Of a stretch of DNA of 64,000 nt, positions 1 to 64,000 are shown one piece after another (the stretch's first letter is position 1; every line of letters starts with the position of its first letter). Both the position numbers and the translations under genes were made by a program. Location: the NCBI GenBank assembly GCA_902826685.1, contig CADEFT010000002.1:186001-250000 (forward strand), in the 5' to 3' direction. This stretch comes from an uncultured Acidobacteriota bacterium. GTDB taxonomy: Bacteria > Acidobacteriota > Terriglobia > Bryobacterales > Bryobacteraceae. The notes beneath the pieces were generated by a model. That model made no database searches. It was not told the origin of the DNA and saw nothing but the letters and a program-made list of their open reading frames with translations.

Positions 1-645
1 CCAGTGCAGCGAACCCGGATAGTGAATCGTGAACCGGCCCTGGCGGGGCTTCCGCGCCGACAAAGGAAATAGCTCCGGGTCCGGGTAATACCAAATCGAC
101 GTGCACTTTGACCGGGCCGCTGAGCGCCCGGCCACCCGTTCGAGCCAGATCGGGTTGGCCACGATCACGTGATCGGCGAATCCGGCCGCCGCTTTCTCAA
201 ACTGAAGAAGCAGGCGGAAGAGAGCCGAGTTCGAACGCAATTGAAACTTGCTGGCGAACAATTCCGGCGAAAGATCGCGCAGGTCGAGCAGCACCGGAGT
301 GCGCAGTAATTTCGGCCCAATGGCCGCCAGCATCAGAACGTCGGGCACCGTTTGGACGTGAACCAGATCGTAGCCATGCCGCAGGCATCGCCATGCGGCG
401 AGCGCCGCCGCCTGTACGATAAACAGCGCCAGGCGGAACAGGTATCCGGCGAAACGGAACCGCTCCCTGGAGCGAGTGGCGATGCGGAACACGCGCACGC
501 CATCGACCGTTTCCACGCGCGCGCGCCCTTTGGCCCGCAGGCAGATGACGTCCACCTGGTCGCCCCGGCCCGCCAGCGCCCTGGCAAACTGCAGCATATG
601 CGAGTTGCCGTCGTAGAAGCGATAGGCGATGAGACAGACTCTCAT
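1..645 (-). CDS. GT4-like glycosyltransferase, N-terminal part (runs off the window)
   Basis: Only the first 215 residues are present; the 3' part lies beyond base 1. The protein starts MRVCLIAYRF and has the GT-B N-terminal (acceptor-side) pattern of GT4 enzymes: a Rossmann-like first strand, then an HVQTVPD segment and a DLRDLSPELF segment, which is typical of the N-terminal domain. The C-terminal donor-binding domain with its EX7E motif would lie outside the window. The ATG overlaps the stop of the upstream GT2-hydrolase gene (ATGA), so it is translated as part of the EPS operon. It probably adds a sugar to the lipid-linked repeat unit at the cytoplasmic face of the inner membrane. The family is clear; the sugar and linkage cannot be read from the sequence. 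Confidence 0.8.
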   Translation of the reverse strand, partial: MRVCLIAYRFYDGNSHMLQFARALAGRGDQVDVICLRAKGRARVETVDGVRVFRIATRSRERFRFAGYLFRLALFIVQAAALAAWRCLRHGYDLVHVQTVPDVLMLAAIGPKLLRTPVLLDLRDLSPELFASKFQLRSNSALFRLLLQFEKAAAGFADHVIVANPIWLERVAGRSAARSKCTSIWYYPDPELFPLSARKPRQGRFTIHYPGSLHW

Positions 646-3600
646 CCGTTCACCCGCACAGTCAGGTTGGAGGGTGGCGCGGGCGCCGCGCTCGACGGCC
701 GCGGGATGCGGTAGATGTGCACGCCGCAGGCGGCGAATTGATCGGCGATCAGGCCGTTGACCACCGGCACCGTGCGGTTTTCCCCGTACACCTCGGCCTG
801 CGTGGTACCGAGATCCGATACGGTAAGCAGAGCCGTCACCGGCGGGTCGAACTGCTCGCCGATATCGCTCAGGCGCGCGGCGAAGACATAGATGGAATGC
901 GCGTCTTCCTTCACCATCGCGTCGACGCGATTGCGGGCCGCGGTATTGGCGCTTGAGACCGTGCGCGCCGTCTCGCTCAGAATCACGTCCTTGAGCGCGG
1001 TGGCGGTGGCCGCAAATCGCGCCATCACCTCCCGGCGAGGCGTGTCGATGTAGGCCAGCGGCCCCCACCACGAGATCCCCTTCATGCCGTGAATCACCGC
1101 CAGCCAGGCTTCCATGTTCACCTGGGCGGGCGTGGGTCCATAGCCGCCCGTGCACACCGGCGGATTGGGGCAGGGTTGAATGCCGCCTTCGATGAACGTA
1201 TACCAGGGCACCAGATCGTAGGTGTAGCGGCGCAGCCTGCCGAGTTGCTCCACCCATTGGGTGACATTCCATAGCCCCCTCGCCTGGTAGATCAGCGGAT
1301 ACATGTCGAAGGCGAACACGTCGGCCACCAGCGGCCGGGAGTTGGGCACGATCGGGTAATGCCAGCCCGAGCGCCTGTTCCTGACGTTGCTGGCGGGGTA
1401 TCCGGCCAGGTTGAGCATCACCGGATGATGGGCGTCGTTTTGATGCGTGGCCTCCATCAGCTCGATCATCCGCTCGGGCGGAACGTGTCCAGGCACCGGG
1501 CCGAGGTCGGGCTCATCCTTCCAGGTCCACATGAATTTGCTGGGATGGGTGGCGAGCGCCTTCACGTAGTCGATGACGATGGCCACGGCGCTCGAGCCGT
1601 TGGCGGCATAAACGCCTTCCCCGCGCCCGGTGAAGTTGTCGTTCGGGCCGATGGCCGGCGCGCCGTTGAGCGAATCGAGAAACGAGCGGTAATTGTCCTT
1701 GTGATAGGCGTAGCCGTTGACATAACCCGCCACCCATCCGTAAGTGTTCACGGCGTTCGATTGCAGCCAGCTTTGCCACTTGGTGACGCCATCTTCAAAC
1801 GGCGAGAGGGAGAAGAACTTGCTTCCCCCGCGCCAGATGTTGTTGTGCTCATCGATTGAAACGGCGGGTATCCCGGCCATGTATTTGGTCACGCTGGTGG
1901 CGTAGGCCGCTTTCTCGGCGCCGGCGGCGGTGGAAAGGCTGACATACAGGGAATGATTGCCGCGCCCCAATTCGCCGATCCGTACCGCGAACCTCTCCCG
2001 GCCGCTCAACGGTCCCGCCTTTTCGTGGACCGTCACGCCGTTGAGCCGCGCCGACAGCTTATCGGTGGGACTGTGTCCGTAGATCACGGCATCCACTGGA
2101 ACCGCCGAGCGCGCGGCCGTGTTGGGCAGGCGGACGGTGAGGCCGGCCGCCGGCGCCCCGACCGGGGAAGCGCTCAGCACGACATCGTCGAAATAGAGAA
2201 GTCCGGTGGCCGTCGCGAAATTTTCCACGCTCAAATAAACGCGATCGGTCGAAGCGCCGGTCGTGAGGCCGGTGGCGGTCAGATAGTTCGCTCCATCCAC
2301 CCGCACCGTGGCGGACCCGGTTCCATCGGCCGCCAGTCTGGCGGTCGCTTCGAGCGAATGCCATTCCCCGCGGCTGATCCCGGTCTGGCCCACCACTCCC
2401 GAGCGCTCGCGCAGCACGAGAATCCCCTTGTCGTTCAGCAGGCGCAGTTGAGGGCCGTTTTCGACGGTGAGAATGGTGGCGCCGGTTCCCGCCGTGGCGA
2501 GGCTTCCCGGTTCCACAAAGAAAAAGAATCGGACGTTGACGTTGGCCGTGGCGGGGAAGGCGTGAAGGTTTTTGCAGTTCCCTCCCGCCCCGATTTCGGC
2601 GCGGAAGGAAAGGTGGCCCGAATGGGGCCGGTGCGCCGTCACCGCGCAGCCCGGCTTGCCGCCCGACGGGTTCGATTGGTCGGCTCCGGACCAGGCCGAG
2701 AAGTCGCCCACTTCGAAGTCGTCGGCGAAGAAGACACCTTGAGCCAGGCCGGAAGCGGCGAGCAGCAGCCACAGCGCCGCCAGACCTTTCAATCCCAGAC
2801 TCCATCGCAGAACGGTATTCCATTTGTCCCGGCTCCGGCCGCCGCGGCCGAGGATCGCCAGAACCGCCAGCCGGCCGAGCGCCGACAGGACCATGCCGCC
2901 GCGGAACAGCGCCGCCCATGTTGTTCCTCTGCGCCGCCGCATGAACTCGAGCAGCGAGCTCCAGCGGGTGATCACTTCAAACTGCGATTCGGGCCGGCTC
3001 TGCGCACTGGCGCCGCCGTAGTGGACAATCGACACCGCCGGCAGCACGTAGGTCCGCCAGCCCAGCCGATTCGCCTTCAGACAAAGATCGCGGTCTTCGA
3101 CGTACATGAAGTAGTCTTCGCTGAACCCGCCCGCCGCTTCAAAGACCGTCCGCCGCACCATCATGGCGGCTCCGGAAACGCAGTCGACCGCCGTGGCGCC
3201 TGTGCGCCGCCACAACGCCGCATGGCCGCGCGCGGCGAACTCCGCGCTATCGAACAGTTCGCCCGCCAGGCTCGGGAACCGCTGCACGCAGCTTTCCTGG
3301 ATGCTGCCGTCGGCGTTGAGCAGCTTGCAGCCGACGATGCCGGCATCGGGTTGGCTTTCAAGCGCCGCCAGCATGGCGGGGATCGCCGGCCCCAGCACCT
3401 GCGTGTCCGGATTCAGCAACAGCAGCGCGCGCCCGGACGATTCCCGGGCCAGGCGGTTGTTGGCCTTGGCGAAGCCGAGGTTCACCTCGCTCTGCACGAA
3501 CCGCACGCCGGGAAAGCGGGCCGCCAGCATCTCCCCGCAGCCATCCCGGGAGGCGTTGTCGAGCACCAGAATTTCCGCCGCGAGGCCGTGCAGGCCATTG

Positions 3601-3671
3601 GCGAGACTCTCGAGACAACCGCGCAGGTAGTCCGCCGAGTTCCAGTTCACGATGAGAATCGAAAGGTCCAT
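642..3671 (-). CDS. Fusion of GT2 glycosyltransferase with an exported glycoside-hydrolase-like region
   Basis: The 1009-residue frame starts at MDLSILIVNWNS, 2 bp after the upstream stop; a longer in-frame extension lacks similarity and was dropped. Residues 1-250 are a rhamnosyltransferase-type GT2 domain (VLDNAS, NPDTQ, EDRDLCLK), followed by a membrane segment near 255-280. Residues 294-311 look like a complete signal peptide (LKGLAALWLLLAASGLAQG). Residues about 313-503 resemble a concanavalin/LamG-like beta sandwich, 504-600 an Ig-like module, and 604-1000 a TIM-barrel hydrolase of the clan GH-A type, with possible catalytic Glu in WKDEPDL (about 720) and in TFIEGG (about 828). An in-frame TTG at 2792 with a GGAG 7 nt upstream could start the exported part separately (716 residues). 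Fusion, or two genes that lost a stop codon, are both possible. Confidence 0.75.
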   Translation of the reverse strand: MDLSILIVNWNSADYLRGCLESLANGLHGLAAEILVLDNASRDGCGEMLAARFPGVRFVQSEVNLGFAKANNRLARESSGRALLLLNPDTQVLGPAIPAMLAALESQPDAGIVGCKLLNADGSIQESCVQRFPSLAGELFDSAEFAARGHAALWRRTGATAVDCVSGAAMMVRRTVFEAAGGFSEDYFMYVEDRDLCLKANRLGWRTYVLPAVSIVHYGGASAQSRPESQFEVITRWSSLLEFMRRRRGTTWAALFRGGMVLSALGRLAVLAILGRGGRSRDKWNTVLRWSLGLKGLAALWLLLAASGLAQGVFFADDFEVGDFSAWSGADQSNPSGGKPGCAVTAHRPHSGHLSFRAEIGAGGNCKNLHAFPATANVNVRFFFFVEPGSLATAGTGATILTVENGPQLRLLNDKGILVLRERSGVVGQTGISRGEWHSLEATARLAADGTGSATVRVDGANYLTATGLTTGASTDRVYLSVENFATATGLLYFDDVVLSASPVGAPAAGLTVRLPNTAARSAVPVDAVIYGHSPTDKLSARLNGVTVHEKAGPLSGRERFAVRIGELGRGNHSLYVSLSTAAGAEKAAYATSVTKYMAGIPAVSIDEHNNIWRGGSKFFSLSPFEDGVTKWQSWLQSNAVNTYGWVAGYVNGYAYHKDNYRSFLDSLNGAPAIGPNDNFTGRGEGVYAANGSSAVAIVIDYVKALATHPSKFMWTWKDEPDLGPVPGHVPPERMIELMEATHQNDAHHPVMLNLAGYPASNVRNRRSGWHYPIVPNSRPLVADVFAFDMYPLIYQARGLWNVTQWVEQLGRLRRYTYDLVPWYTFIEGGIQPCPNPPVCTGGYGPTPAQVNMEAWLAVIHGMKGISWWGPLAYIDTPRREVMARFAATATALKDVILSETARTVSSANTAARNRVDAMVKEDAHSIYVFAARLSDIGEQFDPPVTALLTVSDLGTTQAEVYGENRTVPVVNGLIADQFAACGVHIYRIPRPSSAAPAPPSNLTVRVNG

Positions 3672-3673
3672 GG

Positions 3674-4549
3674 TCAGGTTCGCAGGCCAAGCGCCGCCCG
3701 CATCTTCAAACGCTGCTCGGTTCTGAGAAACGAAACGGCTTCGGAGGATAGAGAGACCGGCTCGCCGCGCCATCGGGCGAGAAAGAAGCCCGTCAGCGCC
3801 GCCAGGCTGCCCGCCGCCCACGGCCGCTCCAGGCATTTGTAGACCGCGCGCAGCGCGTAGAACAGCGGATCGTAGCCGAGCGAGTGGAAGCGCGCGCCTT
3901 CCCGAAACCGCGCCTGGAGGATGCCTCCAGTGGCGCAGCCCATCCGGCGGTTCTCAAACGCCGGGCTGTGTGGAAAGTGCTTGACCTTCCAGCCGCGCAT
4001 GCGCGCCGTAATTTCCGCCGCCGCGTCGATGCCCCCGCGGGCGAGGGGCTGGTAACGGTTTCCGATATCGAGGAAGCATTCGCGGCGGAAAAGCTGCACC
4101 GCGCCGGGTACGCTGTCGGGCGCCAGCCACTGGCGGAAATCGCCACGGGAACCGCGGGTCCATACCGGCCCGCCGGCGATGCCGAGCCGCGGGTCCCGCT
4201 CGAATTCGCCGAGAACGGTTTCGTAGTAGCGGCCGGACAGCTCGATGTCGGCATCGAGGTTGCCGATGTAGCGGTAGGGCAGGTCCTCGATCAATGGCAG
4301 CGCGGCGTTAAAGGCCGCGGCCTTGTTGGCGAAATGGCGGTTGGGCTCTCCCTCGCGCCTCAGCACGCGGATGAAATCGTGCCGCCGCGCCCAGGCCGAC
4401 GCGAGCGCGTCCGTGCCGTCGCTCGACCGGTCGTCCACCAGGACCCAGCGCATCGGCCGCGCCGTCTGCCGCAGCACGGATTCGACGACGCCTTCCAGGT
4501 GCGCTTGCTCATTGTGCGCCGGCGTGATCAGAACGTAGGGTTGAATCAA
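3674..4549 (-). CDS. GT2 family glycosyltransferase
   Basis: This 291-residue cytoplasmic glycosyltransferase has the GT-A fold signature: an N-terminal TPAHNEQAHL strand-loop, VDDRSSDGT at the nucleotide site and NLDADIE as the DXD metal site. No N-terminal membrane segment is visible; a hydrophobic stretch near the C-terminus (AAGSLAALTGFFLARW) may anchor it. It lies between a deacetylase (4-bp ATGA overlap at its start) and the GT2-hydrolase fusion (2 bp after its stop). It presumably extends the undecaprenyl-linked oligosaccharide from a nucleotide-sugar donor. Donor and linkage cannot be predicted. Confidence 0.85.
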   Translation of the reverse strand: MIQPYVLITPAHNEQAHLEGVVESVLRQTARPMRWVLVDDRSSDGTDALASAWARRHDFIRVLRREGEPNRHFANKAAAFNAALPLIEDLPYRYIGNLDADIELSGRYYETVLGEFERDPRLGIAGGPVWTRGSRGDFRQWLAPDSVPGAVQLFRRECFLDIGNRYQPLARGGIDAAAEITARMRGWKVKHFPHSPAFENRRMGCATGGILQARFREGARFHSLGYDPLFYALRAVYKCLERPWAAGSLAALTGFFLARWRGEPVSLSSEAVSFLRTEQRLKMRAALGLRT

Positions 4550-5373
4550 CTCACCGCCCTCAGACGTTTCGATAGCGACTGGAAGGCGTGGATCCAGTCG
4601 TATTCGCCCGCCAGCTTGGCGCCCAGCAGCGGCGGATCGTCGAGTGTGTTCACCGGCAGGCGCGGCAGGCCGTAGCGTTCACTGCGCGCCGAGACGCGCC
4701 CGATCATGGTGCTGACGCCGAGCGTGTAGCCCGCCCGCTCGAGCAAATCGTCCAGCCTCCGGCGAAAGGGCCGGTCCTGTTCGGGATAGGCATATGGGTA
4801 TGAGAACGCCGCGACCGTCTTCCCGGTGTGATGCTCGATCGACGCCTTGGAGTCTTCTACCTCCCGCCGCAGCCCTTCCGCCGGCAACTGTGTCAGCTTG
4901 GGATGGGTCACCGTGTGGGATCCAAACGAGATGCCCATGCCTTGCAACTGGCGCACCTGGGTCCAACTCAGGCAGCGGCGCCCGTCGAATTCGAGATTCG
5001 ATTCCCCGATATAGGCGGCCGGTAGAAACATGGTGGCGGTGTAGCCGAACGATTGCAGCACCGGGAAGGCGGAGTGGTAGAAATCCTCGTACCCGTCGTC
5101 GAAGGTGATGACGAACCGGCGTGCACCGGCCGCTGAGTCCACCGCGTCGAGATCGGCGGTTCGCCAGCCCGCGGCATGAAGCGCCTCCATCTGCGCCCGG
5201 AACATCGATGGATGGGTGTCGGTCCGGTAATAGGGATGGCAGGGAGGTCCCGTGTACTCCGACACGCTGTGGTACATGAGGATCGGAACGCTCGCTTCAG
5301 GCGTGTTTGACAGCAGCGCCGTCAGCGGACGGCCCACCGAAAGCGTGAGGATTCTATCGAGCCGCGGCAGCAT
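4546..5373 (-). CDS. Polysaccharide deacetylase (NodB homology domain)
   Basis: The 275-residue protein carries the CE4 motifs: ITFDDGYEDF (catalytic base and first metal ligand) and SHTVTHPKL (the HxxxH metal pair), with PILMYHSVS at the domain start. The start at MLPRLDR was chosen over a longer frame because GGGAGG lies 6 nt upstream and it reduces the overlap with the preceding gene to 20 bp. There is no signal peptide, so the protein may act in the cytoplasm on a lipid-linked intermediate, unlike exported CE4 enzymes that modify finished polymer. N-deacetylation of an acetamido sugar would fit the diacetamido-sugar genes in this cluster, but the substrate is inferred. Confidence 0.85.
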   Translation of the reverse strand: MLPRLDRILTLSVGRPLTALLSNTPEASVPILMYHSVSEYTGPPCHPYYRTDTHPSMFRAQMEALHAAGWRTADLDAVDSAAGARRFVITFDDGYEDFYHSAFPVLQSFGYTATMFLPAAYIGESNLEFDGRRCLSWTQVRQLQGMGISFGSHTVTHPKLTQLPAEGLRREVEDSKASIEHHTGKTVAAFSYPYAYPEQDRPFRRRLDDLLERAGYTLGVSTMIGRVSARSERYGLPRLPVNTLDDPPLLGAKLAGEYDWIHAFQSLSKRLRAVS

Positions 5374-6640
5374 GTTGTTCCTCCCGTTGGCCGGCCGCGA
5401 GGATCTCACTCATCGCGCGGCGTACCGAGGCGCGTGCCTCGGCGGCTTGCCGTGCCAGATCCGGCCTGATCCGGTCCCGCATGCGATAGAGCTCCACCGT
5501 TCGGGCGACCGCTTCCTCGGTCGAGCACTGCCGCCCGTCGATCACCCAGTCCGCCATGCCGGCGGTTTCGAAAACGCCGGCGAACTTGCGGCTATAGGCG
5601 ACGCCCACGGCCGGGATGCCTTGGGAAAGGGCGGCGATGCAGGCGTGCATGCGGGAGCCGATCAGAAAGTCGCACTCGCCGATGATCCCTTTCACCGACT
5701 GGGCGCTCCCGATCTCCCCGATCGGCCGCACACGGCCCTTCAACTCCGGCGGCAGCGCCCGATGCACCTTCTGCGACGCGGCGGCATCGTTCTCGACGCC
5801 GTCGCTGTTTCCGAGCACGTGGGGAATCAGCCAGATTTCAGCGGCGGGTTCTTCCCGCAACAGTTCCGTCAACACCCGGCGCAGATAGAGCGGATAGTCG
5901 ATCTTCAGACCGAACATGTTCCGGCGGGTGTAGCCGCCGTTGTACATCAGTCCGTTCACGTTCAGGCCGATGGCGGGCACCGGCCGGCGGACGTTTCGTT
6001 TGACCGCCGGCAGGCAGAAAGCCACATCCGGACACTGGCCTACGGGAACGGCCTCTCCCGCCAGCTCCCGCGCCACTTCCCGGCTCACCCGGTCCCGCGC
6101 CAGCACGGCCGCCGAGCGGCTCAGGATCGCCCGCGCGATGCGTCTGGCGAGGCGGTGCTCGAAAGGGCCAAAGGTCTGCGGAAACTGCACCAGCCGCCCG
6201 CCGAGCAGGATCACCGACAGCGCCGGCACCGAGCCAACCACGAAATTCCAAAGCCCATAGATGTCGCTGAAGCTGTCGCCGCCGCGGATGTCGCCCACCG
6301 TCCCGGCGTCGAGGACGGTGCGGATCCAAGGCGTCGATCGTGCCAGAGCCGGCCGCAGCCACCCCCACCGGCAGTAGCGGTAGATTACGGACGCCAGGAG
6401 AATCCAAGCCAGGTGGCGGCTCGGACGCGACCGCGGCGAGAGCCGGTAGTTGACGACCCGGATTGGGTTTCCGCGATCGTCTGAAACCGTTTCGCCGTCG
6501 CGCTTGGCGATGAGCAGCGCCAATTCCGCCCCGGGTGCGGCCTCGCGGCACAGCAGCAGCAGCGACTCCTTCAGAGCATGTACACCCCGGTTTTCGGACG
6601 TAACCGGAACGCCCATCACACACACCATGGTTTTCATCAT
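5354..6640 (-). CDS. Polysaccharide pyruvyl transferase family protein
   Basis: This 428-residue protein matches the PS_pyruv_trans family (CsaB/WcaK/AmsJ-like): an N-terminal Rossmann-like half beginning VCVMGVPVTSENRG, a central GGDSFSDIYG motif, QFPQTFGPF, and the family's C-terminal block GSRMHACIAALSQGIPAVG followed by YSRKF. Such enzymes transfer pyruvate from phosphoenolpyruvate to sugar hydroxyls as ketals, adding negative charge to EPS; other members act as glycosyltransferase-like enzymes. The start overlaps the stop of the Wzy candidate by 4 bp (ATGA). Family assignment is firm; the acceptor is unknown. Confidence 0.85.
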   Translation of the reverse strand: MMKTMVCVMGVPVTSENRGVHALKESLLLLCREAAPGAELALLIAKRDGETVSDDRGNPIRVVNYRLSPRSRPSRHLAWILLASVIYRYCRWGWLRPALARSTPWIRTVLDAGTVGDIRGGDSFSDIYGLWNFVVGSVPALSVILLGGRLVQFPQTFGPFEHRLARRIARAILSRSAAVLARDRVSREVARELAGEAVPVGQCPDVAFCLPAVKRNVRRPVPAIGLNVNGLMYNGGYTRRNMFGLKIDYPLYLRRVLTELLREEPAAEIWLIPHVLGNSDGVENDAAASQKVHRALPPELKGRVRPIGEIGSAQSVKGIIGECDFLIGSRMHACIAALSQGIPAVGVAYSRKFAGVFETAGMADWVIDGRQCSTEEAVARTVELYRMRDRIRPDLARQAAEARASVRRAMSEILAAGQREEQHAAAAR

Positions 6641-7893
6641 TCGACAGAAGACCTAGTCCGGCCCGCGGCCAGCCCGGAAACCGCGCCCGCCATCGTCAGG
6701 TGGAAGAACATGACCGACTGGTCGAAGTAGGACACCGATAGAAACGCCATGGCATGGGAGAATAGTGCCGATCCGAATGCCCAAAGAGCGAAACGGTTGG
6801 AGCGTTCCTTTACGTTCTCGAGCCCCCTGCCAACTGCCGCGAAACCCGCGCTGAGTATGCCCAGGAAGATCAGCACCGGCGCGAGGCCTCCGATCACTCC
6901 GAGGTGGACGTAGTAATTGGTGATGTCGGTATGGTTGGGGCTCCAGGTCACCCCCGTCGGCATCCAGTGCCGCGTGTAGTCGGTTCCGAAGGCCCACCAT
7001 TCCTTCAGATGGTCGAGGCTCGAATGGATCAGCTCTGCGCGATGCCAACCGGTGCTGCTGCCGGTCAGATCGAACCGGCCGATGATGTAGTAGGCGGGTA
7101 CCTTCATGACGGCTTCGAGAACCGCATAGAGGCCGATCGCCGTCCAGCGCATCGGGGCCATGTGATTCCGGAGCTTCCAGCAGGCCAATGCGGCCAGGCT
7201 GACCAGCGCGGCGAGGATCGGTCCGCTCGAACCGCTGGTCGCGATCATGGCCAGACAGGCCGCGGTTCCGGGAATCGCCAGCCGGTGCCCGGATCGCCAC
7301 AGCACGGCCATGACCGGCAGCATGGCCGCCCCCGCCGTTCCGGCGAGAATCGGATGGGCGAACGGGCCCGACGCCCGCACCCGGCCATCGCGGATGGCGG
7401 GCATCGCCGGTACGCCTCCTAGAGCGCTAAACACGTTGGAAAGCGCCACCCATTCATAGATCATGCAAAGCGACACGACCGATAGCGCCACCGCCACCAC
7501 GGCCGCCGCGCGGGGCAGTGCCGCCCGGTGAGGGAGGAAACAGCGGAACAGGAAATACAAGCCCAGCGCATCGTAGGCGAAGCCGAGATTGAAGATCAGA
7601 GTGCCGGCCGGATTCTTTCGAAACACAGCGGCCCCCGCCACGCTGAGGGCGAGCAGCATGTAGAGCCCGTCGGTGAGCAGGAACCGGTTGGGAAATTCCC
7701 GCCGCACGGCCACTCGAATCGCACCGCAGGCGATCACCGCGCGCGGACCGGTGATGGCGATCGATCCGATCTCAAACCCCGCCAGCGTCAGAAAGCAGGC
7801 CGCACCCACAAGGGGAGCCATCGCCCAGCGCCTTGGCGCGGCCAGCATCGCGATGCACAGCACACCCAGAATGACGATGCCGATTGCACTCAT
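6637..7893 (-). CDS. O-antigen polymerase/ligase-like membrane protein (Wzy candidate)
   Basis: This 418-residue polytopic protein has about 10-12 predicted membrane segments. The largest soluble loop lies in the second half, around SGPFAHPILAGTAGAAMLPV and the following SSTGWHRAELIHSSLDHL region, with conserved-looking HP and histidine positions typical of Wzy/WaaL-like proteins. In a Wzx/Wzy pathway such a protein polymerises undecaprenyl-linked repeats in the periplasm. It is the only polymerase candidate in the cluster, and a flippase, Wzz, BY-kinase and Wza are all present, which supports the call. Sequence conservation in this family is low, so polymerase versus ligase cannot be decided. 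Confidence 0.75.
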   Translation of the reverse strand: MSAIGIVILGVLCIAMLAAPRRWAMAPLVGAACFLTLAGFEIGSIAITGPRAVIACGAIRVAVRREFPNRFLLTDGLYMLLALSVAGAAVFRKNPAGTLIFNLGFAYDALGLYFLFRCFLPHRAALPRAAAVVAVALSVVSLCMIYEWVALSNVFSALGGVPAMPAIRDGRVRASGPFAHPILAGTAGAAMLPVMAVLWRSGHRLAIPGTAACLAMIATSGSSGPILAALVSLAALACWKLRNHMAPMRWTAIGLYAVLEAVMKVPAYYIIGRFDLTGSSTGWHRAELIHSSLDHLKEWWAFGTDYTRHWMPTGVTWSPNHTDITNYYVHLGVIGGLAPVLIFLGILSAGFAAVGRGLENVKERSNRFALWAFGSALFSHAMAFLSVSYFDQSVMFFHLTMAGAVSGLAAGRTRSSVE

Positions 7894-7899
7894 GAATCT

Positions 7900-9120
7900 C
7901 TACCCGGCGTTGGGTTCCAGCAGGCCGTTCTTCTTCCAGGCACGCCGTCTCACCAGGCGGCGCAGAGTGCCTACCACCGAACGGGCGCGCCTCGCGAGAC
8001 TTAGTTGTGCCCAGCAACGGAAGAGACCGAAGCCCGGGAAGCGGGGCGCCGGGATGGCCATCATCCTCATCGCCAGCAGGCGTCCGAATACGTTGCGTTT
8101 GCGATCCACCAGGCCGGCCTGTGCCCGCAGCACCGCGCCCTCACTCGAAGGGGCCAACGTTACATAGCCCGCCTCCATCGCCTTTCGAAGAACGACGCGT
8201 CCCAGTTCGGTTCGCACGAGCACGAGCGAAGTCCCCGCTTGCCCGCCTCCCTCGTAGGCATGCCAGGCGTCTCCACACGAAATGTCCGCCGTCGCGCCCA
8301 GGCCATCCGGACAGAGGTTGCAGCGAAACGGACGGTACTTGGTGAGCCTGCTCCAAGAGTCCATGTAGGAAAGGCTTGCCGAGCTTCCATCGCCGGCCAG
8401 AATCTTGAAATCGCCGGGCCACCCTTCCCCCCGGTAGCGCACTTCGCGGATCTTCTGCGTCTCGAAACCGAGCGCTCCGGCGAGCGTCAGCGTCCCATCG
8501 GTGCTCGGCGTGCCCGCGCAGAAAAAGGACAGCACCAGGCCAAGCTTGCGGTCGAGGTCGGGGTTGTCACGGCGCAGCATGGCCACCGCGGCCGTATCGC
8601 AGGGTTTCCCGATGAATACCGAAGGAGCCGCGCTCTCTTCCACCGTCCGCAATCCGTCGCAAGGAGACGACGGCGCATACCGCGACCCCGACCGCGCCAG
8701 AATCTCGGTACGCGAACGGCTGGCGACCGTGCGGTTCTTCCACGGCTCGGTTGGATCCATGGCCGAGTGCAGCACCTGTCCCATCCCACCCTGTTCGAGA
8801 CAGTAGAGGGAAAGTGCCGACAGCACGCCGCCCGACGAGCCTTTGTATCGAACCTCCGGGTCGCTCGCGTGACCCTGCCAGATTTCGAGCACAGGACCGG
8901 CCTCGCCGGTTGCACTCCCGTTGAGTTCAATGCGATGGCCGGGGCAGATGTCGAGACACCTGGTGCAGTTCTCGCAATCGCCTGTGAACCGCGGACGGAT
9001 GCCGGTCTGCGGGATGTGGACCAGTTCCACCGCCTGACGGTCGCAGGCATGGAAGCAGCCGCCACAGCCGACGCAGAGCCCCCAGTCCACTACATCGCCG
9101 ATTGTTTCAATTCGTGCCAT
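7900..9120 (-). CDS. FrhB/FdhB-type iron-sulfur protein with two [4Fe-4S] motifs, in an EPS cluster
   Basis: The start MARIETIGD was chosen; a longer frame adds only low-complexity residues over the neighbouring acyltransferase gene. The 406-residue protein opens with two ferredoxin motifs, CVGCGGCFHAC and CENCTRCLDIC, then a coenzyme F420 hydrogenase/dehydrogenase beta-subunit-like body (KGSSGGVLSALS, VFIGKPCDTAAV, RCNLCPDGLGATADISCGD). Known family members bind flavin and iron-sulfur clusters and move electrons between F420 or ferredoxin and a substrate. Homologues do occur beside pyruvyltransferases in bacterial polysaccharide loci. Reduction of a sugar or lipid intermediate is a guess. 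The downstream Wzy candidate starts 6 bp away. Confidence 0.8.
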   Translation of the reverse strand: MARIETIGDVVDWGLCVGCGGCFHACDRQAVELVHIPQTGIRPRFTGDCENCTRCLDICPGHRIELNGSATGEAGPVLEIWQGHASDPEVRYKGSSGGVLSALSLYCLEQGGMGQVLHSAMDPTEPWKNRTVASRSRTEILARSGSRYAPSSPCDGLRTVEESAAPSVFIGKPCDTAAVAMLRRDNPDLDRKLGLVLSFFCAGTPSTDGTLTLAGALGFETQKIREVRYRGEGWPGDFKILAGDGSSASLSYMDSWSRLTKYRPFRCNLCPDGLGATADISCGDAWHAYEGGGQAGTSLVLVRTELGRVVLRKAMEAGYVTLAPSSEGAVLRAQAGLVDRKRNVFGRLLAMRMMAIPAPRFPGFGLFRCWAQLSLARRARSVVGTLRRLVRRRAWKKNGLLEPNAG

Positions 9121-9794
9121 CGCTCCACTTTCGAACCGGCCAGGAGGGGATGGGATACGACTGCCGGCTCCACCATCGCCGCCAGATGCGCCGCACATTC
9201 CTCCACCGGCCGCAGCCACCATTCGCTCGCCAGCACCGCGGCCCGTGTGGCGCGGTCAAAGCGGTAACGCAGAATCCGCGCCGGCACTCCCGCCACGATG
9301 GCGAAATCCGGTACATCGGCCGTCACCACCGCGCCGGCGCCCACCACCGCGCCGATCCCGATCCGCCGGCAGCCCGCGGTAATAACGCTTCCCGCGCCAA
9401 TCCAACTGTCGTGGCCGATGTCGAGCCGCCCGAACGGTACCGTGTCTTCCGCCACCAACCCCAGGCTCGCGTTATAGAAAAACGGATGCGTCGACAGCCG
9501 GTCGAGCGGATGATCGCGCAGGAACACCTTCACGTCGCGCGCGATCGAAACGTAGCGTCCCACCGCCACCCCGCCCGGGAACAGGCCGGGCGTCGTGCAG
9601 GGGCCGTAGCTATAGGCGCCCACTTCCACGCCGTGATAGGCGGCGAGAATCTCGCGCAGGGTGCGCGAACGCATTTCGCCCCCTTCCAGGCGCCGGGCGA
9701 GCGACAGACACAGACGCCGCAGCGGGCGGAACCCGTAGAACCTCCGTAGCAGGCCCGAGAAGCGGCTGACGCGCAGGCCGTTCATCGAAGACAT
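9090..9794 (-). CDS. Left-handed beta-helix acyltransferase (XAT/CatB-like)
   Basis: This 234-residue protein has hexapeptide repeats (GRLDIGHDSWIGAGSVI, then IGIGAVVGAGAVVTADVPD) followed by the family's AIVAGVPARILRYRF ending, and a loop with FLRDHPLDRLSTHPFF that contains the catalytic-type His. This pattern fits the xenobiotic/O-acetyltransferase branch, which uses acetyl-CoA to acetylate sugar hydroxyls. AAGGAG 5 nt before the ATG supports the start. The gene overlaps the flippase stop by 13 bp and the iron-sulfur protein start by 31 bp. O-acetylation of the EPS repeat unit is the likely role; the acceptor is unknown. Confidence 0.85.
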   Translation of the reverse strand: MSSMNGLRVSRFSGLLRRFYGFRPLRRLCLSLARRLEGGEMRSRTLREILAAYHGVEVGAYSYGPCTTPGLFPGGVAVGRYVSIARDVKVFLRDHPLDRLSTHPFFYNASLGLVAEDTVPFGRLDIGHDSWIGAGSVITAGCRRIGIGAVVGAGAVVTADVPDFAIVAGVPARILRYRFDRATRAAVLASEWWLRPVEECAAHLAAMVEPAVVSHPLLAGSKVERWHELKQSAM

Positions 9795-11221
9795 GCTTCT
9801 CCTTCGACCGGCCGCGCCACGGCGTCGCGGAAACCGCGCTGGGCGAAGGCAAGCGATGCCGGATACAGGCGAGCGCCCAAAGACGACAGACCGGCCAGCA
9901 GTAGCGCGGCGAGGAGGTATCGCGCCGGTCCACTCGCCATCGAACAGGCCAGAAACGCCAGTCCGCCCGTGAGAACGAACAGGATCGTCTGGACCCCGCC
10001 CGCCCGCTGCCCCTTCTCAAAACACAGCAGCGTAGCCAGCACGGCGGCCAGTTCCCCCACGATCGCGCCGCCCGCCATCCACTCCAGGCCGCCCGAGAAG
10101 GCGCCCGCGGCGGCCGCCGCCGGAAGTCCCAACATCCGCGCCAGGTTGCCCCACAGCGTGCTGGATGTATCGGCCGCCGCCATCAGGGCGGTGGCCATCA
10201 CCTGCCTCAGGCAGCGCAGTGCGATCGCCACCGCCAGGATCGCCAGGATCCCCGCGGCGCCGGAATACCGCCCGCCATACAGCAGCGTCAACACCTCACC
10301 GCCCGCCGCCGCCGCGACCGCCAGAAACACGATCGATCCCATCGCCGTCAATTCGAGACAGGTCCGGTACTGGCGCAGGTAGCGCGGTGGGTCCTGCCGG
10401 GAGCGCGACAACACCGGCAGCAGGGTCCCCAGCGCGACGTGTCCGAACAGAAAGCTCGGAATCAGAACGAGGGAGCAAGCCAGGCTGTAATCGGCCACCG
10501 TTTCGAGCGAACCGTAGCGGCTGACCACCACGCGGTCGCCTTGCGTCGAGACCGCCATCAGCGCGCCGCCAATCACCAGCGGCCAGCCGAAGCGCAGCAT
10601 ACCCGCCAGATGGCGCCGGTCCCAGGCCCAGCGATAGGGCGTCCGCGCCAGAAGATGGCTCATCCCAACCGTCGATCCCACCCGGACCAGTTCGAGATAC
10701 AACATCAGACGGAAATCGGGCACCAGCGAGGCCAGCGGCCAGGCCGCGGCCGTGAGCGCCAACTGCGGTATCACTTCGCTCGCCACGGCCGGTTGAAACT
10801 CCAGATGGCGCTGGCGTATATAGAGATCGGCATGCGAGAAGGCGGTCAGCAAGGGCGCGAGCGCGAGCAGGCGGAAGGCCCAGGCCCCTTCCGGCACCTG
10901 GCTCCAGACGGCCAGCGGCCCGGCCAGCAGCGCGAGAACCGCCGCGCTCGCGACGCCGGTCAGACATTGCAGCGCGTGGCAGGTATCGCGAAACCGTGGC
11001 GACTCTCCTTCCCCCGACTGCACCACCTGCTGGTTGAGCGACAGCCGGTTGGCGAAATCGAGCACCGCCAGAAAGGCCAGGAACAGGGAGGCGAGCCCGA
11101 AGTCGGCTTTGGCCAGCGTCCGCGCCAGAATCACGCTGCGCAGGAACGCGAGCCCATGGCACAGGATTCGCGACGCCGTCAGCAGACCGGCGCCGCGCAG
11201 GACTTTCGCCGCGGTCAGCAC
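9782..11221 (-). CDS. wzx: Lipid-linked oligosaccharide flippase (Wzx, MOP superfamily)
   Basis: This 479-residue integral membrane protein has about 12-14 predicted helices and the polysaccharide-transporter pattern: an N-terminal ASRILCHGLAFLRSVILAR amphipathic helix, LSLNQQVVQSGEG, and a central GDRVVVSRYGSLETVADYSLA, where the charged residue inside a helix is typical. The start is a GTG at 11221, 7 bp inside the upstream gene; the longer frame adds 65 glycine- and arginine-rich residues antisense to nothing recognisable. Its ribosome site is weak (AAAGG), so translational coupling is likely. It should move the undecaprenyl-PP-linked repeat to the periplasm for the Wzy candidate. Confidence 0.85.
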   Translation of the reverse strand: MLTAAKVLRGAGLLTASRILCHGLAFLRSVILARTLAKADFGLASLFLAFLAVLDFANRLSLNQQVVQSGEGESPRFRDTCHALQCLTGVASAAVLALLAGPLAVWSQVPEGAWAFRLLALAPLLTAFSHADLYIRQRHLEFQPAVASEVIPQLALTAAAWPLASLVPDFRLMLYLELVRVGSTVGMSHLLARTPYRWAWDRRHLAGMLRFGWPLVIGGALMAVSTQGDRVVVSRYGSLETVADYSLACSLVLIPSFLFGHVALGTLLPVLSRSRQDPPRYLRQYRTCLELTAMGSIVFLAVAAAAGGEVLTLLYGGRYSGAAGILAILAVAIALRCLRQVMATALMAAADTSSTLWGNLARMLGLPAAAAAGAFSGGLEWMAGGAIVGELAAVLATLLCFEKGQRAGGVQTILFVLTGGLAFLACSMASGPARYLLAALLLAGLSSLGARLYPASLAFAQRGFRDAVARPVEGEACLR

Positions 11222-11709
11222 CCTTTGGCCGCCACCGCCGCCCGGCCCAGAGCCCTGGCCGGATTGCCCGCCACTACCGTGCCCGCCGGCACATCCCTGG
11301 TGACCATGCTGCCGGCGCCGATCATGGCGTTCTCGCCAACCGTAACGCCCGCCAGAATCGTTACGCCCGAGCCGAGCGAGGCGCCCTTGCGTACCAGCGT
11401 CGGAATCACCTTCCAATCGGCTTCGGTCTGCAGTTTGCCATCGGCCGCCGTCGCCCGCGGATGCATGTCGTTGATGAAGGTGACGCCGTGGCCGATGAAC
11501 ACCCCATCCTCGATCGTCACGCCCTCGCAGATGAAGCTATGGCTTGAGATCTTGCAATCGCGGCCGATGCGCGCCCCTTTCTGGATCTCGACGAAGGCAC
11601 CGATCTTGGTGTTGTCCCCGATGTCGCAGCCGTAAAGATTGAGGAACTTCGACAGTTTCACGTTCCGGCCGAGCTTCACGTCCGGCGCAATGCAGCAGAA
11701 TTCGCCCAT
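11215..11709 (-). CDS. Hexapeptide N-acetyltransferase, WbpD/WlbB-like
   Basis: The 164-residue protein is almost entirely hexapeptide repeats (VKLGRNVKLSKFLNLYG, IGDNTKIGAFVEIQKG and later GSGVTILAGVTVGENAMIGAG), with FINDMHPRA and the ending VVAGNPARAL. This matches UDP-2-acetamido-3-amino-2,3-dideoxy-glucuronate N-acetyltransferases. The start MGEFCCIAP was chosen; the longer frame has no family similarity upstream. A Gfo/Idh oxidoreductase and a DegT aminotransferase in the same operon provide the WbpB- and WbpE-like steps, so the three together could make UDP-2,3-diacetamido-2,3-dideoxy-glucuronate. The required UDP-GlcNAc 6-dehydrogenase (WbpA) is not in the window. Confidence 0.85.
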   Translation of the reverse strand: MGEFCCIAPDVKLGRNVKLSKFLNLYGCDIGDNTKIGAFVEIQKGARIGRDCKISSHSFICEGVTIEDGVFIGHGVTFINDMHPRATAADGKLQTEADWKVIPTLVRKGASLGSGVTILAGVTVGENAMIGAGSMVTRDVPAGTVVAGNPARALGRAAVAAKGC

Positions 11710-11716
11710 AAGTTCC

Positions 11717-12862
11717 CTAGTAGGCCCCCGAACCCATCCACACCGCCAGCGGCGTCCGCAATAGAATGCGCAGGTCGAGCCACAGGTTCCACGACTCCGC
11801 ATAGCGCATGTCCAGGCGCACCATGTCGTCGAACCGGACACGGCTGCGGCCGGAGACCTGCCACAATCCGGTGATGCCGGGCTTGACCGTCAGCACGCGG
11901 CGGCGATGCCACGGCGCGTAAGCTTCCACTTCGTAGGGAATCGCCGGGCGCGGACCCACCAGCGACATCTCGCCCCGCAGCACATTGATCAGTTGCGGCA
12001 GCTCATCGAGGGACGTCCGCCGCAGCCACCCACCCACCCGCGTCACCCTGGCGTCGTTGGTGATCTTGTAAACCGGCGCGCCCTCGAGCGCCGCCGCGCC
12101 TTCGCCGCCCGCGATGAAAGAACGCATGTACTCGCGGTGAACCGATTCGTCGTTTGACGCCCGCATCGAACGGAACTTCAGGAACGTGAACCGGCGTCCC
12201 CCCAGGCCGACCCGCTGCTGGCGGAACAGCACCGGTCCGCTCGAAGTCGACTGGATCGCCGCCGCGATCGCCAGCAGCAGGGGCAGCAGCAGGCACAGCC
12301 CGGCCAGGCTCAACCCGACGTCGAGGGAGCGTTTGAGAAGGCGCGAAGTCTGGCGCCGCTCCTCGCCCGCCGCCACATCGGGATAGAGCGCCGGGTTGGA
12401 GCTTCCATCGCCATCGCGGCCCGCCGGATCCTCGGGATAGAAGTGGAACGAGAGCCGCACCTGGCTTACCTCTTCCACCGGCAGCACCGCGCCAAGCGCG
12501 TCCGTCACCCGCGCCGCCAGCGCCCGGGTCACGGCCGCGCCGCGGGTGGCGTCGATCTCGGTGAAAATCACTCCGAACGTCGATCCGGCTTTGTACCAGC
12601 CCTTGAAATCGGTCTCGCGCGTCGTGCGCGCCAGGATGTTGGCGAACTTTTCAAAAGCACCGGCGCGGGCGCGGGAAAACAGCGTTTCCGTTTCGAGCAG
12701 CATCAGCACGAACGGCCGCCCGGAGCGTTCCGTTCTTTTCCTTTCGATCCGGAGCATGCGCAGAAACGGCGCTTGTTCGAGGACTAGCTCCTCCACCGGA
12801 ACGTCGGCGGGGGTCAGCGCGTCGTCGAAGACGGTTCGTAGAGCGGGTACGGAGGATGGCAT
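11717..12862 (-). CDS. Initiating sugar-1-phosphate transferase with degenerate GGDEF-like N-terminus
   Basis: Residues about 190-381 form a bacterial sugar transferase domain (PF02397 type): a membrane helix (RSLDVGLSLAGLCLLLPLLL), KFRSMR, a DELPQLINVLRGEMSLVGPRP block and KPGITGLWQVSGRS. It loads the first sugar phosphate onto undecaprenyl phosphate. The N-terminal 150 residues lack the usual four to five membrane helices. They instead resemble a degenerate GGDEF fold, with FVLMLLETE at the first strand, ETDFKGWYKAGSTFGVIF at the hairpin (AGSTF replacing GGDEF) and A/L-rich flanking helices. Cyclase activity is not expected; a regulatory or c-di-GMP-sensing role is speculative. Confidence 0.85.
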   Translation of the reverse strand: MPSSVPALRTVFDDALTPADVPVEELVLEQAPFLRMLRIERKRTERSGRPFVLMLLETETLFSRARAGAFEKFANILARTTRETDFKGWYKAGSTFGVIFTEIDATRGAAVTRALAARVTDALGAVLPVEEVSQVRLSFHFYPEDPAGRDGDGSSNPALYPDVAAGEERRQTSRLLKRSLDVGLSLAGLCLLLPLLLAIAAAIQSTSSGPVLFRQQRVGLGGRRFTFLKFRSMRASNDESVHREYMRSFIAGGEGAAALEGAPVYKITNDARVTRVGGWLRRTSLDELPQLINVLRGEMSLVGPRPAIPYEVEAYAPWHRRRVLTVKPGITGLWQVSGRSRVRFDDMVRLDMRYAESWNLWLDLRILLRTPLAVWMGSGAY

Positions 12863-12874
12863 GAAATCGGTTCT

Positions 12875-13351
12875 CTATGGCGGAATCGCGGCGGCGGCCT
12901 CGACCGAAAAAGCGCTCTCCAGACCGGAGGTGTTCACGCTCGTGGTCACGTAGTAATAGAGACGGCCGCTCTCCACCGCCGTGTCGGTAAAACTGGTGCC
13001 CGATACCGGCAGGGGCGTCAGCCGCGTGTAAGGGCCGCGCGACGCCAGGGCCCTGTAGACGTTGTACCCGGCGACGTTCGGCGAAGGGCTGGCCGTCCAC
13101 GTCAGGACCGCTGAGCGGTTCTGCCCGCAACGCCCGCTGAGCGAGGCGGCGCGCACGCGCTCGACCACCGTATCGTTACAAACGTTGAGGCCGGCGACAT
13201 TGGCGCGGCACGGACGCTGCCCGGCGCGCATGGCCACCGCCATCTGCACATCCACCACGTCCACGGCGTTATCGCCATTCAGGTCGCAGGGATTGGTCTG
13301 CGCGGCGGCAAGCCAGGCGGTGGCCGCCAGCAGCGGAAGCATACGTGGCAT
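12875..13351 (-). CDS. Exported protein with dockerin-like repeat and fibronectin type III domain
   Basis: The 158-residue protein starts MPRMLPLLAATAWLAAAQ, a signal peptide; an in-frame TTG 6 bp upstream is the alternative start. Residues about 20-55 hold a type I dockerin-like calcium loop (CDLNGDNAVDVVDVQMAV) followed by a degenerate second copy (CRANVAGLNVCNDTVVERV). The rest is one Fn3 domain (SPNVAGYNVYRALASRGPY to YYYVTTSVNTSGLESAFS). No cohesin partner is visible. It sits inside the EPS operon between the aminotransferase and the initiating transferase genes, so it may be a surface or matrix protein. Function is unknown. Confidence 0.75.
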   Translation of the reverse strand: MPRMLPLLAATAWLAAAQTNPCDLNGDNAVDVVDVQMAVAMRAGQRPCRANVAGLNVCNDTVVERVRAASLSGRCGQNRSAVLTWTASPSPNVAGYNVYRALASRGPYTRLTPLPVSGTSFTDTAVESGRLYYYVTTSVNTSGLESAFSVEAAAAIPP

Positions 13352-13360
13352 GGGCAAGAT

Positions 13361-14482
13361 TCAGGCGGTCGCCGCCATCGGACGGGCGCGGAAACTCCAT
13401 ACCGCCTCGGCCACGAAGTCGGTTTGTCCGGAGGTCATCTCCGGGAACATGGGCAGCGACAACTCCTCGGCCGCGATGCGCTCGGACACCGGAAACTCGC
13501 CCGCCCGATAGCCGAGATCGGCATAGGCGGGCAGCAGGTGCACCGGGTGCGGATAGTGGATCCCGGTCTGTACGCCTTGCGCGCTCAACCAGCGCGCCAA
13601 TTCCTCGCGATGCGGCGTGAGGACGGCGTAGACGTGATAGACGTGCCGGTTTTCCGGCGATTCCCAGGGCAGGTGCAGGCCGCTGCCCGTCAGCCCGCGG
13701 CGGTAGGCCGCGGCGTGCAGGCGGCGCGCTTCGGTCCACGCTTCCAGATGCCGCAGCTTGATGCGCAGCACAGCCCCCTGAACGCCTTCCATGCGGTAGT
13801 TGAAGCCCTTGAGCACGTGCTGATACTTGCGCTCGGCGCCCCAATCGCGCAGCATCCGCACCTTGCGCGCCCGTTCGGCCGAGCCGGTGGCCACGATGCC
13901 GCCTTCTCCATAGGCGCCCAGGTTCTTGCCCGGATAGAAACTGAAGCAGGCCAGATCGCCGATCGAGCCGCAGCGCATGCCCCGGTACTCGGCGCCATGG
14001 GCCTGGGCGGCGTCTTCGATCACCGTCAGGCCATACTGGCGGGCGATGGCGAGGATCGCATCCATATCGGCCGGGTTGCCGTATAGATGGACCGGCAGAA
14101 TCGCCTTGGTGCGCCTGGTGATGGCGGCTTCCAGTTGGGACGGGTCCATCGTGTAGCTGACCGGATCGACATCCACCAGCACCGGCCGCGCGCCCGTGTA
14201 TTCGACCGCGGCCACGGTGGCGACGAAGGTGCACGGAACGGTGATCACTTCATCGCCCGGGCCTACGCCCGCCGCCAGCAGCGCCAGATGCAGGGCGCTG
14301 GTGCCGCTGTTGACCGCCACGCAGTGTTCCACGCCGCAGTAGGCGGCGAACTCCTGCTCGAAGGCGGCCACTTCCTGGCCCAGCACAAACTGGGCCGAAT
14401 CGAAGACGCGCGCGACCGCGCCGAGGATTTCCTCCTTCAACGGGAGGTATTGCTGTTTCAGATCGAGGAAAGGAACTTGCAT
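13361..14482 (-). CDS. DegT/DnrJ/EryC1/StrS sugar aminotransferase (WbpE-like)
   Basis: This 373-residue PLP enzyme starts MQVPFLDLKQQY, the family's conserved opening; a longer frame only adds a proline-rich stretch. It shows NSGTSALHLALLAAGV (phosphate binding), IEDAAQAHGA (the Asp that pairs with the pyridine nitrogen) and SFYPGKNLGAYGEGG, where Lys forms the internal aldimine. These enzymes transaminate UDP-3-keto sugars, usually with glutamate. It lies 19 bp after a Gfo/Idh oxidoreductase, the arrangement of WbpB/WbpE, which supports a UDP-3-keto-GlcNAcA substrate. The family is certain; the substrate is inferred. Confidence 0.9.
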   Translation of the reverse strand: MQVPFLDLKQQYLPLKEEILGAVARVFDSAQFVLGQEVAAFEQEFAAYCGVEHCVAVNSGTSALHLALLAAGVGPGDEVITVPCTFVATVAAVEYTGARPVLVDVDPVSYTMDPSQLEAAITRRTKAILPVHLYGNPADMDAILAIARQYGLTVIEDAAQAHGAEYRGMRCGSIGDLACFSFYPGKNLGAYGEGGIVATGSAERARKVRMLRDWGAERKYQHVLKGFNYRMEGVQGAVLRIKLRHLEAWTEARRLHAAAYRRGLTGSGLHLPWESPENRHVYHVYAVLTPHREELARWLSAQGVQTGIHYPHPVHLLPAYADLGYRAGEFPVSERIAAEELSLPMFPEMTSGQTDFVAEAVWSFRARPMAATA

Positions 14483-14501
14483 GCGAATCCAAGGGGGAAG
14501 A

Positions 14502-15581
14502 TCAGGCGGTGGCGGCGAGACAGGCCGGACGGACACCCGGCGGCGGCGGGGGCGGCGCCTCCATGCCCCACGTCTCCACCTTTTCCACCCTGCCTTGCCC
14601 CTTCATCGAACGTGTGGCGGCCTCGAGCACGCTCACCACCCGCAACCCGCACAGGCCGTCGGTCACCGGTGCCGTGCCGCCGCGGATGCAATCGCCAAAG
14701 TGCTGCGCCACCGCCCGCAGGGCCTCGGTGCCGTCGATCCGCGGCGCGTACATATCGCCCGAACGGTAGCTCACCAGCAGGTTGCGCCGCGATTCATCGC
14801 CATTCTTCACGTCCACGCCCTTGTCGTAGACCTTCACCTTCTCGCTGGTCTCGATGTCGTCGTAGACGATCATCTGCCTGCTGCCGCCGATCAGCGTGCG
14901 CCGGACCTTCACCGGCGAGAGCCAGTTGACGTTCAGGTGCGCGATCAGCGAGCTGCCGTAGAAGGCCGTGACGTAGGCCAGGTTCTCCGAGGCGCCCGAA
15001 ACGTGCCCAATCCCGGTGGCCGACACTTCCGCCGGACACTCGGGCAGTATGTAGTCCATGATGGCCACATCGTGCACGGCCAGATCCCAGATGACGTCCA
15101 CGTCGTGCTGGAACAGGCCGAGATTAACGCGGGTCGAATCGTAGTAGTAAACGTCGCCCACCGACCCGCCGTGAATCAGATCGCGGATCTTGCGCACCGC
15201 GCCCGTATAGACGAACGTGTGGTCCACCATCAGCACCCGCCGGCGGCGGGCCGCTTCCTCGATCAGCCGCAGGCTCTCGGCGGTGCTGGTGGTCATCGGC
15301 TTTTCGACCAGCACATGCTTGCCGGCCGCCAACGCCTCCATCGCCAGCGGATAGTGCGTCGAGACGGGCGTGGCGATCGCAACGGCGTCGATCGTGGAAT
15401 CCCGCAGCACCGAGCGAACGTCGGTGGTCAGTCTGACGCCTGGGTAGCGGCGGTGGATGAGCGAGAGACGCTCGTCTCTGAGATCGGCCACCACGGCCAG
15501 CTCGATGCCGGGCACGTCGGCGAAGTTGCGGACCAGGTTCGGGCCCCAATACCCATAGCCTAGGATGCCAATACGGATCAT
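14502..15581 (-). CDS. Gfo/Idh/MocA family oxidoreductase (WbpB/WlbA-like)
   Basis: The 359-residue protein begins with an NAD(P)-binding Rossmann fold (IGILGYGYWGPNLVRNF) and carries the family's AGKHVLVEKPM motif with catalytic-type Lys, then a VDHTFVYTGAV strand and a C-terminal alpha/beta dimerisation domain. WbpB-like members oxidise the 3-hydroxyl of UDP-GlcNAcA, often recycling NADH with 2-oxoglutarate. The neighbouring aminotransferase and the WbpD-like acetyltransferase 3 kb downstream support this assignment. The last residues (PPPPPPGVRPACLAATA) are a short unusual proline-rich tail. Confidence 0.85.
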   Translation of the reverse strand: MIRIGILGYGYWGPNLVRNFADVPGIELAVVADLRDERLSLIHRRYPGVRLTTDVRSVLRDSTIDAVAIATPVSTHYPLAMEALAAGKHVLVEKPMTTSTAESLRLIEEAARRRRVLMVDHTFVYTGAVRKIRDLIHGGSVGDVYYYDSTRVNLGLFQHDVDVIWDLAVHDVAIMDYILPECPAEVSATGIGHVSGASENLAYVTAFYGSSLIAHLNVNWLSPVKVRRTLIGGSRQMIVYDDIETSEKVKVYDKGVDVKNGDESRRNLLVSYRSGDMYAPRIDGTEALRAVAQHFGDCIRGGTAPVTDGLCGLRVVSVLEAATRSMKGQGRVEKVETWGMEAPPPPPPGVRPACLAATA

Positions 15582-15599
15582 GATGATGCCTCGTTGTGT

Positions 15600-16361
15600 T
15601 CAGCGCCCGGAAGCGCCCCTGGCCAGCGCGCGCCTGGGTGTCCGGTTCTGCTTGTAGTAGGTGTAGTAATCGTCGTGATGCGGCTCGTCGAAGGCGTTCA
15701 GAACCAGGCCGGTGAGCGGCAGCCCGGCCAGCGCCTCGATCGAGCGGTCGAGCTCTCCGGTGGGCGTGAAGCCCCAGCGCACCACCAGCACGATGCCATC
15801 GGCCCGCGCCGCCAGCGAGTGGGCGTCGGCAAAGGGAGCGAGCGGCGGCGAATCGACGATAATCCAATCGAAGTGCCGCCGCGCCGCCTCGAGCGTGCGG
15901 TCGAATGCCGCGCTCTCAAGCAGCGTCACCGGCTCCGACGCCAGGCTGCCGGCGCTCAACAGGTAAAGACCCAGGGGATTGACCCGCCGCACCGCTTCGC
16001 TCAAGGATAATTCCCCCACCAGCACGTCGCTCAGCCCCGGCAGGTTGCCCTCGAGGCCCAGCGCTTTTGGAAGATCGGCGGCCCGCAGATCGGCGTCCAC
16101 CAGCAGCACGCCCGGGCTGGTTTGAGCCAGCACCGTGGCCAGGTTCGCCGCCACCGACGTCTTGCCTTCGGCCGGAATCGAGCTGGTCACCAGAACGGTC
16201 TGAAGCGTCTTTTCCCGCCGCCCGGAATGCAGCTTGTGCGCCATCAGCCGGTACTTTTCGGCGGCCGGCCCGTAATTTCCGGCGGCCAGCAGCTTGCTGT
16301 GCGGCCGTAGTTCCGCCGTGATTTCGGGCAGCTCCAACCCGTCGAAGGTGGAATAGCTCAT
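15600..16361 (-). CDS. Bacterial tyrosine kinase of the CpsD/CapB type (BY-kinase)
   Basis: This 253-residue cytoplasmic ATPase has a deviant Walker A (SSIPAEGKTSVAANLA), Walker A' (VLLVDADLR) and Walker B (WIIVDSPPL), the BY-kinase set. The C-terminal tail carries a tyrosine cluster (DDYYTYYKQ), the usual autophosphorylation site. It starts 6 bp after the Wzz stop, so this is the split arrangement in which a separate membrane modulator activates the kinase. Together they should control EPS chain length and export. Whether a cognate phosphatase exists is not visible in this window. Confidence 0.9.
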   Translation of the reverse strand: MSYSTFDGLELPEITAELRPHSKLLAAGNYGPAAEKYRLMAHKLHSGRREKTLQTVLVTSSIPAEGKTSVAANLATVLAQTSPGVLLVDADLRAADLPKALGLEGNLPGLSDVLVGELSLSEAVRRVNPLGLYLLSAGSLASEPVTLLESAAFDRTLEAARRHFDWIIVDSPPLAPFADAHSLAARADGIVLVVRWGFTPTGELDRSIEALAGLPLTGLVLNAFDEPHHDDYYTYYKQNRTPRRALARGASGR

Positions 16362-16367
16362 TCGATT

Positions 16368-17954
16368 TCAACCTCGCAGGTAAACGTGAGCGCCCGTGCC
16401 CAACGAGAGGAGGATCATGAGGGCGATCGCCGCCGCCTCCAGCCTCAGACCGCGCCGGCGGCGCTTGTCCTCGCCGGCCGACCGCATGGTGGGGATTCGC
16501 GCCAGCACCGGAACATGCCGGTAGGCGGCCAGATCCGCCGCGCGCCGCACCGTCCGGTCCATCCACTCGCGCAGCGCGATCAGCGCCGCCCCGGCAACCG
16601 CGCCAAGCACCCAGCCGATCCCCACCACCTTCGACCGGCCCTCGGGCCGCTTCGGCAGGCTGGCCGGATCGAGCAGGCGGAACTGCTCGCCCGCCTGGCG
16701 TTCTTCGAGATTGCTCGCCAGCTCCGAGCCCAGCTTCTTTTCGAGCAGCGATTGGAAGTGCATCTTGGCGTTGTCGTGGCGGCGCGTGAGCTCGGCCAGT
16801 TCGGCTTCGCGCACCGGCGTCTGCCCCAGCCGGAGCTGCACCTGGCCGATGCGCTCCCGCAGACTGGCGCTTTCGCGCTTCTCGTTGGCGATCTCGATCT
16901 GAATCGCTTTCAGGCGGCTGGCGGTGTCGGAACTGGCCGTGCGCTCGGCCTTCAGACGCCGCACGGAAGCCTCCCAGTCGGCGATCTCTTTCTTGATGGC
17001 AATCACGTCCGGATGTCTGTCGGTCAGCCTTCCGGCCGCTTCATGCAACTGGCTCCACAGATTCCCGAGCGCCGATTCGGCCAGCGCCAGCGAGTTCTGC
17101 GCGGCATAACCTGCCGCGGGCGCCGGCGTTTCCGGATCGGGTTTGGCGAGCGACGACACCACGTCCTGCTGCGCCCGCATCGATTCGAGATAGGCCTGCT
17201 GCTGCTCGGTACGGTCGAGCGCCGCCGTGCTCGCCTGCAGTTGCGCTTCGAGGCTGCTGAGCAATTGCAGATTGCTTTGCTGCTGCTCGGGCAGCTCGCC
17301 CAGGTGCTCCATCTTATAGGCGCGCACGTTTTCCTCTTCGCCCGACAGCGCTTTCTGCGCCTCCTGCAACTGGCTTTCGAGAAACGCCGTCGTGCGGTGC
17401 GATTGCTCGGTCCGCTCGCGCGAGTCGAGTTCGATGAAAAGAGAGGTCAACTCGTTGGTGACCTGCTGCGCGCGGTAGCGGTCGATGTCGGAAAAGTGGA
17501 TGCGGAAGCCGATCATCTCCGCCTGCCGTCCCGGCGTCTGCACCAGTTCGACCGCGACGCGGCCGCGCATGGTGTCGATGACGTCGTCCATCGGCTCGCG
17601 CCGCCTCTCGGCGCCATAGAGGTTGAAATCCTCGATGAAACGCTGCAGCCGGGTGCGGCTTAGAATCTGCTGTGTCATCGAATCGAGGCGCCGCTGCAGG
17701 GTCATCAGGACGTTCGGCGTCACGTACTGTTCGGGAATCTTCTGCTGCTCGACGATGATGAACGCCGTCGATTTATAGAGCAGCGGCAGAAGGTGGGCCA
17801 CCGCGAAGCCGGCCAGGCCGCAGACAAACAGCGGCGCCAGCAGGCACCACCGCCGCCGCCGCAACGTCTCAAGCGGATCGAACGGCGAGCCGCCCTGGCG
17901 GCGTTCCCCGTACTCGAGATCCGGATCGTCGTCTTTTTCGATCATTCTTGGCAT
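16368..17954 (-). CDS. wzz: Polysaccharide co-polymerase/chain-length determinant (Wzz/GNVR type)
   Basis: The 528-residue inner-membrane protein has one membrane segment near residues 36-62, a large periplasmic region with long coiled coil (about 170-400), a second hydrophobic segment near 450-470 (WVLGAVAGAALIAL) and a third at the extreme C-terminus (AAIALMILLSLGTGAHVYL). The Wzz signature precedes the first loop (AFIIVEQQKIPEQYVTP). It has no fused kinase domain; the BY-kinase follows directly. Either of two ATGs (17954, 17945) may be used; the second overlaps the upstream stop as ATGA. It should set chain length and couple the Wzy candidate to Wza. Confidence 0.85.
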   Translation of the reverse strand: MPRMIEKDDDPDLEYGERRQGGSPFDPLETLRRRRWCLLAPLFVCGLAGFAVAHLLPLLYKSTAFIIVEQQKIPEQYVTPNVLMTLQRRLDSMTQQILSRTRLQRFIEDFNLYGAERRREPMDDVIDTMRGRVAVELVQTPGRQAEMIGFRIHFSDIDRYRAQQVTNELTSLFIELDSRERTEQSHRTTAFLESQLQEAQKALSGEEENVRAYKMEHLGELPEQQQSNLQLLSSLEAQLQASTAALDRTEQQQAYLESMRAQQDVVSSLAKPDPETPAPAAGYAAQNSLALAESALGNLWSQLHEAAGRLTDRHPDVIAIKKEIADWEASVRRLKAERTASSDTASRLKAIQIEIANEKRESASLRERIGQVQLRLGQTPVREAELAELTRRHDNAKMHFQSLLEKKLGSELASNLEERQAGEQFRLLDPASLPKRPEGRSKVVGIGWVLGAVAGAALIALREWMDRTVRRAADLAAYRHVPVLARIPTMRSAGEDKRRRRGLRLEAAAIALMILLSLGTGAHVYLRG

Positions 17955-18970
17955 GGGGTCACAGTCGAGGCCGGCTGGCGGCGCTTGGCCGGCAGTCCGC
18001 TCTGCTTCATCTTGATCAACAGCGCGCGGTAGCTGATATGGAGCGTCCGGGCGGCGATCCGGCGGTTCCAGTTATGAGCGGTGAGAGCGCCCAGGATGTA
18101 CTTGCGCTCGGCGTCGAGCGCCGCCTGCCGCCCGATGCGCTTCAGATGGATCTGGCCGGGCTCGGGGCCGGGCTTTTCGAACTCGGCGAGGATGGCTTCT
18201 TCCGACCCCAGAATGGCGTAGCGCTTGATGACGTTCTGCAACTGGCGGATGTTGCCGGGCCAATCGCGATGGATCAGCGCCTGCCGCAAACGGTTTGAGA
18301 ACGGCGGAGGCGTGGCGCGGAACTCGCGCCGGCAAGCCTCGAGAAAATATTCCGCCAGCGCCGGGATATCCACGCACCGTTCGCGCAGCGGCGGCAGATG
18401 GACGGTCACCACGTTAATGCGGTACAGCAGGTCCTGGCGGAACGTGCCCGCCGCCACGTCCTGCTCCAGCGGCCGGCTGGCGGCGCAGACGATCCGCGCA
18501 TCGGCGCGCCGGTTCTCGCGGCCCCCCACGCGGGCAAACTCACCGTCCTGCAGCAACTGCAACAGCTTCGATTGCAGCGTGATTTCCAATTCGCCGATGC
18601 CGTCGAAGAACGCCGTGCCGCCGCCCGCCTCTTCCATCAGGCCGGCCTTGGCCGCCGAGGCGCCGGTGAACGCGCCCTGCTCATAGCCGAACAGCTCACT
18701 CTCCACCAGGTTGGCCGGAATCGCCGGACAGTTGATGCGGACGAACGCTTTGTCGCGCCGGTCCGACTCGGTATGCACGTAGCGCGCGATCAATTCCTTG
18801 CCCGTGCCGCTTTCCCCGGTGATCAGCACCGGAACGCCGGTGCCCGCCAGCCGGTCCAGCCGGTCCCGCACCTGGCGCATGCCGGGCGTGGCGCCAAACA
18901 ATACGGCCGGCGGGACGGCGGTCCCCCTGGCGGGCGCGATGCGGGCGGGTGCGGCGGCGGATTGAGGCAT
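17942..18970 (-). CDS. Sigma-54 activator (AAA+ and Fis HTH) without sensor domain; Walker B Glu replaced
   Basis: The 342-residue protein has an AAA+ domain with Walker A GESGTGKE (52-59), the sigma-54 contact loop GAFTGA (99-104), the arginine-finger region (FRQDLLYRINVVTVHLPPLR) and a C-terminal Fis-type HTH (WNRRIAARTLHISYRALL). Walker B reads TAFFDG at 119-124, so the usual catalytic Glu of the DE pair is Gly. ATP hydrolysis may be impaired. There is no receiver, GAF or PAS domain; the first 25 residues are Ala/Pro rich. It lies between the ASH-repeat protein and Wzz in the EPS operon and may form mixed rings with the second activator at 22613-23947, but that is speculation. Confidence 0.9.
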   Translation of the reverse strand: MPQSAAAPARIAPARGTAVPPAVLFGATPGMRQVRDRLDRLAGTGVPVLITGESGTGKELIARYVHTESDRRDKAFVRINCPAIPANLVESELFGYEQGAFTGASAAKAGLMEEAGGGTAFFDGIGELEITLQSKLLQLLQDGEFARVGGRENRRADARIVCAASRPLEQDVAAGTFRQDLLYRINVVTVHLPPLRERCVDIPALAEYFLEACRREFRATPPPFSNRLRQALIHRDWPGNIRQLQNVIKRYAILGSEEAILAEFEKPGPEPGQIHLKRIGRQAALDAERKYILGALTAHNWNRRIAARTLHISYRALLIKMKQSGLPAKRRQPASTVTPCQE

Positions 18971-18982
18971 GGTGAGGAGAGG

Positions 18983-21121
18983 TCAGGGCAGGGGCTGCGT
19001 GCCGAGGGTGTTCGATCGTCCCATCTGGTTCACCAGCGTGGCGCTGACCGACTCAAACACTTCTTCGAGATTCAGTTTTCCGCCCGATTGAATCGTGAAC
19101 GGAATGCTCACCGTGAACAGGCTGCCGTAGGTTTCCGAATCGCGCCGCCGGTACCAGGCGGCCGAGTAGGAGGTGAGATCGAAACTAAACCGCCCGGCCG
19201 GGACGTTGTATTTCGGCGAGGCGGCAAACTGCAGCTCCACCCGGTCGAGCGCGCGCGTGGTGGCAAGCCCGGTCACCACCACAGCCAGCGTATTCGCCGA
19301 GCGCGCCTCAAGCTGCACATCGAGCACCTGTGGGGCGGCCGGAGCCACCGTCACCTCGATCGACGGAGCGGGTTCCGGCGTCACGTTCACCCCGCGCGCC
19401 GCAAAGCTCGACTGAATCGTAATCGACGCCGCCACCGAGCCCGTCTGGAAGAACACTTCCGGCCTTCCCTGAAACATGGCCCGTGTCGCCCCGGCGGGAA
19501 TCGTGAAGGCGGCCGAGCGTCCGCCGGTGGAAAACTGCACCGCCGGATCGACGTTGAAGCTGCCGGAGTTGACCGAAAGCGTGAGGACGCCGGTCAACGG
19601 AAGCGGATAAGGCGCGGCGATCGATAGGGAGACCGGCCGCTGCTGCAGAGGCGCCTGAAGAGGCTCGGGTCCGCGCAGGCCGGCCGGAGGCAGAGCGGGC
19701 AAGGGCGCGCCTACGCCCACCAGATTAAGGATCTCTTCGCCGATGTACAGGCGCGCCGTGTGGTCGCCCGTCACAACGGGAGTAAAGGTCACCGCCAGCA
19801 CCAGTTCCGCTTCCGGCTCGATCGCGGCTGGCCTCGATCCCGTACCCAGCTTGAACGCCGAGCGTGAATCGACTACCAGCGCCAAGCCCACCGGAGCGGC
19901 GGCGTTGCCGGTATTTCGGATCACGATATCGAGGGCCGAAGTTTGCCCCAACTCAACCGGCGCCCACAGCACGCTGCGGTTGTCTCGAAGGGCAACGGCG
20001 CCCGATTCGCCGCGGTAGAAATAGACCAGTTGCGCCCCGCGCGCCAACGCTTCGAGGTCGAGCGTATCGGTGCCGATGCGCAGCCGGCCAGCCGCCCGCC
20101 CCGGCAGCTTCGGCGCGAAAGCGATCTGGAACCAGAGCACCGATCCCGGCGTGAGCGTTTGCGGGAAGAAGGGCAGGTTCGAAAGCTGAAAGCCGTCGCC
20201 CACGGCGGCGATGCCCGCCACGCCGCCATCGGCATTGCCCGCATTCAATACCTGGATGGTGATGGTGGAGGTCTCGCCCAGCGCCGTCTCCGGAAACGTC
20301 AGCTTCCCGTTGGCGGGCACGGCGGCCGCTGGCGCTCCTTCGACGATTTCGTACACAAGCTTTGCGCCCAAGCCCCGGCCTTCGAGTCTCAAAGTCAGCG
20401 CCTGCCCGTCCACCGTGAACCGCACCAGGCCGCTGGCGGCCTCCATGTCTCTGGCCTCGAAAACGACGCCAATCCGCAATTCCGTGCCCGCGTCCAGAAA
20501 CAGCGGCAGCGCGCCCACGCCGGTCAGCCGGAACCGGTCGCCGCTCAGGGCGATTTCGGTCACCGTGCCGCCGCCGAAACCGCGGTTTCCAAGCAGGACC
20601 ACCGCCGAAGCCGTCGCATTCACCCGCGTGGCGGGAAACGGCAGCGTTCCACCCGAAGGCACCGGAATCAGGTTGCCTTCCGAAGGCAGCACGTAGGATA
20701 GGCTCAGTTCAGCGGCGGCCGTGGTGCCCGTCAATTCCGCGCGGAAGGCCAGCGAGTCGCCGAACCCGAGCGCCAGCGCCCCCGCCGATCGCCCCGCCTG
20801 CCGTGGCGTGAACACGATACCGATCCGCAGTTCGCGGCCTGGGTCGAGTGCGGCGGGCAGTGCCGGCGCCCCCGTCAGAAGGAACGCCTCCCCCGCTACC
20901 GCGATCGAATTCACCGTACCTCGAACCGCGCCCCGGTTGGCGATCACCACCGTCGCCACCATCCCGCGATTCAATCCCACCGGCGGATAGCTCAGCCGGC
21001 CGCCGGATGGCAGCGAAGTGAAGTTGTTCTCCGGCGGAAGGAGATAGCCCACCGAGTATTCCGGCGTTTGGCCCGGAGCCGCCAGAGCGAACAAAGCCGC
21101 CAGTAAGAATGCCTTGATCAT
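18983..21121 (-). CDS. Exported protein with four ASH-type (choice-of-anchor D-like) repeats
   Basis: The start MIKAFLLAALFALAAPGQ, a signal peptide whose ATG overlaps the upstream stop (ATGA), was chosen; a longer frame adds nearly 200 Gly/Arg-rich residues that are antisense noise. The 712-residue product has four tandem repeats of about 110-120 residues, each opening with a strand like SVGYLLPPE, SLSYVLPSE, KLVYEIVEG or QLVYFYRGE and containing a VVFTPRQAG-type turn, as in ASH/Hydin beta domains. A beta-rich C-terminal region follows. No anchor motif or C-terminal helix is seen. It is cotranscribed with EPS genes, suggesting an extracellular matrix or cell-surface role; no enzyme motif is visible. 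Confidence 0.75.
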   Translation of the reverse strand: MIKAFLLAALFALAAPGQTPEYSVGYLLPPENNFTSLPSGGRLSYPPVGLNRGMVATVVIANRGAVRGTVNSIAVAGEAFLLTGAPALPAALDPGRELRIGIVFTPRQAGRSAGALALGFGDSLAFRAELTGTTAAAELSLSYVLPSEGNLIPVPSGGTLPFPATRVNATASAVVLLGNRGFGGGTVTEIALSGDRFRLTGVGALPLFLDAGTELRIGVVFEARDMEAASGLVRFTVDGQALTLRLEGRGLGAKLVYEIVEGAPAAAVPANGKLTFPETALGETSTITIQVLNAGNADGGVAGIAAVGDGFQLSNLPFFPQTLTPGSVLWFQIAFAPKLPGRAAGRLRIGTDTLDLEALARGAQLVYFYRGESGAVALRDNRSVLWAPVELGQTSALDIVIRNTGNAAAPVGLALVVDSRSAFKLGTGSRPAAIEPEAELVLAVTFTPVVTGDHTARLYIGEEILNLVGVGAPLPALPPAGLRGPEPLQAPLQQRPVSLSIAAPYPLPLTGVLTLSVNSGSFNVDPAVQFSTGGRSAAFTIPAGATRAMFQGRPEVFFQTGSVAASITIQSSFAARGVNVTPEPAPSIEVTVAPAAPQVLDVQLEARSANTLAVVVTGLATTRALDRVELQFAASPKYNVPAGRFSFDLTSYSAAWYRRRDSETYGSLFTVSIPFTIQSGGKLNLEEVFESVSATLVNQMGRSNTLGTQPLP

Positions 21122-22014
21122 TGGCCTGGAACGAAATAAACGGAAGGAGAGCGCCTGGTGTCGAGCAGCCAAACCGCATCCGGGCTTTCCCTGCGCCATG
21201 TCAGTTGATAGAGGCTGGTGGCGCCCGCCAGACCGCTCAGACCCTCGGCCGCGACCGCCAGCGGCACCTCGGCGGTCGTCGCTCCCGAAGCCGGATCCAG
21301 GATGAGAATCCTCGCCTGGCCCGCATCGGCCAGATACAGCCGCCGCCCGTCCGGGGAAACCGCCAGTGCACGCAAATCCGTTTCGAAACCGGTTGGCGGC
21401 AATGGTTCCCACGCCAGGTTCCGGACGCGTCCGGGGCCGCCTGCCGCCAAGCAATAAAAGGACCCGGCCGCTTCGCCGTAGACGCACGGCCCTGGCGCGG
21501 ACAAGCCCGCAACCGGGACCGCGGCGGCCTCCGAGATTTCGAACAGGCCGTCCGCGGTCGAGGCCAGCGCCAGGCTCCCATCGCCGTTCACCGCGATCGA
21601 CCGCACCGCCGCCGGAGGCGCGGTCATTCGAGTTTCCACCCCGCCGGTCGAGATTTTCACTGGATTTCCGTTCCGCATCAGTACAGCGGCTTGGGAGTTC
21701 GAACTCCACGCCGCCCCTTCGAACTTGTCTTCCGGCAAGCCGATCCGCATGCGGTTGGCCAGGTTCGGCCCTTGCAGCAGGAAATACCCGCCCTCGGCCT
21801 TTACGATCGCCGCCGCGCCGTTGGGCGCAATCGAAGCCTCGTCGATGTTGCCGGCCAGCTCCGCCCCCAGATAGGCGCCGCCGGGCACGCCCGCGATGAG
21901 CCGGATCGCTCGCGAAGGAGCGTCAAAGATCAGCCCGGCCACCGGGCCCCGCCACTCCATCTCCTGCCCGTGCAGTTGGGCCCATCCGATGGCCAGCGCC
22001 AGCCACCGCCGCAT
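21118..22014 (-). CDS. Exported beta-propeller-like protein
   Basis: This 298-residue protein starts MRRWLALAIGWAQLHGQ (signal peptide). Repeated strand units follow (GNIDEASIAPNGAAAIV, VRSIAVNGDGSLALAST, LRALAVSPDGRRLYLAD), the YVTN/WD-like pattern of a beta-propeller with about five to six visible blades. The preceding stop TAA is directly followed by its ATG, and its own stop overlaps the ATG of the ASH-repeat gene, so translation is coupled on both sides. It has no catalytic motif. A protein- or glycan-binding role with the two flanking exported proteins is inferred from context only. Confidence 0.7.
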   Translation of the reverse strand: MRRWLALAIGWAQLHGQEMEWRGPVAGLIFDAPSRAIRLIAGVPGGAYLGAELAGNIDEASIAPNGAAAIVKAEGGYFLLQGPNLANRMRIGLPEDKFEGAAWSSNSQAAVLMRNGNPVKISTGGVETRMTAPPAAVRSIAVNGDGSLALASTADGLFEISEAAAVPVAGLSAPGPCVYGEAAGSFYCLAAGGPGRVRNLAWEPLPPTGFETDLRALAVSPDGRRLYLADAGQARILILDPASGATTAEVPLAVAAEGLSGLAGATSLYQLTWRRESPDAVWLLDTRRSPSVYFVPGQ

Positions 22015-22608
22015 TTAGCGAGGACTCCCCAGGCTGATGGTGCCCGGCTGCAGCACGACATCCGGCCGGCCATCGCCGCGCCGCACGCCCCATACGATGC
22101 CGCCCGCCGCCGCCGCTCCGCCCACGATCAAGGCTGCCTTGGCCCATCCGGGCAGCTTCCCTTTTCTGCGCGTACCGCCTTCGAGCGCCGGACCGTTGCC
22201 GTTGGTCTGCGAGATGTAGCTATACCCGGCGCGCTGCCCGTGCGTGGCGCTCACCTGGATATTGAACCGGCCCGCCCTGCCGTTGGGCAGCAGCGCGCTG
22301 GCGGCCACCTGCCCGTTGGAATCCGTCTTGCCCGTCCATTCGAGCTTCTGCCCGTCGAAATGTCCGCCCGGGCCGTCGGCGGGCAATTGAAACACAACGC
22401 CGGCGCCGCGTACCGGCTGATTCAACTCGTCCCGCACTTCCACCACCGTCTGAACGGAGGCACGGTCGCGCAGGCTGTTATAGGCTCCCGCCCCCTGCAG
22501 CACGAAGATCTTCAGCCGCGCGTCTTTATTCACCAGCGAATTCCCCTGCTGCGCCGGCAACGAAGGCGCAACGAGCGACGCCGCCAGCAGACTGGTAATC
22601 CATCTCAT
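22015..22608 (-). CDS. Exported Ig-like protein with C-terminal membrane segment
   Basis: The 197-residue protein starts MRWITSLLAASLVAPSLPAQ (signal peptide); an upstream in-frame TTG was rejected because the ATG begins the signal sequence. Residues about 30-130 form one Ig-like, Big_1-type domain (VVEVRDELNQPVRGAGVVF, then a DSNGQVAASALLPNG turn). A hydrophobic stretch near residue 160 (AALIVGGAAAAGGIVWGV) follows a KGKLPGW linker, and about 22 residues lie beyond it. It could be anchored in the inner membrane with a short tail. It is the first of three exported proteins in a row in the EPS operon; its function is unknown. Confidence 0.7.
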   Translation of the reverse strand: MRWITSLLAASLVAPSLPAQQGNSLVNKDARLKIFVLQGAGAYNSLRDRASVQTVVEVRDELNQPVRGAGVVFQLPADGPGGHFDGQKLEWTGKTDSNGQVAASALLPNGRAGRFNIQVSATHGQRAGYSYISQTNGNGPALEGGTRRKGKLPGWAKAALIVGGAAAAGGIVWGVRRGDGRPDVVLQPGTISLGSPR

Positions 22609-22612
22609 GGTT

Positions 22613-23947
22613 TCATCCCGCAATTTCGTAAAGCTTCAATTTGTCGAGCAGCGTCCTGTAGCTGATATCGAGCAGCCGCGCCGCCTCTTTCCGGTTCCAG
22701 TTGGTTTGCCTGAGAGCGGTTTGGATGGCAGTGGTTTCGGCGGCCCGCTTGGCGGTGGAACCGGAAGGTTTCAGTGCGCCGGCGGCGGCGGCGGAGACCC
22801 GCGGCCGTCCGGTCGCGCCCGCGCTCGAAAGCGCCTGATCGCCCAGCATCAGGAAGCGCTTGGCGAAGTTCTCGAGCTCTCTCACGTTGCCCGGCCAATG
22901 ATGCGAGACCGCGTGCCGCAGCGCCGCCGCCGAGAGGCTCCGCGCCGGAAGCCCGTTGCGCCCGCCATGCGCCTCCAGGAAATGCTCGAGCAGAATCGGA
23001 ATATCCTCCCGCCGCTCGCGCAGCGGCGGCACCTCAAGCACCACCGTGTTCAACCGGTAGTAGAGGTCCTCGCGCAGCCGTTTGGTTTCGAGCGCCTCGC
23101 GGATGTCGACGTTGGTGGCCGCGGCCACGCGCACGTCGGTCTGGATCCGCACCCTCCCCCCGAGCCTGGTGAACGCCCCGTCCTGCAACACATGCAGAAG
23201 CTTGGCCTGTAGCGGCGGCGGCATCTCACCGATCTCGTCGAGCAGGATCGTGCCGCGATTACACAGTTCGAATTTGCCGGGCTTGGGACGCACCGCGCCC
23301 GTGAAGGCGCCCGGCTCATAGCCGAACAATTCGCTTTCGAGCAACTCGCCCGGCAGCGCCGCGCAGTTCACTTTCAGAAACTGGTGCGCGCGCCGCCCGG
23401 AGTGCTTGTGCAGCATCCGCGCCAGCACTTCCTTGCCGGTGCCGCTTTCGCCCACGCAAAGCACCGGAACCTCGGTGGGGGCGACTTCGAGAATCAGCTT
23501 GCGCAGCTTCTTCATGACGGCGCTGACCGCCACAAAGGCGCCGCCCGGACCGAGATCGTCCTGCGCGATGGCGGCCCGCGCGGCGGTCAAATTCGCCTGC
23601 TCGCGTGCCAGCGACAGCACCGCGTCGTCGTCGGTCGATTCGATGCAATCGTCGGCGCCGCCGTGTACGGCCCGGACCACCAGCCGCGGATCGGCCCCGC
23701 GGGCGAGCATCACCACGCGCGTGGCGCGATGCGCCTGCCGGATCTCCTTGAGCGCGTCGAGCCCGTCTACCCCATGCATCGATAACAAAACCAGGTCCGG
23801 CGGCGGAGCCTGCCGGGCGCGCCAGGCGGCCTCCGAGAAGCTGCTGAGGCTCAATGCCCGGCAGCCGGCGTTCTCGACCAGGCAGCGGATCTGCGCCGAA
23901 CGCGCCGGCTCCGCCCCGATCACTACCACCAAGGGTTCCACAGCCAT
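22613..23947 (-). CDS. NtrC-like sigma-54 activator with pseudo-receiver domain
   Basis: The 444-residue protein has an N-terminal receiver-like domain (1-115), an AAA+ domain with Walker A GESGTGKE (166-173), GAFTGA, intact Walker B (ILLDEIGEM) and a C-terminal Fis HTH (WNRKEAARLLDISYRTLL). The receiver lacks key residues: the phosphoacceptor Asp position is Ser56 (DLVLLSM), the first acidic pair reads GAE, and the Lys position is Ser104. It is therefore unlikely to be controlled by His-Asp phosphotransfer; another signal or constitutive activity is expected. PrsR-like activators are known partners of PEP-CTERM/EPS loci. A sigma-54 promoter lies in front of the PEP-CTERM gene at 26106. Confidence 0.9.
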   Translation of the reverse strand: MAVEPLVVVIGAEPARSAQIRCLVENAGCRALSLSSFSEAAWRARQAPPPDLVLLSMHGVDGLDALKEIRQAHRATRVVMLARGADPRLVVRAVHGGADDCIESTDDDAVLSLAREQANLTAARAAIAQDDLGPGGAFVAVSAVMKKLRKLILEVAPTEVPVLCVGESGTGKEVLARMLHKHSGRRAHQFLKVNCAALPGELLESELFGYEPGAFTGAVRPKPGKFELCNRGTILLDEIGEMPPPLQAKLLHVLQDGAFTRLGGRVRIQTDVRVAAATNVDIREALETKRLREDLYYRLNTVVLEVPPLRERREDIPILLEHFLEAHGGRNGLPARSLSAAALRHAVSHHWPGNVRELENFAKRFLMLGDQALSSAGATGRPRVSAAAAGALKPSGSTAKRAAETTAIQTALRQTNWNRKEAARLLDISYRTLLDKLKLYEIAG

Positions 23948-23952
23948 GGCCG

Positions 23953-24903
23953 TTATCTGCGAATGAGGGCGAACACCAGGCCGCTGGCCGCCGCCGGAAC
24001 GACGTAGCGCAGGGCCGCCTTGATACTGCCCGGCTTTGACCGTCCGCGCGGCACTTCCACGATGTCGTTGGGCTGAATCGCGAAATCGACCGACTCGCCG
24101 CCGAGGATGCTCGTGACATCGACGGGGATTTCCGCCCGTTTGGCGCCGTTGAGGATGCGCCGCAGCACGCGCGTGTTTCGCGGATCGGCCTCCCGGGAAA
24201 CGCCGCCCGCCAGCGACAGCAGCTCCGTCAGACCGATCGACTCGCGGTCGGAAAGATCCTGCGCCCCCGGCTTCAATACCTCCCCGGTTACGTAGACCGT
24301 GTTCGGAGGCTCGGCCGACAACACATCGTTCGGCTTCACCGTCAGCTCCGACAGCGCGCCCGGACTCTCCATCAGTTTGTTGATATTCACCGTGGCCGTG
24401 CTGACGTTCGACGCGGTATCCTCGACGGCCGAGGCCAGCGGGATCGCGCCCATTTCCAGACGGCGAACGATCTTCACGGTGGTTCCAGCACCCGATTGCA
24501 ACCCGCCCACCGCCGCGATCACGTTCAATAGCGACCGTCCTTCCGGCAGCGGATGCACACCCGGATTCTTGAACCCTGTGCCGACCGCGATATTGGTTTC
24601 CGTCTTTGCCACCAGCTTCACCGCCACGCGCGGATTGCGGATGTAGGTCTTCAGATCGGTGGTCAGACGGCGTGTGAACTCCTCCACCGTGAGTCCGTCG
24701 GCTTGCACTTTCCCGACCAGAGGCAGGGTCACCGTGCCGTCTTGTTCCACCAGGACCGGCTTGTCGTTCACCCCCGGAACGTCGGTGGCGGCGATCTGCA
24801 ACCGGTCGTCTTTATGGATGGTGGCCGACGGACCGGGCAGGGGCTGCGCCACCGCCAATGCGGCCAGGAATAGGAGAAAGACGAGGTTCATAGTTTGGTT
24901 CAC
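23953..24903 (-). CDS. wza: Polysaccharide export outer-membrane protein (Wza/OPX type)
   Basis: The protein has a signal peptide (MNLVFLLFLAALAVAQ), a Poly_export domain (DDRLQIAATDVPG, GTVTLPLVGKVQADGLTVEEF) and two SLBB-like domains (VGTGFKNPGVHPLPEGRSLL and VTGEVLKPGAQDLSDRESIG). A hydrophobic C-terminal helix (AAASGLVFALI) could cross the outer membrane as in Wza. No lipobox Cys is seen after the signal peptide. The start is either GTG 24903, overlapping the upstream stop (GTGA), or ATG 24891, which begins the signal peptide directly. It should form the exit channel for the EPS, working with Wzz and the BY-kinase downstream. Confidence 0.9.
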   Translation of the reverse strand: MNQTMNLVFLLFLAALAVAQPLPGPSATIHKDDRLQIAATDVPGVNDKPVLVEQDGTVTLPLVGKVQADGLTVEEFTRRLTTDLKTYIRNPRVAVKLVAKTETNIAVGTGFKNPGVHPLPEGRSLLNVIAAVGGLQSGAGTTVKIVRRLEMGAIPLASAVEDTASNVSTATVNINKLMESPGALSELTVKPNDVLSAEPPNTVYVTGEVLKPGAQDLSDRESIGLTELLSLAGGVSREADPRNTRVLRRILNGAKRAEIPVDVTSILGGESVDFAIQPNDIVEVPRGRSKPGSIKAALRYVVPAAASGLVFALIRR

Positions 24904-25181
24904 TCAAACGACCGCTGGTGGACCTGGCCGAGCAGCCGCAGTACTTCATCCAGCCGTTCCTGGATTCCGTCCAACTCGCGGCTGATCGTTGCCGGCATGG
25001 GCCCGGGTCCCGTGCCGTTGGCGCCGCCCGACACAGATAGTAAGAGCCGGACCGCCGTTCGCACCAGGTCCGAGACGCTTCGCTCGCCGTCCACCGAACC
25101 AAGCAGGCCCAGCAGACTATTAAATTCGCCTTCCGACAGGCGCGAATAAACCACGCGGGTTCTCTGTCCCGATATTGCCAT
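24900..25181 (-). CDS. Small ribbon-helix-helix-like protein
   Basis: This 93-residue protein reads as a short strand (RVVYSRLSEGEF), a helix (NSLLGLLG) and a second helix (SVSDLVRTAVRLLL), the layout of a ribbon-helix-helix DNA-binding fold. A Gly/Pro linker then leads to a coiled-coil-like C-terminal helix (RELDGIQERLDEVLRLLGQV) suited to oligomerisation. It is the second gene of the EPS operon, between the NusG paralogue and Wza, whose start overlaps its stop by 4 bp. An EPS-specific repressor is plausible, but the fold call is by eye and no homologue was checked. Confidence 0.6.
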   Translation of the reverse strand: MAISGQRTRVVYSRLSEGEFNSLLGLLGSVDGERSVSDLVRTAVRLLLSVSGGANGTGPGPMPATISRELDGIQERLDEVLRLLGQVHQRSFE

Positions 25182-25203
25182 GGGACTAACTGTCGAAACC
25201 GGG

Positions 25204-25743
25204 TTATGCGCAGGCTTTTTGGATAGGTCTTACCCAGTCGGCGTCGATCTCGACGGCGACCGAGCGTTGAAGCAGTGAAATGGAAACGACCAACCGGTAA
25301 ACGTTTTTGATGGTGACCAGCACGCCGGTCACGCCCGCCACCGGGCCGCCGATCATCTCCACCGGCTGGCCGACGCGAAGATAGGGCCACGGACTGGCGA
25401 TCAGTTTCGAGTTCAACACCGTGCGGACGGTTTCGATCTCGGTTTCCGCTACCGGCAGTAACTGCCGCCCCGCGCTCACAATCCCGACAACCCCTGGCGT
25501 GGTCAGAACCGGTAACTGAGACACTGGATTGAAGCGGCTAAACAGATATCCGGCGAATAAGGGACGATCCGATTCCCGCCGGTTGCCCGCGCGCCTGGTG
25601 GTGACTTTGTAACTCGGCAGGAACGACTCCAGTCCTTTTCCGGAAAGCGAGCCGAATACCGGCTTTTCGAAATTGGACTTCACTCTTACGGCGTACCAGG
25701 GAAATCGAGCCGGATTCGAAATAGGGTGGAGTTCTTCAATCAT
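25204..25743 (-). CDS. NusG-paralogue antiterminator (UpxY/LoaP/RfaH class)
   Basis: The start MIEELHPISN was chosen; the longer frame runs into the promoter region. The 179-residue protein has an NGN domain (FPWYAVRVKSNFEKPVFGSL, FLPSYKVTTRR, PLFAGYLFSRF, LTTPGVVGIVSAG) and a KOW domain (YLRVGQPVEMIGGPVAGVTG). It is the promoter-proximal gene of a 25-kb EPS run, where specialised NusG paralogues act on RNA polymerase to suppress early termination in long polysaccharide operons. It differs from housekeeping NusG in lacking neighbouring secE/rplK genes. The leader between the predicted TSS (about 25807) and 25743 holds two inverted repeats that could serve as a recruitment signal. Confidence 0.85.
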   Translation of the reverse strand: MIEELHPISNPARFPWYAVRVKSNFEKPVFGSLSGKGLESFLPSYKVTTRRAGNRRESDRPLFAGYLFSRFNPVSQLPVLTTPGVVGIVSAGRQLLPVAETEIETVRTVLNSKLIASPWPYLRVGQPVEMIGGPVAGVTGVLVTIKNVYRLVVSISLLQRSVAVEIDADWVRPIQKACA

Positions 25744-25813
25744 GCATGCTACCGCCCCTTCCCGCCTTCTGGAACGTGTTCCAAAACGGGAATGGAAAGA
25801 GTGACTCACTCAG

Positions 25814-25840
25814 ATTGTCCCAGTCACTTACATTTGTCAA
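25814..25840 (-). promoter_or_regulatory. Predicted sigma-70-type promoter of the EPS operon
   Basis: On the minus strand a perfect TTGACA (25840-25835) is followed 15 nt later by GACAAT (25819-25814), matching TATAAT at four of six positions. Transcription would begin near 25807 and give a leader of about 64 nt before the NusG-paralogue ATG. The leader contains an inverted repeat GAGTGA-C-TCACTC (25799-25811) and TGGAAC-GT-GTTCCA (25770-25783). The spacer is short, so an activator may be needed. Confidence 0.45.
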
Positions 25841-25845
25841 GCAAT

Positions 25846-25904
25846 ACCGGACAGGGCGACCGGAATTGAGACCGGTCTAGTCGGAAGTCTCTAAAATGAC
25901 CGGA
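25846..25904. repeat. Cluster of ACCGG boxes upstream of the EPS promoter
   Basis: The motif ACCGGA or ACCGGT occurs at 25846, 25859, 25871 and 25899, with a degenerate GTCGGA at 25880. The 25871 copy is the core of a 10-bp palindrome AGACCGGTCT (25869-25878), and GACCGGAAT is repeated exactly at 25858 and 25898. The first three are 12-13 bp apart, near one helical turn, and lie just upstream of the predicted -35 of the divergent EPS promoter. This looks like a regulator binding array; the regulator is unknown. Confidence 0.45.
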
Positions 25905-25945
25905 ATAGCCCTATAGGCGGTTCGCATGAGCGCTTGACGAGCTCA

Positions 25946-25972
25946 GGAATCCTCCGCAGGAAGCGGCATTCC
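25946..25972. promoter_or_regulatory. Nested inverted repeat, candidate enhancer for a sigma-54 activator
   Basis: Outer arms GGAAT (25946-25950) and ATTCC (25968-25972) enclose inner arms CCGC (25954-25957) and GCGG (25963-25966). The centre is about 125 bp upstream of the predicted start site of the PEP-CTERM gene, the usual distance for an NtrC-type upstream activating sequence. Between this dyad and the plus-strand gene no ORF of note is seen; bases 25744-26105 appear to be purely regulatory. Confidence 0.4.
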
Positions 25973-26057
25973 ACTTATGTGCAAAGAAAGTTACTTTCGG
26001 CGCCGCTCCATCCGGCTGCCGCAAGCCAACTCTCTGAAAACACGCGAATGCACGAAC

Positions 26058-26073
26058 TGGTCCAGCGATTGCA
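26058..26073 (+). promoter_or_regulatory. Sigma-54 promoter (-24/-12) of the PEP-CTERM gene
   Basis: TGG at 26058-26060 and TTGCA at 26069-26073 place the invariant GG and GC exactly 10 nt apart, as in the TGGCACG-N4-TTGCA consensus. Transcription should start near 26084. That leaves about 22 nt before the TTG start at 26106, with GGGAGGA at 26092-26098 inside that leader, so promoter, ribosome site and start codon are all in register. Confidence 0.7.
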
Positions 26074-26105
26074 ACAAGTAGTGCCAGAACAGGGAGGACA
26101 ACATC

Positions 26106-26780
26106 TTGCGTACCGTGGTTCTGTCGGCACTGACCCTACTGCTTTTCATCGCCCCGGCTTCAGCCGACATCGTGATGAACAGCTTTATCCTGAATAACAG
26201 CTTCGAATCGCCATCGACGGTCTGCTGCAGCTTTCCCACGGGATGGAACTACCAGGCGGCCGGGTCGGGCGACGCCGGAAACTACGATCCGGTTCTGCAT
26301 GGAAACACGCACATCACGCCGCTTGACGGAAGTCTGGTGGCGTACGTGAACAATTACTCCGGACAGAACGGCTTCAACAATTGGACCGCTCTGAGCCAGA
26401 CGGTGAATGTCGGCGGCATGGTCTCCGGCGAGACGTATACTCTGCGGTACGGCGTGGCGCGCCGTTTCGATCTGGACGACCCGGCCGGCTACCGGGTTCA
26501 GATCAACGGCGGCGGAGGCGGGTTCGCCATTACGTCCGGTTCGACGGCCGCGGCCCCTGCCGGCACCTGGCTCTACCGTACGGTCAGCTACACCGCGACA
26601 GCCGCCGATACCGGTCTGAATCCGACGATCTACCTGGTCAACGACGGGCGTGTCGCCGGTCCTGGCGTGGCGCAGGTCAACTTCGATGTGATTGTGCCGG
26701 AGGCCTCGGCCCTGCCGCTACTCGCCGCGGGCCCCTTGCTTGTGCTGGCTTTGGCGCGGCGGCGGCGGCGCGCCCTTTAA
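26106..26780 (+). CDS. PEP-CTERM sorting-signal protein
   Basis: The 224-residue protein has an N-terminal signal peptide (VVLSALTLLLFIAPASA), a beta-rich body (NNSFESPSTVCCSFPTGWNY) resembling exported jelly-roll PEP-CTERM proteins, and a C-terminal sorting signal: VPEAS, a hydrophobic helix (LPLLAAGPLLVLALA) and an Arg cluster. Such tails are recognised by exosortase and are linked to EPS loci. No exosortase gene is in this window. The start is TTG, with GGGAGGA 7 nt upstream. A sigma-54 promoter precedes it, and two sigma-54 activators lie in the divergent EPS operon. Its 3' end overlaps the converging M48 gene by 4 bp. Confidence 0.85.
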   Translation: MRTVVLSALTLLLFIAPASADIVMNSFILNNSFESPSTVCCSFPTGWNYQAAGSGDAGNYDPVLHGNTHITPLDGSLVAYVNNYSGQNGFNNWTALSQTVNVGGMVSGETYTLRYGVARRFDLDDPAGYRVQINGGGGGFAITSGSTAAAPAGTWLYRTVSYTATAADTGLNPTIYLVNDGRVAGPGVAQVNFDVIVPEASALPLLAAGPLLVLALARRRRRAL

Positions 26781-27472
26781 CGGCCCGCGCACTTCTCGTC
26801 GCGTATCTTGAGAGCTTCGGGCATCCACTGCTCGAACTGCTGGATGCGCGTCGCATGGCTGGGGTGCGTCGACATGAACTCCGACGGGCCCTTGCCGCCG
26901 CCGCCCACCTGTCCCATCCGCTCCCAAAGCTTGGGCGCCTCGGTGGGGTCGAAGCACGCGCGCGCGACGTAGATCAGACCCATGTAATCCGCTTCCGATT
27001 CATGCTCGCGCGAAAATGGAAGCAGCATCCCGAACTTGGCGCCTACGCCGAAGGCGCCCATCACCATATTTTGTGTGCTCGGATCCATGTCGCTGATGGC
27101 TACGCTCGTCGCCATCTGACCCAACCGCACCAGCTTTTCCTGCGCCATACGCTCGGCGCCATGCCGTGCGATCGCGTGGGCGATCTCATGCCCCATGATT
27201 ACGGCCAACCCGTTCTGATTCGCCGCCACCGGCAAAATGCCCGTGTAAACCGCCACCTTACCGCCCGGCAGGCAGAAAGCGTTGGCCTGGTCCGATTCGA
27301 TCAGGTTGTACTCCCACTGGAAGCCCGGATCCTCGGCCACCTGCGAGATCTTGGCACCCACGCCCTTCACTAGATCCACCTCGCGGCCGGAACGTACGAT
27401 CCGCTCGGTGGCCAGGATCTGCCGGTAGGACTGGAACCCCAGCGCCGATTCCTGATCCCGGCTGATATCCAC
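26777..27472 (-). CDS. M48 family metallopeptidase, N-terminus disrupted or unusual
   Basis: The 231-residue frame holds the M48 catalytic core: NAFCLPGGKVAVYTGIL, the zinc motif HEIAHAIARHG, and HESEADYMG with the third ligand, plus STHPSHATRIQQF near the end. Family members usually begin with a signal peptide or lipobox and a TGRRQ-like segment. Here the first start codon is the GTG at 27472. In the same frame upstream are ARKQIVDIS (the TGRRQ position), then two consecutive TAG codons, then a signal-like MPQLTMLLVGLHAIY starting at 27568. Either the gene is a broken exported protease or translation starts inside the former signal region. The catalytic core is intact. Confidence 0.8.
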   Translation of the reverse strand: MDISRDQESALGFQSYRQILATERIVRSGREVDLVKGVGAKISQVAEDPGFQWEYNLIESDQANAFCLPGGKVAVYTGILPVAANQNGLAVIMGHEIAHAIARHGAERMAQEKLVRLGQMATSVAISDMDPSTQNMVMGAFGVGAKFGMLLPFSREHESEADYMGLIYVARACFDPTEAPKLWERMGQVGGGGKGPSEFMSTHPSHATRIQQFEQWMPEALKIRDEKCAGR

Positions 27473-27669
27473 GATCTGCTTACGTGCCGTCCGCGCCAGC
27501 GTTCTGCGGCTCGTGGACTACTAGTATATCGCGTGCAGACCCACAAGCAGCATCGTAAGCTGAGGCATGCGCCCCCTGGCCCCACCCCCGAACACTTGTG
27601 CGTACATCCCGTCCCCTCCGTCCTCACGGATTCCAGTGCCGCGCCGCGGCACTGGAAATCCCTATACCC

Positions 27670-28227
27670 CTAGCGGCGAAGCAGTTTGCCGACCATGCCC
27701 ATCACGTCGTCGGCGATCGAGCCGTCGCGGTTGGAATCGAGGAAGGGAGAGAGCATCCCCATCAGGCCCTGGCCCGCCTGCGGGGCCGCCGCGGCCGCCT
27801 GTGCCTGGCCGCCGAGCTGGCCCTTGGCCAACGCGCCCATGGCCATCGTCGCCACCACCGGCAGCATCTTTTTGATGATGTCCGCGCCGATGCCGGTCTG
27901 CGCCGCCGCCTGCGACGCCACCTGGCGGCTCACGTCCTTGCTGCCCAGCAGGTGCCCCAGGATGCCGTTGCCGTCTTGCACCGTATCGGCCCGGCCCAGC
28001 AGTTCCGGATTGTCGAGGTACCGCGAGTGGTTCCCATTCATCAGGGCGCCCAACAGAGACTCCATGCCGCCCTGTTGCGACACGTTGTTCTTCACTCCAC
28101 CCATCAACGCGGGCAGCAGCATCTCGATAGCAGAAGACGCCTGCCCCTGGTTCAACCCGAACTGGTCCGCCACTTGCTTGACCGCGCCGCCGCCGGCCGC
28201 GCCCATGATTGCCTGGAGAATGTCCAT
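27670..28227 (-). CDS. DUF937 domain protein with EF-hand-like loop
   Basis: The 185-residue protein matches DUF937: AVKQVADQFGLNQGQASSAIEML near the N-terminus, then a long helical Ala/Gly/Met-rich region (IIKKMLPVVATMAMGALAKG). A calcium-type loop near the C-terminus reads DSNRDGSIADD. No signal peptide is present. The function of DUF937 is unknown. A GATAAT -10-like element lies upstream, close to a GACCGGTC palindrome (28273-28280) related to the ACCGG boxes of the EPS promoter. The 197 bp between its stop and the M48 start hold the M48 upstream remnant and nothing else recognised. Confidence 0.8.
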   Translation of the reverse strand: MDILQAIMGAAGGGAVKQVADQFGLNQGQASSAIEMLLPALMGGVKNNVSQQGGMESLLGALMNGNHSRYLDNPELLGRADTVQDGNGILGHLLGSKDVSRQVASQAAAQTGIGADIIKKMLPVVATMAMGALAKGQLGGQAQAAAAAPQAGQGLMGMLSPFLDSNRDGSIADDVMGMVGKLLRR

Positions 28228-28495
28228 GTCTCGTTCCCTTTCCGCTTCGTTAAACTTCGATTATCAATCTAGGACCGGTCGGCCCCTTGAAAGGTTGCCC
28301 TAAAACGATGGTTCGTGTCAAACTGTCGTAGCACGCTTAGGTCCTAGGCAATGACGCAAGGTCCGTTGCCTCTGCGCTTGTGTTCTTAGCAACTGTATGA
28401 GGCGGCGTGACATAGCAGGTGGTACGAACGGGGCCACGGCTGCCGGACTCGCGCCGATCGAGTCGCGAAACGGCTATCCACATTTGGAGGTATCA
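28228..28495. other. Intergenic region between the DUF937 and LysM genes
   Basis: This divergent gap holds promoter-like elements for both genes. Seen: GATAAT on the minus strand for DUF937, the palindrome GACCGGTC at 28273-28280, an imperfect dyad around TTAGGTCCTAGG, and GGAGG 5 nt before the LysM-protein ATG. No ORF or RNA gene was recognised. Confidence 0.4.
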
Positions 28496-28909
28496 ATGGA
28501 ACAGTTCGACATTTTGAAGCTCAAATACCAGGGCGTACTCAATTTCATGACGCAGAAGGGCGTGAGTCTCTCCAACGTCCACCTGCAGGACGGCAAGCTC
28601 TTCGTAAAGGGAAGAGCGCCCTCGGAAGACGTCAAGAATGACGTCTGGAACCAGATCAAACTCACCGATCCCGCCTATGCCGATCTGACGTGCGACCTCT
28701 CGGTCGACCCCAGCCTGGCGCCGCCTCCACCGCCGGAAAAGATCTACACCGTCAAGAAGGGCGACTCGCTGTGGAAGATCGCCCAGGATCACCTGGGCAA
28801 CGGGGCCCTCTACCCCAAGATCATCGCCGCCAATCCCGACCGGCTCAAGGACGAAAAGACCGTCATCCACCCGGGCGACCTGCTGGTTATTCCCGATCTT
28901 CCGTCTTAG
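28496..28909 (+). CDS. LysM domain protein (BON-like N-terminus)
   Basis: The 137-residue protein starts at MEQFDILKLKYQ, 5 nt after GGAGG; a longer frame has no ribosome site. Residues 1-75 resemble a BON-like alpha/beta fold (VHLQDGKLFVKGRAPSEDV, NDVWNQIKL). After a proline linker (PPPPPEK), residues about 85-137 are a LysM domain (YTVKKGDSLWKIAQDHLG to HPGDLLVIP). This order is that of YgaU-like proteins, which have no signal peptide and respond to osmotic or envelope stress. Peptidoglycan binding is expected of LysM, but export is not obvious. Its 3' end overlaps the converging DUF697-like gene by 23 bp. Confidence 0.85.
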   Translation: MEQFDILKLKYQGVLNFMTQKGVSLSNVHLQDGKLFVKGRAPSEDVKNDVWNQIKLTDPAYADLTCDLSVDPSLAPPPPPEKIYTVKKGDSLWKIAQDHLGNGALYPKIIAANPDRLKDEKTVIHPGDLLVIPDLPS

Positions 28910-29771
28910 CCTGTTTCGGTTTCAGGGTTTCGAGTAATTCAACGGCAACGCGCTTACCTCTTTCGTATCCCGAATCGTAAGTGTGTTGCCGTTCTTCTTT
29001 CGTGTAGGCATAGCCGTCGCGGTACATCTTTTCCATCATACGTCCCGCCACGTAAGTGCCCGCGTAGGCAATGGCCGCCTTTGGAATCAGACCGCCGCCC
29101 AGCGGGATCTTACCGACTAACTGCCGCGCCACCGCGCGCCATCCGAACGCCCCCGCCGCGATCGAGCCGATCTCCGTCTTCTGATGCCGGTAGCCCACTT
29201 CATGGTCGCTCGCCGCCGCGATCAGAAACGCCATCCGTACCTGGTTGGCCGTCAGCATCGTGGTGTCGGAGGCGAACTGGCCCACCGCCCATGGAATCTC
29301 GAACACGTTCGGAACCACGTCGGGCAGCGCCGTGGCCATCGAGAACAGGGCATTCTCCCGGCTCACCTTATGGATGATCTCGTCGATCACCGGTTTACGG
29401 AACGGCGGAAAGTACCGCGCCAAAGGCAGGCTCAGGTCCTCGTGCGCCGAAAGAATCGCCTTGACCAGGCGCTCCGGGTCGCCGCGATGAAACTGGAAAG
29501 TCCCCCTTGGCCGCGACATCCCCTGTTCATAGATCTCGATGTCGAAGCTCACCGGACTGCCCGCTTCGCCCACCCGGTGGATGCGGTCCAGGCATTCCAT
29601 GCGCCGTTCCCGCGAAAGGCCGGGCGGGCAGAGAAAATCCTCGATTTCGGCCGCCGCGGCGGCGCTGGTGGCATGCAATCCGATCCGCAGTTCCTGACGG
29701 GCCAGGTCGCGTACCTGGTCCGAGTCCAAGTTCTTCATCGCCGACCACATGCTCTTGATGATGTTTGGCAC
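28887..29771 (-). CDS. DUF697-like protein of unknown function
   Basis: The 294-residue protein starts at a GTG (MPNIIKSMW). The N-terminal half is acidic and helical without clear motifs. The C-terminal half (about 145-260) resembles the DUF697/YcjF hydrophobic helical region: FSMATALPDVVPNVFEIPWA, TANQVRMAFLIAAASDHEVG and GGGLIPKAAIAYAGTYVAGR. Such regions associate with membranes and are often fused to GTPases; no GTPase motif is present here. The call rests on pattern recognition. Confidence 0.55.
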   Translation of the reverse strand: MPNIIKSMWSAMKNLDSDQVRDLARQELRIGLHATSAAAAAEIEDFLCPPGLSRERRMECLDRIHRVGEAGSPVSFDIEIYEQGMSRPRGTFQFHRGDPERLVKAILSAHEDLSLPLARYFPPFRKPVIDEIIHKVSRENALFSMATALPDVVPNVFEIPWAVGQFASDTTMLTANQVRMAFLIAAASDHEVGYRHQKTEIGSIAAGAFGWRAVARQLVGKIPLGGGLIPKAAIAYAGTYVAGRMMEKMYRDGYAYTKEERQHTYDSGYERGKRVAVELLETLKPKQAKTEDRE

Positions 29772-29807
29772 GGTTCTTCCTGTTCGATGCGCTGGCGCCC
29801 CCCGCCG

Positions 29808-30134
29808 TTACACGCTCTCCGGGTCTTCGATCTCCATTCCGAGCAGCGCGGCTCCGAACGTCTTGCCCTGCGCATCGGTGCGCAGCGAGAGCGTGCCGCC
29901 GCCATTGAGGGCTTCAAACAGCAGGAAGTTCAGCGCGCCCAGGTTGGCGAGTTCATAGCGCACCACGTTGCCGCGCACCAGTTCGCCGAAGTGCGCCTTC
30001 ACGCGCTCCGGCGTTACTTCCCGCAGCAGGGTCTGGTAGTGCCGTGCCGGATCGTAAGCGATTACCCCGATGTTGACCGTATCGCCTTTATCCCCCGACC
30101 GTGCGTGAGCGATGCGGCTGAGCGGGATCTTCAT
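29808..30134 (-). CDS. AtuA C-terminal (ferredoxin-fold-like) domain protein
   Basis: The start [18 protein letters not shown] overlaps the AtuA-like stop as ATGA, which fixes the start; a longer frame is antisense noise. The 108-residue protein matches the small domain fused to the C-terminus of Pseudomonas-type AtuA ([50 protein letters not shown]). Here it is a separate chain. It probably binds the 444-residue AtuA core translated just before it. The reaction of AtuA in acyclic terpene degradation is not established. Confidence 0.8.
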
Positions 30135-31465
30135 TCCACCACCTCCACCCTGGTTTGCACTTCCTCGCGCTCGAGCAGCGCCGGCCAATAGGCGATCACT
30201 TCCCGCACCGGCGGACGCCCGTCGCCAAAGCCGGTGCCGGTAGGCGGCCCGTTCAGAACCAGCGGGATCAATTCGCGCGTGAAACGATCGACGTCCTTTC
30301 GACTGGCGCCGCGTACCCCGATGCGCAACTGTACCTCCGGCGGATCGGGCGGAGCCGCCGCCGCCGGGCCGTGGCACGCATTCACGCCGAAATACTCGGT
30401 GTAAATCCCGGCGAACTCCAGACCGAGCCCGGCCAGCCGTTCGCGCACGATCCGATCCGCCGCGCGCGCTTTCTCGAGCGCCTCCGGCCAGCTATACACC
30501 AGCGTGCCGATGGCCTTGAAACCCCATTCATAGCTGATCGAAATTTTCAATTGCGGCGGACGCGGGCCGCCGCGGATCCTCGACACACGCACGCGGTCCG
30601 GGTCCACGTCTTCCAGATGAATGCTGGTGAAATCGGCCACGCAGTCGGGTGTGATGTAGCGCTCCGGGTCGCCGAGCTCATAGAGCAACTGCTCCTTCAC
30701 GACGTCGCTGTGAACGCGCCCGCCGGTGCCGTGATGCTTGGTCACGACGAAGGTGCCGTCGGGTTCGGCTTCCACGATCGGGTAGCCGATGTTGGCCATA
30801 TCGGGAATCGACCGCCAGTCCACCTGGCAGTTCCCGCCGGTGCACTGCGCGCCGCACTCGATGATGTGCCCGGCAATCGTGCCCGCCGCCAGCAGATTCC
30901 AGTCGTCCGGTTTCCACCCGTAGCGATGGATCATCGGCCCGAGCGTCAGAGCCGTATCGGTGCAACGGCCGGCGATCACCACATCGGCGCCGGTCGCGAG
31001 CGCTTCGGCGAGCGGAAAGGCTCCGATATAGGCGTTGGCGCTGGTGATACGGTCGCCGATGGACGCCAGCGGCTCGCCCGTTTCCATGTTCGCCAGCGCA
31101 TGGCCGCGCTCAAGCAGGTCTGGAATGCGGTCATACAGATCGTCGCCCAGCACCACCGCCACCTTCAGATGCGGCGCCAGCCGCCGCACCTCGCGCGCGC
31201 ACGCCACTGGATTGACGCCGCCGGCGTTGGCCACCACCTTCACGCCGCGATCCTTGAGCTGCCTGGCGATGCGGCCGATCAGCGGCGGAAAATCGCGCGC
31301 GTAGCCGAGGTTCGCATCGGCCTGCTTCTGCTTCTGCACGATCGACATGGTGATCTCGGCCAGGTAGTCGAGAGCCAGATAGTCGATCGGTCCCTGCTCC
31401 ACCAACCGGACGGGGGCTTCCAGCCAGTCGCCCCAAAAACCCTGGCCATTGGCGATACGGATCAT
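30131..31465 (-). CDS. AtuA-like (DUF1446) protein, core domain only
   Basis: This 444-residue protein matches the AtuA/DUF1446 core: [21 protein letters not shown] at the start, [53 protein letters not shown], and a His-rich [22 protein letters not shown]. Known AtuA proteins are needed for citronellol/geraniol breakdown via the geranyl-CoA carboxylase pathway. In this operon it follows an acyl-CoA carboxylase beta subunit (ATGA overlap) and precedes its own detached C-terminal domain. A short branched-chain acyl-CoA route (leucine- or terpene-like) is the best guess. Confidence 0.85.
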
Positions 31466-33081
31466 CGGATCGTCTCCAGCGCGAGGTGCTCGCGATGCTT
31501 GGAATAGGAAAGAAAGTCCAGCGTGAAATCGAGCAGGCGGCGCGTCTCAAGCGGGTCCACGATCGCGTCGCAGTGGCCGCGTGCGGCGGCGAACTTCGCA
31601 TCGAGCCAGCGCTCGTAGTCGGCGCGCGTGCGCGCCACCCGCTCGGCCAGTTCCTTGGGCACGGGCTTTCCTTCGGCGGCCAGCTTCGCCAGCTCCGGTC
31701 CATGGATCGCCGTCACCGCCGAGTCGCCTTCCATCACGCCGATCCGCGCCGTCGGCCAACTGAAAGTAAAATGCGGGTCGAAGCCCTGGCCGCCCATCGC
31801 GTAGTAGCCCGCGCCCGAGGCGTGATTCAACACCAGCAGGATCTTCGGCACCGTGGCGCAGGCCATGCTCTCCACCATCTCCGCCCCCGCGCGAATGATG
31901 CCGCTCGCTTCCGATTCCGGACCCACCATGAAACCGGAAACGTCCTGCAGGTATAGAATCGGCAGTCCGGCGCGCTCGCAGCTTTCGACGAAATAGGCGG
32001 CCTTGCGCGCCGATTCGGTGTAGACGATGCCGCCGATGCGCGGCTTGCCGCCCGTCTTGAGAAAGCCGCGGCGGTTGGCGATCACAGCGATCTTGTGGCC
32101 CGCCAGGCGCGCGGTCGCACACAGCAGCTCCGGTGCATGCTCGGGTTGAAACTCCAGGAAATCGTCCGAATCGAGCAGGCAGGCCAGAATCTCATCCACC
32201 GCATAGGGCAGCCGGTGGTCGGCCGGCAGCGCGGCATAGAGCCCATCGGCAGGCCTCGGCGGCGGCGATCCTTTGGGCGACGCCGGCGCTTCCGGCAGTT
32301 CGCGAAACTTCTGACGAACGATCTCCAGACATTCGGCGTCGCCGGCCGCCGCATGGTGCGCCACGCCGCTCACCGACGTGTGCATCGCCGCGCCGCCCAG
32401 CGTCTCGGCGTCCACGGTCTGGCCCGTGGCGCCCTTCACCAGGTTCGGACCGCCCAGCCCCATGAAGCTGGTTTTTTCGACCATGATGATGACGTCGCTC
32501 AGCGCCGGCAGGTAGGCGCCGCCCGCGATGCACGGGCCCATCACCGCCGCGATCTGCGGGATCCGCAGACGCCGCCGCATCAGCGAGTTGTAATAGAAGA
32601 TCCGCGCGGCGCCATATTGGCCGGGAAAGATTCCGTCCTGATAGGGCAGATTCACGCCCGCTGAATCCACCAGATAGACGATAGGCACGCGGTTGCGCAT
32701 GGCGATCTCCTGCGCCCGCAGGATCTTGGTGATCGTTTCCGGCCACCACGCGCCCGCCTTCACCGTGGCGTCGTTGGCGACGATCACCGCCGGCCGGCCT
32801 TCGATCTTGGCAAGCCCGGTCACCACGCCCGCCGCCGGCGCCTGCCCCTCATAGCGGTCGTGCGCGATCAGCAGCCCGATCTCGACAAACGCCGTCCCTT
32901 TGTCGATCAGCTTCGCGATGCGCTCCCGCGCCGTCAGCTTGCCGTCGCGATGCTGTTTGTCGATCTTGGCCGGGCCGCCGCCCTGCTTCAACTTCTCCTC
33001 AAGCGAGGTGACTTCTTCCACCAGGGCGCGCATGTGACGGGCAGCCTGCTCGCCGGCGGCGGAAAACGCGGTGGGTTTCAC
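31462..33081 (-). CDS. Acyl-CoA carboxylase beta (carboxyltransferase) subunit
   Basis: The 539-residue protein has both carboxyltransferase halves: [60 protein letters not shown], and the second-half oxyanion region [19 protein letters not shown]-like. Length and motifs fit the methylcrotonyl-/geranyl-CoA carboxylase beta family. It transfers CO2 from carboxybiotin to an acyl-CoA, but the biotin carboxylase/BCCP alpha subunit is absent from this window. GTG start. AtuA-like genes follow directly and support a branched or terpenoid acyl-CoA substrate. Confidence 0.85.
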
Positions 33082-33110
33082 TGCCTTTTAGTTTAGTCTT
33101 GAGGCCCGGC

Positions 33111-33275
33111 TCAATAGTAGTCCGCGCAGCTCATGTAGTAGCCGCAGCGGGCGCACAGCAGCTTGCATTTGCGCGGAATCAGCTTTTCGCTGCACACCGG
33201 GCAATACAGCATCGGCTCCTCGGCGGGCGGTTCCTTTAAAACAGGATGGGCTGGAATTGTTTCCGGGGGCGTCAT
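33111..33275 (-). CDS. Small zinc-ribbon protein
   Basis: The 54-residue protein starts MTPPETIPAHP, has a proline- and glutamate-rich leader and two Cys pairs (CPVC and CARC) in a YCPVCSEKLIPRKCKLL/CARCGYYMSC zinc-ribbon arrangement. The ATG lies 9 nt after a TATAAT on its own strand, in a promoter shared with the divergent gamma-glutamyltransferase gene. Its function is unknown; rubredoxin-type or RNA/protein-binding roles cannot be separated. Confidence 0.75.
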   Translation of the reverse strand: MTPPETIPAHPVLKEPPAEEPMLYCPVCSEKLIPRKCKLLCARCGYYMSCADYY

Positions 33276-33301
33276 GCTACGGCCATTATAATAGCCGTAG
33301 C
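33276..33301. promoter_or_regulatory. Symmetric bidirectional promoter with one shared -10
   Basis: The 29 bp between two divergent ATGs contain an 8-bp inverted repeat, GCTACGGC (33276-33283) and GCCGTAGC (33294-33301). Between the arms lies ATTATAAT (33285-33292), a self-complementary octamer that reads TATAAT on both strands. Predicted starts are near 33299 (plus) and 33278 (minus), only a few bases from each start codon, so both leaders would be very short. Confidence 0.65.
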
Positions 33302-33304
33302 GAT

Positions 33305-35143
33305 ATGCGAAGTCTGACTCGCTGGCTACCTCTTCTTGCGATCGTTCTGGTTTCCGCCGTCTGGTCGCAGCAGCGCCGCGAAAACGAGCGGCCCATGCGG
33401 CAGCCGGTGCACGGAACCAGGGGCGCCATCGGCGCAGGCACAGAGCCCGCCGCCGAAGCCGGCATGCGCCTCTACAGCCAGGGCGGCAATGCCGTCGACG
33501 CGGGCGTCGCATCGATGTTCGCCGCCTCCATCGTCGAGTATTCGCATTTCGGCTTCGGCGGCGAGGCGCCCATTCTGATTCGCGGCAAGGATGGCCGTGT
33601 GACCGCCATCGCCGGCGTCGGCACCATGCCCAAGCTCGCTTCGGCGGAGTTGTTCCGTTCCCGCCGCCTGCAGCCGGGCGAGATCCTGGTGCTTGAGCCC
33701 GGTGGATTGAAGGGTATGGTGCCGGTGGCCGGCATGATGCCCGTGCTGGTGCCCGCCATGCCCGAAGCGGGCATGCTCGCCTTGCGCGAATTCGGTGTCA
33801 AGTCGCTTGCCGAAGTGCTGGCCCCGGCCATTGAACTGGCCGACGGCGCGCCCATCGACGAAATGCGCGCCACCACCATCGCCCGCACCCGCCGCTTCTT
33901 CGATCAGTGGCCTACGTCGAAGGCCGTCTTCCTGCCAGGCGGCCGCCCGCCTCATCTGGGCGACGTGTTCCGCCAGCCGGATCTCGCCCGCACCATGCGC
34001 GCCATGGTCGAAGCCGAGCGCAAGGCGCTTGCCGCCGGCAAATCGAGACAGGCCGCCATCGACGCCGCGCGCGACTTTTTCTATCGCGGCGAGATCGCGC
34101 GCAAGATCGACGCGTTCAGCAAGGCGCACGACGGCCTCATTCGCTATGAAGACATGGCGTCGTTCAAGCTGCAACTGGAGCAGCCCGTCTCCACCACCTA
34201 TCGCGGCTATACGGTTTACAAGCCCGGATTCTGGAGCCAGGGTCCTTCGCTGATCGAGACCCTCAACATGATCGAAGGCTTTGAACTGCAGCCGCTGCGC
34301 CACAACTCGACCGAGTATGTCCATCGCCTGGTGGAATCGCTGAAGCTCGCCTACGCCGATCGCGACACCTACTACGGCGATCCCAAATTTTCGAAGATTC
34401 CCACCGATGTGCTGCTGTCCAAGCAATATGCGGCCGAGCGCCGCGCCCAGATCAACGGCCGCGCCTCGCAGGATTTCGTTCCCGGCACCATCAACGGCAC
34501 CCGTCCCAAGCATCCCTCCGAAGTAGACATGGCCCGCCACCCGATCGACGACATCCTGATGGCTCGCGACACCACCTGTATCGACGCCATCGATCGCGAC
34601 GGCATCATGTTTTCCGCCACGCCTTCGGGCGCCTGGCTGCCTTCGGTCATCGCCGGAGACACCGGGATTCCGCTCACCCAGCGCGCACAGAGCTTCCTGC
34701 TGATCGAAGGGCATCCCAATGAACTCGCCGGCGGCAAGCGTCCCCGCGTCACGCTGAGTCCGACCCTGGTCGCCCGCGATGGAAAACCGGTGATGGTGCT
34801 CTCCACCCCCGGGGGCGACAACCAGGATCAGTCGCTGCTGCAGGTGCTGTTGAACGTCGTCGAATTCGGCATGGATGCGCAGCGCGCCGTCGAAGCCCCG
34901 CGCTTCCAGACCCGCCACCTGGTTTCGAGTTTCGACAATCACGCCATGACGCCCGGCGATCTGCTCATCGACGAGCGCATGGCCGGCAGCACATTCCAGG
35001 ACCTCACCGCGCGCGGCCACAAGCTCGGAACGCGCAGCCGCTGGGCGAGTGGTGCCATGCCCGTGGTAGTGCTGGTGAAGCCCAACGGGGTACTGGAAGC
35101 CGGTGCCGATCCCTATGGCTATCGAGTCGCGCGCGCCTGGTGA
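33305..35143 (+). CDS. ggt: Gamma-glutamyltransferase
   Basis: The start MRSLTRWLPLLAIVLVSAVWSQ is a signal peptide; a longer in-frame start overlaps the promoter. The 612-residue exported precursor has the GGT large-subunit region (GGNAVDAGVASMFAASIVEYSHFG, GGLKGMVPVAG) and the autoprocessing Thr in RDTTCIDAIDRDG, which begins the small subunit. The small-subunit end contains STPGGDNQDQSLLQVLLN and FGMDAQRAVEAPRF. It hydrolyses or transfers gamma-glutamyl groups from glutathione-like compounds in the periplasm, or cleaves other amide substrates as acylases of this family do. It is transcribed from the divergent promoter shared with the zinc-ribbon gene. Confidence 0.9.
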   Translation: MRSLTRWLPLLAIVLVSAVWSQQRRENERPMRQPVHGTRGAIGAGTEPAAEAGMRLYSQGGNAVDAGVASMFAASIVEYSHFGFGGEAPILIRGKDGRVTAIAGVGTMPKLASAELFRSRRLQPGEILVLEPGGLKGMVPVAGMMPVLVPAMPEAGMLALREFGVKSLAEVLAPAIELADGAPIDEMRATTIARTRRFFDQWPTSKAVFLPGGRPPHLGDVFRQPDLARTMRAMVEAERKALAAGKSRQAAIDAARDFFYRGEIARKIDAFSKAHDGLIRYEDMASFKLQLEQPVSTTYRGYTVYKPGFWSQGPSLIETLNMIEGFELQPLRHNSTEYVHRLVESLKLAYADRDTYYGDPKFSKIPTDVLLSKQYAAERRAQINGRASQDFVPGTINGTRPKHPSEVDMARHPIDDILMARDTTCIDAIDRDGIMFSATPSGAWLPSVIAGDTGIPLTQRAQSFLLIEGHPNELAGGKRPRVTLSPTLVARDGKPVMVLSTPGGDNQDQSLLQVLLNVVEFGMDAQRAVEAPRFQTRHLVSSFDNHAMTPGDLLIDERMAGSTFQDLTARGHKLGTRSRWASGAMPVVVLVKPNGVLEAGADPYGYRVARAW

Positions 35144-35672
35144 CGGTGCGATCGTTGGAGTAGCCGATCACGCCGGCTGGGCCGTGCTGGTGACCGCCGC
35201 CCGCGACGGCACGCTCCTTGACCGGCGCCGCGTCGTGCTCTTGGACGAAGGCTTGCCAAGCCTCGCCTACCATCACGACGCGCAGGCGTTACCGCTCGAG
35301 GAAGCGGTGGAACTGATTGAGCGTGTGCGCGCTTCAGCCGGGCGGCACGCCAAACTCGCCCTCGACGCCTTGGCCTTATCGGTGGCATCGCCCATCCTTG
35401 GCATCGCGCTGCGCCAGTGCCCCCCGCTGCCCCCGACCATCGCCGGGCGGCTCGCCGACTACCGGGCTCAAAATGTCGCCGATACGGTGATGTTCCGCCA
35501 GGCTCTCGCCGGCGCCGCCGAGGGGCGAGGCTGGGCCGTCCACTGGTACAACGCGAAAAAGGTGTTGGAGACGGCGGAAGGTGTTGACTTGAGGCGTGCC
35601 ATCGGACCGCCGTGGGGCCAGGACCATAAAATCGCTATGGCGGCGGCGATGGCTGCCGCGGGCAGGCCTTAA
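35115..35672 (+). CDS. Conserved hypothetical protein
   Basis: The 185-residue protein (ATG at 35115; a GTG 12 bp earlier is possible) overlaps the ggt 3' end by 29 bp, suggesting coupled translation. Its opening, IVGVADHAGWAVLVTAARDG then DRRRVVLLDEGLPSLAYHH, resembles the first strands of an RNase H-like fold with an Asp, but no second acidic site is clear. A conserved-looking YNAKKVLETAEGVDL lies near the C-terminus. No signal peptide or membrane segment. Function unknown. Confidence 0.65.
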   Translation: MAIESRAPGDGAIVGVADHAGWAVLVTAARDGTLLDRRRVVLLDEGLPSLAYHHDAQALPLEEAVELIERVRASAGRHAKLALDALALSVASPILGIALRQCPPLPPTIAGRLADYRAQNVADTVMFRQALAGAAEGRGWAVHWYNAKKVLETAEGVDLRRAIGPPWGQDHKIAMAAAMAAAGRP

Positions 35673-36250
35673 CGGATCGAAGCCAGCATCGCTTCAACGG
35701 CGGACACGTCCAGTGCACCGATTCGGGCTTCCCGCACAATTCCCTTCCGGTCGACCGCCACCGTGACCGGCCGCAGCGCTATGCCTGGCGCGCCACGCGT
35801 GATGCGGCCCGCGCGCAAGCCGCCATAGCCACCGCTCGCAAGAAATGACCGGACGGTTTGATCCTCTTCATCGGACAGCGCGACGATCGCCACATCCGTC
35901 TTCAGTCCGCTTAACATCCGCAGTTCCGTCCGGCAAGGCTCGCACCAACTGGCCCAGAGATTCAGCAACACCGGCCGCCCATGCCATTCGGCCGTCGAAT
36001 GCTCGCCATCCTCCAGCAGGTAATGCATCGCAGGAAGCGGCTTGCCGCGCAGGTCATCGGGGGGACCCTTCATCCGCCACGCAAAATACAGCACCGTCAG
36101 CCCTACCGAAACACACAGCAGAGCCACCACCAGACTCATCACCTGCAGCACATTGCGTGGCACCCCGCGCGCCTGCCGTAGCGTCCGTCCCGCCGACAGG
36201 GCGCCCACCACCACGCCCAGCCCCGCCAAGATCAACAGTAGTATCGTCAT
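35669..36250 (-). CDS. Membrane-anchored thioredoxin-like (TlpA/ResA) protein
   Basis: The 193-residue protein has two hydrophobic helices in the first 60 residues (LLLILAGLGVVVGALSAG, QVMSLVVALLCVSVGLTVLY) and a thioredoxin fold with WCEPC (LWASWCEPCRTELRML) and the cis-Pro region (LRPVTVAVDRKG). It should be an inner-membrane-tethered thiol reductant or chaperone on the periplasmic side. Its ATG overlaps the stop of the upstream histidine-rich membrane protein (ATGA), so it probably serves that system, for example by keeping a metal-binding protein reduced. The 3' end meets the converging hypothetical gene. Confidence 0.85.
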   Translation of the reverse strand: MTILLLILAGLGVVVGALSAGRTLRQARGVPRNVLQVMSLVVALLCVSVGLTVLYFAWRMKGPPDDLRGKPLPAMHYLLEDGEHSTAEWHGRPVLLNLWASWCEPCRTELRMLSGLKTDVAIVALSDEEDQTVRSFLASGGYGGLRAGRITRGAPGIALRPVTVAVDRKGIVREARIGALDVSAVEAMLASIR

Positions 36251-37644
36251 CGCGCCGTCACGTCGAAGGCCGCCGTCTGCACTCCATCGGCCCGCCGCAC
36301 CTGCACGAAGATCCGATACTCACCGGGCTTGGGAAAGCCATAGGGAAAACTCACCTCGGCAGGCAGCGCGTCGTGGTGGTGGGCGGAATGACCGGCGGCG
36401 CCGGGATTCGCCACCGCGAGCGATGCCATCGGCACCGAGCCGGTCGGATGCACATGCGCGAACACCGTGCGGTCGCGTTTGACGAACGCGGCGTGACCGG
36501 GCATTCCCATGTAAAGCTCCAGGTCGCGCGCGGGCTTGCCGGCCGCGTCTTCCACCCGGAACCGGAAGGCGTAAGCGCGTTTGACCGCATAGGCGGGCTC
36601 GCGCTCGAATATCATGCGGCCGCTGCCCGCGAGCGCGAACGAATCGCCGGTAGGGACGCTCGCGCCGCCCGAATCGTCGCCGCTCAACGGCTTACCCGCG
36701 ACCGCCGGCAGATCGATCCCGGCCACCATCGTCTCCGGCAGTCCCGATTCATGCACCACATCGGCGTAAAGCCCATAGCGGCCCGCGGGCATTGGCGGCA
36801 GCACATGTGTGAATTTGCCGGCCGACGTCATGTCGGGATGCAGATGCCAGACGCGATCCATACCCGGCAGCGCGATCACGTAAAGATGCATCAGGTGATT
36901 GTGATCGGGCACGAAGTCGTCGATCTGACGCGGCAGCCAGCCCGGATCTTTCAACTCAAGCTTCAGCGTGCCCCCTGAAAACGACGGCGTCATCTCCATC
37001 GGCTTGTAAACGATGCGCGCATACGACGCGGCTTCATCGTTCCACCAGCGGTTGCCGTAGTAAAGAATCGCGAGTACCACCGCCGCGGTGATTCCCATCG
37101 CGCGTCTCGACCGGCTCCGCGCCGCATTTGGGAATCCGGCATCAGGCTCAAGCGACGCTTCGCCGCTGGCGGCTCCCATCACCGCTACCGCCCCCGCGGC
37201 CAGCAGCAATCCCAGCGCGGCGAGAATCGCACCCAGGCCCGCGCCCATCGTTTCGGTGCGGCTCGCCAGCGCCGGTACCGGCACCGAAAGCTGGCCCGTT
37301 CCCCGGTCGCCCTCCGCCGTTACCCGGATCTGCCACGACCCGCTGTTCATCATCCACAGCGATCCGGTGAAAAATTGCGCATCGTCTTTCGATGGCGTGG
37401 CGATATCCGGAGTGGGGGCGAACTTCGCCCCTGCTCCCTGCATCGGCGTCGGCACGATGCGCACCTGCCGGATACCAGGCGTGCGCGCCCGGATCTCCAC
37501 TTCGGCCACGCCCGGAATCACCACCGGCGGGCGAATCGTAATGAAAAGCGGGTAGGGGCCCGCCGCGCCCTCGAGGAAAATGTCGGGACTGCCGACATGC
37601 CCGAAAACAGGCAGCGCCAATACCAGAGCCGCAAGGAAGCGCAT
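36247..37644 (-). CDS. Histidine-rich exported membrane protein of unknown function
   Basis: The 465-residue protein has a signal peptide (MRFLAALVLALPVFG), a beta-rich N-terminal domain, two membrane segments near 133-158 and 183-200, and a large periplasmic C-terminal half. His-rich motifs recur there: DHNHLMHLYVI, DRVWHLHPDM, FAHVHPTG and HSAHHHD. The pattern suggests a metal- or copper-binding exported domain. Its ATG is next to the stop of a polytopic membrane protein and its stop overlaps the TlpA-like gene, so three proteins form one transcription unit. No catalytic family was recognised. Confidence 0.65.
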   Translation of the reverse strand: MRFLAALVLALPVFGHVGSPDIFLEGAAGPYPLFITIRPPVVIPGVAEVEIRARTPGIRQVRIVPTPMQGAGAKFAPTPDIATPSKDDAQFFTGSLWMMNSGSWQIRVTAEGDRGTGQLSVPVPALASRTETMGAGLGAILAALGLLLAAGAVAVMGAASGEASLEPDAGFPNAARSRSRRAMGITAAVVLAILYYGNRWWNDEAASYARIVYKPMEMTPSFSGGTLKLELKDPGWLPRQIDDFVPDHNHLMHLYVIALPGMDRVWHLHPDMTSAGKFTHVLPPMPAGRYGLYADVVHESGLPETMVAGIDLPAVAGKPLSGDDSGGASVPTGDSFALAGSGRMIFEREPAYAVKRAYAFRFRVEDAAGKPARDLELYMGMPGHAAFVKRDRTVFAHVHPTGSVPMASLAVANPGAAGHSAHHHDALPAEVSFPYGFPKPGEYRIFVQVRRADGVQTAAFDVTAR

Positions 37645-38772
37645 TCAGCGGCGGATCCCGCGCATCGCGTCGCCCCACCCAAGTCCAAGCCTCGCCGAAC
37701 CGATGGCGAACACCAAAGCCACCGCCATGCGGCTCCAGAAATCGGGTTCGGTGGCACGGAACAGGTTGCGATACAGCAGCGACTGCGGATGCGTGTAGTA
37801 GCCGAAATAGTGTGTGCCGAAAAACCAATTGCGCGACTCGGCCGACATCAGGAAATCGGCAAACCGCCATTGCACCAGCGTCAGCAACGCCAGGAACAAA
37901 AAGCCCGAAACGGCGGCCAGCAGCCACTTGTTCCAGCTTGCGGTGCGCTGCCAAAGCAGGTCGAGCGCGACGGCCGGCACAATCAGCAGCAGCGGAAAAT
38001 CGGGCGGCACGAAAAGCTTGGTGGGATAGTAAACGGGCCCCAGCTTCGGCTCGGCCGGAAACAACGGCAATATCCAAACAAACAGCATCAGGAACAGCGT
38101 GTAAATTCCGGCCGTGATCGACGCCGCCCAACGCATCCCGGAAGCCCTCGCCACGCCCGCCAGGATCACCGGAATCGCTACCGCCACTTTCTGGTACGTC
38201 GACGCCAGGTGCATTTGCGGACGCCCCGTGAACTCCATCAACAGGATCATCAGCAGCACCACCAGCATCCCGCCCACGTAGAGATAGCAGTAATTGAGCC
38301 AGCCGCGCAGCTTGCCCGAAGCGCGGTTCATATGACCCAGAATCAACATCAGCGCGCCCAGCATCACCGTGCCCGCGCCGCCGATCAGAAGCACATGCGG
38401 CGGGCTCACGATTTTCACATCCAGGCCGTAGGCGTTGTGCCACCAGTCGTCGAAGGGCGCCGAAGTGAGCATCGCCACGCCGCCCCAGGCCGCGATGAAC
38501 GCACCGAGCGGGGCGCGGAATCCCCATACCCGCACCACGGCCGGATCTTCCACCCAGCCGAAGGTGCGCGAGAAGATCAGATAGGCGCAACTCAGCCCGC
38601 CCAGCACGCCGCAAAGATAGATCGCGATATGCGCCGGCGTCCAGAAATTATCCCGTCCGATGGACCGGTGCCATGAGATGTCCCAATGCGCGCCCACCAT
38701 CGCCGAAGTGACCGACAGCAGGGCGCACCACACGTACCAGGGAATCGTATCGGGGCGCGTTGACGCAGCCAT
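37645..38772 (-). CDS. Polytopic membrane protein, partner of the histidine-rich protein
   Basis: The 375-residue protein has about nine to ten predicted membrane helices. Paired charged or His residues lie at helix ends in the first half (GAHWDISWHRSIGRDNFW, PAHIAIYLCG, SAPFDDWWHNAYG, SPPHVLLIGG). The last segment (FFGTHYFGYYTH) is aromatic and His rich. Its stop abuts the start codon of the 465-residue His-rich protein. Family unknown; a metal-binding oxidase-like or permease-like protein are both conceivable. Confidence 0.65.
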   Translation of the reverse strand: MAASTRPDTIPWYVWCALLSVTSAMVGAHWDISWHRSIGRDNFWTPAHIAIYLCGVLGGLSCAYLIFSRTFGWVEDPAVVRVWGFRAPLGAFIAAWGGVAMLTSAPFDDWWHNAYGLDVKIVSPPHVLLIGGAGTVMLGALMLILGHMNRASGKLRGWLNYCYLYVGGMLVVLLMILLMEFTGRPQMHLASTYQKVAVAIPVILAGVARASGMRWAASITAGIYTLFLMLFVWILPLFPAEPKLGPVYYPTKLFVPPDFPLLLIVPAVALDLLWQRTASWNKWLLAAVSGFLFLALLTLVQWRFADFLMSAESRNWFFGTHYFGYYTHPQSLLYRNLFRATEPDFWSRMAVALVFAIGSARLGLGWGDAMRGIRR

Positions 38773-39393
38773 TTATTTCCCCTTGAAACTGATCTGTTTG
38801 AAAAGCACCGCCGACCGCCCATCGTGATTCTGCAATCCGACGTAGCCTGAATCGGGACGCGGCCCGCGCACCGGCTCAAACCACTGCTTGCGCGGAGGCA
38901 CCGCCTGGCCGCCTTCGAACTCATTCACCTTCTTGCCGTTCAAAAGGATGGTGGTGACCTGCCCTTTCAGCACGATATCCATCGTGTTCCACTCCCCCAC
39001 CGGCTTCTGATTGCGCGCACTCACCTTGGCCAGCGAATAGAGTGCGCCGGTCGAATGCCAGTCGTCGCCGGCGGCGTCGATCTGCACTTCATATCCGTTA
39101 TGGACGCCGAACCACGGATCCTTCGGCTCCTCCGGCAGGCGGATGAATACGCCCGAATTGTCCCTGGCGCCGCTGGTTTTGAAAACCACGCGCAAGGTCC
39201 CGTTGCCCAGCTTGCGGCCGGTGAAATAAAGCAGGCCCATGCCGCCCTCGGTCTTGAGCGACCCGTCTTCCACCGTGAACCGCCCCGGTCCCACCATCTT
39301 CCAACCCGAAAGGTCCTTGCCGTTGAATAATTGCTGCCACCCGGCGGCGTGCATGGTGGTTGCGCCCATCACCAGCGAAAGCAGGAATCGCAT
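38773..39393 (-). CDS. DUF1080 (3-keto-disaccharide hydrolase-type) exported protein
   Basis: The 206-residue protein has a signal peptide (MRFLLSLVMGATTMHAAG), then a concanavalin-like jelly roll with the DUF1080 signature WQQLFNGKDLSGWKMVGPGRF, RDNSGVFIRLPEE, NGYEVQIDAAGDDWHSTGALY and PRPDSGYVGLQNHDG. This family includes periplasmic 3-keto-glycoside hydrolases and is abundant in Acidobacteria and Planctomycetes. The ATG is only 18 bp from the divergent pdxH start. It is followed immediately by the polytopic membrane-protein gene, with which it may be cotranscribed. Confidence 0.85.
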   Translation of the reverse strand: MRFLLSLVMGATTMHAAGWQQLFNGKDLSGWKMVGPGRFTVEDGSLKTEGGMGLLYFTGRKLGNGTLRVVFKTSGARDNSGVFIRLPEEPKDPWFGVHNGYEVQIDAAGDDWHSTGALYSLAKVSARNQKPVGEWNTMDIVLKGQVTTILLNGKKVNEFEGGQAVPPRKQWFEPVRGPRPDSGYVGLQNHDGRSAVLFKQISFKGK

Positions 39394-39411
39394 GCCACTA
39401 TTCTAATATTT

Positions 39412-40038
39412 GTGAACGTCCCGCCACCGCGTCTTGAGTATCGCTCCGATCCGCTGCTCGAATCCGAGGCCGATCCCGACCCCATCCGCCAGTTCTCCTC
39501 CTGGTACGCCGCCGTGATCTCGCTCGGCGTGCCGCAGCCCAACCAGATGGCGCTGGCCACCGCCACGCCCGCCGGCGAGCCTTCGGTGCGCATGGTGCTG
39601 CTCAAGAGCTTCGACGACGCCGGGTTCGTTTTCTACACCAACTACGAAAGCCGCAAGGGCAGGGAACTCGACGCCAATCCGCGCGCTGCGCTGCTGTTCT
39701 ATTGGTTCGACCTGCACCGTCAGGTTCGCGTCGCCGGTACGGTGTCGAAGGTCGGCCGCGAGGAAAGCGCCGCGTATTTCGCCACTCGCCCGCTTCAGGC
39801 CCGTGCCGGGGCTTTCGTTTCCCGGCAAAGCGCCATTCTCGAAGATCGGGCCGTGCTCGATCGCGAGGTCGCCAACCTCGCCGCATCGGGCGGCGTGCCG
39901 CTGCCCGATCATTGGGGCGGCTACCGCCTGCAACCGTCGGAAATCGAGTTCTGGCAGGGCAGGGAAAGCAGGCTCCACGACCGGCTGCTGTACACACGCA
40001 CGGGTAGCGCCTGGGGGATGGCCCGCTTATATCCCTAG
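39412..40038 (+). CDS. pdxH: Pyridoxamine 5'-phosphate oxidase
   Basis: The 208-residue enzyme has the PdxH motifs: QPNQMALATATPAGEPSVRM, FYTNYESRKGRELDANPRA, LFYWFDLHRQVRVAG, RPLQARAGAFVSRQS and the C-terminal QGRESRLHDRLLYTR. It oxidises PNP and PMP to PLP with FMN and O2. The start is a GTG at 39412 with no ribosome site; TATTCT at 39399-39404 would place the mRNA 5' end at this codon. A longer frame lacks similarity upstream. The window encodes several PLP enzymes (aminotransferase, Cys/Met enzyme). Confidence 0.9.
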   Translation: MNVPPPRLEYRSDPLLESEADPDPIRQFSSWYAAVISLGVPQPNQMALATATPAGEPSVRMVLLKSFDDAGFVFYTNYESRKGRELDANPRAALLFYWFDLHRQVRVAGTVSKVGREESAAYFATRPLQARAGAFVSRQSAILEDRAVLDREVANLAASGGVPLPDHWGGYRLQPSEIEFWQGRESRLHDRLLYTRTGSAWGMARLYP

Positions 40039-40148
40039 AAGCTGGGCTTATGGGCGGCTTGACGAACCGCTTTCCAATTGCTACCGTGGTGTTTCGATTC
40101 GGTTTATCGCGTCCCAAGCCGTTACTCTGTCCCGCCTGGGTCGCCTTC

Positions 40149-40178
40149 TGTAACTTGTTGTTTTCGTTAATAGTTACA
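40149..40178 (+). promoter_or_regulatory. Inverted repeat ending at the M23 peptidase start codon
   Basis: TGTAACT (40149-40155) and AGTTACA (40172-40178) form a perfect 7-bp inverted repeat with a 16-nt spacer. The last base is the A of the ATG. GTTAAT at 40166-40171 sits in the spacer at a -10-like distance from the ATG, and no ribosome site is present. It could be an operator over a promoter of a leaderless mRNA, or an RNA hairpin that hides the start. The remaining 110 bp up to pdxH show nothing further. Confidence 0.4.
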
Positions 40179-41062
40179 TGAATCATCAGCCATATTTTAT
40201 CGTTGTCCTCGCCCACTCCCTGCATGGCCGTTTGCGCCGTGTCCACGTTCCACACTCCGCTGTCTACGGAGTATTGGCACTGGCCCTGCTCGGATGTTTC
40301 TCGCTATTCGGTATCGCATCCAGCTACATGCGGATGGTTTGGAAGGTCACCAACTACAACGTGCTGCGCAGCGAAGTGGATTCTTTGCGCGCCCGCTACC
40401 AGAAGCTGGAAAAAGACGCCAACCAAAACCGCCAGGAATTGGCGACACTGCAAATGTTCGCCAGCGAGGTTTCGGCCGCTTATGGCCTGAAGCGCCGGTT
40501 GGAAGGTCCGCCGGATATCGTGCAGGAAGGCCGCCTGGTACCCACGCTGCGCGAAACCTTGGATACGTTCGACTTCCTAAAGACGGGCCGCATCCCGCGC
40601 TCCAAGCGCAATACCACTTTGATGCTGAACGGGAAGCCCAACCTGTGGCCCGTGATCGGGTCGCTGTCGAGCTATTTCGGCGACCGCATCGATCCTTTCT
40701 CGGGCATGGGTGCGTTTCATAGCGGCGTCGACATCGTGGTACCCACCGGCTCGGCGGTGAGCGTGTCGGGCGACGGCCATGTCAGCTTCGTAGGCGTAAA
40801 CGGTGGCTACGGCAAGCTGGTGGTAGTCGATCATCCCAACGATGTCCAGACCTTCTACGCGCACCTGTCGGGTTTCCGGGTCATCGTCGGCCAGGAAGTG
40901 CGTATGGGTCAGACCATCGCTTACTCCGGTTCCACGGGCCGGTCGCAGGCGCCGCACGTGCATTACGAAGTGCGGATCAACGGCAGCCCGGTGAATCCGC
41001 ACAAGTTCCTGCGATCCTCCAGCCTATTGGCCGGCGTGCGCACCAAGCGCGTCGCCTTCTGA
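40178..41062 (+). CDS. M23 family (LytM) metallopeptidase
   Basis: The 294-residue protein has one N-terminal membrane anchor (VYGVLALALLGCFSLFGIAS), a coiled coil (LRSEVDSLRARYQKLEKDA) and a C-terminal LytM domain with FGDRIDPFSG, the HSGVD zinc motif and HVHYEV (HxH). It should cleave peptide cross-links in peptidoglycan, anchored in the inner membrane, during growth or division. The ATG follows an inverted repeat without ribosome site. Its 3' end overlaps the converging histidine kinase gene by 39 bp. Confidence 0.9.
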   Translation: MNHQPYFIVVLAHSLHGRLRRVHVPHSAVYGVLALALLGCFSLFGIASSYMRMVWKVTNYNVLRSEVDSLRARYQKLEKDANQNRQELATLQMFASEVSAAYGLKRRLEGPPDIVQEGRLVPTLRETLDTFDFLKTGRIPRSKRNTTLMLNGKPNLWPVIGSLSSYFGDRIDPFSGMGAFHSGVDIVVPTGSAVSVSGDGHVSFVGVNGGYGKLVVVDHPNDVQTFYAHLSGFRVIVGQEVRMGQTIAYSGSTGRSQAPHVHYEVRINGSPVNPHKFLRSSSLLAGVRTKRVAF

Positions 41063-43198
41063 GCCGCCTGTCACCAGTGAGGCCACCGCTTCGGCCAGCG
41101 AATCCTTGGTAAAGGGCTTCGACACGTAGCCGTAAGCCGCCGAGGCCAATTCGGCCGGATCCAGTTCCATATTGGCGTAGGCGGATATGAACAGCACTTT
41201 CAGGCCCGGCCGCAACCGCGCGGCTTTCACCGCCAGTTCCCTGCCACCCATGTTGGGCATCACCACGTCGGTCAGAAGCAGGTCGAAAGCCCTCGATTCG
41301 AACAGCCGCAGCGCGTCGTGGGCGTCCGGCGCCTCCGTCACGTCGCAGCCCATTTTCCGCAGCGTCTGGCAAACCAGCCGCCGGATGGTGGCGTCGTCAT
41401 CCACAACCACGGCGCTCATGGCGCGCGGCGGCACCACCGCCGGGCGGGCCGGCTCGTCGCCGCCGTCAATCGCCGCGGCGTCGCCCACGTGAAGCGGCAG
41501 AAAGATCTGAAACGTCGTCCCCCGGCCCGGTGCGCTGCGCACCAGAATCTGGCCGCCGCTCTGTTGGATGACGCCATACACCGTAGCCAGTCCCAGGCCC
41601 GAGCCCTGACCGACTCCTTTGGTGGTGAAGAACGGCTCGAAGATGTGCTCGCGCGTCTTGGCGTCCATGCCCACACCTGTGTCGATTGCGTCGAGCACGA
41701 CATATTCACCCGGCCGGATACCGGATTCATAGGCCGGCCCTGCGGCCTCCACCAAGGCGTTGGAGGTGCGTAAGGTGAACACGCCGCCCGAAGGCATCGC
41801 GTCCCGGGCGTTCAGAGCCAAATTCACCAGCACCTGCTCCATCTGGTTCGGATCCGCCTTTACCGTGCCGAGAAACGGCGTCTGGTCCATCCGAAGCCGG
41901 ACCTGTGGGCCCATAATGCTGCGCACCACGCCTGAGAAATTGGTCAACAGCGCGTTCAGGTCGAGCATTTTCGGCTGTAGCACCTGCTTGCGCCCGAAAG
42001 CCAGCAACTGCCGCGTCAGGGTCGACGCGCGATCGGCGGCGCGGCGGATCTCGTCCACCCCAAGACGGCGCGGATCTTCCCCCGGCAGATCTTCGATCAA
42101 CTGCTCGGCATACAGCAGGATCACCGTAAGCCAGTTGTTGAACTCATGCGCCACGCCCCCGGCCAGCCGCCCCACGCTGTCCAGGCTCTTGGCTTCGAGC
42201 AACTGCCGCTCGGTCCGTTTGCGCTCTTCGATCTCCCGCTGCAGAAGAAGGTTGGTCTCCTCCAACTCCGCCGTCCGGTCCTGCACGCGCCGCTCCAATT
42301 CTTCATTGAGCCGCCGCACTTCCATCTCACTGCGGGCTCTTTCAATCGCCACGCCCGCCATGCGCCTGCACTGCTGGACCAATTCCGTTTCGTCGGGCGT
42401 GGGCCCACGGCTTACCCGGTAGTAGACCGCGAAGGTGCCCAACACATCCCGGTCGGATGACAGAATCGGCGCCGACCAGCACGCCAGAATGCCGTGTTCG
42501 AGCGCCAGCCCGCGGTAGGTCACGCAGCGCGGATCGGTGGCGATGTCGGCCGCTACCACCGTCTTGCCGATAAACGCCGCCGTTCCGCAGGTACCCCCCA
42601 TCGGCCCCACCACGATACCCAGCCGTTCCAATTCCACCAGGAACGCGGGCGGCAGACTCGGCGCCGCCACGTGCCTCAACTGGCTGCCCTCGAGCACCAG
42701 CACCGAACACAGCAGTCCGCGCGACAGATCTTCCACCGCGCGGCATAGCCTGCCGAGCGTTTCCGGCAACGATTGCCCGGTCGCCACCATCTCCAGCACC
42801 GTCGCCAGCTTTTGCGCCAGAATCTCGTTGCGCACACGCTTGGTAACGTCGCGCGCCACCGCCTGAAACCCGACCGGCCGGCCCTCTTCCGACAGTAACT
42901 GCACGTTCTGGCCCAGCCACACCGTCGACCCGTCCTTGGCGATGGACGGGAATTCCTTATAGGTGTTATGGATACGCTTGGTGAACTGGCGTCCGTAATA
43001 CTTCCGCACCGACTCGCGGTAATCCGGATGCACTAAGTCCAGGTAGTGGCGCCCAAGCAGTTCGTCGCGCGAATAACCCAAAATGGTGTGCGCGTGGGGA
43101 TTGAAATGTACGAACCGGCCCCGCTCGTCGGCGGCATAGATGATATCGGTTGCCAGCTCGACGATGTAACGCGGCGCTGGTGTGTCTTTGGTTCCTAT
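41024..43198 (-). CDS. Hybrid sensor histidine kinase (PAS-GAF-HisKA-HATPase-REC), noncanonical start
   Basis: Domain order: PAS, GAF (LRHVAAPSLPPAF to IERARSE), coiled coil, HisKA with GGVAHEFNNWLTV, HATPase (NQMEQVLVNLALNARDAM, DTGVGMDAKT, GSGLGLATVYG), and a C-terminal receiver with LLTDVVMPNMGG as phosphoacceptor and YVSKPF at the Lys. No transmembrane segment. No ATG, GTG or TTG exists in frame before 43081, and that TTG would cut the PAS domain. The open frame runs to 43228, and a TACAAT at 43211-43206 points to an AUA at 43198 giving an intact PAS. A frameshift near the 5' end is the alternative. It may control the divergent cytochrome gene. Confidence 0.8.
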   Translation of the reverse strand: MGTKDTPAPRYIVELATDIIYAADERGRFVHFNPHAHTILGYSRDELLGRHYLDLVHPDYRESVRKYYGRQFTKRIHNTYKEFPSIAKDGSTVWLGQNVQLLSEEGRPVGFQAVARDVTKRVRNEILAQKLATVLEMVATGQSLPETLGRLCRAVEDLSRGLLCSVLVLEGSQLRHVAAPSLPPAFLVELERLGIVVGPMGGTCGTAAFIGKTVVAADIATDPRCVTYRGLALEHGILACWSAPILSSDRDVLGTFAVYYRVSRGPTPDETELVQQCRRMAGVAIERARSEMEVRRLNEELERRVQDRTAELEETNLLLQREIEERKRTERQLLEAKSLDSVGRLAGGVAHEFNNWLTVILLYAEQLIEDLPGEDPRRLGVDEIRRAADRASTLTRQLLAFGRKQVLQPKMLDLNALLTNFSGVVRSIMGPQVRLRMDQTPFLGTVKADPNQMEQVLVNLALNARDAMPSGGVFTLRTSNALVEAAGPAYESGIRPGEYVVLDAIDTGVGMDAKTREHIFEPFFTTKGVGQGSGLGLATVYGVIQQSGGQILVRSAPGRGTTFQIFLPLHVGDAAAIDGGDEPARPAVVPPRAMSAVVVDDDATIRRLVCQTLRKMGCDVTEAPDAHDALRLFESRAFDLLLTDVVMPNMGGRELAVKAARLRPGLKVLFISAYANMELDPAELASAAYGYVSKPFTKDSLAEAVASLVTGGSEGDALGAHAGQ

Positions 43199-43254
43199 GA
43201 ACGCTATTGTACATCGGGTACCGTTACCTCAGGTACCGGATCTGTCCGGCCAAA

Positions 43255-43272
43255 ATTGATCTTCAGATCAAT
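43255..43272. promoter_or_regulatory. Inverted repeat between kinase and P460 genes
   Basis: ATTGATC (43255-43261) and GATCAAT (43266-43272) are perfect 7-bp arms separated by TTCA. The site lies between the divergent histidine kinase and cytochrome genes, about 85 bp before the latter. Two GGTACCG copies (43217 and 43232) are nearby. Operator or RNA hairpin cannot be distinguished. Confidence 0.35.
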
Positions 43273-43357
43273 GGGTTACAGAGCCCGAGCCATCCGCGCC
43301 CGGTGGAATTTCCGTAGGGCATAGTGCAGGAGTCTCGCGTCCAAAAGGAGAAAATCA

Positions 43358-44164
43358 GTGCATAGAGGTCCCCTCTTCGTTTCCACCGCCGCCGCCGTGC
43401 TGCTCGCCACCGCCGCTTACACGCAAGCGCCGCCCGCGCCCACCGTAGATCGCGTCGGGTTCCCTGAAAACTACCAGACCGCCTACACCAAATGGTTTGT
43501 GTACGACCGGCCGGATAACCGCCAGATCCGTACCATCTACGCCAACGACATCGCCAACGCCGTTACCGCCGACACTCAATCCAATTACCCCTACGGTTCG
43601 GTGCTGGTAATGGAGACTCATAACGCCCTGCGCGACGCCCAAGGCAATCCCATCCTCGATGCCGAAGGCCGCTACCAGAAAGATCCGGCCGCCATCCCCG
43701 GCGTCTTCGTCATGCGCAAGGAGCGCGGCTTCGGCGAGGCTTACGGCCCCAATCGCACCGGCGAATGGGAGTACGTCGCCTACCGCCCGGACCGCACCTT
43801 TCTCACCGCGCCACAGGCATCGGCCGCCTGCGCCATCTGCCACCGCGTTTCCAACCAGTCCGAGGATTGGGTCTTCCGGAGCGAATTGCGTTTCATCAAC
43901 GACGGCCAGGGTCCGCTCACCGACGCCGTGATCCACAACTATAAGTTCGTGCCCGGCGAAATCCGCGTGAAGGCCGGCCAGCCGGTTACGTTTTACAACG
44001 CCGACGCGATCGAACACACCATCACCGACGACACCCCCGGCGGCGGCGACACCGGGCGCATGCTCGGCGGCAAAAGCGTCACCGTGAAGTTTGCCGCCCC
44101 CGGCGAGTTTTCGTTCCACTGCACGATTCACCCCAGCATGCGCGGCAAGGTGATTATCGAGTAG
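43358..44164 (+). CDS. Cytochrome P460-cupredoxin fusion protein
   Basis: The 268-residue exported protein starts at GTG 43358 after AGGAGA. Signal peptide, then a cytochrome P460 domain (FPENYQTAYTKWFVYD, IYANDIANAV, VLVMETHNAL) with heme motif C158-x-x-C161-H162. Residues 190-268 are a cupredoxin with type 1 copper ligands H220, C255, H258 and M261 (FHCTIHPSM). P460 enzymes oxidise hydroxylamine or similar; the domain also occurs in proteins of unknown substrate. A built-in cupredoxin would be an electron acceptor. No hydroxylamine-pathway genes are present, so the substrate is open. Confidence 0.85.
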   Translation: MHRGPLFVSTAAAVLLATAAYTQAPPAPTVDRVGFPENYQTAYTKWFVYDRPDNRQIRTIYANDIANAVTADTQSNYPYGSVLVMETHNALRDAQGNPILDAEGRYQKDPAAIPGVFVMRKERGFGEAYGPNRTGEWEYVAYRPDRTFLTAPQASAACAICHRVSNQSEDWVFRSELRFINDGQGPLTDAVIHNYKFVPGEIRVKAGQPVTFYNADAIEHTITDDTPGGGDTGRMLGGKSVTVKFAAPGEFSFHCTIHPSMRGKVIIE

Positions 44165-44176
44165 GCTCTTTTTTGC

Positions 44177-44204
44177 CGTAACCTTCCCGCCCGCCTGCCG
44201 TATC
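44177..44204 (+). promoter_or_regulatory. ECF-type promoter of the sigma/anti-sigma operon
   Basis: CGTAAC (44177-44182) and CGTATC (44199-44204) are separated by 16 nt. This is the AAC...CGTA pattern of ECF sigma factors such as sigma-W (TGAAAC-N16-CGTA). Transcription would begin near 44211, 3 nt from the ATG of the sigma gene. The site suggests positive autoregulation. Confidence 0.5.
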
Positions 44205-44213
44205 CTCAATCGA

Positions 44214-44789
44214 ATGGCGGCGGAAGAACAGGACGACCGGTTGATGGCGCGGGTGCGCGACGGAGACGTCGAGCCCCTCGCCCTCCTGTTCGACCGCCAC
44301 AACCGCCCGCTGTTCCGCTTCTTTCTGCATCTGTGCGGCTCGGCGCCCGTGGCCGAGGACCTGGTGCAGGAGGTCTTTTTCCGCATCCTGAAATTCCGCG
44401 GTACCTATCGCGAAGACGTCCGCGAGGGGCGCTTCACCGCCTGGATGTACCAGATCGCGCGCAACGTGCATACCGATCATCTGCGTAAGAAGCAGTCGGA
44501 GATGCCGATTGCCGGCGAGCATACCGGGCGCGAGCCCGCCGACCCGGCCGGACCCGCCGACCTGCGCCTCATCAAGGCGTCCGACGTGGCCCTGCTGCGC
44601 CGCGCCCTGGCCCGGCTGCCCGCCGACCGGCGCGAACTGCTGGTGCTGTGCCGCTATCAGAATCTGCCCTATGAGCAGGTGGCCGAGATCCTGCAATGTG
44701 AAACCGGCGCCGTCAAGACGAGGGTCTTTCGAGCCATGCGGCAGTTGAGTGAAATCTTCATGAGTCTATCGGGGAGGCGCGCGTCATGA
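44214..44789 (+). CDS. ECF-type RNA polymerase sigma factor
   Basis: The 191-residue protein has region 2 (LALLFDRHNRPLFRFFLHL, APVAEDLVQEVFFRIL, FTAWMYQIARNVHTDHLR) and region 4 (RALARLPADRRELLVLCRYQ, YEQVAEILQCETGAVKTRVFRAM). No extra domain. Its stop overlaps the anti-sigma gene start (ATGA). A CGTAAC-N16-CGTATC motif upstream suggests it reads its own promoter. The downstream genes are a membrane anti-sigma factor and two DUF4097 proteins, so an envelope signal is likely. Confidence 0.9.
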   Translation: MAAEEQDDRLMARVRDGDVEPLALLFDRHNRPLFRFFLHLCGSAPVAEDLVQEVFFRILKFRGTYREDVREGRFTAWMYQIARNVHTDHLRKKQSEMPIAGEHTGREPADPAGPADLRLIKASDVALLRRALARLPADRRELLVLCRYQNLPYEQVAEILQCETGAVKTRVFRAMRQLSEIFMSLSGRRAS

Positions 44790-45607
44790 ACTGCGAACAA
44801 GCCCGCGACCGTATGGTCGATCGCTGGATGAAAGGCATCGACGAAGCCCAGCGCGTCGAATGGGAAGCCCATCTGGCCGTGTGCCCGTCGTGCAAGGCGG
44901 AGATGGAATCGCTCGATCCGCTGTGGATGGCCATGGCCGAGTCGCCCGTCGAAGAGCCGGGCCGTAATCTTCGCTCGGGGTTCCACCACATGATGGAAGC
45001 CTACCGTCTGGGCGCCAGCCAGCGCGTGCAACCCGCCGCGCGCCCCTGGTTTTCCTCGATCGCCGCCTTTTGGCCGAGGCAGGCCTTGGCCCAGGCGGCC
45101 ATGGCCGGGTTGGCCCTGGTGATGGGCCTCACCGCCGGCCACCTGTGGACGGCGCGTTCCCACGACCGTGAAACCATTTCCGGATTGAATGGAGAGCTGA
45201 AACAGATGCGCCACATGGTGACGTTGTCTCTACTTCAACAGCAGTCGGCGAGCGACCGCCTGCGCGGCGTGAGCTGGAGCATGCGCGCCTCGGCCGACGA
45301 CGAAGTGCTGGCGGCGCTGGTGGACACCCTCAACGCCGATCAGAACGTAAACGTGAGGCTGGCCGCCGTCGACGCCTTGCGCCAGTTTTCGACCCAGGTG
45401 ACGGTACGGCGCGGCCTGCGCGAGTCGTTCGCCCGGCAGTCGTCGCCGCTGGTGCAACTGGCGCTCATCGATTGGGCCGTCGATTCCAAGGATCGCGGCG
45501 CGGTGCCGGCCATGGAGCAGCTCGCGCGGCGGCCGGAACTGATTCCCGAAGTGAAATCGCGGCTGGAAGAGGCCATGAGCCGGCTGCGGGAAGGACAAAT
45601 GCAATGA
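44786..45607 (+). CDS. Membrane anti-sigma factor with zinc-finger and HEAT-like C-terminus
   Basis: The 273-residue protein has an N-terminal ZAS domain (H29-x3-C33-x2-C36 in HLAVCPSC), a membrane segment near 105-125 (AAMAGLALVMGLTAGHLW), a short coiled coil and then HEAT-like helices (DEVLAALVDTLNADQNVNVRLA, VDALRQFSTQV). It should bind the preceding sigma factor and release it on an envelope signal. The large HEAT-like extracytoplasmic region is unusual in this family and could sense a protein partner. Its stop overlaps the next start. Confidence 0.85.
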   Translation: MNCEQARDRMVDRWMKGIDEAQRVEWEAHLAVCPSCKAEMESLDPLWMAMAESPVEEPGRNLRSGFHHMMEAYRLGASQRVQPAARPWFSSIAAFWPRQALAQAAMAGLALVMGLTAGHLWTARSHDRETISGLNGELKQMRHMVTLSLLQQQSASDRLRGVSWSMRASADDEVLAALVDTLNADQNVNVRLAAVDALRQFSTQVTVRRGLRESFARQSSPLVQLALIDWAVDSKDRGAVPAMEQLARRPELIPEVKSRLEEAMSRLREGQMQ

Positions 45608-46395
45608 GAGTACTTGTATTTCTGGCCGCGGCTCTCGCCTGGGCCGATGTCGAGGAAAAGGATACGATCCGCCAGAGCCTGCCGGGGGCGCGCTCGGTGG
45701 AAGTGGACAATATTCACGGCTCCATCCACGTTACGGGCGTTGAAGGCGGGGAAGTGCGCCTGGTGGTGAACCGGCGCGCCACCGCACCCGATCAGTCCAC
45801 GCTGGAAGCCGCCAGGCGCGAAGTGAGGCTCGACATTTCATCGGCCGGCGGCGCCGTGCGCCTCTACGTCGACGGTCCCTTCCGCAAGCGCTCCTGGAGT
45901 ATCGACTACACCGTGCGATACGACTTCGAACTGGAGGTGCCGCGCGATGCCGATCTGAAGCTTCGCACCGTCAACGAGGGCGGCATAGTGGTAACCGGAG
46001 TACGCGGCCGATTCGACGTCAGCCATGTCAATGGGCCCGTGGAGATGAAGGGTCTTCGAGGTTCCGGCGCCGTCCGCACCGTCAACGGCGGCATCAAGCT
46101 GGCCTTTGAAGGCGAGCCGCGCGAGCCGCTGCAGGTCAAGACCGTCAACGGCCAGATTGCCGCTTCTTTTCCCCGGTCCCTGAACGCCGGTCTCAGCTTC
46201 AAGACCTTGAACGGCGACGTCTATACCGACTTCGAGTTCCAGCCGGCCAACCAGCCCATGGAAGGCGAACAGCGCGACGGCAAGTGGATCTACCGCAAGC
46301 GCCATCAGGCGGCGGTGAAAGTGGGCGCCGGCGGTCCCGGCCATCAGTTTGAGACGGTGAACGGAAACATTCGGATTCTGGAGGCGAAACAATGA
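45604..46395 (+). CDS. DUF4097 exported beta-helix-like protein, copy 1
   Basis: The start at 45604 overlaps the anti-sigma stop (ATGA); a longer frame inside that gene was rejected. The 263-residue protein has a signal peptide (MRVLVFLAAALAWA), then repeated short strands with N-G turns (VDNIHGSIHVTG, LRTVNEGGIVVTG, VRTVNGGIKL, VKTVNGQIAA, FKTLNGDVYTDF), the DUF4097 pattern. Family members are exported or surface proteins of unknown role. The gene is cotranscribed with the sigma pair, so it may be a regulated envelope component. Confidence 0.85.
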   Translation: MRVLVFLAAALAWADVEEKDTIRQSLPGARSVEVDNIHGSIHVTGVEGGEVRLVVNRRATAPDQSTLEAARREVRLDISSAGGAVRLYVDGPFRKRSWSIDYTVRYDFELEVPRDADLKLRTVNEGGIVVTGVRGRFDVSHVNGPVEMKGLRGSGAVRTVNGGIKLAFEGEPREPLQVKTVNGQIAASFPRSLNAGLSFKTLNGDVYTDFEFQPANQPMEGEQRDGKWIYRKRHQAAVKVGAGGPGHQFETVNGNIRILEAKQ

Positions 46396-47171
46396 GAGCG
46401 GTCAGAATGATATGGATGCTGGCGGCGGTCCTGAGCGCGCAGGAGAGCGACCGCGTCACGGTTCCTTTCAGCAATCCGGATGGGCCGAAGCGGATCAACG
46501 TCAGTGTGCTCAACGGCGCGATTCACGTCAAGACCCACACCGGCAAGGATGTGGTCGTCGAGGCTAACGGCCGCGGCATGCGGCGCCGCGAAGGGCCCCC
46601 CGGCATGCGCCGCATCGATATGGGCAGCGGGCTTTCGGTCGAGGAATCGGGCAATACCATCAACGTACGGACGCCCCCCGGCGGCGCCGACATCAACCTC
46701 ACCGTTCCGGTGGAGTGTTCGGTCAAGCTTTCCACCCTGAATAACGGCGACATCTCGGTGGAAGGCGTCTCGGGCGACATCGACGTCAATAACCTCAACG
46801 GCCAGGTGGACGTGCGCAACGTCTCGGGCGCCGTGGTGGCACACTCCCTCAATGGAAAGATTCTGGTTTCACTCAACCAGGTCACGGCCGGCAAGGCGAT
46901 GAGTTTCTCCACCCTCAACGGCAACGTGGACGTGACCCTGCCTGCCGATCTCAAGGCGAACCTCAACATGAAGTCGCAGAACGGCGAAATCTGGAGCGAC
47001 TTCGAGATTCAGTTGAATGCGGCGCCCGCGGCCGCCGTCTCCGACGGCAAGGATAAAGGAAAATATAAGGTCAAATTCGATTCCGCCCGGGTGGGAACCA
47101 TTAACGGCGGCGGGGCCGAGTTCCGGTTCCATACCTTGAACGGCAGCATCTATATCCGCAAAAAGAAGTAG
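46392..47171 (+). CDS. DUF4097 exported beta-helix-like protein, copy 2
   Basis: The 259-residue protein has a signal-like start (MRAVRMIWMLAAVLSAQ) and the same TLNG/NLNG turns (VSVLNGAIHVKTHTG, STLNNGDISVEG, NNLNGQVDVRNVSG, STLNGNVDVTL, HTLNGSIYIRKKK). It overlaps the first copy by 4 bp and resembles it in the repeat motif, which suggests tandem duplication followed by divergence. A pair of such proteins in one unit may form a complex. No catalytic motif. Confidence 0.85.
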   Translation: MRAVRMIWMLAAVLSAQESDRVTVPFSNPDGPKRINVSVLNGAIHVKTHTGKDVVVEANGRGMRRREGPPGMRRIDMGSGLSVEESGNTINVRTPPGGADINLTVPVECSVKLSTLNNGDISVEGVSGDIDVNNLNGQVDVRNVSGAVVAHSLNGKILVSLNQVTAGKAMSFSTLNGNVDVTLPADLKANLNMKSQNGEIWSDFEIQLNAAPAAAVSDGKDKGKYKVKFDSARVGTINGGGAEFRFHTLNGSIYIRKKK

Positions 47172-47175
47172 GGCT

Positions 47176-47574
47176 TCAATTTTCCAGCCACTGGCGGGCG
47201 AGCGCTTCGGCATCGCCCTTCATATCCACCGCTTGGGTTCGTTTCTCCACTCCCCCTTCGAAGAACACCGCATCCACCCCGCCGGGCGTCGGGCGCAATT
47301 CGAGCTTTTTGTCGCGCGCCTCCAGACGCAATGTCGTATCCATCCACGTGGCCCGCACCATCAGCCGCAGCGGATGGCCGATGGTCCGGCACGCCGTCAG
47401 CAGATTCTGCGTGAACGGCCCGTTGCGCAACGCTACGGCGTTCGGGGCTCGTTTTAATGCCAGTTCGCGCTCGTTTTCCCTTGCCGCCTGCTCCCGGCGG
47501 ACCTGCTCGATGTCGCGTTCGACGCGCGACTCCAGAGCCTTGAGGTTGTTTTCCAGGTTGTCGAGAAAGCTCAC
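47176..47574 (-). CDS. Hypothetical protein with N-terminal coiled coil
   Basis: The 132-residue protein starts at a GTG. The first 45 residues are a charged helix (NNLKALESRVERDIEQVRRE), followed by an alpha/beta-like region (LRLMVRATWMDTTLRLEARD). No membrane segment or motif was recognised. Codon pattern and position (convergent 4 bp from the DUF4097 stop) make it a likely real gene. Confidence 0.55.
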   Translation of the reverse strand: MSFLDNLENNLKALESRVERDIEQVRREQAARENERELALKRAPNAVALRNGPFTQNLLTACRTIGHPLRLMVRATWMDTTLRLEARDKKLELRPTPGGVDAVFFEGGVEKRTQAVDMKGDAEALARQWLEN

Positions 47575-47667
47575 TCTCCCCCAGGATACTCGGTTATGCT
47601 GAGGGAACGCGTTGGCTCATGCCGTACCGGGTCCGCGTCAAAGATTTGACCGCAGGAAAGGATCACT

Positions 47668-47871
47668 ATGTCCGTCGCAAAAGTAACCGAAATCATTGCT
47701 TCCTCCAAGAAGGGCTTCGATGACGCCATGGAAAACGGCATCGCGCGGGCCAACAAGACGCTGCGTAACATCAGCGGCGCCTGGATCCAGGACCAGAAAG
47801 TCGTAGTGGAAAAAGGGAAGATCGTCGAATACCGGGTCAACCTGAAAGTGACCTTCATCCTGGAAAAATAG
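47668..47871 (+). CDS. Dodecin
   Basis: The 67-residue protein matches the dodecin family from end to end (VAKVTEIIASSKKGFDDAME, IARANKTLRNISGAWIQDQ, YRVNLKVTFILE), including the Trp that stacks on flavin. Dodecins form hollow dodecamers that store riboflavin, FMN or FAD. GGAAAGGA lies 6 nt before the ATG. Its neighbours do not suggest a specific flavin pathway. Confidence 0.95.
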   Translation: MSVAKVTEIIASSKKGFDDAMENGIARANKTLRNISGAWIQDQKVVVEKGKIVEYRVNLKVTFILEK

Positions 47872-47948
47872 GAGGCGGGGCGGTCGCCTTCCCCGGCCAT
47901 CCGGAGAACAAGACCGCCCATGCTACACTTCTCCGTTTCGAGGTGCCC

Positions 47949-49196
47949 ATGTCCCGTTCGCTGAACCGCCGCCGCGCCATTGGATCCCTGATGACCACAC
48001 TCGGCTTCGGCATGGCCGCCGAAGCCAACGCCGCGCAAACGGCGCCCACGCGAAACGCCAAGGATGCGCCCATCGCACCGCGCGACAAGCTCAAGATCAC
48101 AAAGGTTGAGACGTTTCTCGTTAAGCCGCGCTGGCTGTTTCTCAAGATCCACACCGACGCGGGCCTGGTGGGGCTCGGCGAGCCGGTCACCGAGGGCCGC
48201 GCCCTCACCTGCCAGGCCGCCGTAAAAGAGGTGGAGCCCTACCTCATCGGCAAAGATCCGCGCGCCGTCGCCCATCACTGGCAGGCCATCTACCGCCATG
48301 CGTTCTACCGCGGCGGGCCGATTCTCACCAGCGTGCTTTCGGGCATCGACCAGGCGCTGTGGGATATCAAGGGTAAGGCGCTAGGCGTTCCCGTCTATGA
48401 GCTATTGGGCGGGCCGATGCGCAACCGCATCCGAGTCTATTCCCACGCCCGCACGCCGGAGGCGATCCGCAACGACATGGCGCGCGGCTTCACGGCCTTC
48501 AAGACCGGACCGGCACGGCGCAAACGCGCCTCCAAATACGTCGAAACGCCGGGCGCCGTGCAATATGCCGCCGAGCGTTTCGCCGAGCTGCGCAAGGCGG
48601 CCGGGCCCGAAGGCGACATCGGCATCGATTTTCACGGCGCCATCTCGCCCGCCACCGCCAAGCTGTTGATCAAAGCCCTGGAGCCGTATCAGCCGATGTT
48701 CGTCGAGGAACCGTGCCAGGCGCAGAACCACGACATCATGGCCGAAATCGCGCGCGGCACTCACCTGCCCATCGCCACCGGCGAGCGCGTCTTTACCAAG
48801 TGGGGTTTCCGCGAGGTGCTCGAAAAGAAGGCCGCCACGATCCTGCAGCCCGACCTTTGCCACGCCGGCGGCATCACCGAATGCCGCATTATCGCGGGTA
48901 TGGCCGAGGCCTACTACGCCTCCATCGCGCCGCACAATCCGTTAGGGCCGATTTCGCTCGCCGCCGGCGTGCAACTCGCCGCGTCGATTCCCAACTTCCT
49001 CTGCCAGGAACAGGTGAGCCTCGGCGAAGGTTACATCAAGCGGCCGTTCCAGGTGCGGGAGGGATATCTCGAACTGCCCACCGGGCCCGGCCTCGGCATC
49101 GAACTCGATGAGAACGCCATGGCCGATAAAATCGGCCACGACTGGCGCAATCCGGAAAGCTATGACGACGATGACGGCAGCGTCGTCGATTGGTAG
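47949..49196 (+). CDS. dgoD: D-galactonate dehydratase-like enolase-superfamily enzyme with Tat signal
   Basis: The ATG at 47949 was chosen (GAGG 5 nt upstream); an in-frame GTG lies 6 bp earlier. The 415-residue protein begins with a twin-arginine signal (SLNRRRAIGSLMTTLGFGMA), then a mandelate-racemase/enolase barrel: a GIDQALWDIKGKALG cap, IDFHGA (metal Asp), FVEEPC, ATGERV, HNPLGPI and the C-terminal EQVSLGEG. These motifs fit D-galactonate dehydratase, which makes 2-keto-3-deoxy-galactonate. An exported form is unusual, since the next gene's aldolase acts on a phosphorylated, cytoplasmic product. Confidence 0.85.
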   Translation: MSRSLNRRRAIGSLMTTLGFGMAAEANAAQTAPTRNAKDAPIAPRDKLKITKVETFLVKPRWLFLKIHTDAGLVGLGEPVTEGRALTCQAAVKEVEPYLIGKDPRAVAHHWQAIYRHAFYRGGPILTSVLSGIDQALWDIKGKALGVPVYELLGGPMRNRIRVYSHARTPEAIRNDMARGFTAFKTGPARRKRASKYVETPGAVQYAAERFAELRKAAGPEGDIGIDFHGAISPATAKLLIKALEPYQPMFVEEPCQAQNHDIMAEIARGTHLPIATGERVFTKWGFREVLEKKAATILQPDLCHAGGITECRIIAGMAEAYYASIAPHNPLGPISLAAGVQLAASIPNFLCQEQVSLGEGYIKRPFQVREGYLELPTGPGLGIELDENAMADKIGHDWRNPESYDDDDGSVVDW

Positions 49197-49199
49197 GTT

Positions 49200-49862
49200 A
49201 TGAGCAAACACAAAATTCTTTCGTCCATCACCGGCATCGGCATCGTGCCCGTTGTGCGCACCTCCACCGCCGAGCAGGCGATTCAGGCGATCGACGCGAT
49301 CTATGAAGGCGGCATCCGCGCCGCCGAGATCACCATGACGGTGCCTGGCGCCATTCAGGCGCTGGAGAAAGTGGCCGCCAAGTTCGGCGACAAGATCATG
49401 CTGGGCGCCGGTACCGTACTCGATCCCGAGACGTGCCGCATCTGCTTCCTGGCGGGCGCCCAGTTCATCGTGACTCCCAGCCTGCGCGTGAGCGTCATCG
49501 AAATGGCGCAGCGGTATTCCAAACCCATCATGCCCGGCGCCCTGACGCCCACCGAAGTCGTGACCGCCTGGGAGCATGGCGCCGATATCGTCAAGATTTT
49601 CCCGGCCGGCAGCATGGGCGGGCCGAAATATATCAAGGCGCTCAAGGGGCCGCTGCCGCATATCGAGATGGTGCCCACCGGCGGCGTGAACCTAGAAACC
49701 GCCGGCGAATTTCTAAAGGCGGGTGCGTGCGCGGTGGCCGTGGGCGGCGAACTGGTGGATGGCAAGACGCTCAAGGAAGGCCGCTACGACGTGATCACCG
49801 AGCGAGCTCGCCAATATCTGGCCGCCGTCGCCAAAGCGCGCCAGGAAATCGCGGGAGCCTGA
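49200..49862 (+). CDS. KDPG/KDPGal aldolase
   Basis: The 220-residue enzyme has the class I aldolase motifs: IVPVVRTSTAEQAIQAIDAI, AEITMTVPGAIQALEKV (Glu), MLGAGTVLD, FIVTPS, PGALTPTEV and VKIFPAGSMGGPKY with the Schiff-base Lys (VKIFPA). It cleaves 2-keto-3-deoxy-6-phospho-sugar acids to pyruvate and glyceraldehyde-3-phosphate. It starts 3 bp after the galactonate dehydratase, consistent with a De Ley-Doudoroff galactonate route; the KDGal kinase is not in this window. Its stop overlaps the proposed start of the next gene. Confidence 0.9.
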   Translation: MSKHKILSSITGIGIVPVVRTSTAEQAIQAIDAIYEGGIRAAEITMTVPGAIQALEKVAAKFGDKIMLGAGTVLDPETCRICFLAGAQFIVTPSLRVSVIEMAQRYSKPIMPGALTPTEVVTAWEHGADIVKIFPAGSMGGPKYIKALKGPLPHIEMVPTGGVNLETAGEFLKAGACAVAVGGELVDGKTLKEGRYDVITERARQYLAAVAKARQEIAGA

Positions 49863-50791
49863 ATACGAAGATCCTCCGTCGAAGCTTTCTATTGAGCGCG
49901 TTGGCGAACGCACCCGCCGTTCACGCTGTTTTTCGATCGGGCGACGGTGGAAGCACTTGGCGGCGTTCCGATCAAGGACTGCCGGTGAACGCCCGGATCA
50001 ACGCGCTTGGCGCATCGGCTAACGCCATCTTCGCCGGAACCGATGCCGGAATTTTCGTTTCCATCAACGAAGGGAGATCCTGGCGCGCTTCCGGAGAGGC
50101 ACGGCGGATCCTCGCTTTCGCAAACCTTGGGCGATCCGTGCTGGCTGGGACGGACCAGGGCCTGTTGCGGCACAACGGATCGGGATGGACCGCGGTGGCT
50201 AACTTTCCAACCCAACGTGTCCGCAGTCTTCTGGCGGTAACGGACCGCCTCTTTGTGGGCACCGATGCGGGCGAAGTGCTGGCCACGCACGATGAGGGAC
50301 AAACATGGTCCAGCGCCGGCCTCGGGCTTCCAAAGCCCGCCCAGATCTTCGCGCTTGCGTCGACCGGGTCCGGCTTGTTCGCGGCGCTTTACGCCAATGG
50401 CCTGTACCGGTGGACCGAAGCCGAACGGCGCTGGAGGAAAACGGGCCCGCTGTCCCCGCTCGTGCTGGCTTCGTCCGCTCAAACGTTGATCGCCGGGCAA
50501 AACCCGGGTGGACTGCACTTCAGCGACGGCACCGGCGCGCAGTGGAGCGTGGCGGCCGGCGGCCCTGCGGCGAATGCCCCGGTCTGGGCCCTGGTGGCCG
50601 ACGGAGCCACGGCGCTGGCGGGCGCGTCCAACGGCACCTTTGTTTCGAAGGACAGTGGGCGAAGCTGGATGAGAGCCACTCACGGTCTCCCGCCGGAGTG
50701 TCCCTGTGTCTCGTTTCTCATGAAGGAGCGGTACCTGCTGGCCGGCGCCATTATTGGAGAGACGAAGGGATCGAGTGCGCCTGCGCGCTAA
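49859..50791 (+). CDS. Exported BNR/propeller-type protein, start uncertain
   Basis: The 310-residue frame has repeated FRSGDGGSTWRRS, FVSINEGRSWRAS, LATHDEGQTWSSAG and FVSKDSGRSWMRA units, the BNR/Ycf48-like pattern of a beta-propeller. The N-terminus looks like a signal sequence (KILRRSFLLSALANAPAVHA, with a Tat-like RRSFLL), but the only start that includes it is a CTG at 49859, overlapping the aldolase stop as CTGA. The TTG within that sequence would remove part of the signal. It may be translationally coupled to the aldolase. The function is unknown. Confidence 0.65.
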   Translation: MNTKILRRSFLLSALANAPAVHAVFRSGDGGSTWRRSDQGLPVNARINALGASANAIFAGTDAGIFVSINEGRSWRASGEARRILAFANLGRSVLAGTDQGLLRHNGSGWTAVANFPTQRVRSLLAVTDRLFVGTDAGEVLATHDEGQTWSSAGLGLPKPAQIFALASTGSGLFAALYANGLYRWTEAERRWRKTGPLSPLVLASSAQTLIAGQNPGGLHFSDGTGAQWSVAAGGPAANAPVWALVADGATALAGASNGTFVSKDSGRSWMRATHGLPPECPCVSFLMKERYLLAGAIIGETKGSSAPAR

Positions 50792-50834
50792 TCGTCGTGT
50801 TAGGTTGCTGTTCTGCGGTTGTGAAAGGAGACGA

Positions 50835-51334
50835 ATGGAGTTTCCACTCGATTTCGCCATCCGGTTTTTCTTTCTAGTGCTGATGGTGGTGGTGATTTTC
50901 GCGGTGCTGCCGCTCTGGTTGAAAACTACCTCCTATCTTGACAACGACCACGACGGCTTTGTTGGAGTGGGGTTTGTGCTCGCGCTCGGGGTATATTTTT
51001 TTCTGGGGCGCGAAATTCTATCTTCGGCGGCTCGTGACTTCCTGGCCTACATCGGCCCGAGCCAGGGTCGGTTTCCCGCAATGTCATTGGTACTCTTCTG
51101 CTCGTGGCGCTTGCCGCGGGATTATTTACGATTCGCATTCACCGGCTACGCTCATACGCCGTGATCGAAATTGCATTCGGGTTAGCGACGTGTTGGGATA
51201 CGATAGCCCGTTCCGGGAACTACATCGACCCCCTCAAGCTCGGTACGTCTGTTTACCTAATGATCCGCGGACTTGACAATATGAGGAAAGACATCGACGA
51301 GCGGAAGAGAAGAACCGCTGCATCGGTAAAGTAG
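50835..51334 (+). pseudogene. Frameshifted small membrane protein gene
   Basis: The first frame (ATG at 50835, AAAGGAG upstream) encodes two membrane helices (FFFLVLMVVVIFAVLPLWL, GFVGVGFVLALGVYFFLG) and then an implausible tail ending at 51164. From about 51060 another frame carries a third helix (VIGTLLLVALAAGLFTI) and YAVIEIAFGLATCWDTIA, KLGTSVYLMIRGLDNMRKD, ending at 51334. Joining the two would give a coherent three-to-four-helix protein. A one-base loss between 51030 and 51090 would explain it; two overlapping genes are less likely because the second frame has no ribosome site. Confidence 0.5.
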
Positions 51335-51343
51335 ACGACCCGC

Positions 51344-51712
51344 CTACAGGTTCGCTCCAAACGCCAACAGCCGCCCATCGCAATCCTTCACGACAAACTC
51401 GCGGCAGTTCCACGGCATGTTGCCGATCCCGCGAGTGAACTCCACCCCGCGAGCCGCATACTCGGCAAAGAGCGCGTCCGCGTCTTCTATCGACACGTAA
51501 GCGTCCAGCAACTCCTCGGAATATTTCTCCGGATTGGCTTGAGGCGGCGCAGCGCAGCGGAAGTGAATCGCATGCCGGTCGCGCGCCACGATGGCATAAA
51601 CCGGTGGATCGGACCACGTGCCCAGGCACTCAAAGCCCAGCTTGTCCTTGTAATAAGCCAGTGTGGAGGGAAGATCGGTGGTGAAAAACAGCGGGACGAT
51701 TTGACGGAGCAT
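51344..51712 (-). CDS. VOC (glyoxalase/bleomycin resistance) superfamily protein
   Basis: The start MLRQIVPLFFTTDL was chosen; the longer frame is antisense to katG. The 122-residue protein has the VOC fold pattern (TLAYYKDKLGFECLGTW, YAIVARDRHAIHF, AYVSIEDADALFAEYAARG, PWNCREFVVKDCDGRLLAF). Metal ligands are suggested by His and Glu in those strands. Substrate unknown; close relatives are often of unknown function. It lies 50 bp downstream of katG. Confidence 0.8.
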   Translation of the reverse strand: MLRQIVPLFFTTDLPSTLAYYKDKLGFECLGTWSDPPVYAIVARDRHAIHFRCAAPPQANPEKYSEELLDAYVSIEDADALFAEYAARGVEFTRGIGNMPWNCREFVVKDCDGRLLAFGANL

Positions 51713-51762
51713 AGGGTTTCGGGCGGCGCCGGTAGACGCCGCCCTTCCCATCATCGGCGATT

Positions 51763-54029
<2,267 letters not shown>

Positions 54030-54049
54030 CTCTTGGATCGGTATTTCCT

Positions 54050-54961
54050 ATGGCACAGAAATCGCGCATGCGCGGCTTCGACTTGCGGCAGATCGAGTAC
54101 TTCTGCGCGGTGGCGCGCACCGGCAGCTTCACCAAAGCGGCCGAAGATCTGGGCGTCGCACAGCCGACGCTAAGCGAACAGATCGCCAAGCTTGAAAAGG
54201 TCCTCGGCGGAGCGCTTTTCGAACGCCTGAACCGCAGAATCGATTTGACTCCCCTCGGCGAAGCGATCCTCGGCCGGGCCCAGGCTTTGCTCGAAGACGC
54301 CGCGGCGCTGCCGGAATACTTTGAGCGCGTGCGCGAAGGCGTGCGTGGACCTCTGCGAGTCGGCGCGATTCCCACGATCTTCCCCTATTTCCTCACGCCC
54401 TTGCTGCGCGGCTTCACCGGACGCTTTCCCGAAGTCGACCTGCACGTCCGCGAGGGCACCACGACGGAACTGGTCGAGCAAATGCTCGAAGGAATGATCG
54501 ACGTCGCGGTGCTGAGCCTGCCTGTGGAAGGCGCCGGGCTGGTGATGAAGGAGCTTTTCCGCGACCCGCTCTATCTGGCCGTTCCCGAAACCCATCCGCT
54601 CGCCGGGGAAGCGAAGGTGCAATTGCGCCGCGTTTCCGAAGAGCGGCTGCTGATTTTGAAAGACGGCCACTGCCTGCGGGATGAGACGCTGGCTGTGTGC
54701 GACCGGGCCCGGGCCCGCTTTTCGGGCCAGTTCGAAGCCGAGCAGTTCCTCACGATCTTCGAATTGATCCGCGCCGGCTTTGGCGTCAGCATCGTGCCGG
54801 AGATGGCGCGCGGCTTGAGCGGCGGCTGCCAGTTGATCGAGATCGAGCCGAAGGCAAGCCGCCGCATCGGCTATGTGCGCCTGGAGTTGCGTTATCTTTC
54901 GAAACCGCTCGAAGCCTTCACCGGATATCTGAAAGAGGCCGCCGAAAAGCGAAAGCGGTGA
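54050..54961 (+). CDS. oxyR: OxyR-type LysR regulator
   Basis: The 303-residue protein has an N-terminal HTH (DLRQIEYFCAVARTGSFTKA, GVAQPTLSEQIAKLEKVLG) and a substrate-type domain. The redox cysteines are conserved as C208 and C217 in GHCLRDETLAVC, the same nine-residue spacing as C199/C208 of E. coli. H2O2 oxidises them to a disulfide and turns on antioxidant genes. It is transcribed divergently from katG, its likely target. MRGFDLRQ at 54068 is an alternative start. Its 3' end is 4 bp from the converging M28 gene. Confidence 0.95.
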   Translation: MAQKSRMRGFDLRQIEYFCAVARTGSFTKAAEDLGVAQPTLSEQIAKLEKVLGGALFERLNRRIDLTPLGEAILGRAQALLEDAAALPEYFERVREGVRGPLRVGAIPTIFPYFLTPLLRGFTGRFPEVDLHVREGTTTELVEQMLEGMIDVAVLSLPVEGAGLVMKELFRDPLYLAVPETHPLAGEAKVQLRRVSEERLLILKDGHCLRDETLAVCDRARARFSGQFEAEQFLTIFELIRAGFGVSIVPEMARGLSGGCQLIEIEPKASRRIGYVRLELRYLSKPLEAFTGYLKEAAEKRKR

Positions 54962-54965
54962 AGCG

Positions 54966-56528
54966 TCAACGCGCGTAGCGGCGGAAGAAGCTTTCCTGCT
55001 TCCATTGCGGGCGCGCCGGCAGTTCGGCCACTTCGCGCACCAGCGCCAGCATCAGCTTATTGAATTTCACCGCCGCGTCCTTATCCACCGGCTGGTTCAG
55101 ATCGTCCGACGGCGCGTGATAGCGATCCTTCAACCACCCTTTGAAGATTTTCTCTTCCGCCGAGCCCGGCCCATAGCCGAGCTTGAACGACAGCGCCGGC
55201 ACGCCCGCCTTGATGAAGCTGTACTGATCGCTGCGGATGAAGGCGTTGCGCAAAGGCTCGGGATCGCGCTGCACTTCGATGGCGAGTTTCGGCGCCACCT
55301 TCAACACGGCGTCGCCAAGCGTCGATTCGTCCAGTCCATACGCCACCACGCGCGTCAGCGGATAGAGCGGCAGGAACATATCGAAGTTGATATTGGCCAC
55401 CATGCTGTTCCTGCCGGCGGCCCCCGGGAATTGGGCGAAATAGTTCGACCCGAGCAAGCCCTTTTCCTCCCCCGTGACGGCCACAAACAGAACCGACCGC
55501 TTCAGCTTCTTCCCCTTTAGCGCCTTGGCGATCTCGATCAACGTGGCAATGCCCGACGCGTTGTCCATCGCGCCGTTGTAGATGCGATCGCCGTCGATCG
55601 GTTGGCCGACGCCGACATGATCGAGGTGCGCCGAAAGCACGATCGCTTCCTTCTTCAGCTCCGGGTGCGAGCCTTCGAGCCGCCCGGCCACATTCTGCGA
55701 TTCCACATCCGCCGAGTCCACTTTTGCCTTGGCGCGCAGCCGCGCCCGGATGGGAAACTTCGGCAGCGCCTCGCCCTTGGCCGCGGCGGCGAGAATCGCG
55801 CCCATCGTGTGGCCGCTGCCCGCCAGCAAGCGATCCATCGAAGCCGGGTTCATCACCAGTCCGATTTGCGAGCCGGCCGAATCGCCGCCAATCTCCACCA
55901 GGCGCATGGCCGGATTGAAGCGCGAAAGTTTGGCGCGGGCCCAGGGAATATCGGATGCGGCGGGGTTGGAAATCGACGCCAGTCCGATCGCGCCGGCCGC
56001 CCGCGCCCGCTTCCAGCGCTCCGCGGCCGATTGATTGTGGGCCATCAGCGGCGCCGGGATCCCTTTCGGACCGCCGGTCAGATGCACCACGATTTTGCCC
56101 TTGACGTCGAGCCCCGCGAACTCGTCGAACTGGTTTTCGGGCACCGCGAAGCCGTATCCGGCAAAGACCATTTCCGCCTCCACCGTGGGCGCGAGTTCGG
56201 CCCGCACGTTGAAGTACGCATCGTCGCCAAGCGTCAACTTCTCGGTGCGATCGGCAAACACCAGATCGAGCGAACTCGACGGCTCATCGATGCGGTAAGA
56301 GCGGAACTTCACCGCCTGGAAATAGCCGCTGGTGCCCGCGGGCTTGAGCCCCGCCCGTTCGTATTCCTGCGCCACATAGCGCGCCGCGGTGCGATGGCCT
56401 TCGCTGCCGGTGTCGCGGCCTTCCAGCTTGTCGTCGGCCAGATAGACGATGTGCGCCCACCACCGGTCGGCATCGGTGGCGGCGGAAAGTGTGAGTGCGG
56501 CGGCGAGCGCGGCGGCGAAAGATTTCAT
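54966..56528 (-). CDS. M28 family zinc aminopeptidase with PA insert
   Basis: The 520-residue exported protein has a signal peptide (MKSFAAALAAALTLSAAT), a protease-associated insert (EFAGLDVKGKIVVHLTGG) and the M28 catalytic region with zinc ligands in SAHLDHVGVG, GAMDNASG, EEKGLLG, FDMF and RYHAPSDD. It should cleave N-terminal residues from peptides in the periplasm or outside. Acidobacterial genomes carry many such peptidases. Its start overlaps the DinB-like gene stop (ATGA). Confidence 0.9.
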   Translation of the reverse strand: MKSFAAALAAALTLSAATDADRWWAHIVYLADDKLEGRDTGSEGHRTAARYVAQEYERAGLKPAGTSGYFQAVKFRSYRIDEPSSSLDLVFADRTEKLTLGDDAYFNVRAELAPTVEAEMVFAGYGFAVPENQFDEFAGLDVKGKIVVHLTGGPKGIPAPLMAHNQSAAERWKRARAAGAIGLASISNPAASDIPWARAKLSRFNPAMRLVEIGGDSAGSQIGLVMNPASMDRLLAGSGHTMGAILAAAAKGEALPKFPIRARLRAKAKVDSADVESQNVAGRLEGSHPELKKEAIVLSAHLDHVGVGQPIDGDRIYNGAMDNASGIATLIEIAKALKGKKLKRSVLFVAVTGEEKGLLGSNYFAQFPGAAGRNSMVANINFDMFLPLYPLTRVVAYGLDESTLGDAVLKVAPKLAIEVQRDPEPLRNAFIRSDQYSFIKAGVPALSFKLGYGPGSAEEKIFKGWLKDRYHAPSDDLNQPVDKDAAVKFNKLMLALVREVAELPARPQWKQESFFRRYAR

Positions 56529-57010
56529 TGCGGTTTCTTCGACTGCTTATATTCCTGGCGGACTCCCTGAATCTGCTTGCAATGGCTTTCGGCGTGGGTG
56601 GCGTAAACGCGCAGCAGATCGAGCAGCGTCATTTCTCCCCGTTCATTGTGAGTCGCCTTGCGCGCCCACGCCTCGTCGGGCAGCGCCTTGAGAATCTCGT
56701 AATTTTCCAGCCGGATGTGCCGGAAGGTCTCAATGGCATGCGAAAACTTACGCCGGTGGTAGTCCAGATTGCGCGCCCATGCGTCCTGATCGTAAGCGAG
56801 TAATTGCGGATTTTCCTCGGCGATCGTGCGGCGGAAGCGATCGGCCCCCACCAGCTCGGAATCGGACAGGTGGCACACGATCTGGCGCACGCTCCACTTG
56901 CCCGGCGCGGAGACGAAATCGAGCTCGGGGCCCGCGGCGCCGGTGGTGACCACGGCCAGCAGTTCCCCGGCGCGGCGGAATCGTTCCAGAAGTTCGGCGG
57001 CTTCGCTCAT
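56525..57010 (-). CDS. DinB-like (DinB_2) helical-bundle protein
   Basis: The 161-residue protein matches the DinB four-helix bundle: KWSVRQIVCHLSDSELVGADR, DYHRRKFSHAIETF and YATHAESHCKQIQG, giving the three metal-binding His positions. Members bind divalent metals; some act as thiol transferases with bacillithiol or mycothiol. Substrate unknown. It lies 7 bp after the ThuA-like gene and overlaps the M28 gene, so it is in the same unit. Confidence 0.85.
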   Translation of the reverse strand: MSEAAELLERFRRAGELLAVVTTGAAGPELDFVSAPGKWSVRQIVCHLSDSELVGADRFRRTIAEENPQLLAYDQDAWARNLDYHRRKFSHAIETFRHIRLENYEILKALPDEAWARKATHNERGEMTLLDLLRVYATHAESHCKQIQGVRQEYKQSKKPQ

Positions 57011-57017
57011 AAATACT

Positions 57018-57881
57018 TCAATCCAGCTTTCTGGTGGAAACCTGGCCCATGGGATAGTCTTTCGGCACCGTCTGCTTCACCCTTCCGGTGGCGGCCCATT
57101 CGGCTCCGCGCTGGGTGGTGACGATGAAGCCGACACAGCTCATCGCTTCCGGGCTGTGGCCGAGCGTGGTGTGGAAGATGCGGCCGCGGCCGTGGCCGAT
57201 GACCATCAGCACCGGCTCATGCTCGCCGGTGCCGCGCGTCGAAACCTCCGAGTAAGCCGTGGCGAGCACAGTGATGTGCTCGGCCGGACCGCGCAGCCGG
57301 TCGTACAACTCGTCCTTGGCGTGCATGAACGATGGGGGCAGACCCTTCGTAATGGCGTGGGTGGGATTGCGGATATCGACGCGGAACTCGTGCTGCGCGC
57401 CATGGCTGCCGCCGCGGCCGGGCGTGTTGTCCTTGACGAACTTCTCATCGCGATAGCGCAGGTAGGGTCCGGACTTCTCGTTGCGGTCGCCCCAGCCGCC
57501 GAGGCCGATCATCTCGTTGTATTCCTTCCATTCCGGGAAAGCGTTGTCGGCCGCGTGCACGATCACCACTCCGCCGCCTTTGTTGACGAAGTCGGCGAAA
57601 GCCTTCTGCGTCGCCTGCGGCCACGCTTCGCCGTTGTAGTTGGAAACCACCAGCGCGTAGGCGGCGAAGTTGGGGCGGAAAGCGCTCATGTCGCCGCCCT
57701 TGGGAGGCGTCGTGGCGACATCCACCTGAAAAAGGTTCGTGTCTTCCAGAATCTTCTTGAGCAGCGGCGTGGTGGCCTGCCACGGGTGGTTGTTCTGACC
57801 GTCGACGATGAGGGCCTTTTGCGGGCCCGCGCCATGGGCGGCCGAGCAGACCGCCAGAACCCAAGCGCTGAGTCTGACCAT
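57018..57881 (-). CDS. Exported ThuA-like (trehalose utilisation) domain protein
   Basis: The start MVRLSAWVLAVCSAAHG is a signal peptide; the longer frame is antisense to the upstream gene. The 287-residue protein has ThuA motifs: ALIVDGQNNHPWQATTPLL, FVNKGGGVVIVHAADNAFPEW, HEFRVDIRNPTHAITKGLP and GHGRGRIFHTTLGHSPEAM. The class I glutamine-amidotransferase-like fold is usual, but exported copies have no known substrate. TATCAT 8 nt before the ATG could drive it alone. It follows the HupE-like gene after 17 bp. Confidence 0.85.
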   Translation of the reverse strand: MVRLSAWVLAVCSAAHGAGPQKALIVDGQNNHPWQATTPLLKKILEDTNLFQVDVATTPPKGGDMSAFRPNFAAYALVVSNYNGEAWPQATQKAFADFVNKGGGVVIVHAADNAFPEWKEYNEMIGLGGWGDRNEKSGPYLRYRDEKFVKDNTPGRGGSHGAQHEFRVDIRNPTHAITKGLPPSFMHAKDELYDRLRGPAEHITVLATAYSEVSTRGTGEHEPVLMVIGHGRGRIFHTTLGHSPEAMSCVGFIVTTQRGAEWAATGRVKQTVPKDYPMGQVSTRKLD

Positions 57882-57898
57882 ATCCTTACATGATAGGG

Positions 57899-58858
57899 CT
57901 AACCGCGAAGCGCCAGGAAAAACCAGCTCAATCCAAACACCATCAGCAGCGAAGCGCTTACCCGCTGCGCCGGTACCGCCAGGCCCGTGAACAGGCGCCC
58001 CAGCCGGTTGAGCAGGAACGCCGCCGCGCCAACCAGAATCGAATCGCCCAACGCGACGCCGCTCAGCACCGGCGCCGCTCCATATCCGGTGCCGGTCAGA
58101 TACACCGCGATCGCCAATCCGTGAAATCCCCCCAGCGCCGCCGCCACCACCCAGCGCTGGCCTGCGTTTGGCAGCGCCAGCACCTCCACCGCCAGGTAGG
58201 CCACCGTCAGCGCCAGCGCCGCATCCACAAACCGCGGCGCCGGATTCCACTCCGTCAACGGCACGATCAGCGCCGCCGCGATCTCGCCCGCCAGGAACGC
58301 CACCGTCATCCAGGCCAGTTCGCGCCGGCCGCGCGCCGCCATCGCCAGGCACGCCAGAAACAGCACCGAAGCCGCGCTCGAAAACACTCGCGCAAATCCC
58401 GATCCCATCGCCTTCACCCAGGTCTCAAACGCCGTCGGCGGCCGGAACCGGATCAATTGCTCCGTATTCGAGAAATCGAATACCACCTGGTCGGACTTGT
58501 CTTCGCGATAGGCGTGCAGCAGATGCACGTGATTGGGAACGGTTACCTTGTGGAAGCCGCAATAGGCGTCCACCTGTTCCACCGCGGCGGGCCACTCAAA
58601 CACGGCGCGGCAGCGGTAGGCGTTGTCTTCCTTGTCCTCGCGGCAGGTACGTTCCACCACGCGTCCCGTCACGCCGCCGCTTTTGAAATCAAGCTGCTCA
58701 AACAGCGATTTCTCCGGCGTGTTCACATGCTGAATCTCGTAAAGCGGCATGCGCAGATCGTACGTCGCGCGATTGCCGGCAACCTTGAAATCCGCGCTCG
58801 ACATGCTGATGACGTGCGCCTCCAGGGTGCCCGCCAGCAGCAGCCACGCCCACTTCAT
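57899..58858 (-). CDS. HupE/UreJ-like membrane protein
   Basis: The 319-residue protein has a signal peptide and an N-terminal soluble domain of about 150 residues with two Cys pairs, then six to seven membrane helices. The HupE/UreJ signature lies in WVVAAALGGFHGLAIAVYL, LSGVALGDSILVGAAAFLL and neighbouring helices. HupE and UreJ are nickel-related permeases; this longer form with an extracytoplasmic domain is common outside urease or hydrogenase loci and its substrate is unknown. No urease or hydrogenase genes are near. Confidence 0.8.
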   Translation of the reverse strand: MKWAWLLLAGTLEAHVISMSSADFKVAGNRATYDLRMPLYEIQHVNTPEKSLFEQLDFKSGGVTGRVVERTCREDKEDNAYRCRAVFEWPAAVEQVDAYCGFHKVTVPNHVHLLHAYREDKSDQVVFDFSNTEQLIRFRPPTAFETWVKAMGSGFARVFSSAASVLFLACLAMAARGRRELAWMTVAFLAGEIAAALIVPLTEWNPAPRFVDAALALTVAYLAVEVLALPNAGQRWVVAAALGGFHGLAIAVYLTGTGYGAAPVLSGVALGDSILVGAAAFLLNRLGRLFTGLAVPAQRVSASLLMVFGLSWFFLALRG

Positions 58859-59892
58859 TTCGTGATTCCCAGCGCGCGGTTCCAGATCAGCCGCAGCGAA
58901 GCGATCACCGGAACCGACAGCACCATCCCGAAGACTCCGCCGATCTCCTCGCCGGCCAGTGCGCCAAACATCACCAGCAGCGGATGCAACTCCACTCCGG
59001 CGCTATAGAGAATCGGCTGCAGCACGTAATCCTGAAACAGCCGGTAGGCCAGGAAGAAAATCACCATCCACAATACGTGGTCATAACCGGTCGCCAGCGC
59101 CACCACGCACGCCACCACCGCCGCCGACAGCGGTCCCACCACGGGAATGAACTCGAGTACCGCGGCGATCGTCGCCAACAGCGACCCGTACGGCACGCCG
59201 GTCAGGGCGAAGTACAACTCGTAGGACAGGAACGTCGCCGTGCTCAGCAGAATCAGCGCGCGAATGTACTGGCCGAGCATCGCGTGCATGTCCGCCACCA
59301 GGCTGGAGAAAAAATCCCGCCGCCCCAGCCGGTCCGCCGTATCGAGCAGCCACCCGCGGCATTCGCTCGCGTCCTTCAAAAAGAAGAAACTCAGAATCGG
59401 CACCAGGATGACGAATCCGAAATTGCCGATGGCCGCCAGCACGTGCCCCAGCGTCGAGCGCAGCGCCGGAAGAAAATGTTCCAGGCCGCCGCTCACCTGC
59501 TGCTGCACCATGTCGAGAATCTGTCCGCGGAACGGCTCCATCCAGCGCGGCAGCGGTGCGGTGGAAAGTTTCTTCGCCCCCTCGGCCAGCTCGGGAATGC
59601 GGCTGATCAGGTTCGCGGCTTCTTCGGAAGCGCGCGCGGCCACCGTCGCCACCGTGCCGATCAACACCGAAAGCAGCACCACGTAGGCCACCACCAGCGA
59701 AATCGACCGGGAAAGCCGCCCCTGGTGAAAGCGATCGAATAACGCCACCAGCGGGGCCATCATGTAGGCGAAGAAGATGGCCAGAACGAAGATCAGAACC
59801 GCCTGGCGCGCGAAATAGAGCAGGGCAAGCGCCGCCAGCGTGACCGCCACCGACCAGGTATGCCGTACCGTCTTCGGCTCAACGCCCAGCAT
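58855..59892 (-). CDS. AI-2E/PerM family transporter
   Basis: The start MLGVEPKTVRHTWSV was chosen; its ATG overlaps the upstream stop by one base. The 345-residue protein has six to eight membrane helices and the family pattern: AVLIFVLAIFFAYMMAPLV, a central amphipathic region (LSTAPLPRWMEPFRGQI), LVPILSFFFLKDA and VGPLSAAVVACVVALATG. Members include TqsA and other exporters. Substrate unknown; it need not be AI-2, since no luxS was seen here. Confidence 0.85.
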   Translation of the reverse strand: MLGVEPKTVRHTWSVAVTLAALALLYFARQAVLIFVLAIFFAYMMAPLVALFDRFHQGRLSRSISLVVAYVVLLSVLIGTVATVAARASEEAANLISRIPELAEGAKKLSTAPLPRWMEPFRGQILDMVQQQVSGGLEHFLPALRSTLGHVLAAIGNFGFVILVPILSFFFLKDASECRGWLLDTADRLGRRDFFSSLVADMHAMLGQYIRALILLSTATFLSYELYFALTGVPYGSLLATIAAVLEFIPVVGPLSAAVVACVVALATGYDHVLWMVIFFLAYRLFQDYVLQPILYSAGVELHPLLVMFGALAGEEIGGVFGMVLSVPVIASLRLIWNRALGITK

Positions 59893-60623
59893 CAGCCTTC
59901 CACGCTTACCGGCGGGTTCACGAACAGGATGCGCCGGCAATTCTCGCAGTACTTCAGTTCATCGAGCGACTGGCGCAACTCCGACATCACCTGCGGCCGG
60001 ATCAGGATCGAACACGCCGTGCAGCGGCCTTCCGAAGAAGCCTCGGCCATCGCCATGCCGTTGGTCTGCCGCTTTCGCACGCGCTCATAGTTGTTGTAGA
60101 TCGCCGGCTTGACCGCCTTGGAATGCTCGTCCCGTTCGGCGTGAATTTCCGCCAGCTTTTTCTTGTCGAGGGCCGTCCGGTCCACCGCGGCTTTCTTTTC
60201 CGCCTCCACCTGCTTGGCTTCGGCGGCCAGCGACAACTCGGCTTTCTTGACGTTGGCTTCGAGCGGTTCCGATTCCGACATCAGATCCAGTTGACGGTCC
60301 TCGAACCGCCGGATCTCTTTCTCGCAAAACTCGATCTCGTGCTGAAACACGCGATATTGCTCGTTGGTCTTGGCGGAAACCATCTGATCGCGCAGCTTGG
60401 AAATCTTCTGGTTCTGCGCCTGAATGTCGACATCGAGCGACTTGCGCTCCCTCTGATTCGCCGCCAGCGCTGCCCGGTCCGCCTCCAGCCGGCGTTTATG
60501 CGAATCGAGCTGCTTCTCGATCTGCGCCACATGTTTCGGCAGCGCGGCGATTTCGCGCTCCAGTTCAATCGTCGTCAAATCCAGGCTCTGGATACGAAGG
60601 ATTCGCGTCAGATCGGGACTCAT
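59892..60623 (-). CDS. Coiled-coil zinc-ribbon protein (C4-type, PF02591-like)
   Basis: The 243-residue protein is a long antiparallel coiled coil (LTTIELEREIAALPKHVAQ, KRRLEADRAALAANQRERKS, KLRDQMVSAKTNEQYRVF) with a C-terminal ribbon of two Cys pairs (CTAC and CENC; GRCTACSILIRPQVMSEL). It belongs to a widespread family sometimes called CdsZ, with no settled function; a role in ribosome or phosphoesterase binding has been proposed for relatives. It overlaps the next gene's stop by 4 bp. Confidence 0.85.
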   Translation of the reverse strand: MSPDLTRILRIQSLDLTTIELEREIAALPKHVAQIEKQLDSHKRRLEADRAALAANQRERKSLDVDIQAQNQKISKLRDQMVSAKTNEQYRVFQHEIEFCEKEIRRFEDRQLDLMSESEPLEANVKKAELSLAAEAKQVEAEKKAAVDRTALDKKKLAEIHAERDEHSKAVKPAIYNNYERVRKRQTNGMAMAEASSEGRCTACSILIRPQVMSELRQSLDELKYCENCRRILFVNPPVSVEG

Positions 60624-61801
60624 AATGCTTGCTCCAAATCCGCGACAATGTCTTCCACCGATTCAATGCCGGTGGAAAGCCGCACCAGGTTGTCGCGAAT
60701 GCCCATCCGCTCCCTCTGCTTGGGAGCGATCTCTCGATGCGAGCTGATGGCCGGGTAGAGCATCATCGTATGCACGTCGCCAAGCGACGTCGCCCGCACC
60801 ACCAGCCGCAGCCTGTCCATGAAGGCGAAGATTTCCGGCTTGCCGCAATCCTTGATCTCGAAGCTGATCATCGCCCCGTGAAGATCGGCTGGAAACAGGC
60901 GCCGGATCACGTCGCGGTCCGGATGATCGGCAGCGGCCGGATAGTTCACCCTGGCCACTCGCGGGTGCGACTCAAGCCATGCGGCCACTTGCCGCGCATT
61001 GCCGCACTGGCGCCGGAATCGCAGCGGGAACGTCTTGACGCCGCGCATAGTCAGATAGGCCTCGAAGGGCCCCAGCAGAGGGCCCGCCGTGCGGCCCAGA
61101 GTGCGGATGGTATCGAGGTGCCCTTCATCGGAAACGATCACCCCGCCCAGCACGTCGCCGTGTCCGGATAGATATTTCGTCAGGCTGTGAACCACCAGGT
61201 TGGCGCCCAGTTCGAGCGGCCGCGCCATCATCGGAGTGGCGAACGTGTTGTCCACCACCAGCGCCGCGCCCGCCTCCCGCGCCATCTCCGCGATGCGATC
61301 CATCGCGCCCACGCGCAATAGCGGATTCGAAATCGTTTCCATCAGCACGCAGCCCGGGCGCGCTTCCTGGATCGCCTGGGCCACCGCCTCCAGATCGCAG
61401 ATGTCCACCAGCGTGACTTCCACGCCCATCGGTTCGAACACGTTGCGCAGCAGGTTGATCGTGGCGCCGTAAAGCGCGCTCGCCGCCAGCACCGATTTCC
61501 GCCGGTCGAGCAACGCCGCCTGCAGCGCAAACTGCAAGGCGATCATGCCGGAGGCGCATGCCATCGCGCCCGCGCCGCCCTCAAGCGCCAGCAATTGTTC
61601 TTCGAGCGCGCGATTGGTGGGATTCTCATAGCGCGCATAGGAATCGCCGGCGATCTCTTTGCCGAAAACGCGGTCGAGCACCGCCGTCTCGTCGTAGATA
61701 TAGCTCGCCGCCGAATAGATGGGCGTCGTCACCGGAACCGCCGCGCCGGGCTTCTTACGGTCGCCGGCATGGACCGCGCGTGTGTCGATATTCAAACTCA
61801 T
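60620..61801 (-). CDS. Cys/Met-metabolism PLP-dependent enzyme
   Basis: The 393-residue enzyme has the family motifs: TPIYSAASYIYDE, SYARYENPTNRALEEQLLALE, GAMACASGMIAL, VVDNTFATPMMARPL (Asp for the pyridine) and VVHSLTKYLSGHGDVLGG with the PLP Lys. C-terminal SSHREIAPKQRERMGI and LVRLSTGIES are conserved. Cystathionine gamma-synthase/lyase, methionine gamma-lyase and related activities cannot be separated by eye. It overlaps the cysS stop by 4 bp, which suggests cysteine supply. Confidence 0.9.
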   Translation of the reverse strand: MSLNIDTRAVHAGDRKKPGAAVPVTTPIYSAASYIYDETAVLDRVFGKEIAGDSYARYENPTNRALEEQLLALEGGAGAMACASGMIALQFALQAALLDRRKSVLAASALYGATINLLRNVFEPMGVEVTLVDICDLEAVAQAIQEARPGCVLMETISNPLLRVGAMDRIAEMAREAGAALVVDNTFATPMMARPLELGANLVVHSLTKYLSGHGDVLGGVIVSDEGHLDTIRTLGRTAGPLLGPFEAYLTMRGVKTFPLRFRRQCGNARQVAAWLESHPRVARVNYPAAADHPDRDVIRRLFPADLHGAMISFEIKDCGKPEIFAFMDRLRLVVRATSLGDVHTMMLYPAISSHREIAPKQRERMGIRDNLVRLSTGIESVEDIVADLEQAL

Positions 61802-63198
61802 TTGCGTTTCCAGCGCGTCCCGTCCTTGGTGTCTTCGAGGATGATGCCGGCTTCGAGCAACTGCTTGCGAATCTCATCGGAGCGCGCGAAATTCTTGCTC
61901 TTTTTGGCCTGCGCTCGCTCGGCCGTCAGCGCCTCGATGGCGGCGTCGTCCATACCGCCTCCGGCCGCGGTGGGCTCGAGCACCTCGAACACCTTGTCAA
62001 ACCGCGCCAGCACGTCTAGCGCGCCCGCCACGTTGCCCGCCAGGAACTCGCCCGCGTCCATCGCGGTATTGGTTTCGCGCACGTATTCGAAGATCGCCCC
62101 CAGCGCCCCGGCCGTGTTCAGATCGTCGTCGAGCGCGGTTTCAAACTGCGCGTTCGCCGCGCTTGCCCGTTCCGCCAGTTTCGCGCTTACGCCCTCCGGA
62201 AACTTCGAAGTCTTCAGCCGCAGCGCATAATTGCGCAGCCGCTTGATGGCCGTATCGGCCGCCTGGATCCCGTCGAAAGTGAAATTGAGCTGCTTGCGAT
62301 AGGGCACCGACGCGAGCAGATAGCGCACCGTTTCCGGCGCATAGCCCTTTTCGAGCAGATCGCGCAGCGTATAAAAATTGCCGAGCGATTTCGACATCGT
62401 CTGGCCTTCCACCATCAGGTGTTCGGTGTGCAGCCAGAAGCGCGCAAACGGCTTGTGCGTGCAGGCTTCCGATTGGGCGATCTCGTTTTCATGGTGGGGA
62501 AACACCAGGTCCACGCCGCCCGCATGGATATCGAGCGTCTCGCCCAGATAGCGCATCGCCATGGCCGAACATTCGATGTGCCAGCCCGGGCGCCCGTCGC
62601 CAAGCGGCGTCTGCCAGAAATGCTCGCCCTCTTTCTTGGCCTTCCAAAGCACGAAATCGCGCGCGTTGTCCTTGTCGTATTTGTCGCTATCCACGCGCGC
62701 GCCGGCCTTCAAGCCTTCAAACACCAGGTGCGCCAGCTTGCCGTACTCCGGAAACGAGGCGATGCGGAAGTAAGTCGACCCTTCGCTTTCATAGGTGCAG
62801 CCGTTGGCCGTCAGCCCCTCGATCAGCTTCACCATGTCGCCAATGTGATCGGTGGCCTTGCAGACCTGCTCGGGCCGTTGCAGCCGCACTTTGCCGGTGT
62901 CGGTAAAAAAAGCGTCGGTGTACTGCGACGTGTATTCGTAAATCGACTGCCCCGCCGCGGCCGACTGCTGGATAATCCGGTCGTCGACGTCTGTGATATT
63001 CATCACGTGCATCAATTTCAGGCCGCGATATTGCAGCCACCGCCGCAGAATATCCTGCGACGTGAAGGTCCGCAGATTGCCGATATGCACGTAGTTCCAC
63101 ACCGTCGGTCCGCACGTATACATGCGAACCGTCTGGCCGTCGGCAGGAACGAAATCTTCCACTGTCTGGGTGAGAGTGTTATAAAACCGCAGCGCCAT
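61798..63198 (-). CDS. cysS: Cysteinyl-tRNA synthetase
   Basis: The start MALRFYNTLTQ gives the family's normal length (466 residues); a longer frame runs into tgt. Class I motifs: VHIGNLRTF (HIGH) and TMSKSLGNF (KMSKS). Zinc ligands are visible in YTCGPTVWNY, WHIECSAM and FPHHENEIAQSE. It charges tRNA-Cys with cysteine. It heads the run with the Cys/Met PLP enzyme next. TACGAT at 63216-63211 is a -10 candidate; the tgt start diverges 45 bp away. Confidence 0.95.
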   Translation of the reverse strand: MALRFYNTLTQTVEDFVPADGQTVRMYTCGPTVWNYVHIGNLRTFTSQDILRRWLQYRGLKLMHVMNITDVDDRIIQQSAAAGQSIYEYTSQYTDAFFTDTGKVRLQRPEQVCKATDHIGDMVKLIEGLTANGCTYESEGSTYFRIASFPEYGKLAHLVFEGLKAGARVDSDKYDKDNARDFVLWKAKKEGEHFWQTPLGDGRPGWHIECSAMAMRYLGETLDIHAGGVDLVFPHHENEIAQSEACTHKPFARFWLHTEHLMVEGQTMSKSLGNFYTLRDLLEKGYAPETVRYLLASVPYRKQLNFTFDGIQAADTAIKRLRNYALRLKTSKFPEGVSAKLAERASAANAQFETALDDDLNTAGALGAIFEYVRETNTAMDAGEFLAGNVAGALDVLARFDKVFEVLEPTAAGGGMDDAAIEALTAERAQAKKSKNFARSDEIRKQLLEAGIILEDTKDGTRWKRK

Positions 63199-63231
63199 TC
63201 GAATCGTTCTATCGTAGCAGTCCGGCCCCGG

Positions 63232-63237
63232 TACAAT
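63232..63237 (+). promoter_or_regulatory. -10 element of tgt
   Basis: TACAAT ends 6 nt before the TTG start codon at 63244, so transcription should begin at or within a base of that codon, giving a leaderless mRNA. The -35 is weak (CTATCG at 63209-63214). The same TACAAT hexamer with the same spacing to the start occurs before the histidine kinase. Confidence 0.45.
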
Positions 63238-63243
63238 AACGAA

Positions 63244-64000
63244 TTGCGCCAAGTCCGATTGGAAATCGAGGCCGTCTGTCCTCATACCGGAGCGCGGGCC
63301 GGACGCCTCCATACCCCTCACGGCATCGTCGAAACGCCGGTCTTCATGCCGGTGGGCACGCAGGCCACCGTGAAAGGCCTCACGCCCCGCGATCTGTGGG
63401 ACGAACTCGGCGCGCGCATCCTTCTCTCGAATACCTATCATTTATATCTGCGCCCCGGCCATGAACTGGTCCGCCAGCTCGGAGGCCTACACCGGTTCAT
63501 GAACTGGCCCGGCGCGATTCTCACCGATTCCGGCGGCTTCCAGGTCTTCAGCCTCTCCTCGCTGCGCAAGGTCACCGATGAAGGAGTGCTGTTCCGCTCG
63601 CATCTGAACGGCGACCCGCATCTGTTCACGCCGGCCTCCACCGTCGACGTTCAGGTGGCGCTTGGAAGCGACATCATGATGGTGCTCGATGAGTGCCTGG
63701 AATACCCGGTCTCGCATGAAGCCGCGCGGCGTTCGATGAGCCGCACCGTGCGCTGGGCGGGCGAAGCTTTCGATCACTATCGCCGTCTGGAGCACGCCTC
63801 CGGCGCGTTGTTTCCCATCGGCCAGGGCTCGATGTTTCCGGACCTGCGCCGCCAGTGCGCGGAGCAACTGCTCGAGCTCGATGCCGACGGCTACGCCATC
63901 GGCGGGCTCTCGGTAGGCGAGCCCCGCCCGCTCAGTCTCGAAATGGCCTCCATTGCCGCCGCCGCGCTGCCGCCGGACAGGCCCCGTTATGTCATGGGCG
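63244..64000 (+). CDS. tgt: tRNA-guanine transglycosylase, N-terminal part (runs off the window)
   Basis: The visible 252 residues match Tgt: CPHTGARAGRLHTPHGIVE, PVFMPVGTQATVKGLTP, NTYHLYLRPG, LTDSGGFQVFSLSSLRKV (first catalytic Asp), LGSDIMMVLDEC and GYAIGGLSVGEP. The second catalytic Asp and the zinc site lie beyond base 64000. The enzyme puts preQ1 into the wobble base of tRNAs with GUN anticodons. The first usable start is TTG at 63244 (63259 is a second TTG). Confidence 0.9.
   Translation, partial: MRQVRLEIEAVCPHTGARAGRLHTPHGIVETPVFMPVGTQATVKGLTPRDLWDELGARILLSNTYHLYLRPGHELVRQLGGLHRFMNWPGAILTDSGGFQVFSLSSLRKVTDEGVLFRSHLNGDPHLFTPASTVDVQVALGSDIMMVLDECLEYPVSHEAARRSMSRTVRWAGEAFDHYRRLEHASGALFPIGQGSMFPDLRRQCAEQLLELDADGYAIGGLSVGEPRPLSLEMASIAAAALPPDRPRYVMG

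Follow-up and report, generated by a model that had tools for sequence, protein, structure and literature searches.

Gene organization of the locus

The window analyzed in this work is a 64-kb stretch of DNA that is 100% identical to the host genome at the same place (contig C2, positions 186001-250000), so the open frame described below is present in the assembly. On the minus strand of the window, a single ORF extends from an ATG at position 3671 to a TGA ending at position 642 and comprises 1009 codons, with no internal stops in the translation. The frame appears coding throughout, as judged from the high GC3 in frame 0, and hydropathy analysis revealed two hydrophobic segments in the 1009-aa product, at residues 258-275 and about 294-316. 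The initial annotation, which gave no strand, had described this ORF as a GT2 glycosyltransferase followed by a membrane segment, a signal-peptide-like stretch and an exported hydrolase, an anatomy with which our analysis agrees. Antisense to the fused ORF there is a 629-codon open frame (window 1953-3842, plus strand), which is probably a by-product of the high GC3.

The fused ORF sits in a long co-directional exopolysaccharide operon. In the order of transcription, the operon encodes an AAA/ParA-type ATPase, an oxidoreductase, an aminotransferase, an initiating sugar transferase (PF02397), a Wzx-type flippase (PF13440), an FrhB-like protein, a protein without a Pfam match, a pyruvyl transferase, a polysaccharide deacetylase, a GT2 enzyme, the fused ORF, a GT4-type enzyme and a FemAB/GNAT-like protein. 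The part from the deacetylase back to the BY-kinase-like AAA/ParA-type ATPase occupies positions 4546..16361 (minus strand; assignments from Pfam), and two genes, 6637-7893 and 16368-17954 (both on the minus strand), were left without any Pfam match (threshold E 1e-5). Further upstream are genes for an export protein (PF02563) and for sigma-54 regulators. The polysaccharide cluster also includes a gene for a 908-aa protein with ASPM/HYDIN-type Ig-like repeats (window 18983-21709, minus strand), which lies next to that of a sigma-54 regulator.

The stops and starts of adjoining genes in this part of the operon share 4 nt. The GT2 gene immediately upstream of the fused ORF (3674..4549, minus strand; PF00535, E-value 4e-17; stop at 3674-3676) begins with a TTG that overlaps the previous stop as TTGA (4546-4549), the stop of the fused ORF overlaps the start of the GT4-type glycosyltransferase gene as ATGA (642..645, minus strand), and another ATGA is found at 6637-6640. 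Among co-directional overlaps in prokaryotes, those of 4 nt are the most frequent, and strict translational coupling was observed in 13 of 14 tested overlapping pairs (PMC6728339). The operon studied here resembles such coupled pairs in being rich in 4-nt overlaps, with a Shine-Dalgarno (SD) sequence inside the upstream gene (PMC6728339), but differs from them in that the stop between the two parts of the fused ORF is out of register and the frames are merged.

The glycosyltransferase part

Residues 1-293 (2793..3671, minus strand, with the ATG at 3671) correspond to a GT2 glycosyltransferase, as delineated by Pfam, by relatives that align in frame and by GC3. PF00535 matches residues 4-173 with an E-value of 2.2e-18 and a score of 67.2 bits, well above the gathering cut-off of 23.3, which confirms the domain proposed from the sequence at the outset. 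The membrane segment proposed along with it was recovered by hydropathy analysis as a C-terminal hydrophobic stretch at residues 258-275 (2847..2900, minus strand); it has basic residues on either side and is present also in stand-alone relatives. As this is the only hydrophobic segment within the GT2 part, and direct reading of the translation of the fused ORF found no QxxRW motif, the enzyme does not look like a channel-forming, processive polymer synthase. It resembles instead the single-sugar transferases of polysaccharide clusters; given the Wzx-type flippase and the initiating sugar transferase in the same cluster, its most likely role is to transfer a single sugar onto a lipid-linked repeat unit. 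The stand-alone, rhamnosyltransferase-like GT2 enzymes of polysaccharide clusters have the same GT2 domain, the same C-terminal hydrophobic segment and the same KWxxVLRWSLG end, but they stop there, whereas the frame studied here runs on into the next gene.

The hydrolase part

Residues 294-1009 begin with a signal-peptide-like stretch, MKGLAALWLLLAASGLAQ (residues 294-311; 2739..2792, minus strand). The initial annotation had noted this stretch, and both hydropathy analysis and an alignment (A2), in which it matches the signal peptide end of the stand-alone relative L046, corroborate it. For this stretch, a plausible A|Q cleavage site can be discerned by eye. The following region (approximately 2172..2738, minus strand), proposed to be a LamG-like module, aligns lengthwise with L046 and may indeed form a jelly roll of the ConA/LamG type, with weak profile evidence (PF14099, E-value 0.018 in the query; L-type lectin model, E-value 9e-5 in L046). 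The next region (approximately 1893..2171, minus strand) also aligns with L046 and can be described as a linker or an Ig-like beta region; the latter designation comes from the initial reading and no profile match to it was found.

The remainder (702..1874, minus strand) is predicted to comprise a clan GH-A-type catalytic barrel followed by a C-terminal beta domain. Residues 294-1009 yielded nothing above the Pfam cut-off, no curated GH family model reached its cut-off for the barrel (the best in relatives were PF02836, E-value 8e-5, and PF02449, E-value 1e-3), and a PDB search with the single hydrolase sequence gave no match. The relationship was detected only via the family profile: an hmmsearch of solved enzymes with a profile of 20 relatives (A4) reported GH158 (E-value 1.9e-9), GH2 beta-glucuronidase (9e-6) and beta-galactosidases (2e-4). 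The TIM barrel of the first reading thus gains support as a prediction from the profile similarity to GH158, GH2 and GH5 enzymes of solved structure, albeit a remote one; the match to these clan GH-A hydrolases covers the first half of the barrel and includes the acid/base site. The two glutamates singled out earlier could be placed as E720 (in the DEP motif, D719-E720-P721) and E828 (in TFIEGG). Neither D719 nor E720 varies among the 20 relatives, and the WxxxDE of the query family is aligned with the WxxxNE acid/base site of GH158, as expected of a clan GH-A acid/base. The GH158 alignment ends short of E828, the putative nucleophile, which is retained in 10 of the 15 sequences of A2 and replaced by Gln in the other five. 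The latter (L035, L036, L038, L041 and L042) are exported GH-A-like relatives that keep the DE pair and carry Gln in a VLQAF, VLQGF or VLQFF context, and a shifted or altered mechanism is possible in these proteins. An AlphaFold2 model of the hydrolase built from a two-row alignment had a pLDDT of 33.6 and was not used. Altogether, the sequence comparisons support the prediction that residues 294-1009 constitute an exported hydrolase of the clan GH-A type, without assignment to a particular GH family.

The junction and the internal start

The bases at the junction read AGT CTG GGA TTG AAA GGT. A TTG (2792-2790, residue 294) overlaps a TGA (2791-2789) as TTGA (2789..2792, minus strand), and the TGA is one register off the GT2 frame, hence the two frames merge. 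The TTG is preceded by an SD-like GGAG (2800..2803, minus strand) with a 7-nt spacer, exactly as had been pointed out in the initial annotation, together with the suggestion that it could yield the exported part alone. To assess whether such a site could be a chance occurrence, stop-to-stop frames of 250 codons or more from the query region and related loci (164 frames, 39,678 codons) were examined for in-frame ATG, GTG or TTG codons that have an SD-like 4-mer and lead into a signal-peptide-like stretch. Start and SD-like sequence coincided at 117 sites, of which only two had the signal-peptide-like stretch as well: one is the TTG of residue 294 and the other resembles a normal gene start within a longer stop-to-stop frame. 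Owing to the rarity of this combination, the internal TTG appears to be where a separate exported protein originally began, and the suggestion that it gives rise to the exported part alone is most likely right.

A frameshift well upstream of the junction was considered and ruled out, as the GT2 relatives align in frame up to KWxxVLRWSLG, immediately before the junction, and the GC3 stays high in frame 0 with no change of frame. The loss of the stop is therefore confined to a few bases at the junction itself. A one-base change among these bases, either natural or due to an error of assembly, would suffice to part or to merge the two frames.

Fused or separate in relatives

Homologs with the same order of domains, which would have been expected of an established fusion, were not found. 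Each of the 28 GT2 relatives inspected terminates 0-47 residues beyond the junction position (one of them, L006, stops exactly at the junction with LLWALGR*), none continues into a hydrolase in one frame, and among 150 genomes of the family only the query genome gave a match that spans both parts. The hydrolase alone, sought in overlapping sets of 237 family, 257 order, 399 class and 396 phylum genomes, is rare in the genomes searched. None of 11 genomes of the same genus has a hydrolase match, indicating that the locus is not a conserved feature of this genus. A full-length hydrolase relative was found only once: L046 (genome G494) is a free-standing protein of 770 aa with its own signal peptide. 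Its gene begins 3 nt downstream of the preceding stop codon and belongs to a cluster that also encodes a flippase, two GT2 enzymes and a GT4-type enzyme. The closest hydrolase relative (L003/L045 in genome G096) is 47% identical and is encoded in a polysaccharide cluster, along with a pyruvyl transferase and a GT4-type enzyme; as the hydrolase gene is truncated by the end of the contig, this relative was dropped as a witness to the junction. A GT2-hydrolase pair with an intact stop was not found in the relatives searched.

A comparable arrangement is present in the locus L008 (G107:C446), in which a GT2 gene whose product is 41% identical to the query is followed, via an ATGA overlap, by a separate exported protein (MRTLGAGALFLLSLPLLAATTYYVSPSGSDG...; reverse strand, from about 1317 to the end of the locus). 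From its sequence, the latter protein appears to be beta-helix-like, i.e. a different protein in the same slot. A GT2 gene followed by a separate exported protein, with a 4-nt overlap that retains the stop, thus exists in a relative. The fusion was to be doubted if relatives had a stop between the two parts, and the stops in all 28 GT2 enzymes, the separate L046 and the overlapping gene of L008 weigh largely against it. The counts among the GT2 relatives and the family genomes, together with the separate hydrolase relative, rule out a conserved GT2-hydrolase fusion.

Interpretation

Since the relatives keep both parts as separate genes, the fused ORF most likely represents two ordinary enzymes with a lost or misread stop. 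We consider it very probable that these are two neighboring genes of the operon rather than a new two-sided enzyme. A GT2 enzyme and a separately exported clan GH-A-type hydrolase would be ordinary neighbors in an exopolysaccharide operon, between which the stop is missing, probably as a result of a one-base change at the 4-nt stop/start overlap, be it natural or an assembly error. The hydrolase still has a ribosome site, a TTG start and a signal peptide of its own and would most likely be made from the TTG. If the long chain were translated, the stretch 294-311 should still act as a signal peptide, and signal peptidase would free the hydrolase. The GT2 enzyme would be membrane-associated but cytoplasmic, extending the lipid-linked repeat unit; this arrangement needs the segment 258-275 not to cross the membrane, with which the basic residues on both of its sides are consistent. 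The hydrolase would most likely trim or clear the polymer outside the inner membrane, in the manner of PslG-, PelA- or AlgL-type enzymes. Exopolysaccharide clusters often contain hydrolase genes, and PslG, PelA and AlgL of Pseudomonas are likewise polymer-cutting enzymes encoded in exopolysaccharide operons (PMC9075953), although they belong to enzyme families other than that of the query hydrolase and are encoded by separate genes. Fixation of the long frame in the species would be compatible with all these observations.

Within the preferred interpretation of two neighboring genes, we tentatively entertain an assembly or sequencing error as the specific cause: a one-base miscount in a short run of G or T at GGGATTGA may have joined two overlapping genes. 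The ATGA or TTGA overlaps of the operon pairs on either side, the separate state of the parts in relatives and the TGA placed one register off at the exact junction all argue for such an error, but the runs comprise only 3 G and 2 T, in which short-read assemblies seldom err, and no broken genes were noticed in the remaining operon.

It is unlikely that the locus is a dual-product gene, in which both the long chain and the hydrolase alone (from the TTG of residue 294) are made and the balance between them is functional. In favor of this reading is the in-frame GGAG-N7-TTG with a signal peptide behind it; however, the same start signals are expected anyway because this TTG would be the old gene start, and the merged state is not conserved.

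Least probable, and in our opinion very unlikely, is the view implied by the initial annotation that one chain, possibly of recent origin, builds the polymer inside and trims it outside, with a cytoplasmic repeat-unit GT2 and a hydrolase tethered outside by an uncleaved signal anchor so that synthesis and trimming are coupled: the frame is open and coding-like throughout and a similar GT2 and GH17 division of labor has been proposed for the pseudomonad NdvB/Orphan proteins (PMC10237404), but the order of domains is absent from all relatives examined, in which the parts are separate, the joint coincides with a signal peptide that looks cleavable and has an SD sequence and a start of its own, and the GT2 part is unlike a processive synthase with a channel.

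As regards the closest precedent, GH17 belongs to clan GH-A. In the NdvB/Orphan cyclic beta-glucan synthases of pseudomonads, a periplasmic GH17 domain is proposed to be joined to a cytoplasmic GT2 domain, which likewise places the hydrolase outside and the GT2 inside in one chain (PMC10237404). These proteins have several TM helices and a BcsA-like processive GT2 with QxxRW, and are conserved in many strains, none of which holds for the query; in the latter the domain order is reversed, there is no GH17 match and the GT2 part has one hydrophobic segment, which argues against membership in this group. With NdvB as a precedent for a membrane-spanning chain of GT2 and GH-A domains, the query fusion would not be of a new kind even if it were real. 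Were it both real and uncleaved, Wzx/Wzy-type polymer synthesis and trimming would be tied together in one chain.

Caution is advised in the annotation of such loci, as automated gene calling would yield a 1009-aa GT2-hydrolase "fusion" here, while the evidence favors two adjoining genes. The hydrolase group itself, for which no curated model reaches its cut-off, appears to comprise clan GH-A-like exported proteins of Acidobacteriota, some of them encoded in polysaccharide clusters, and merits characterization.
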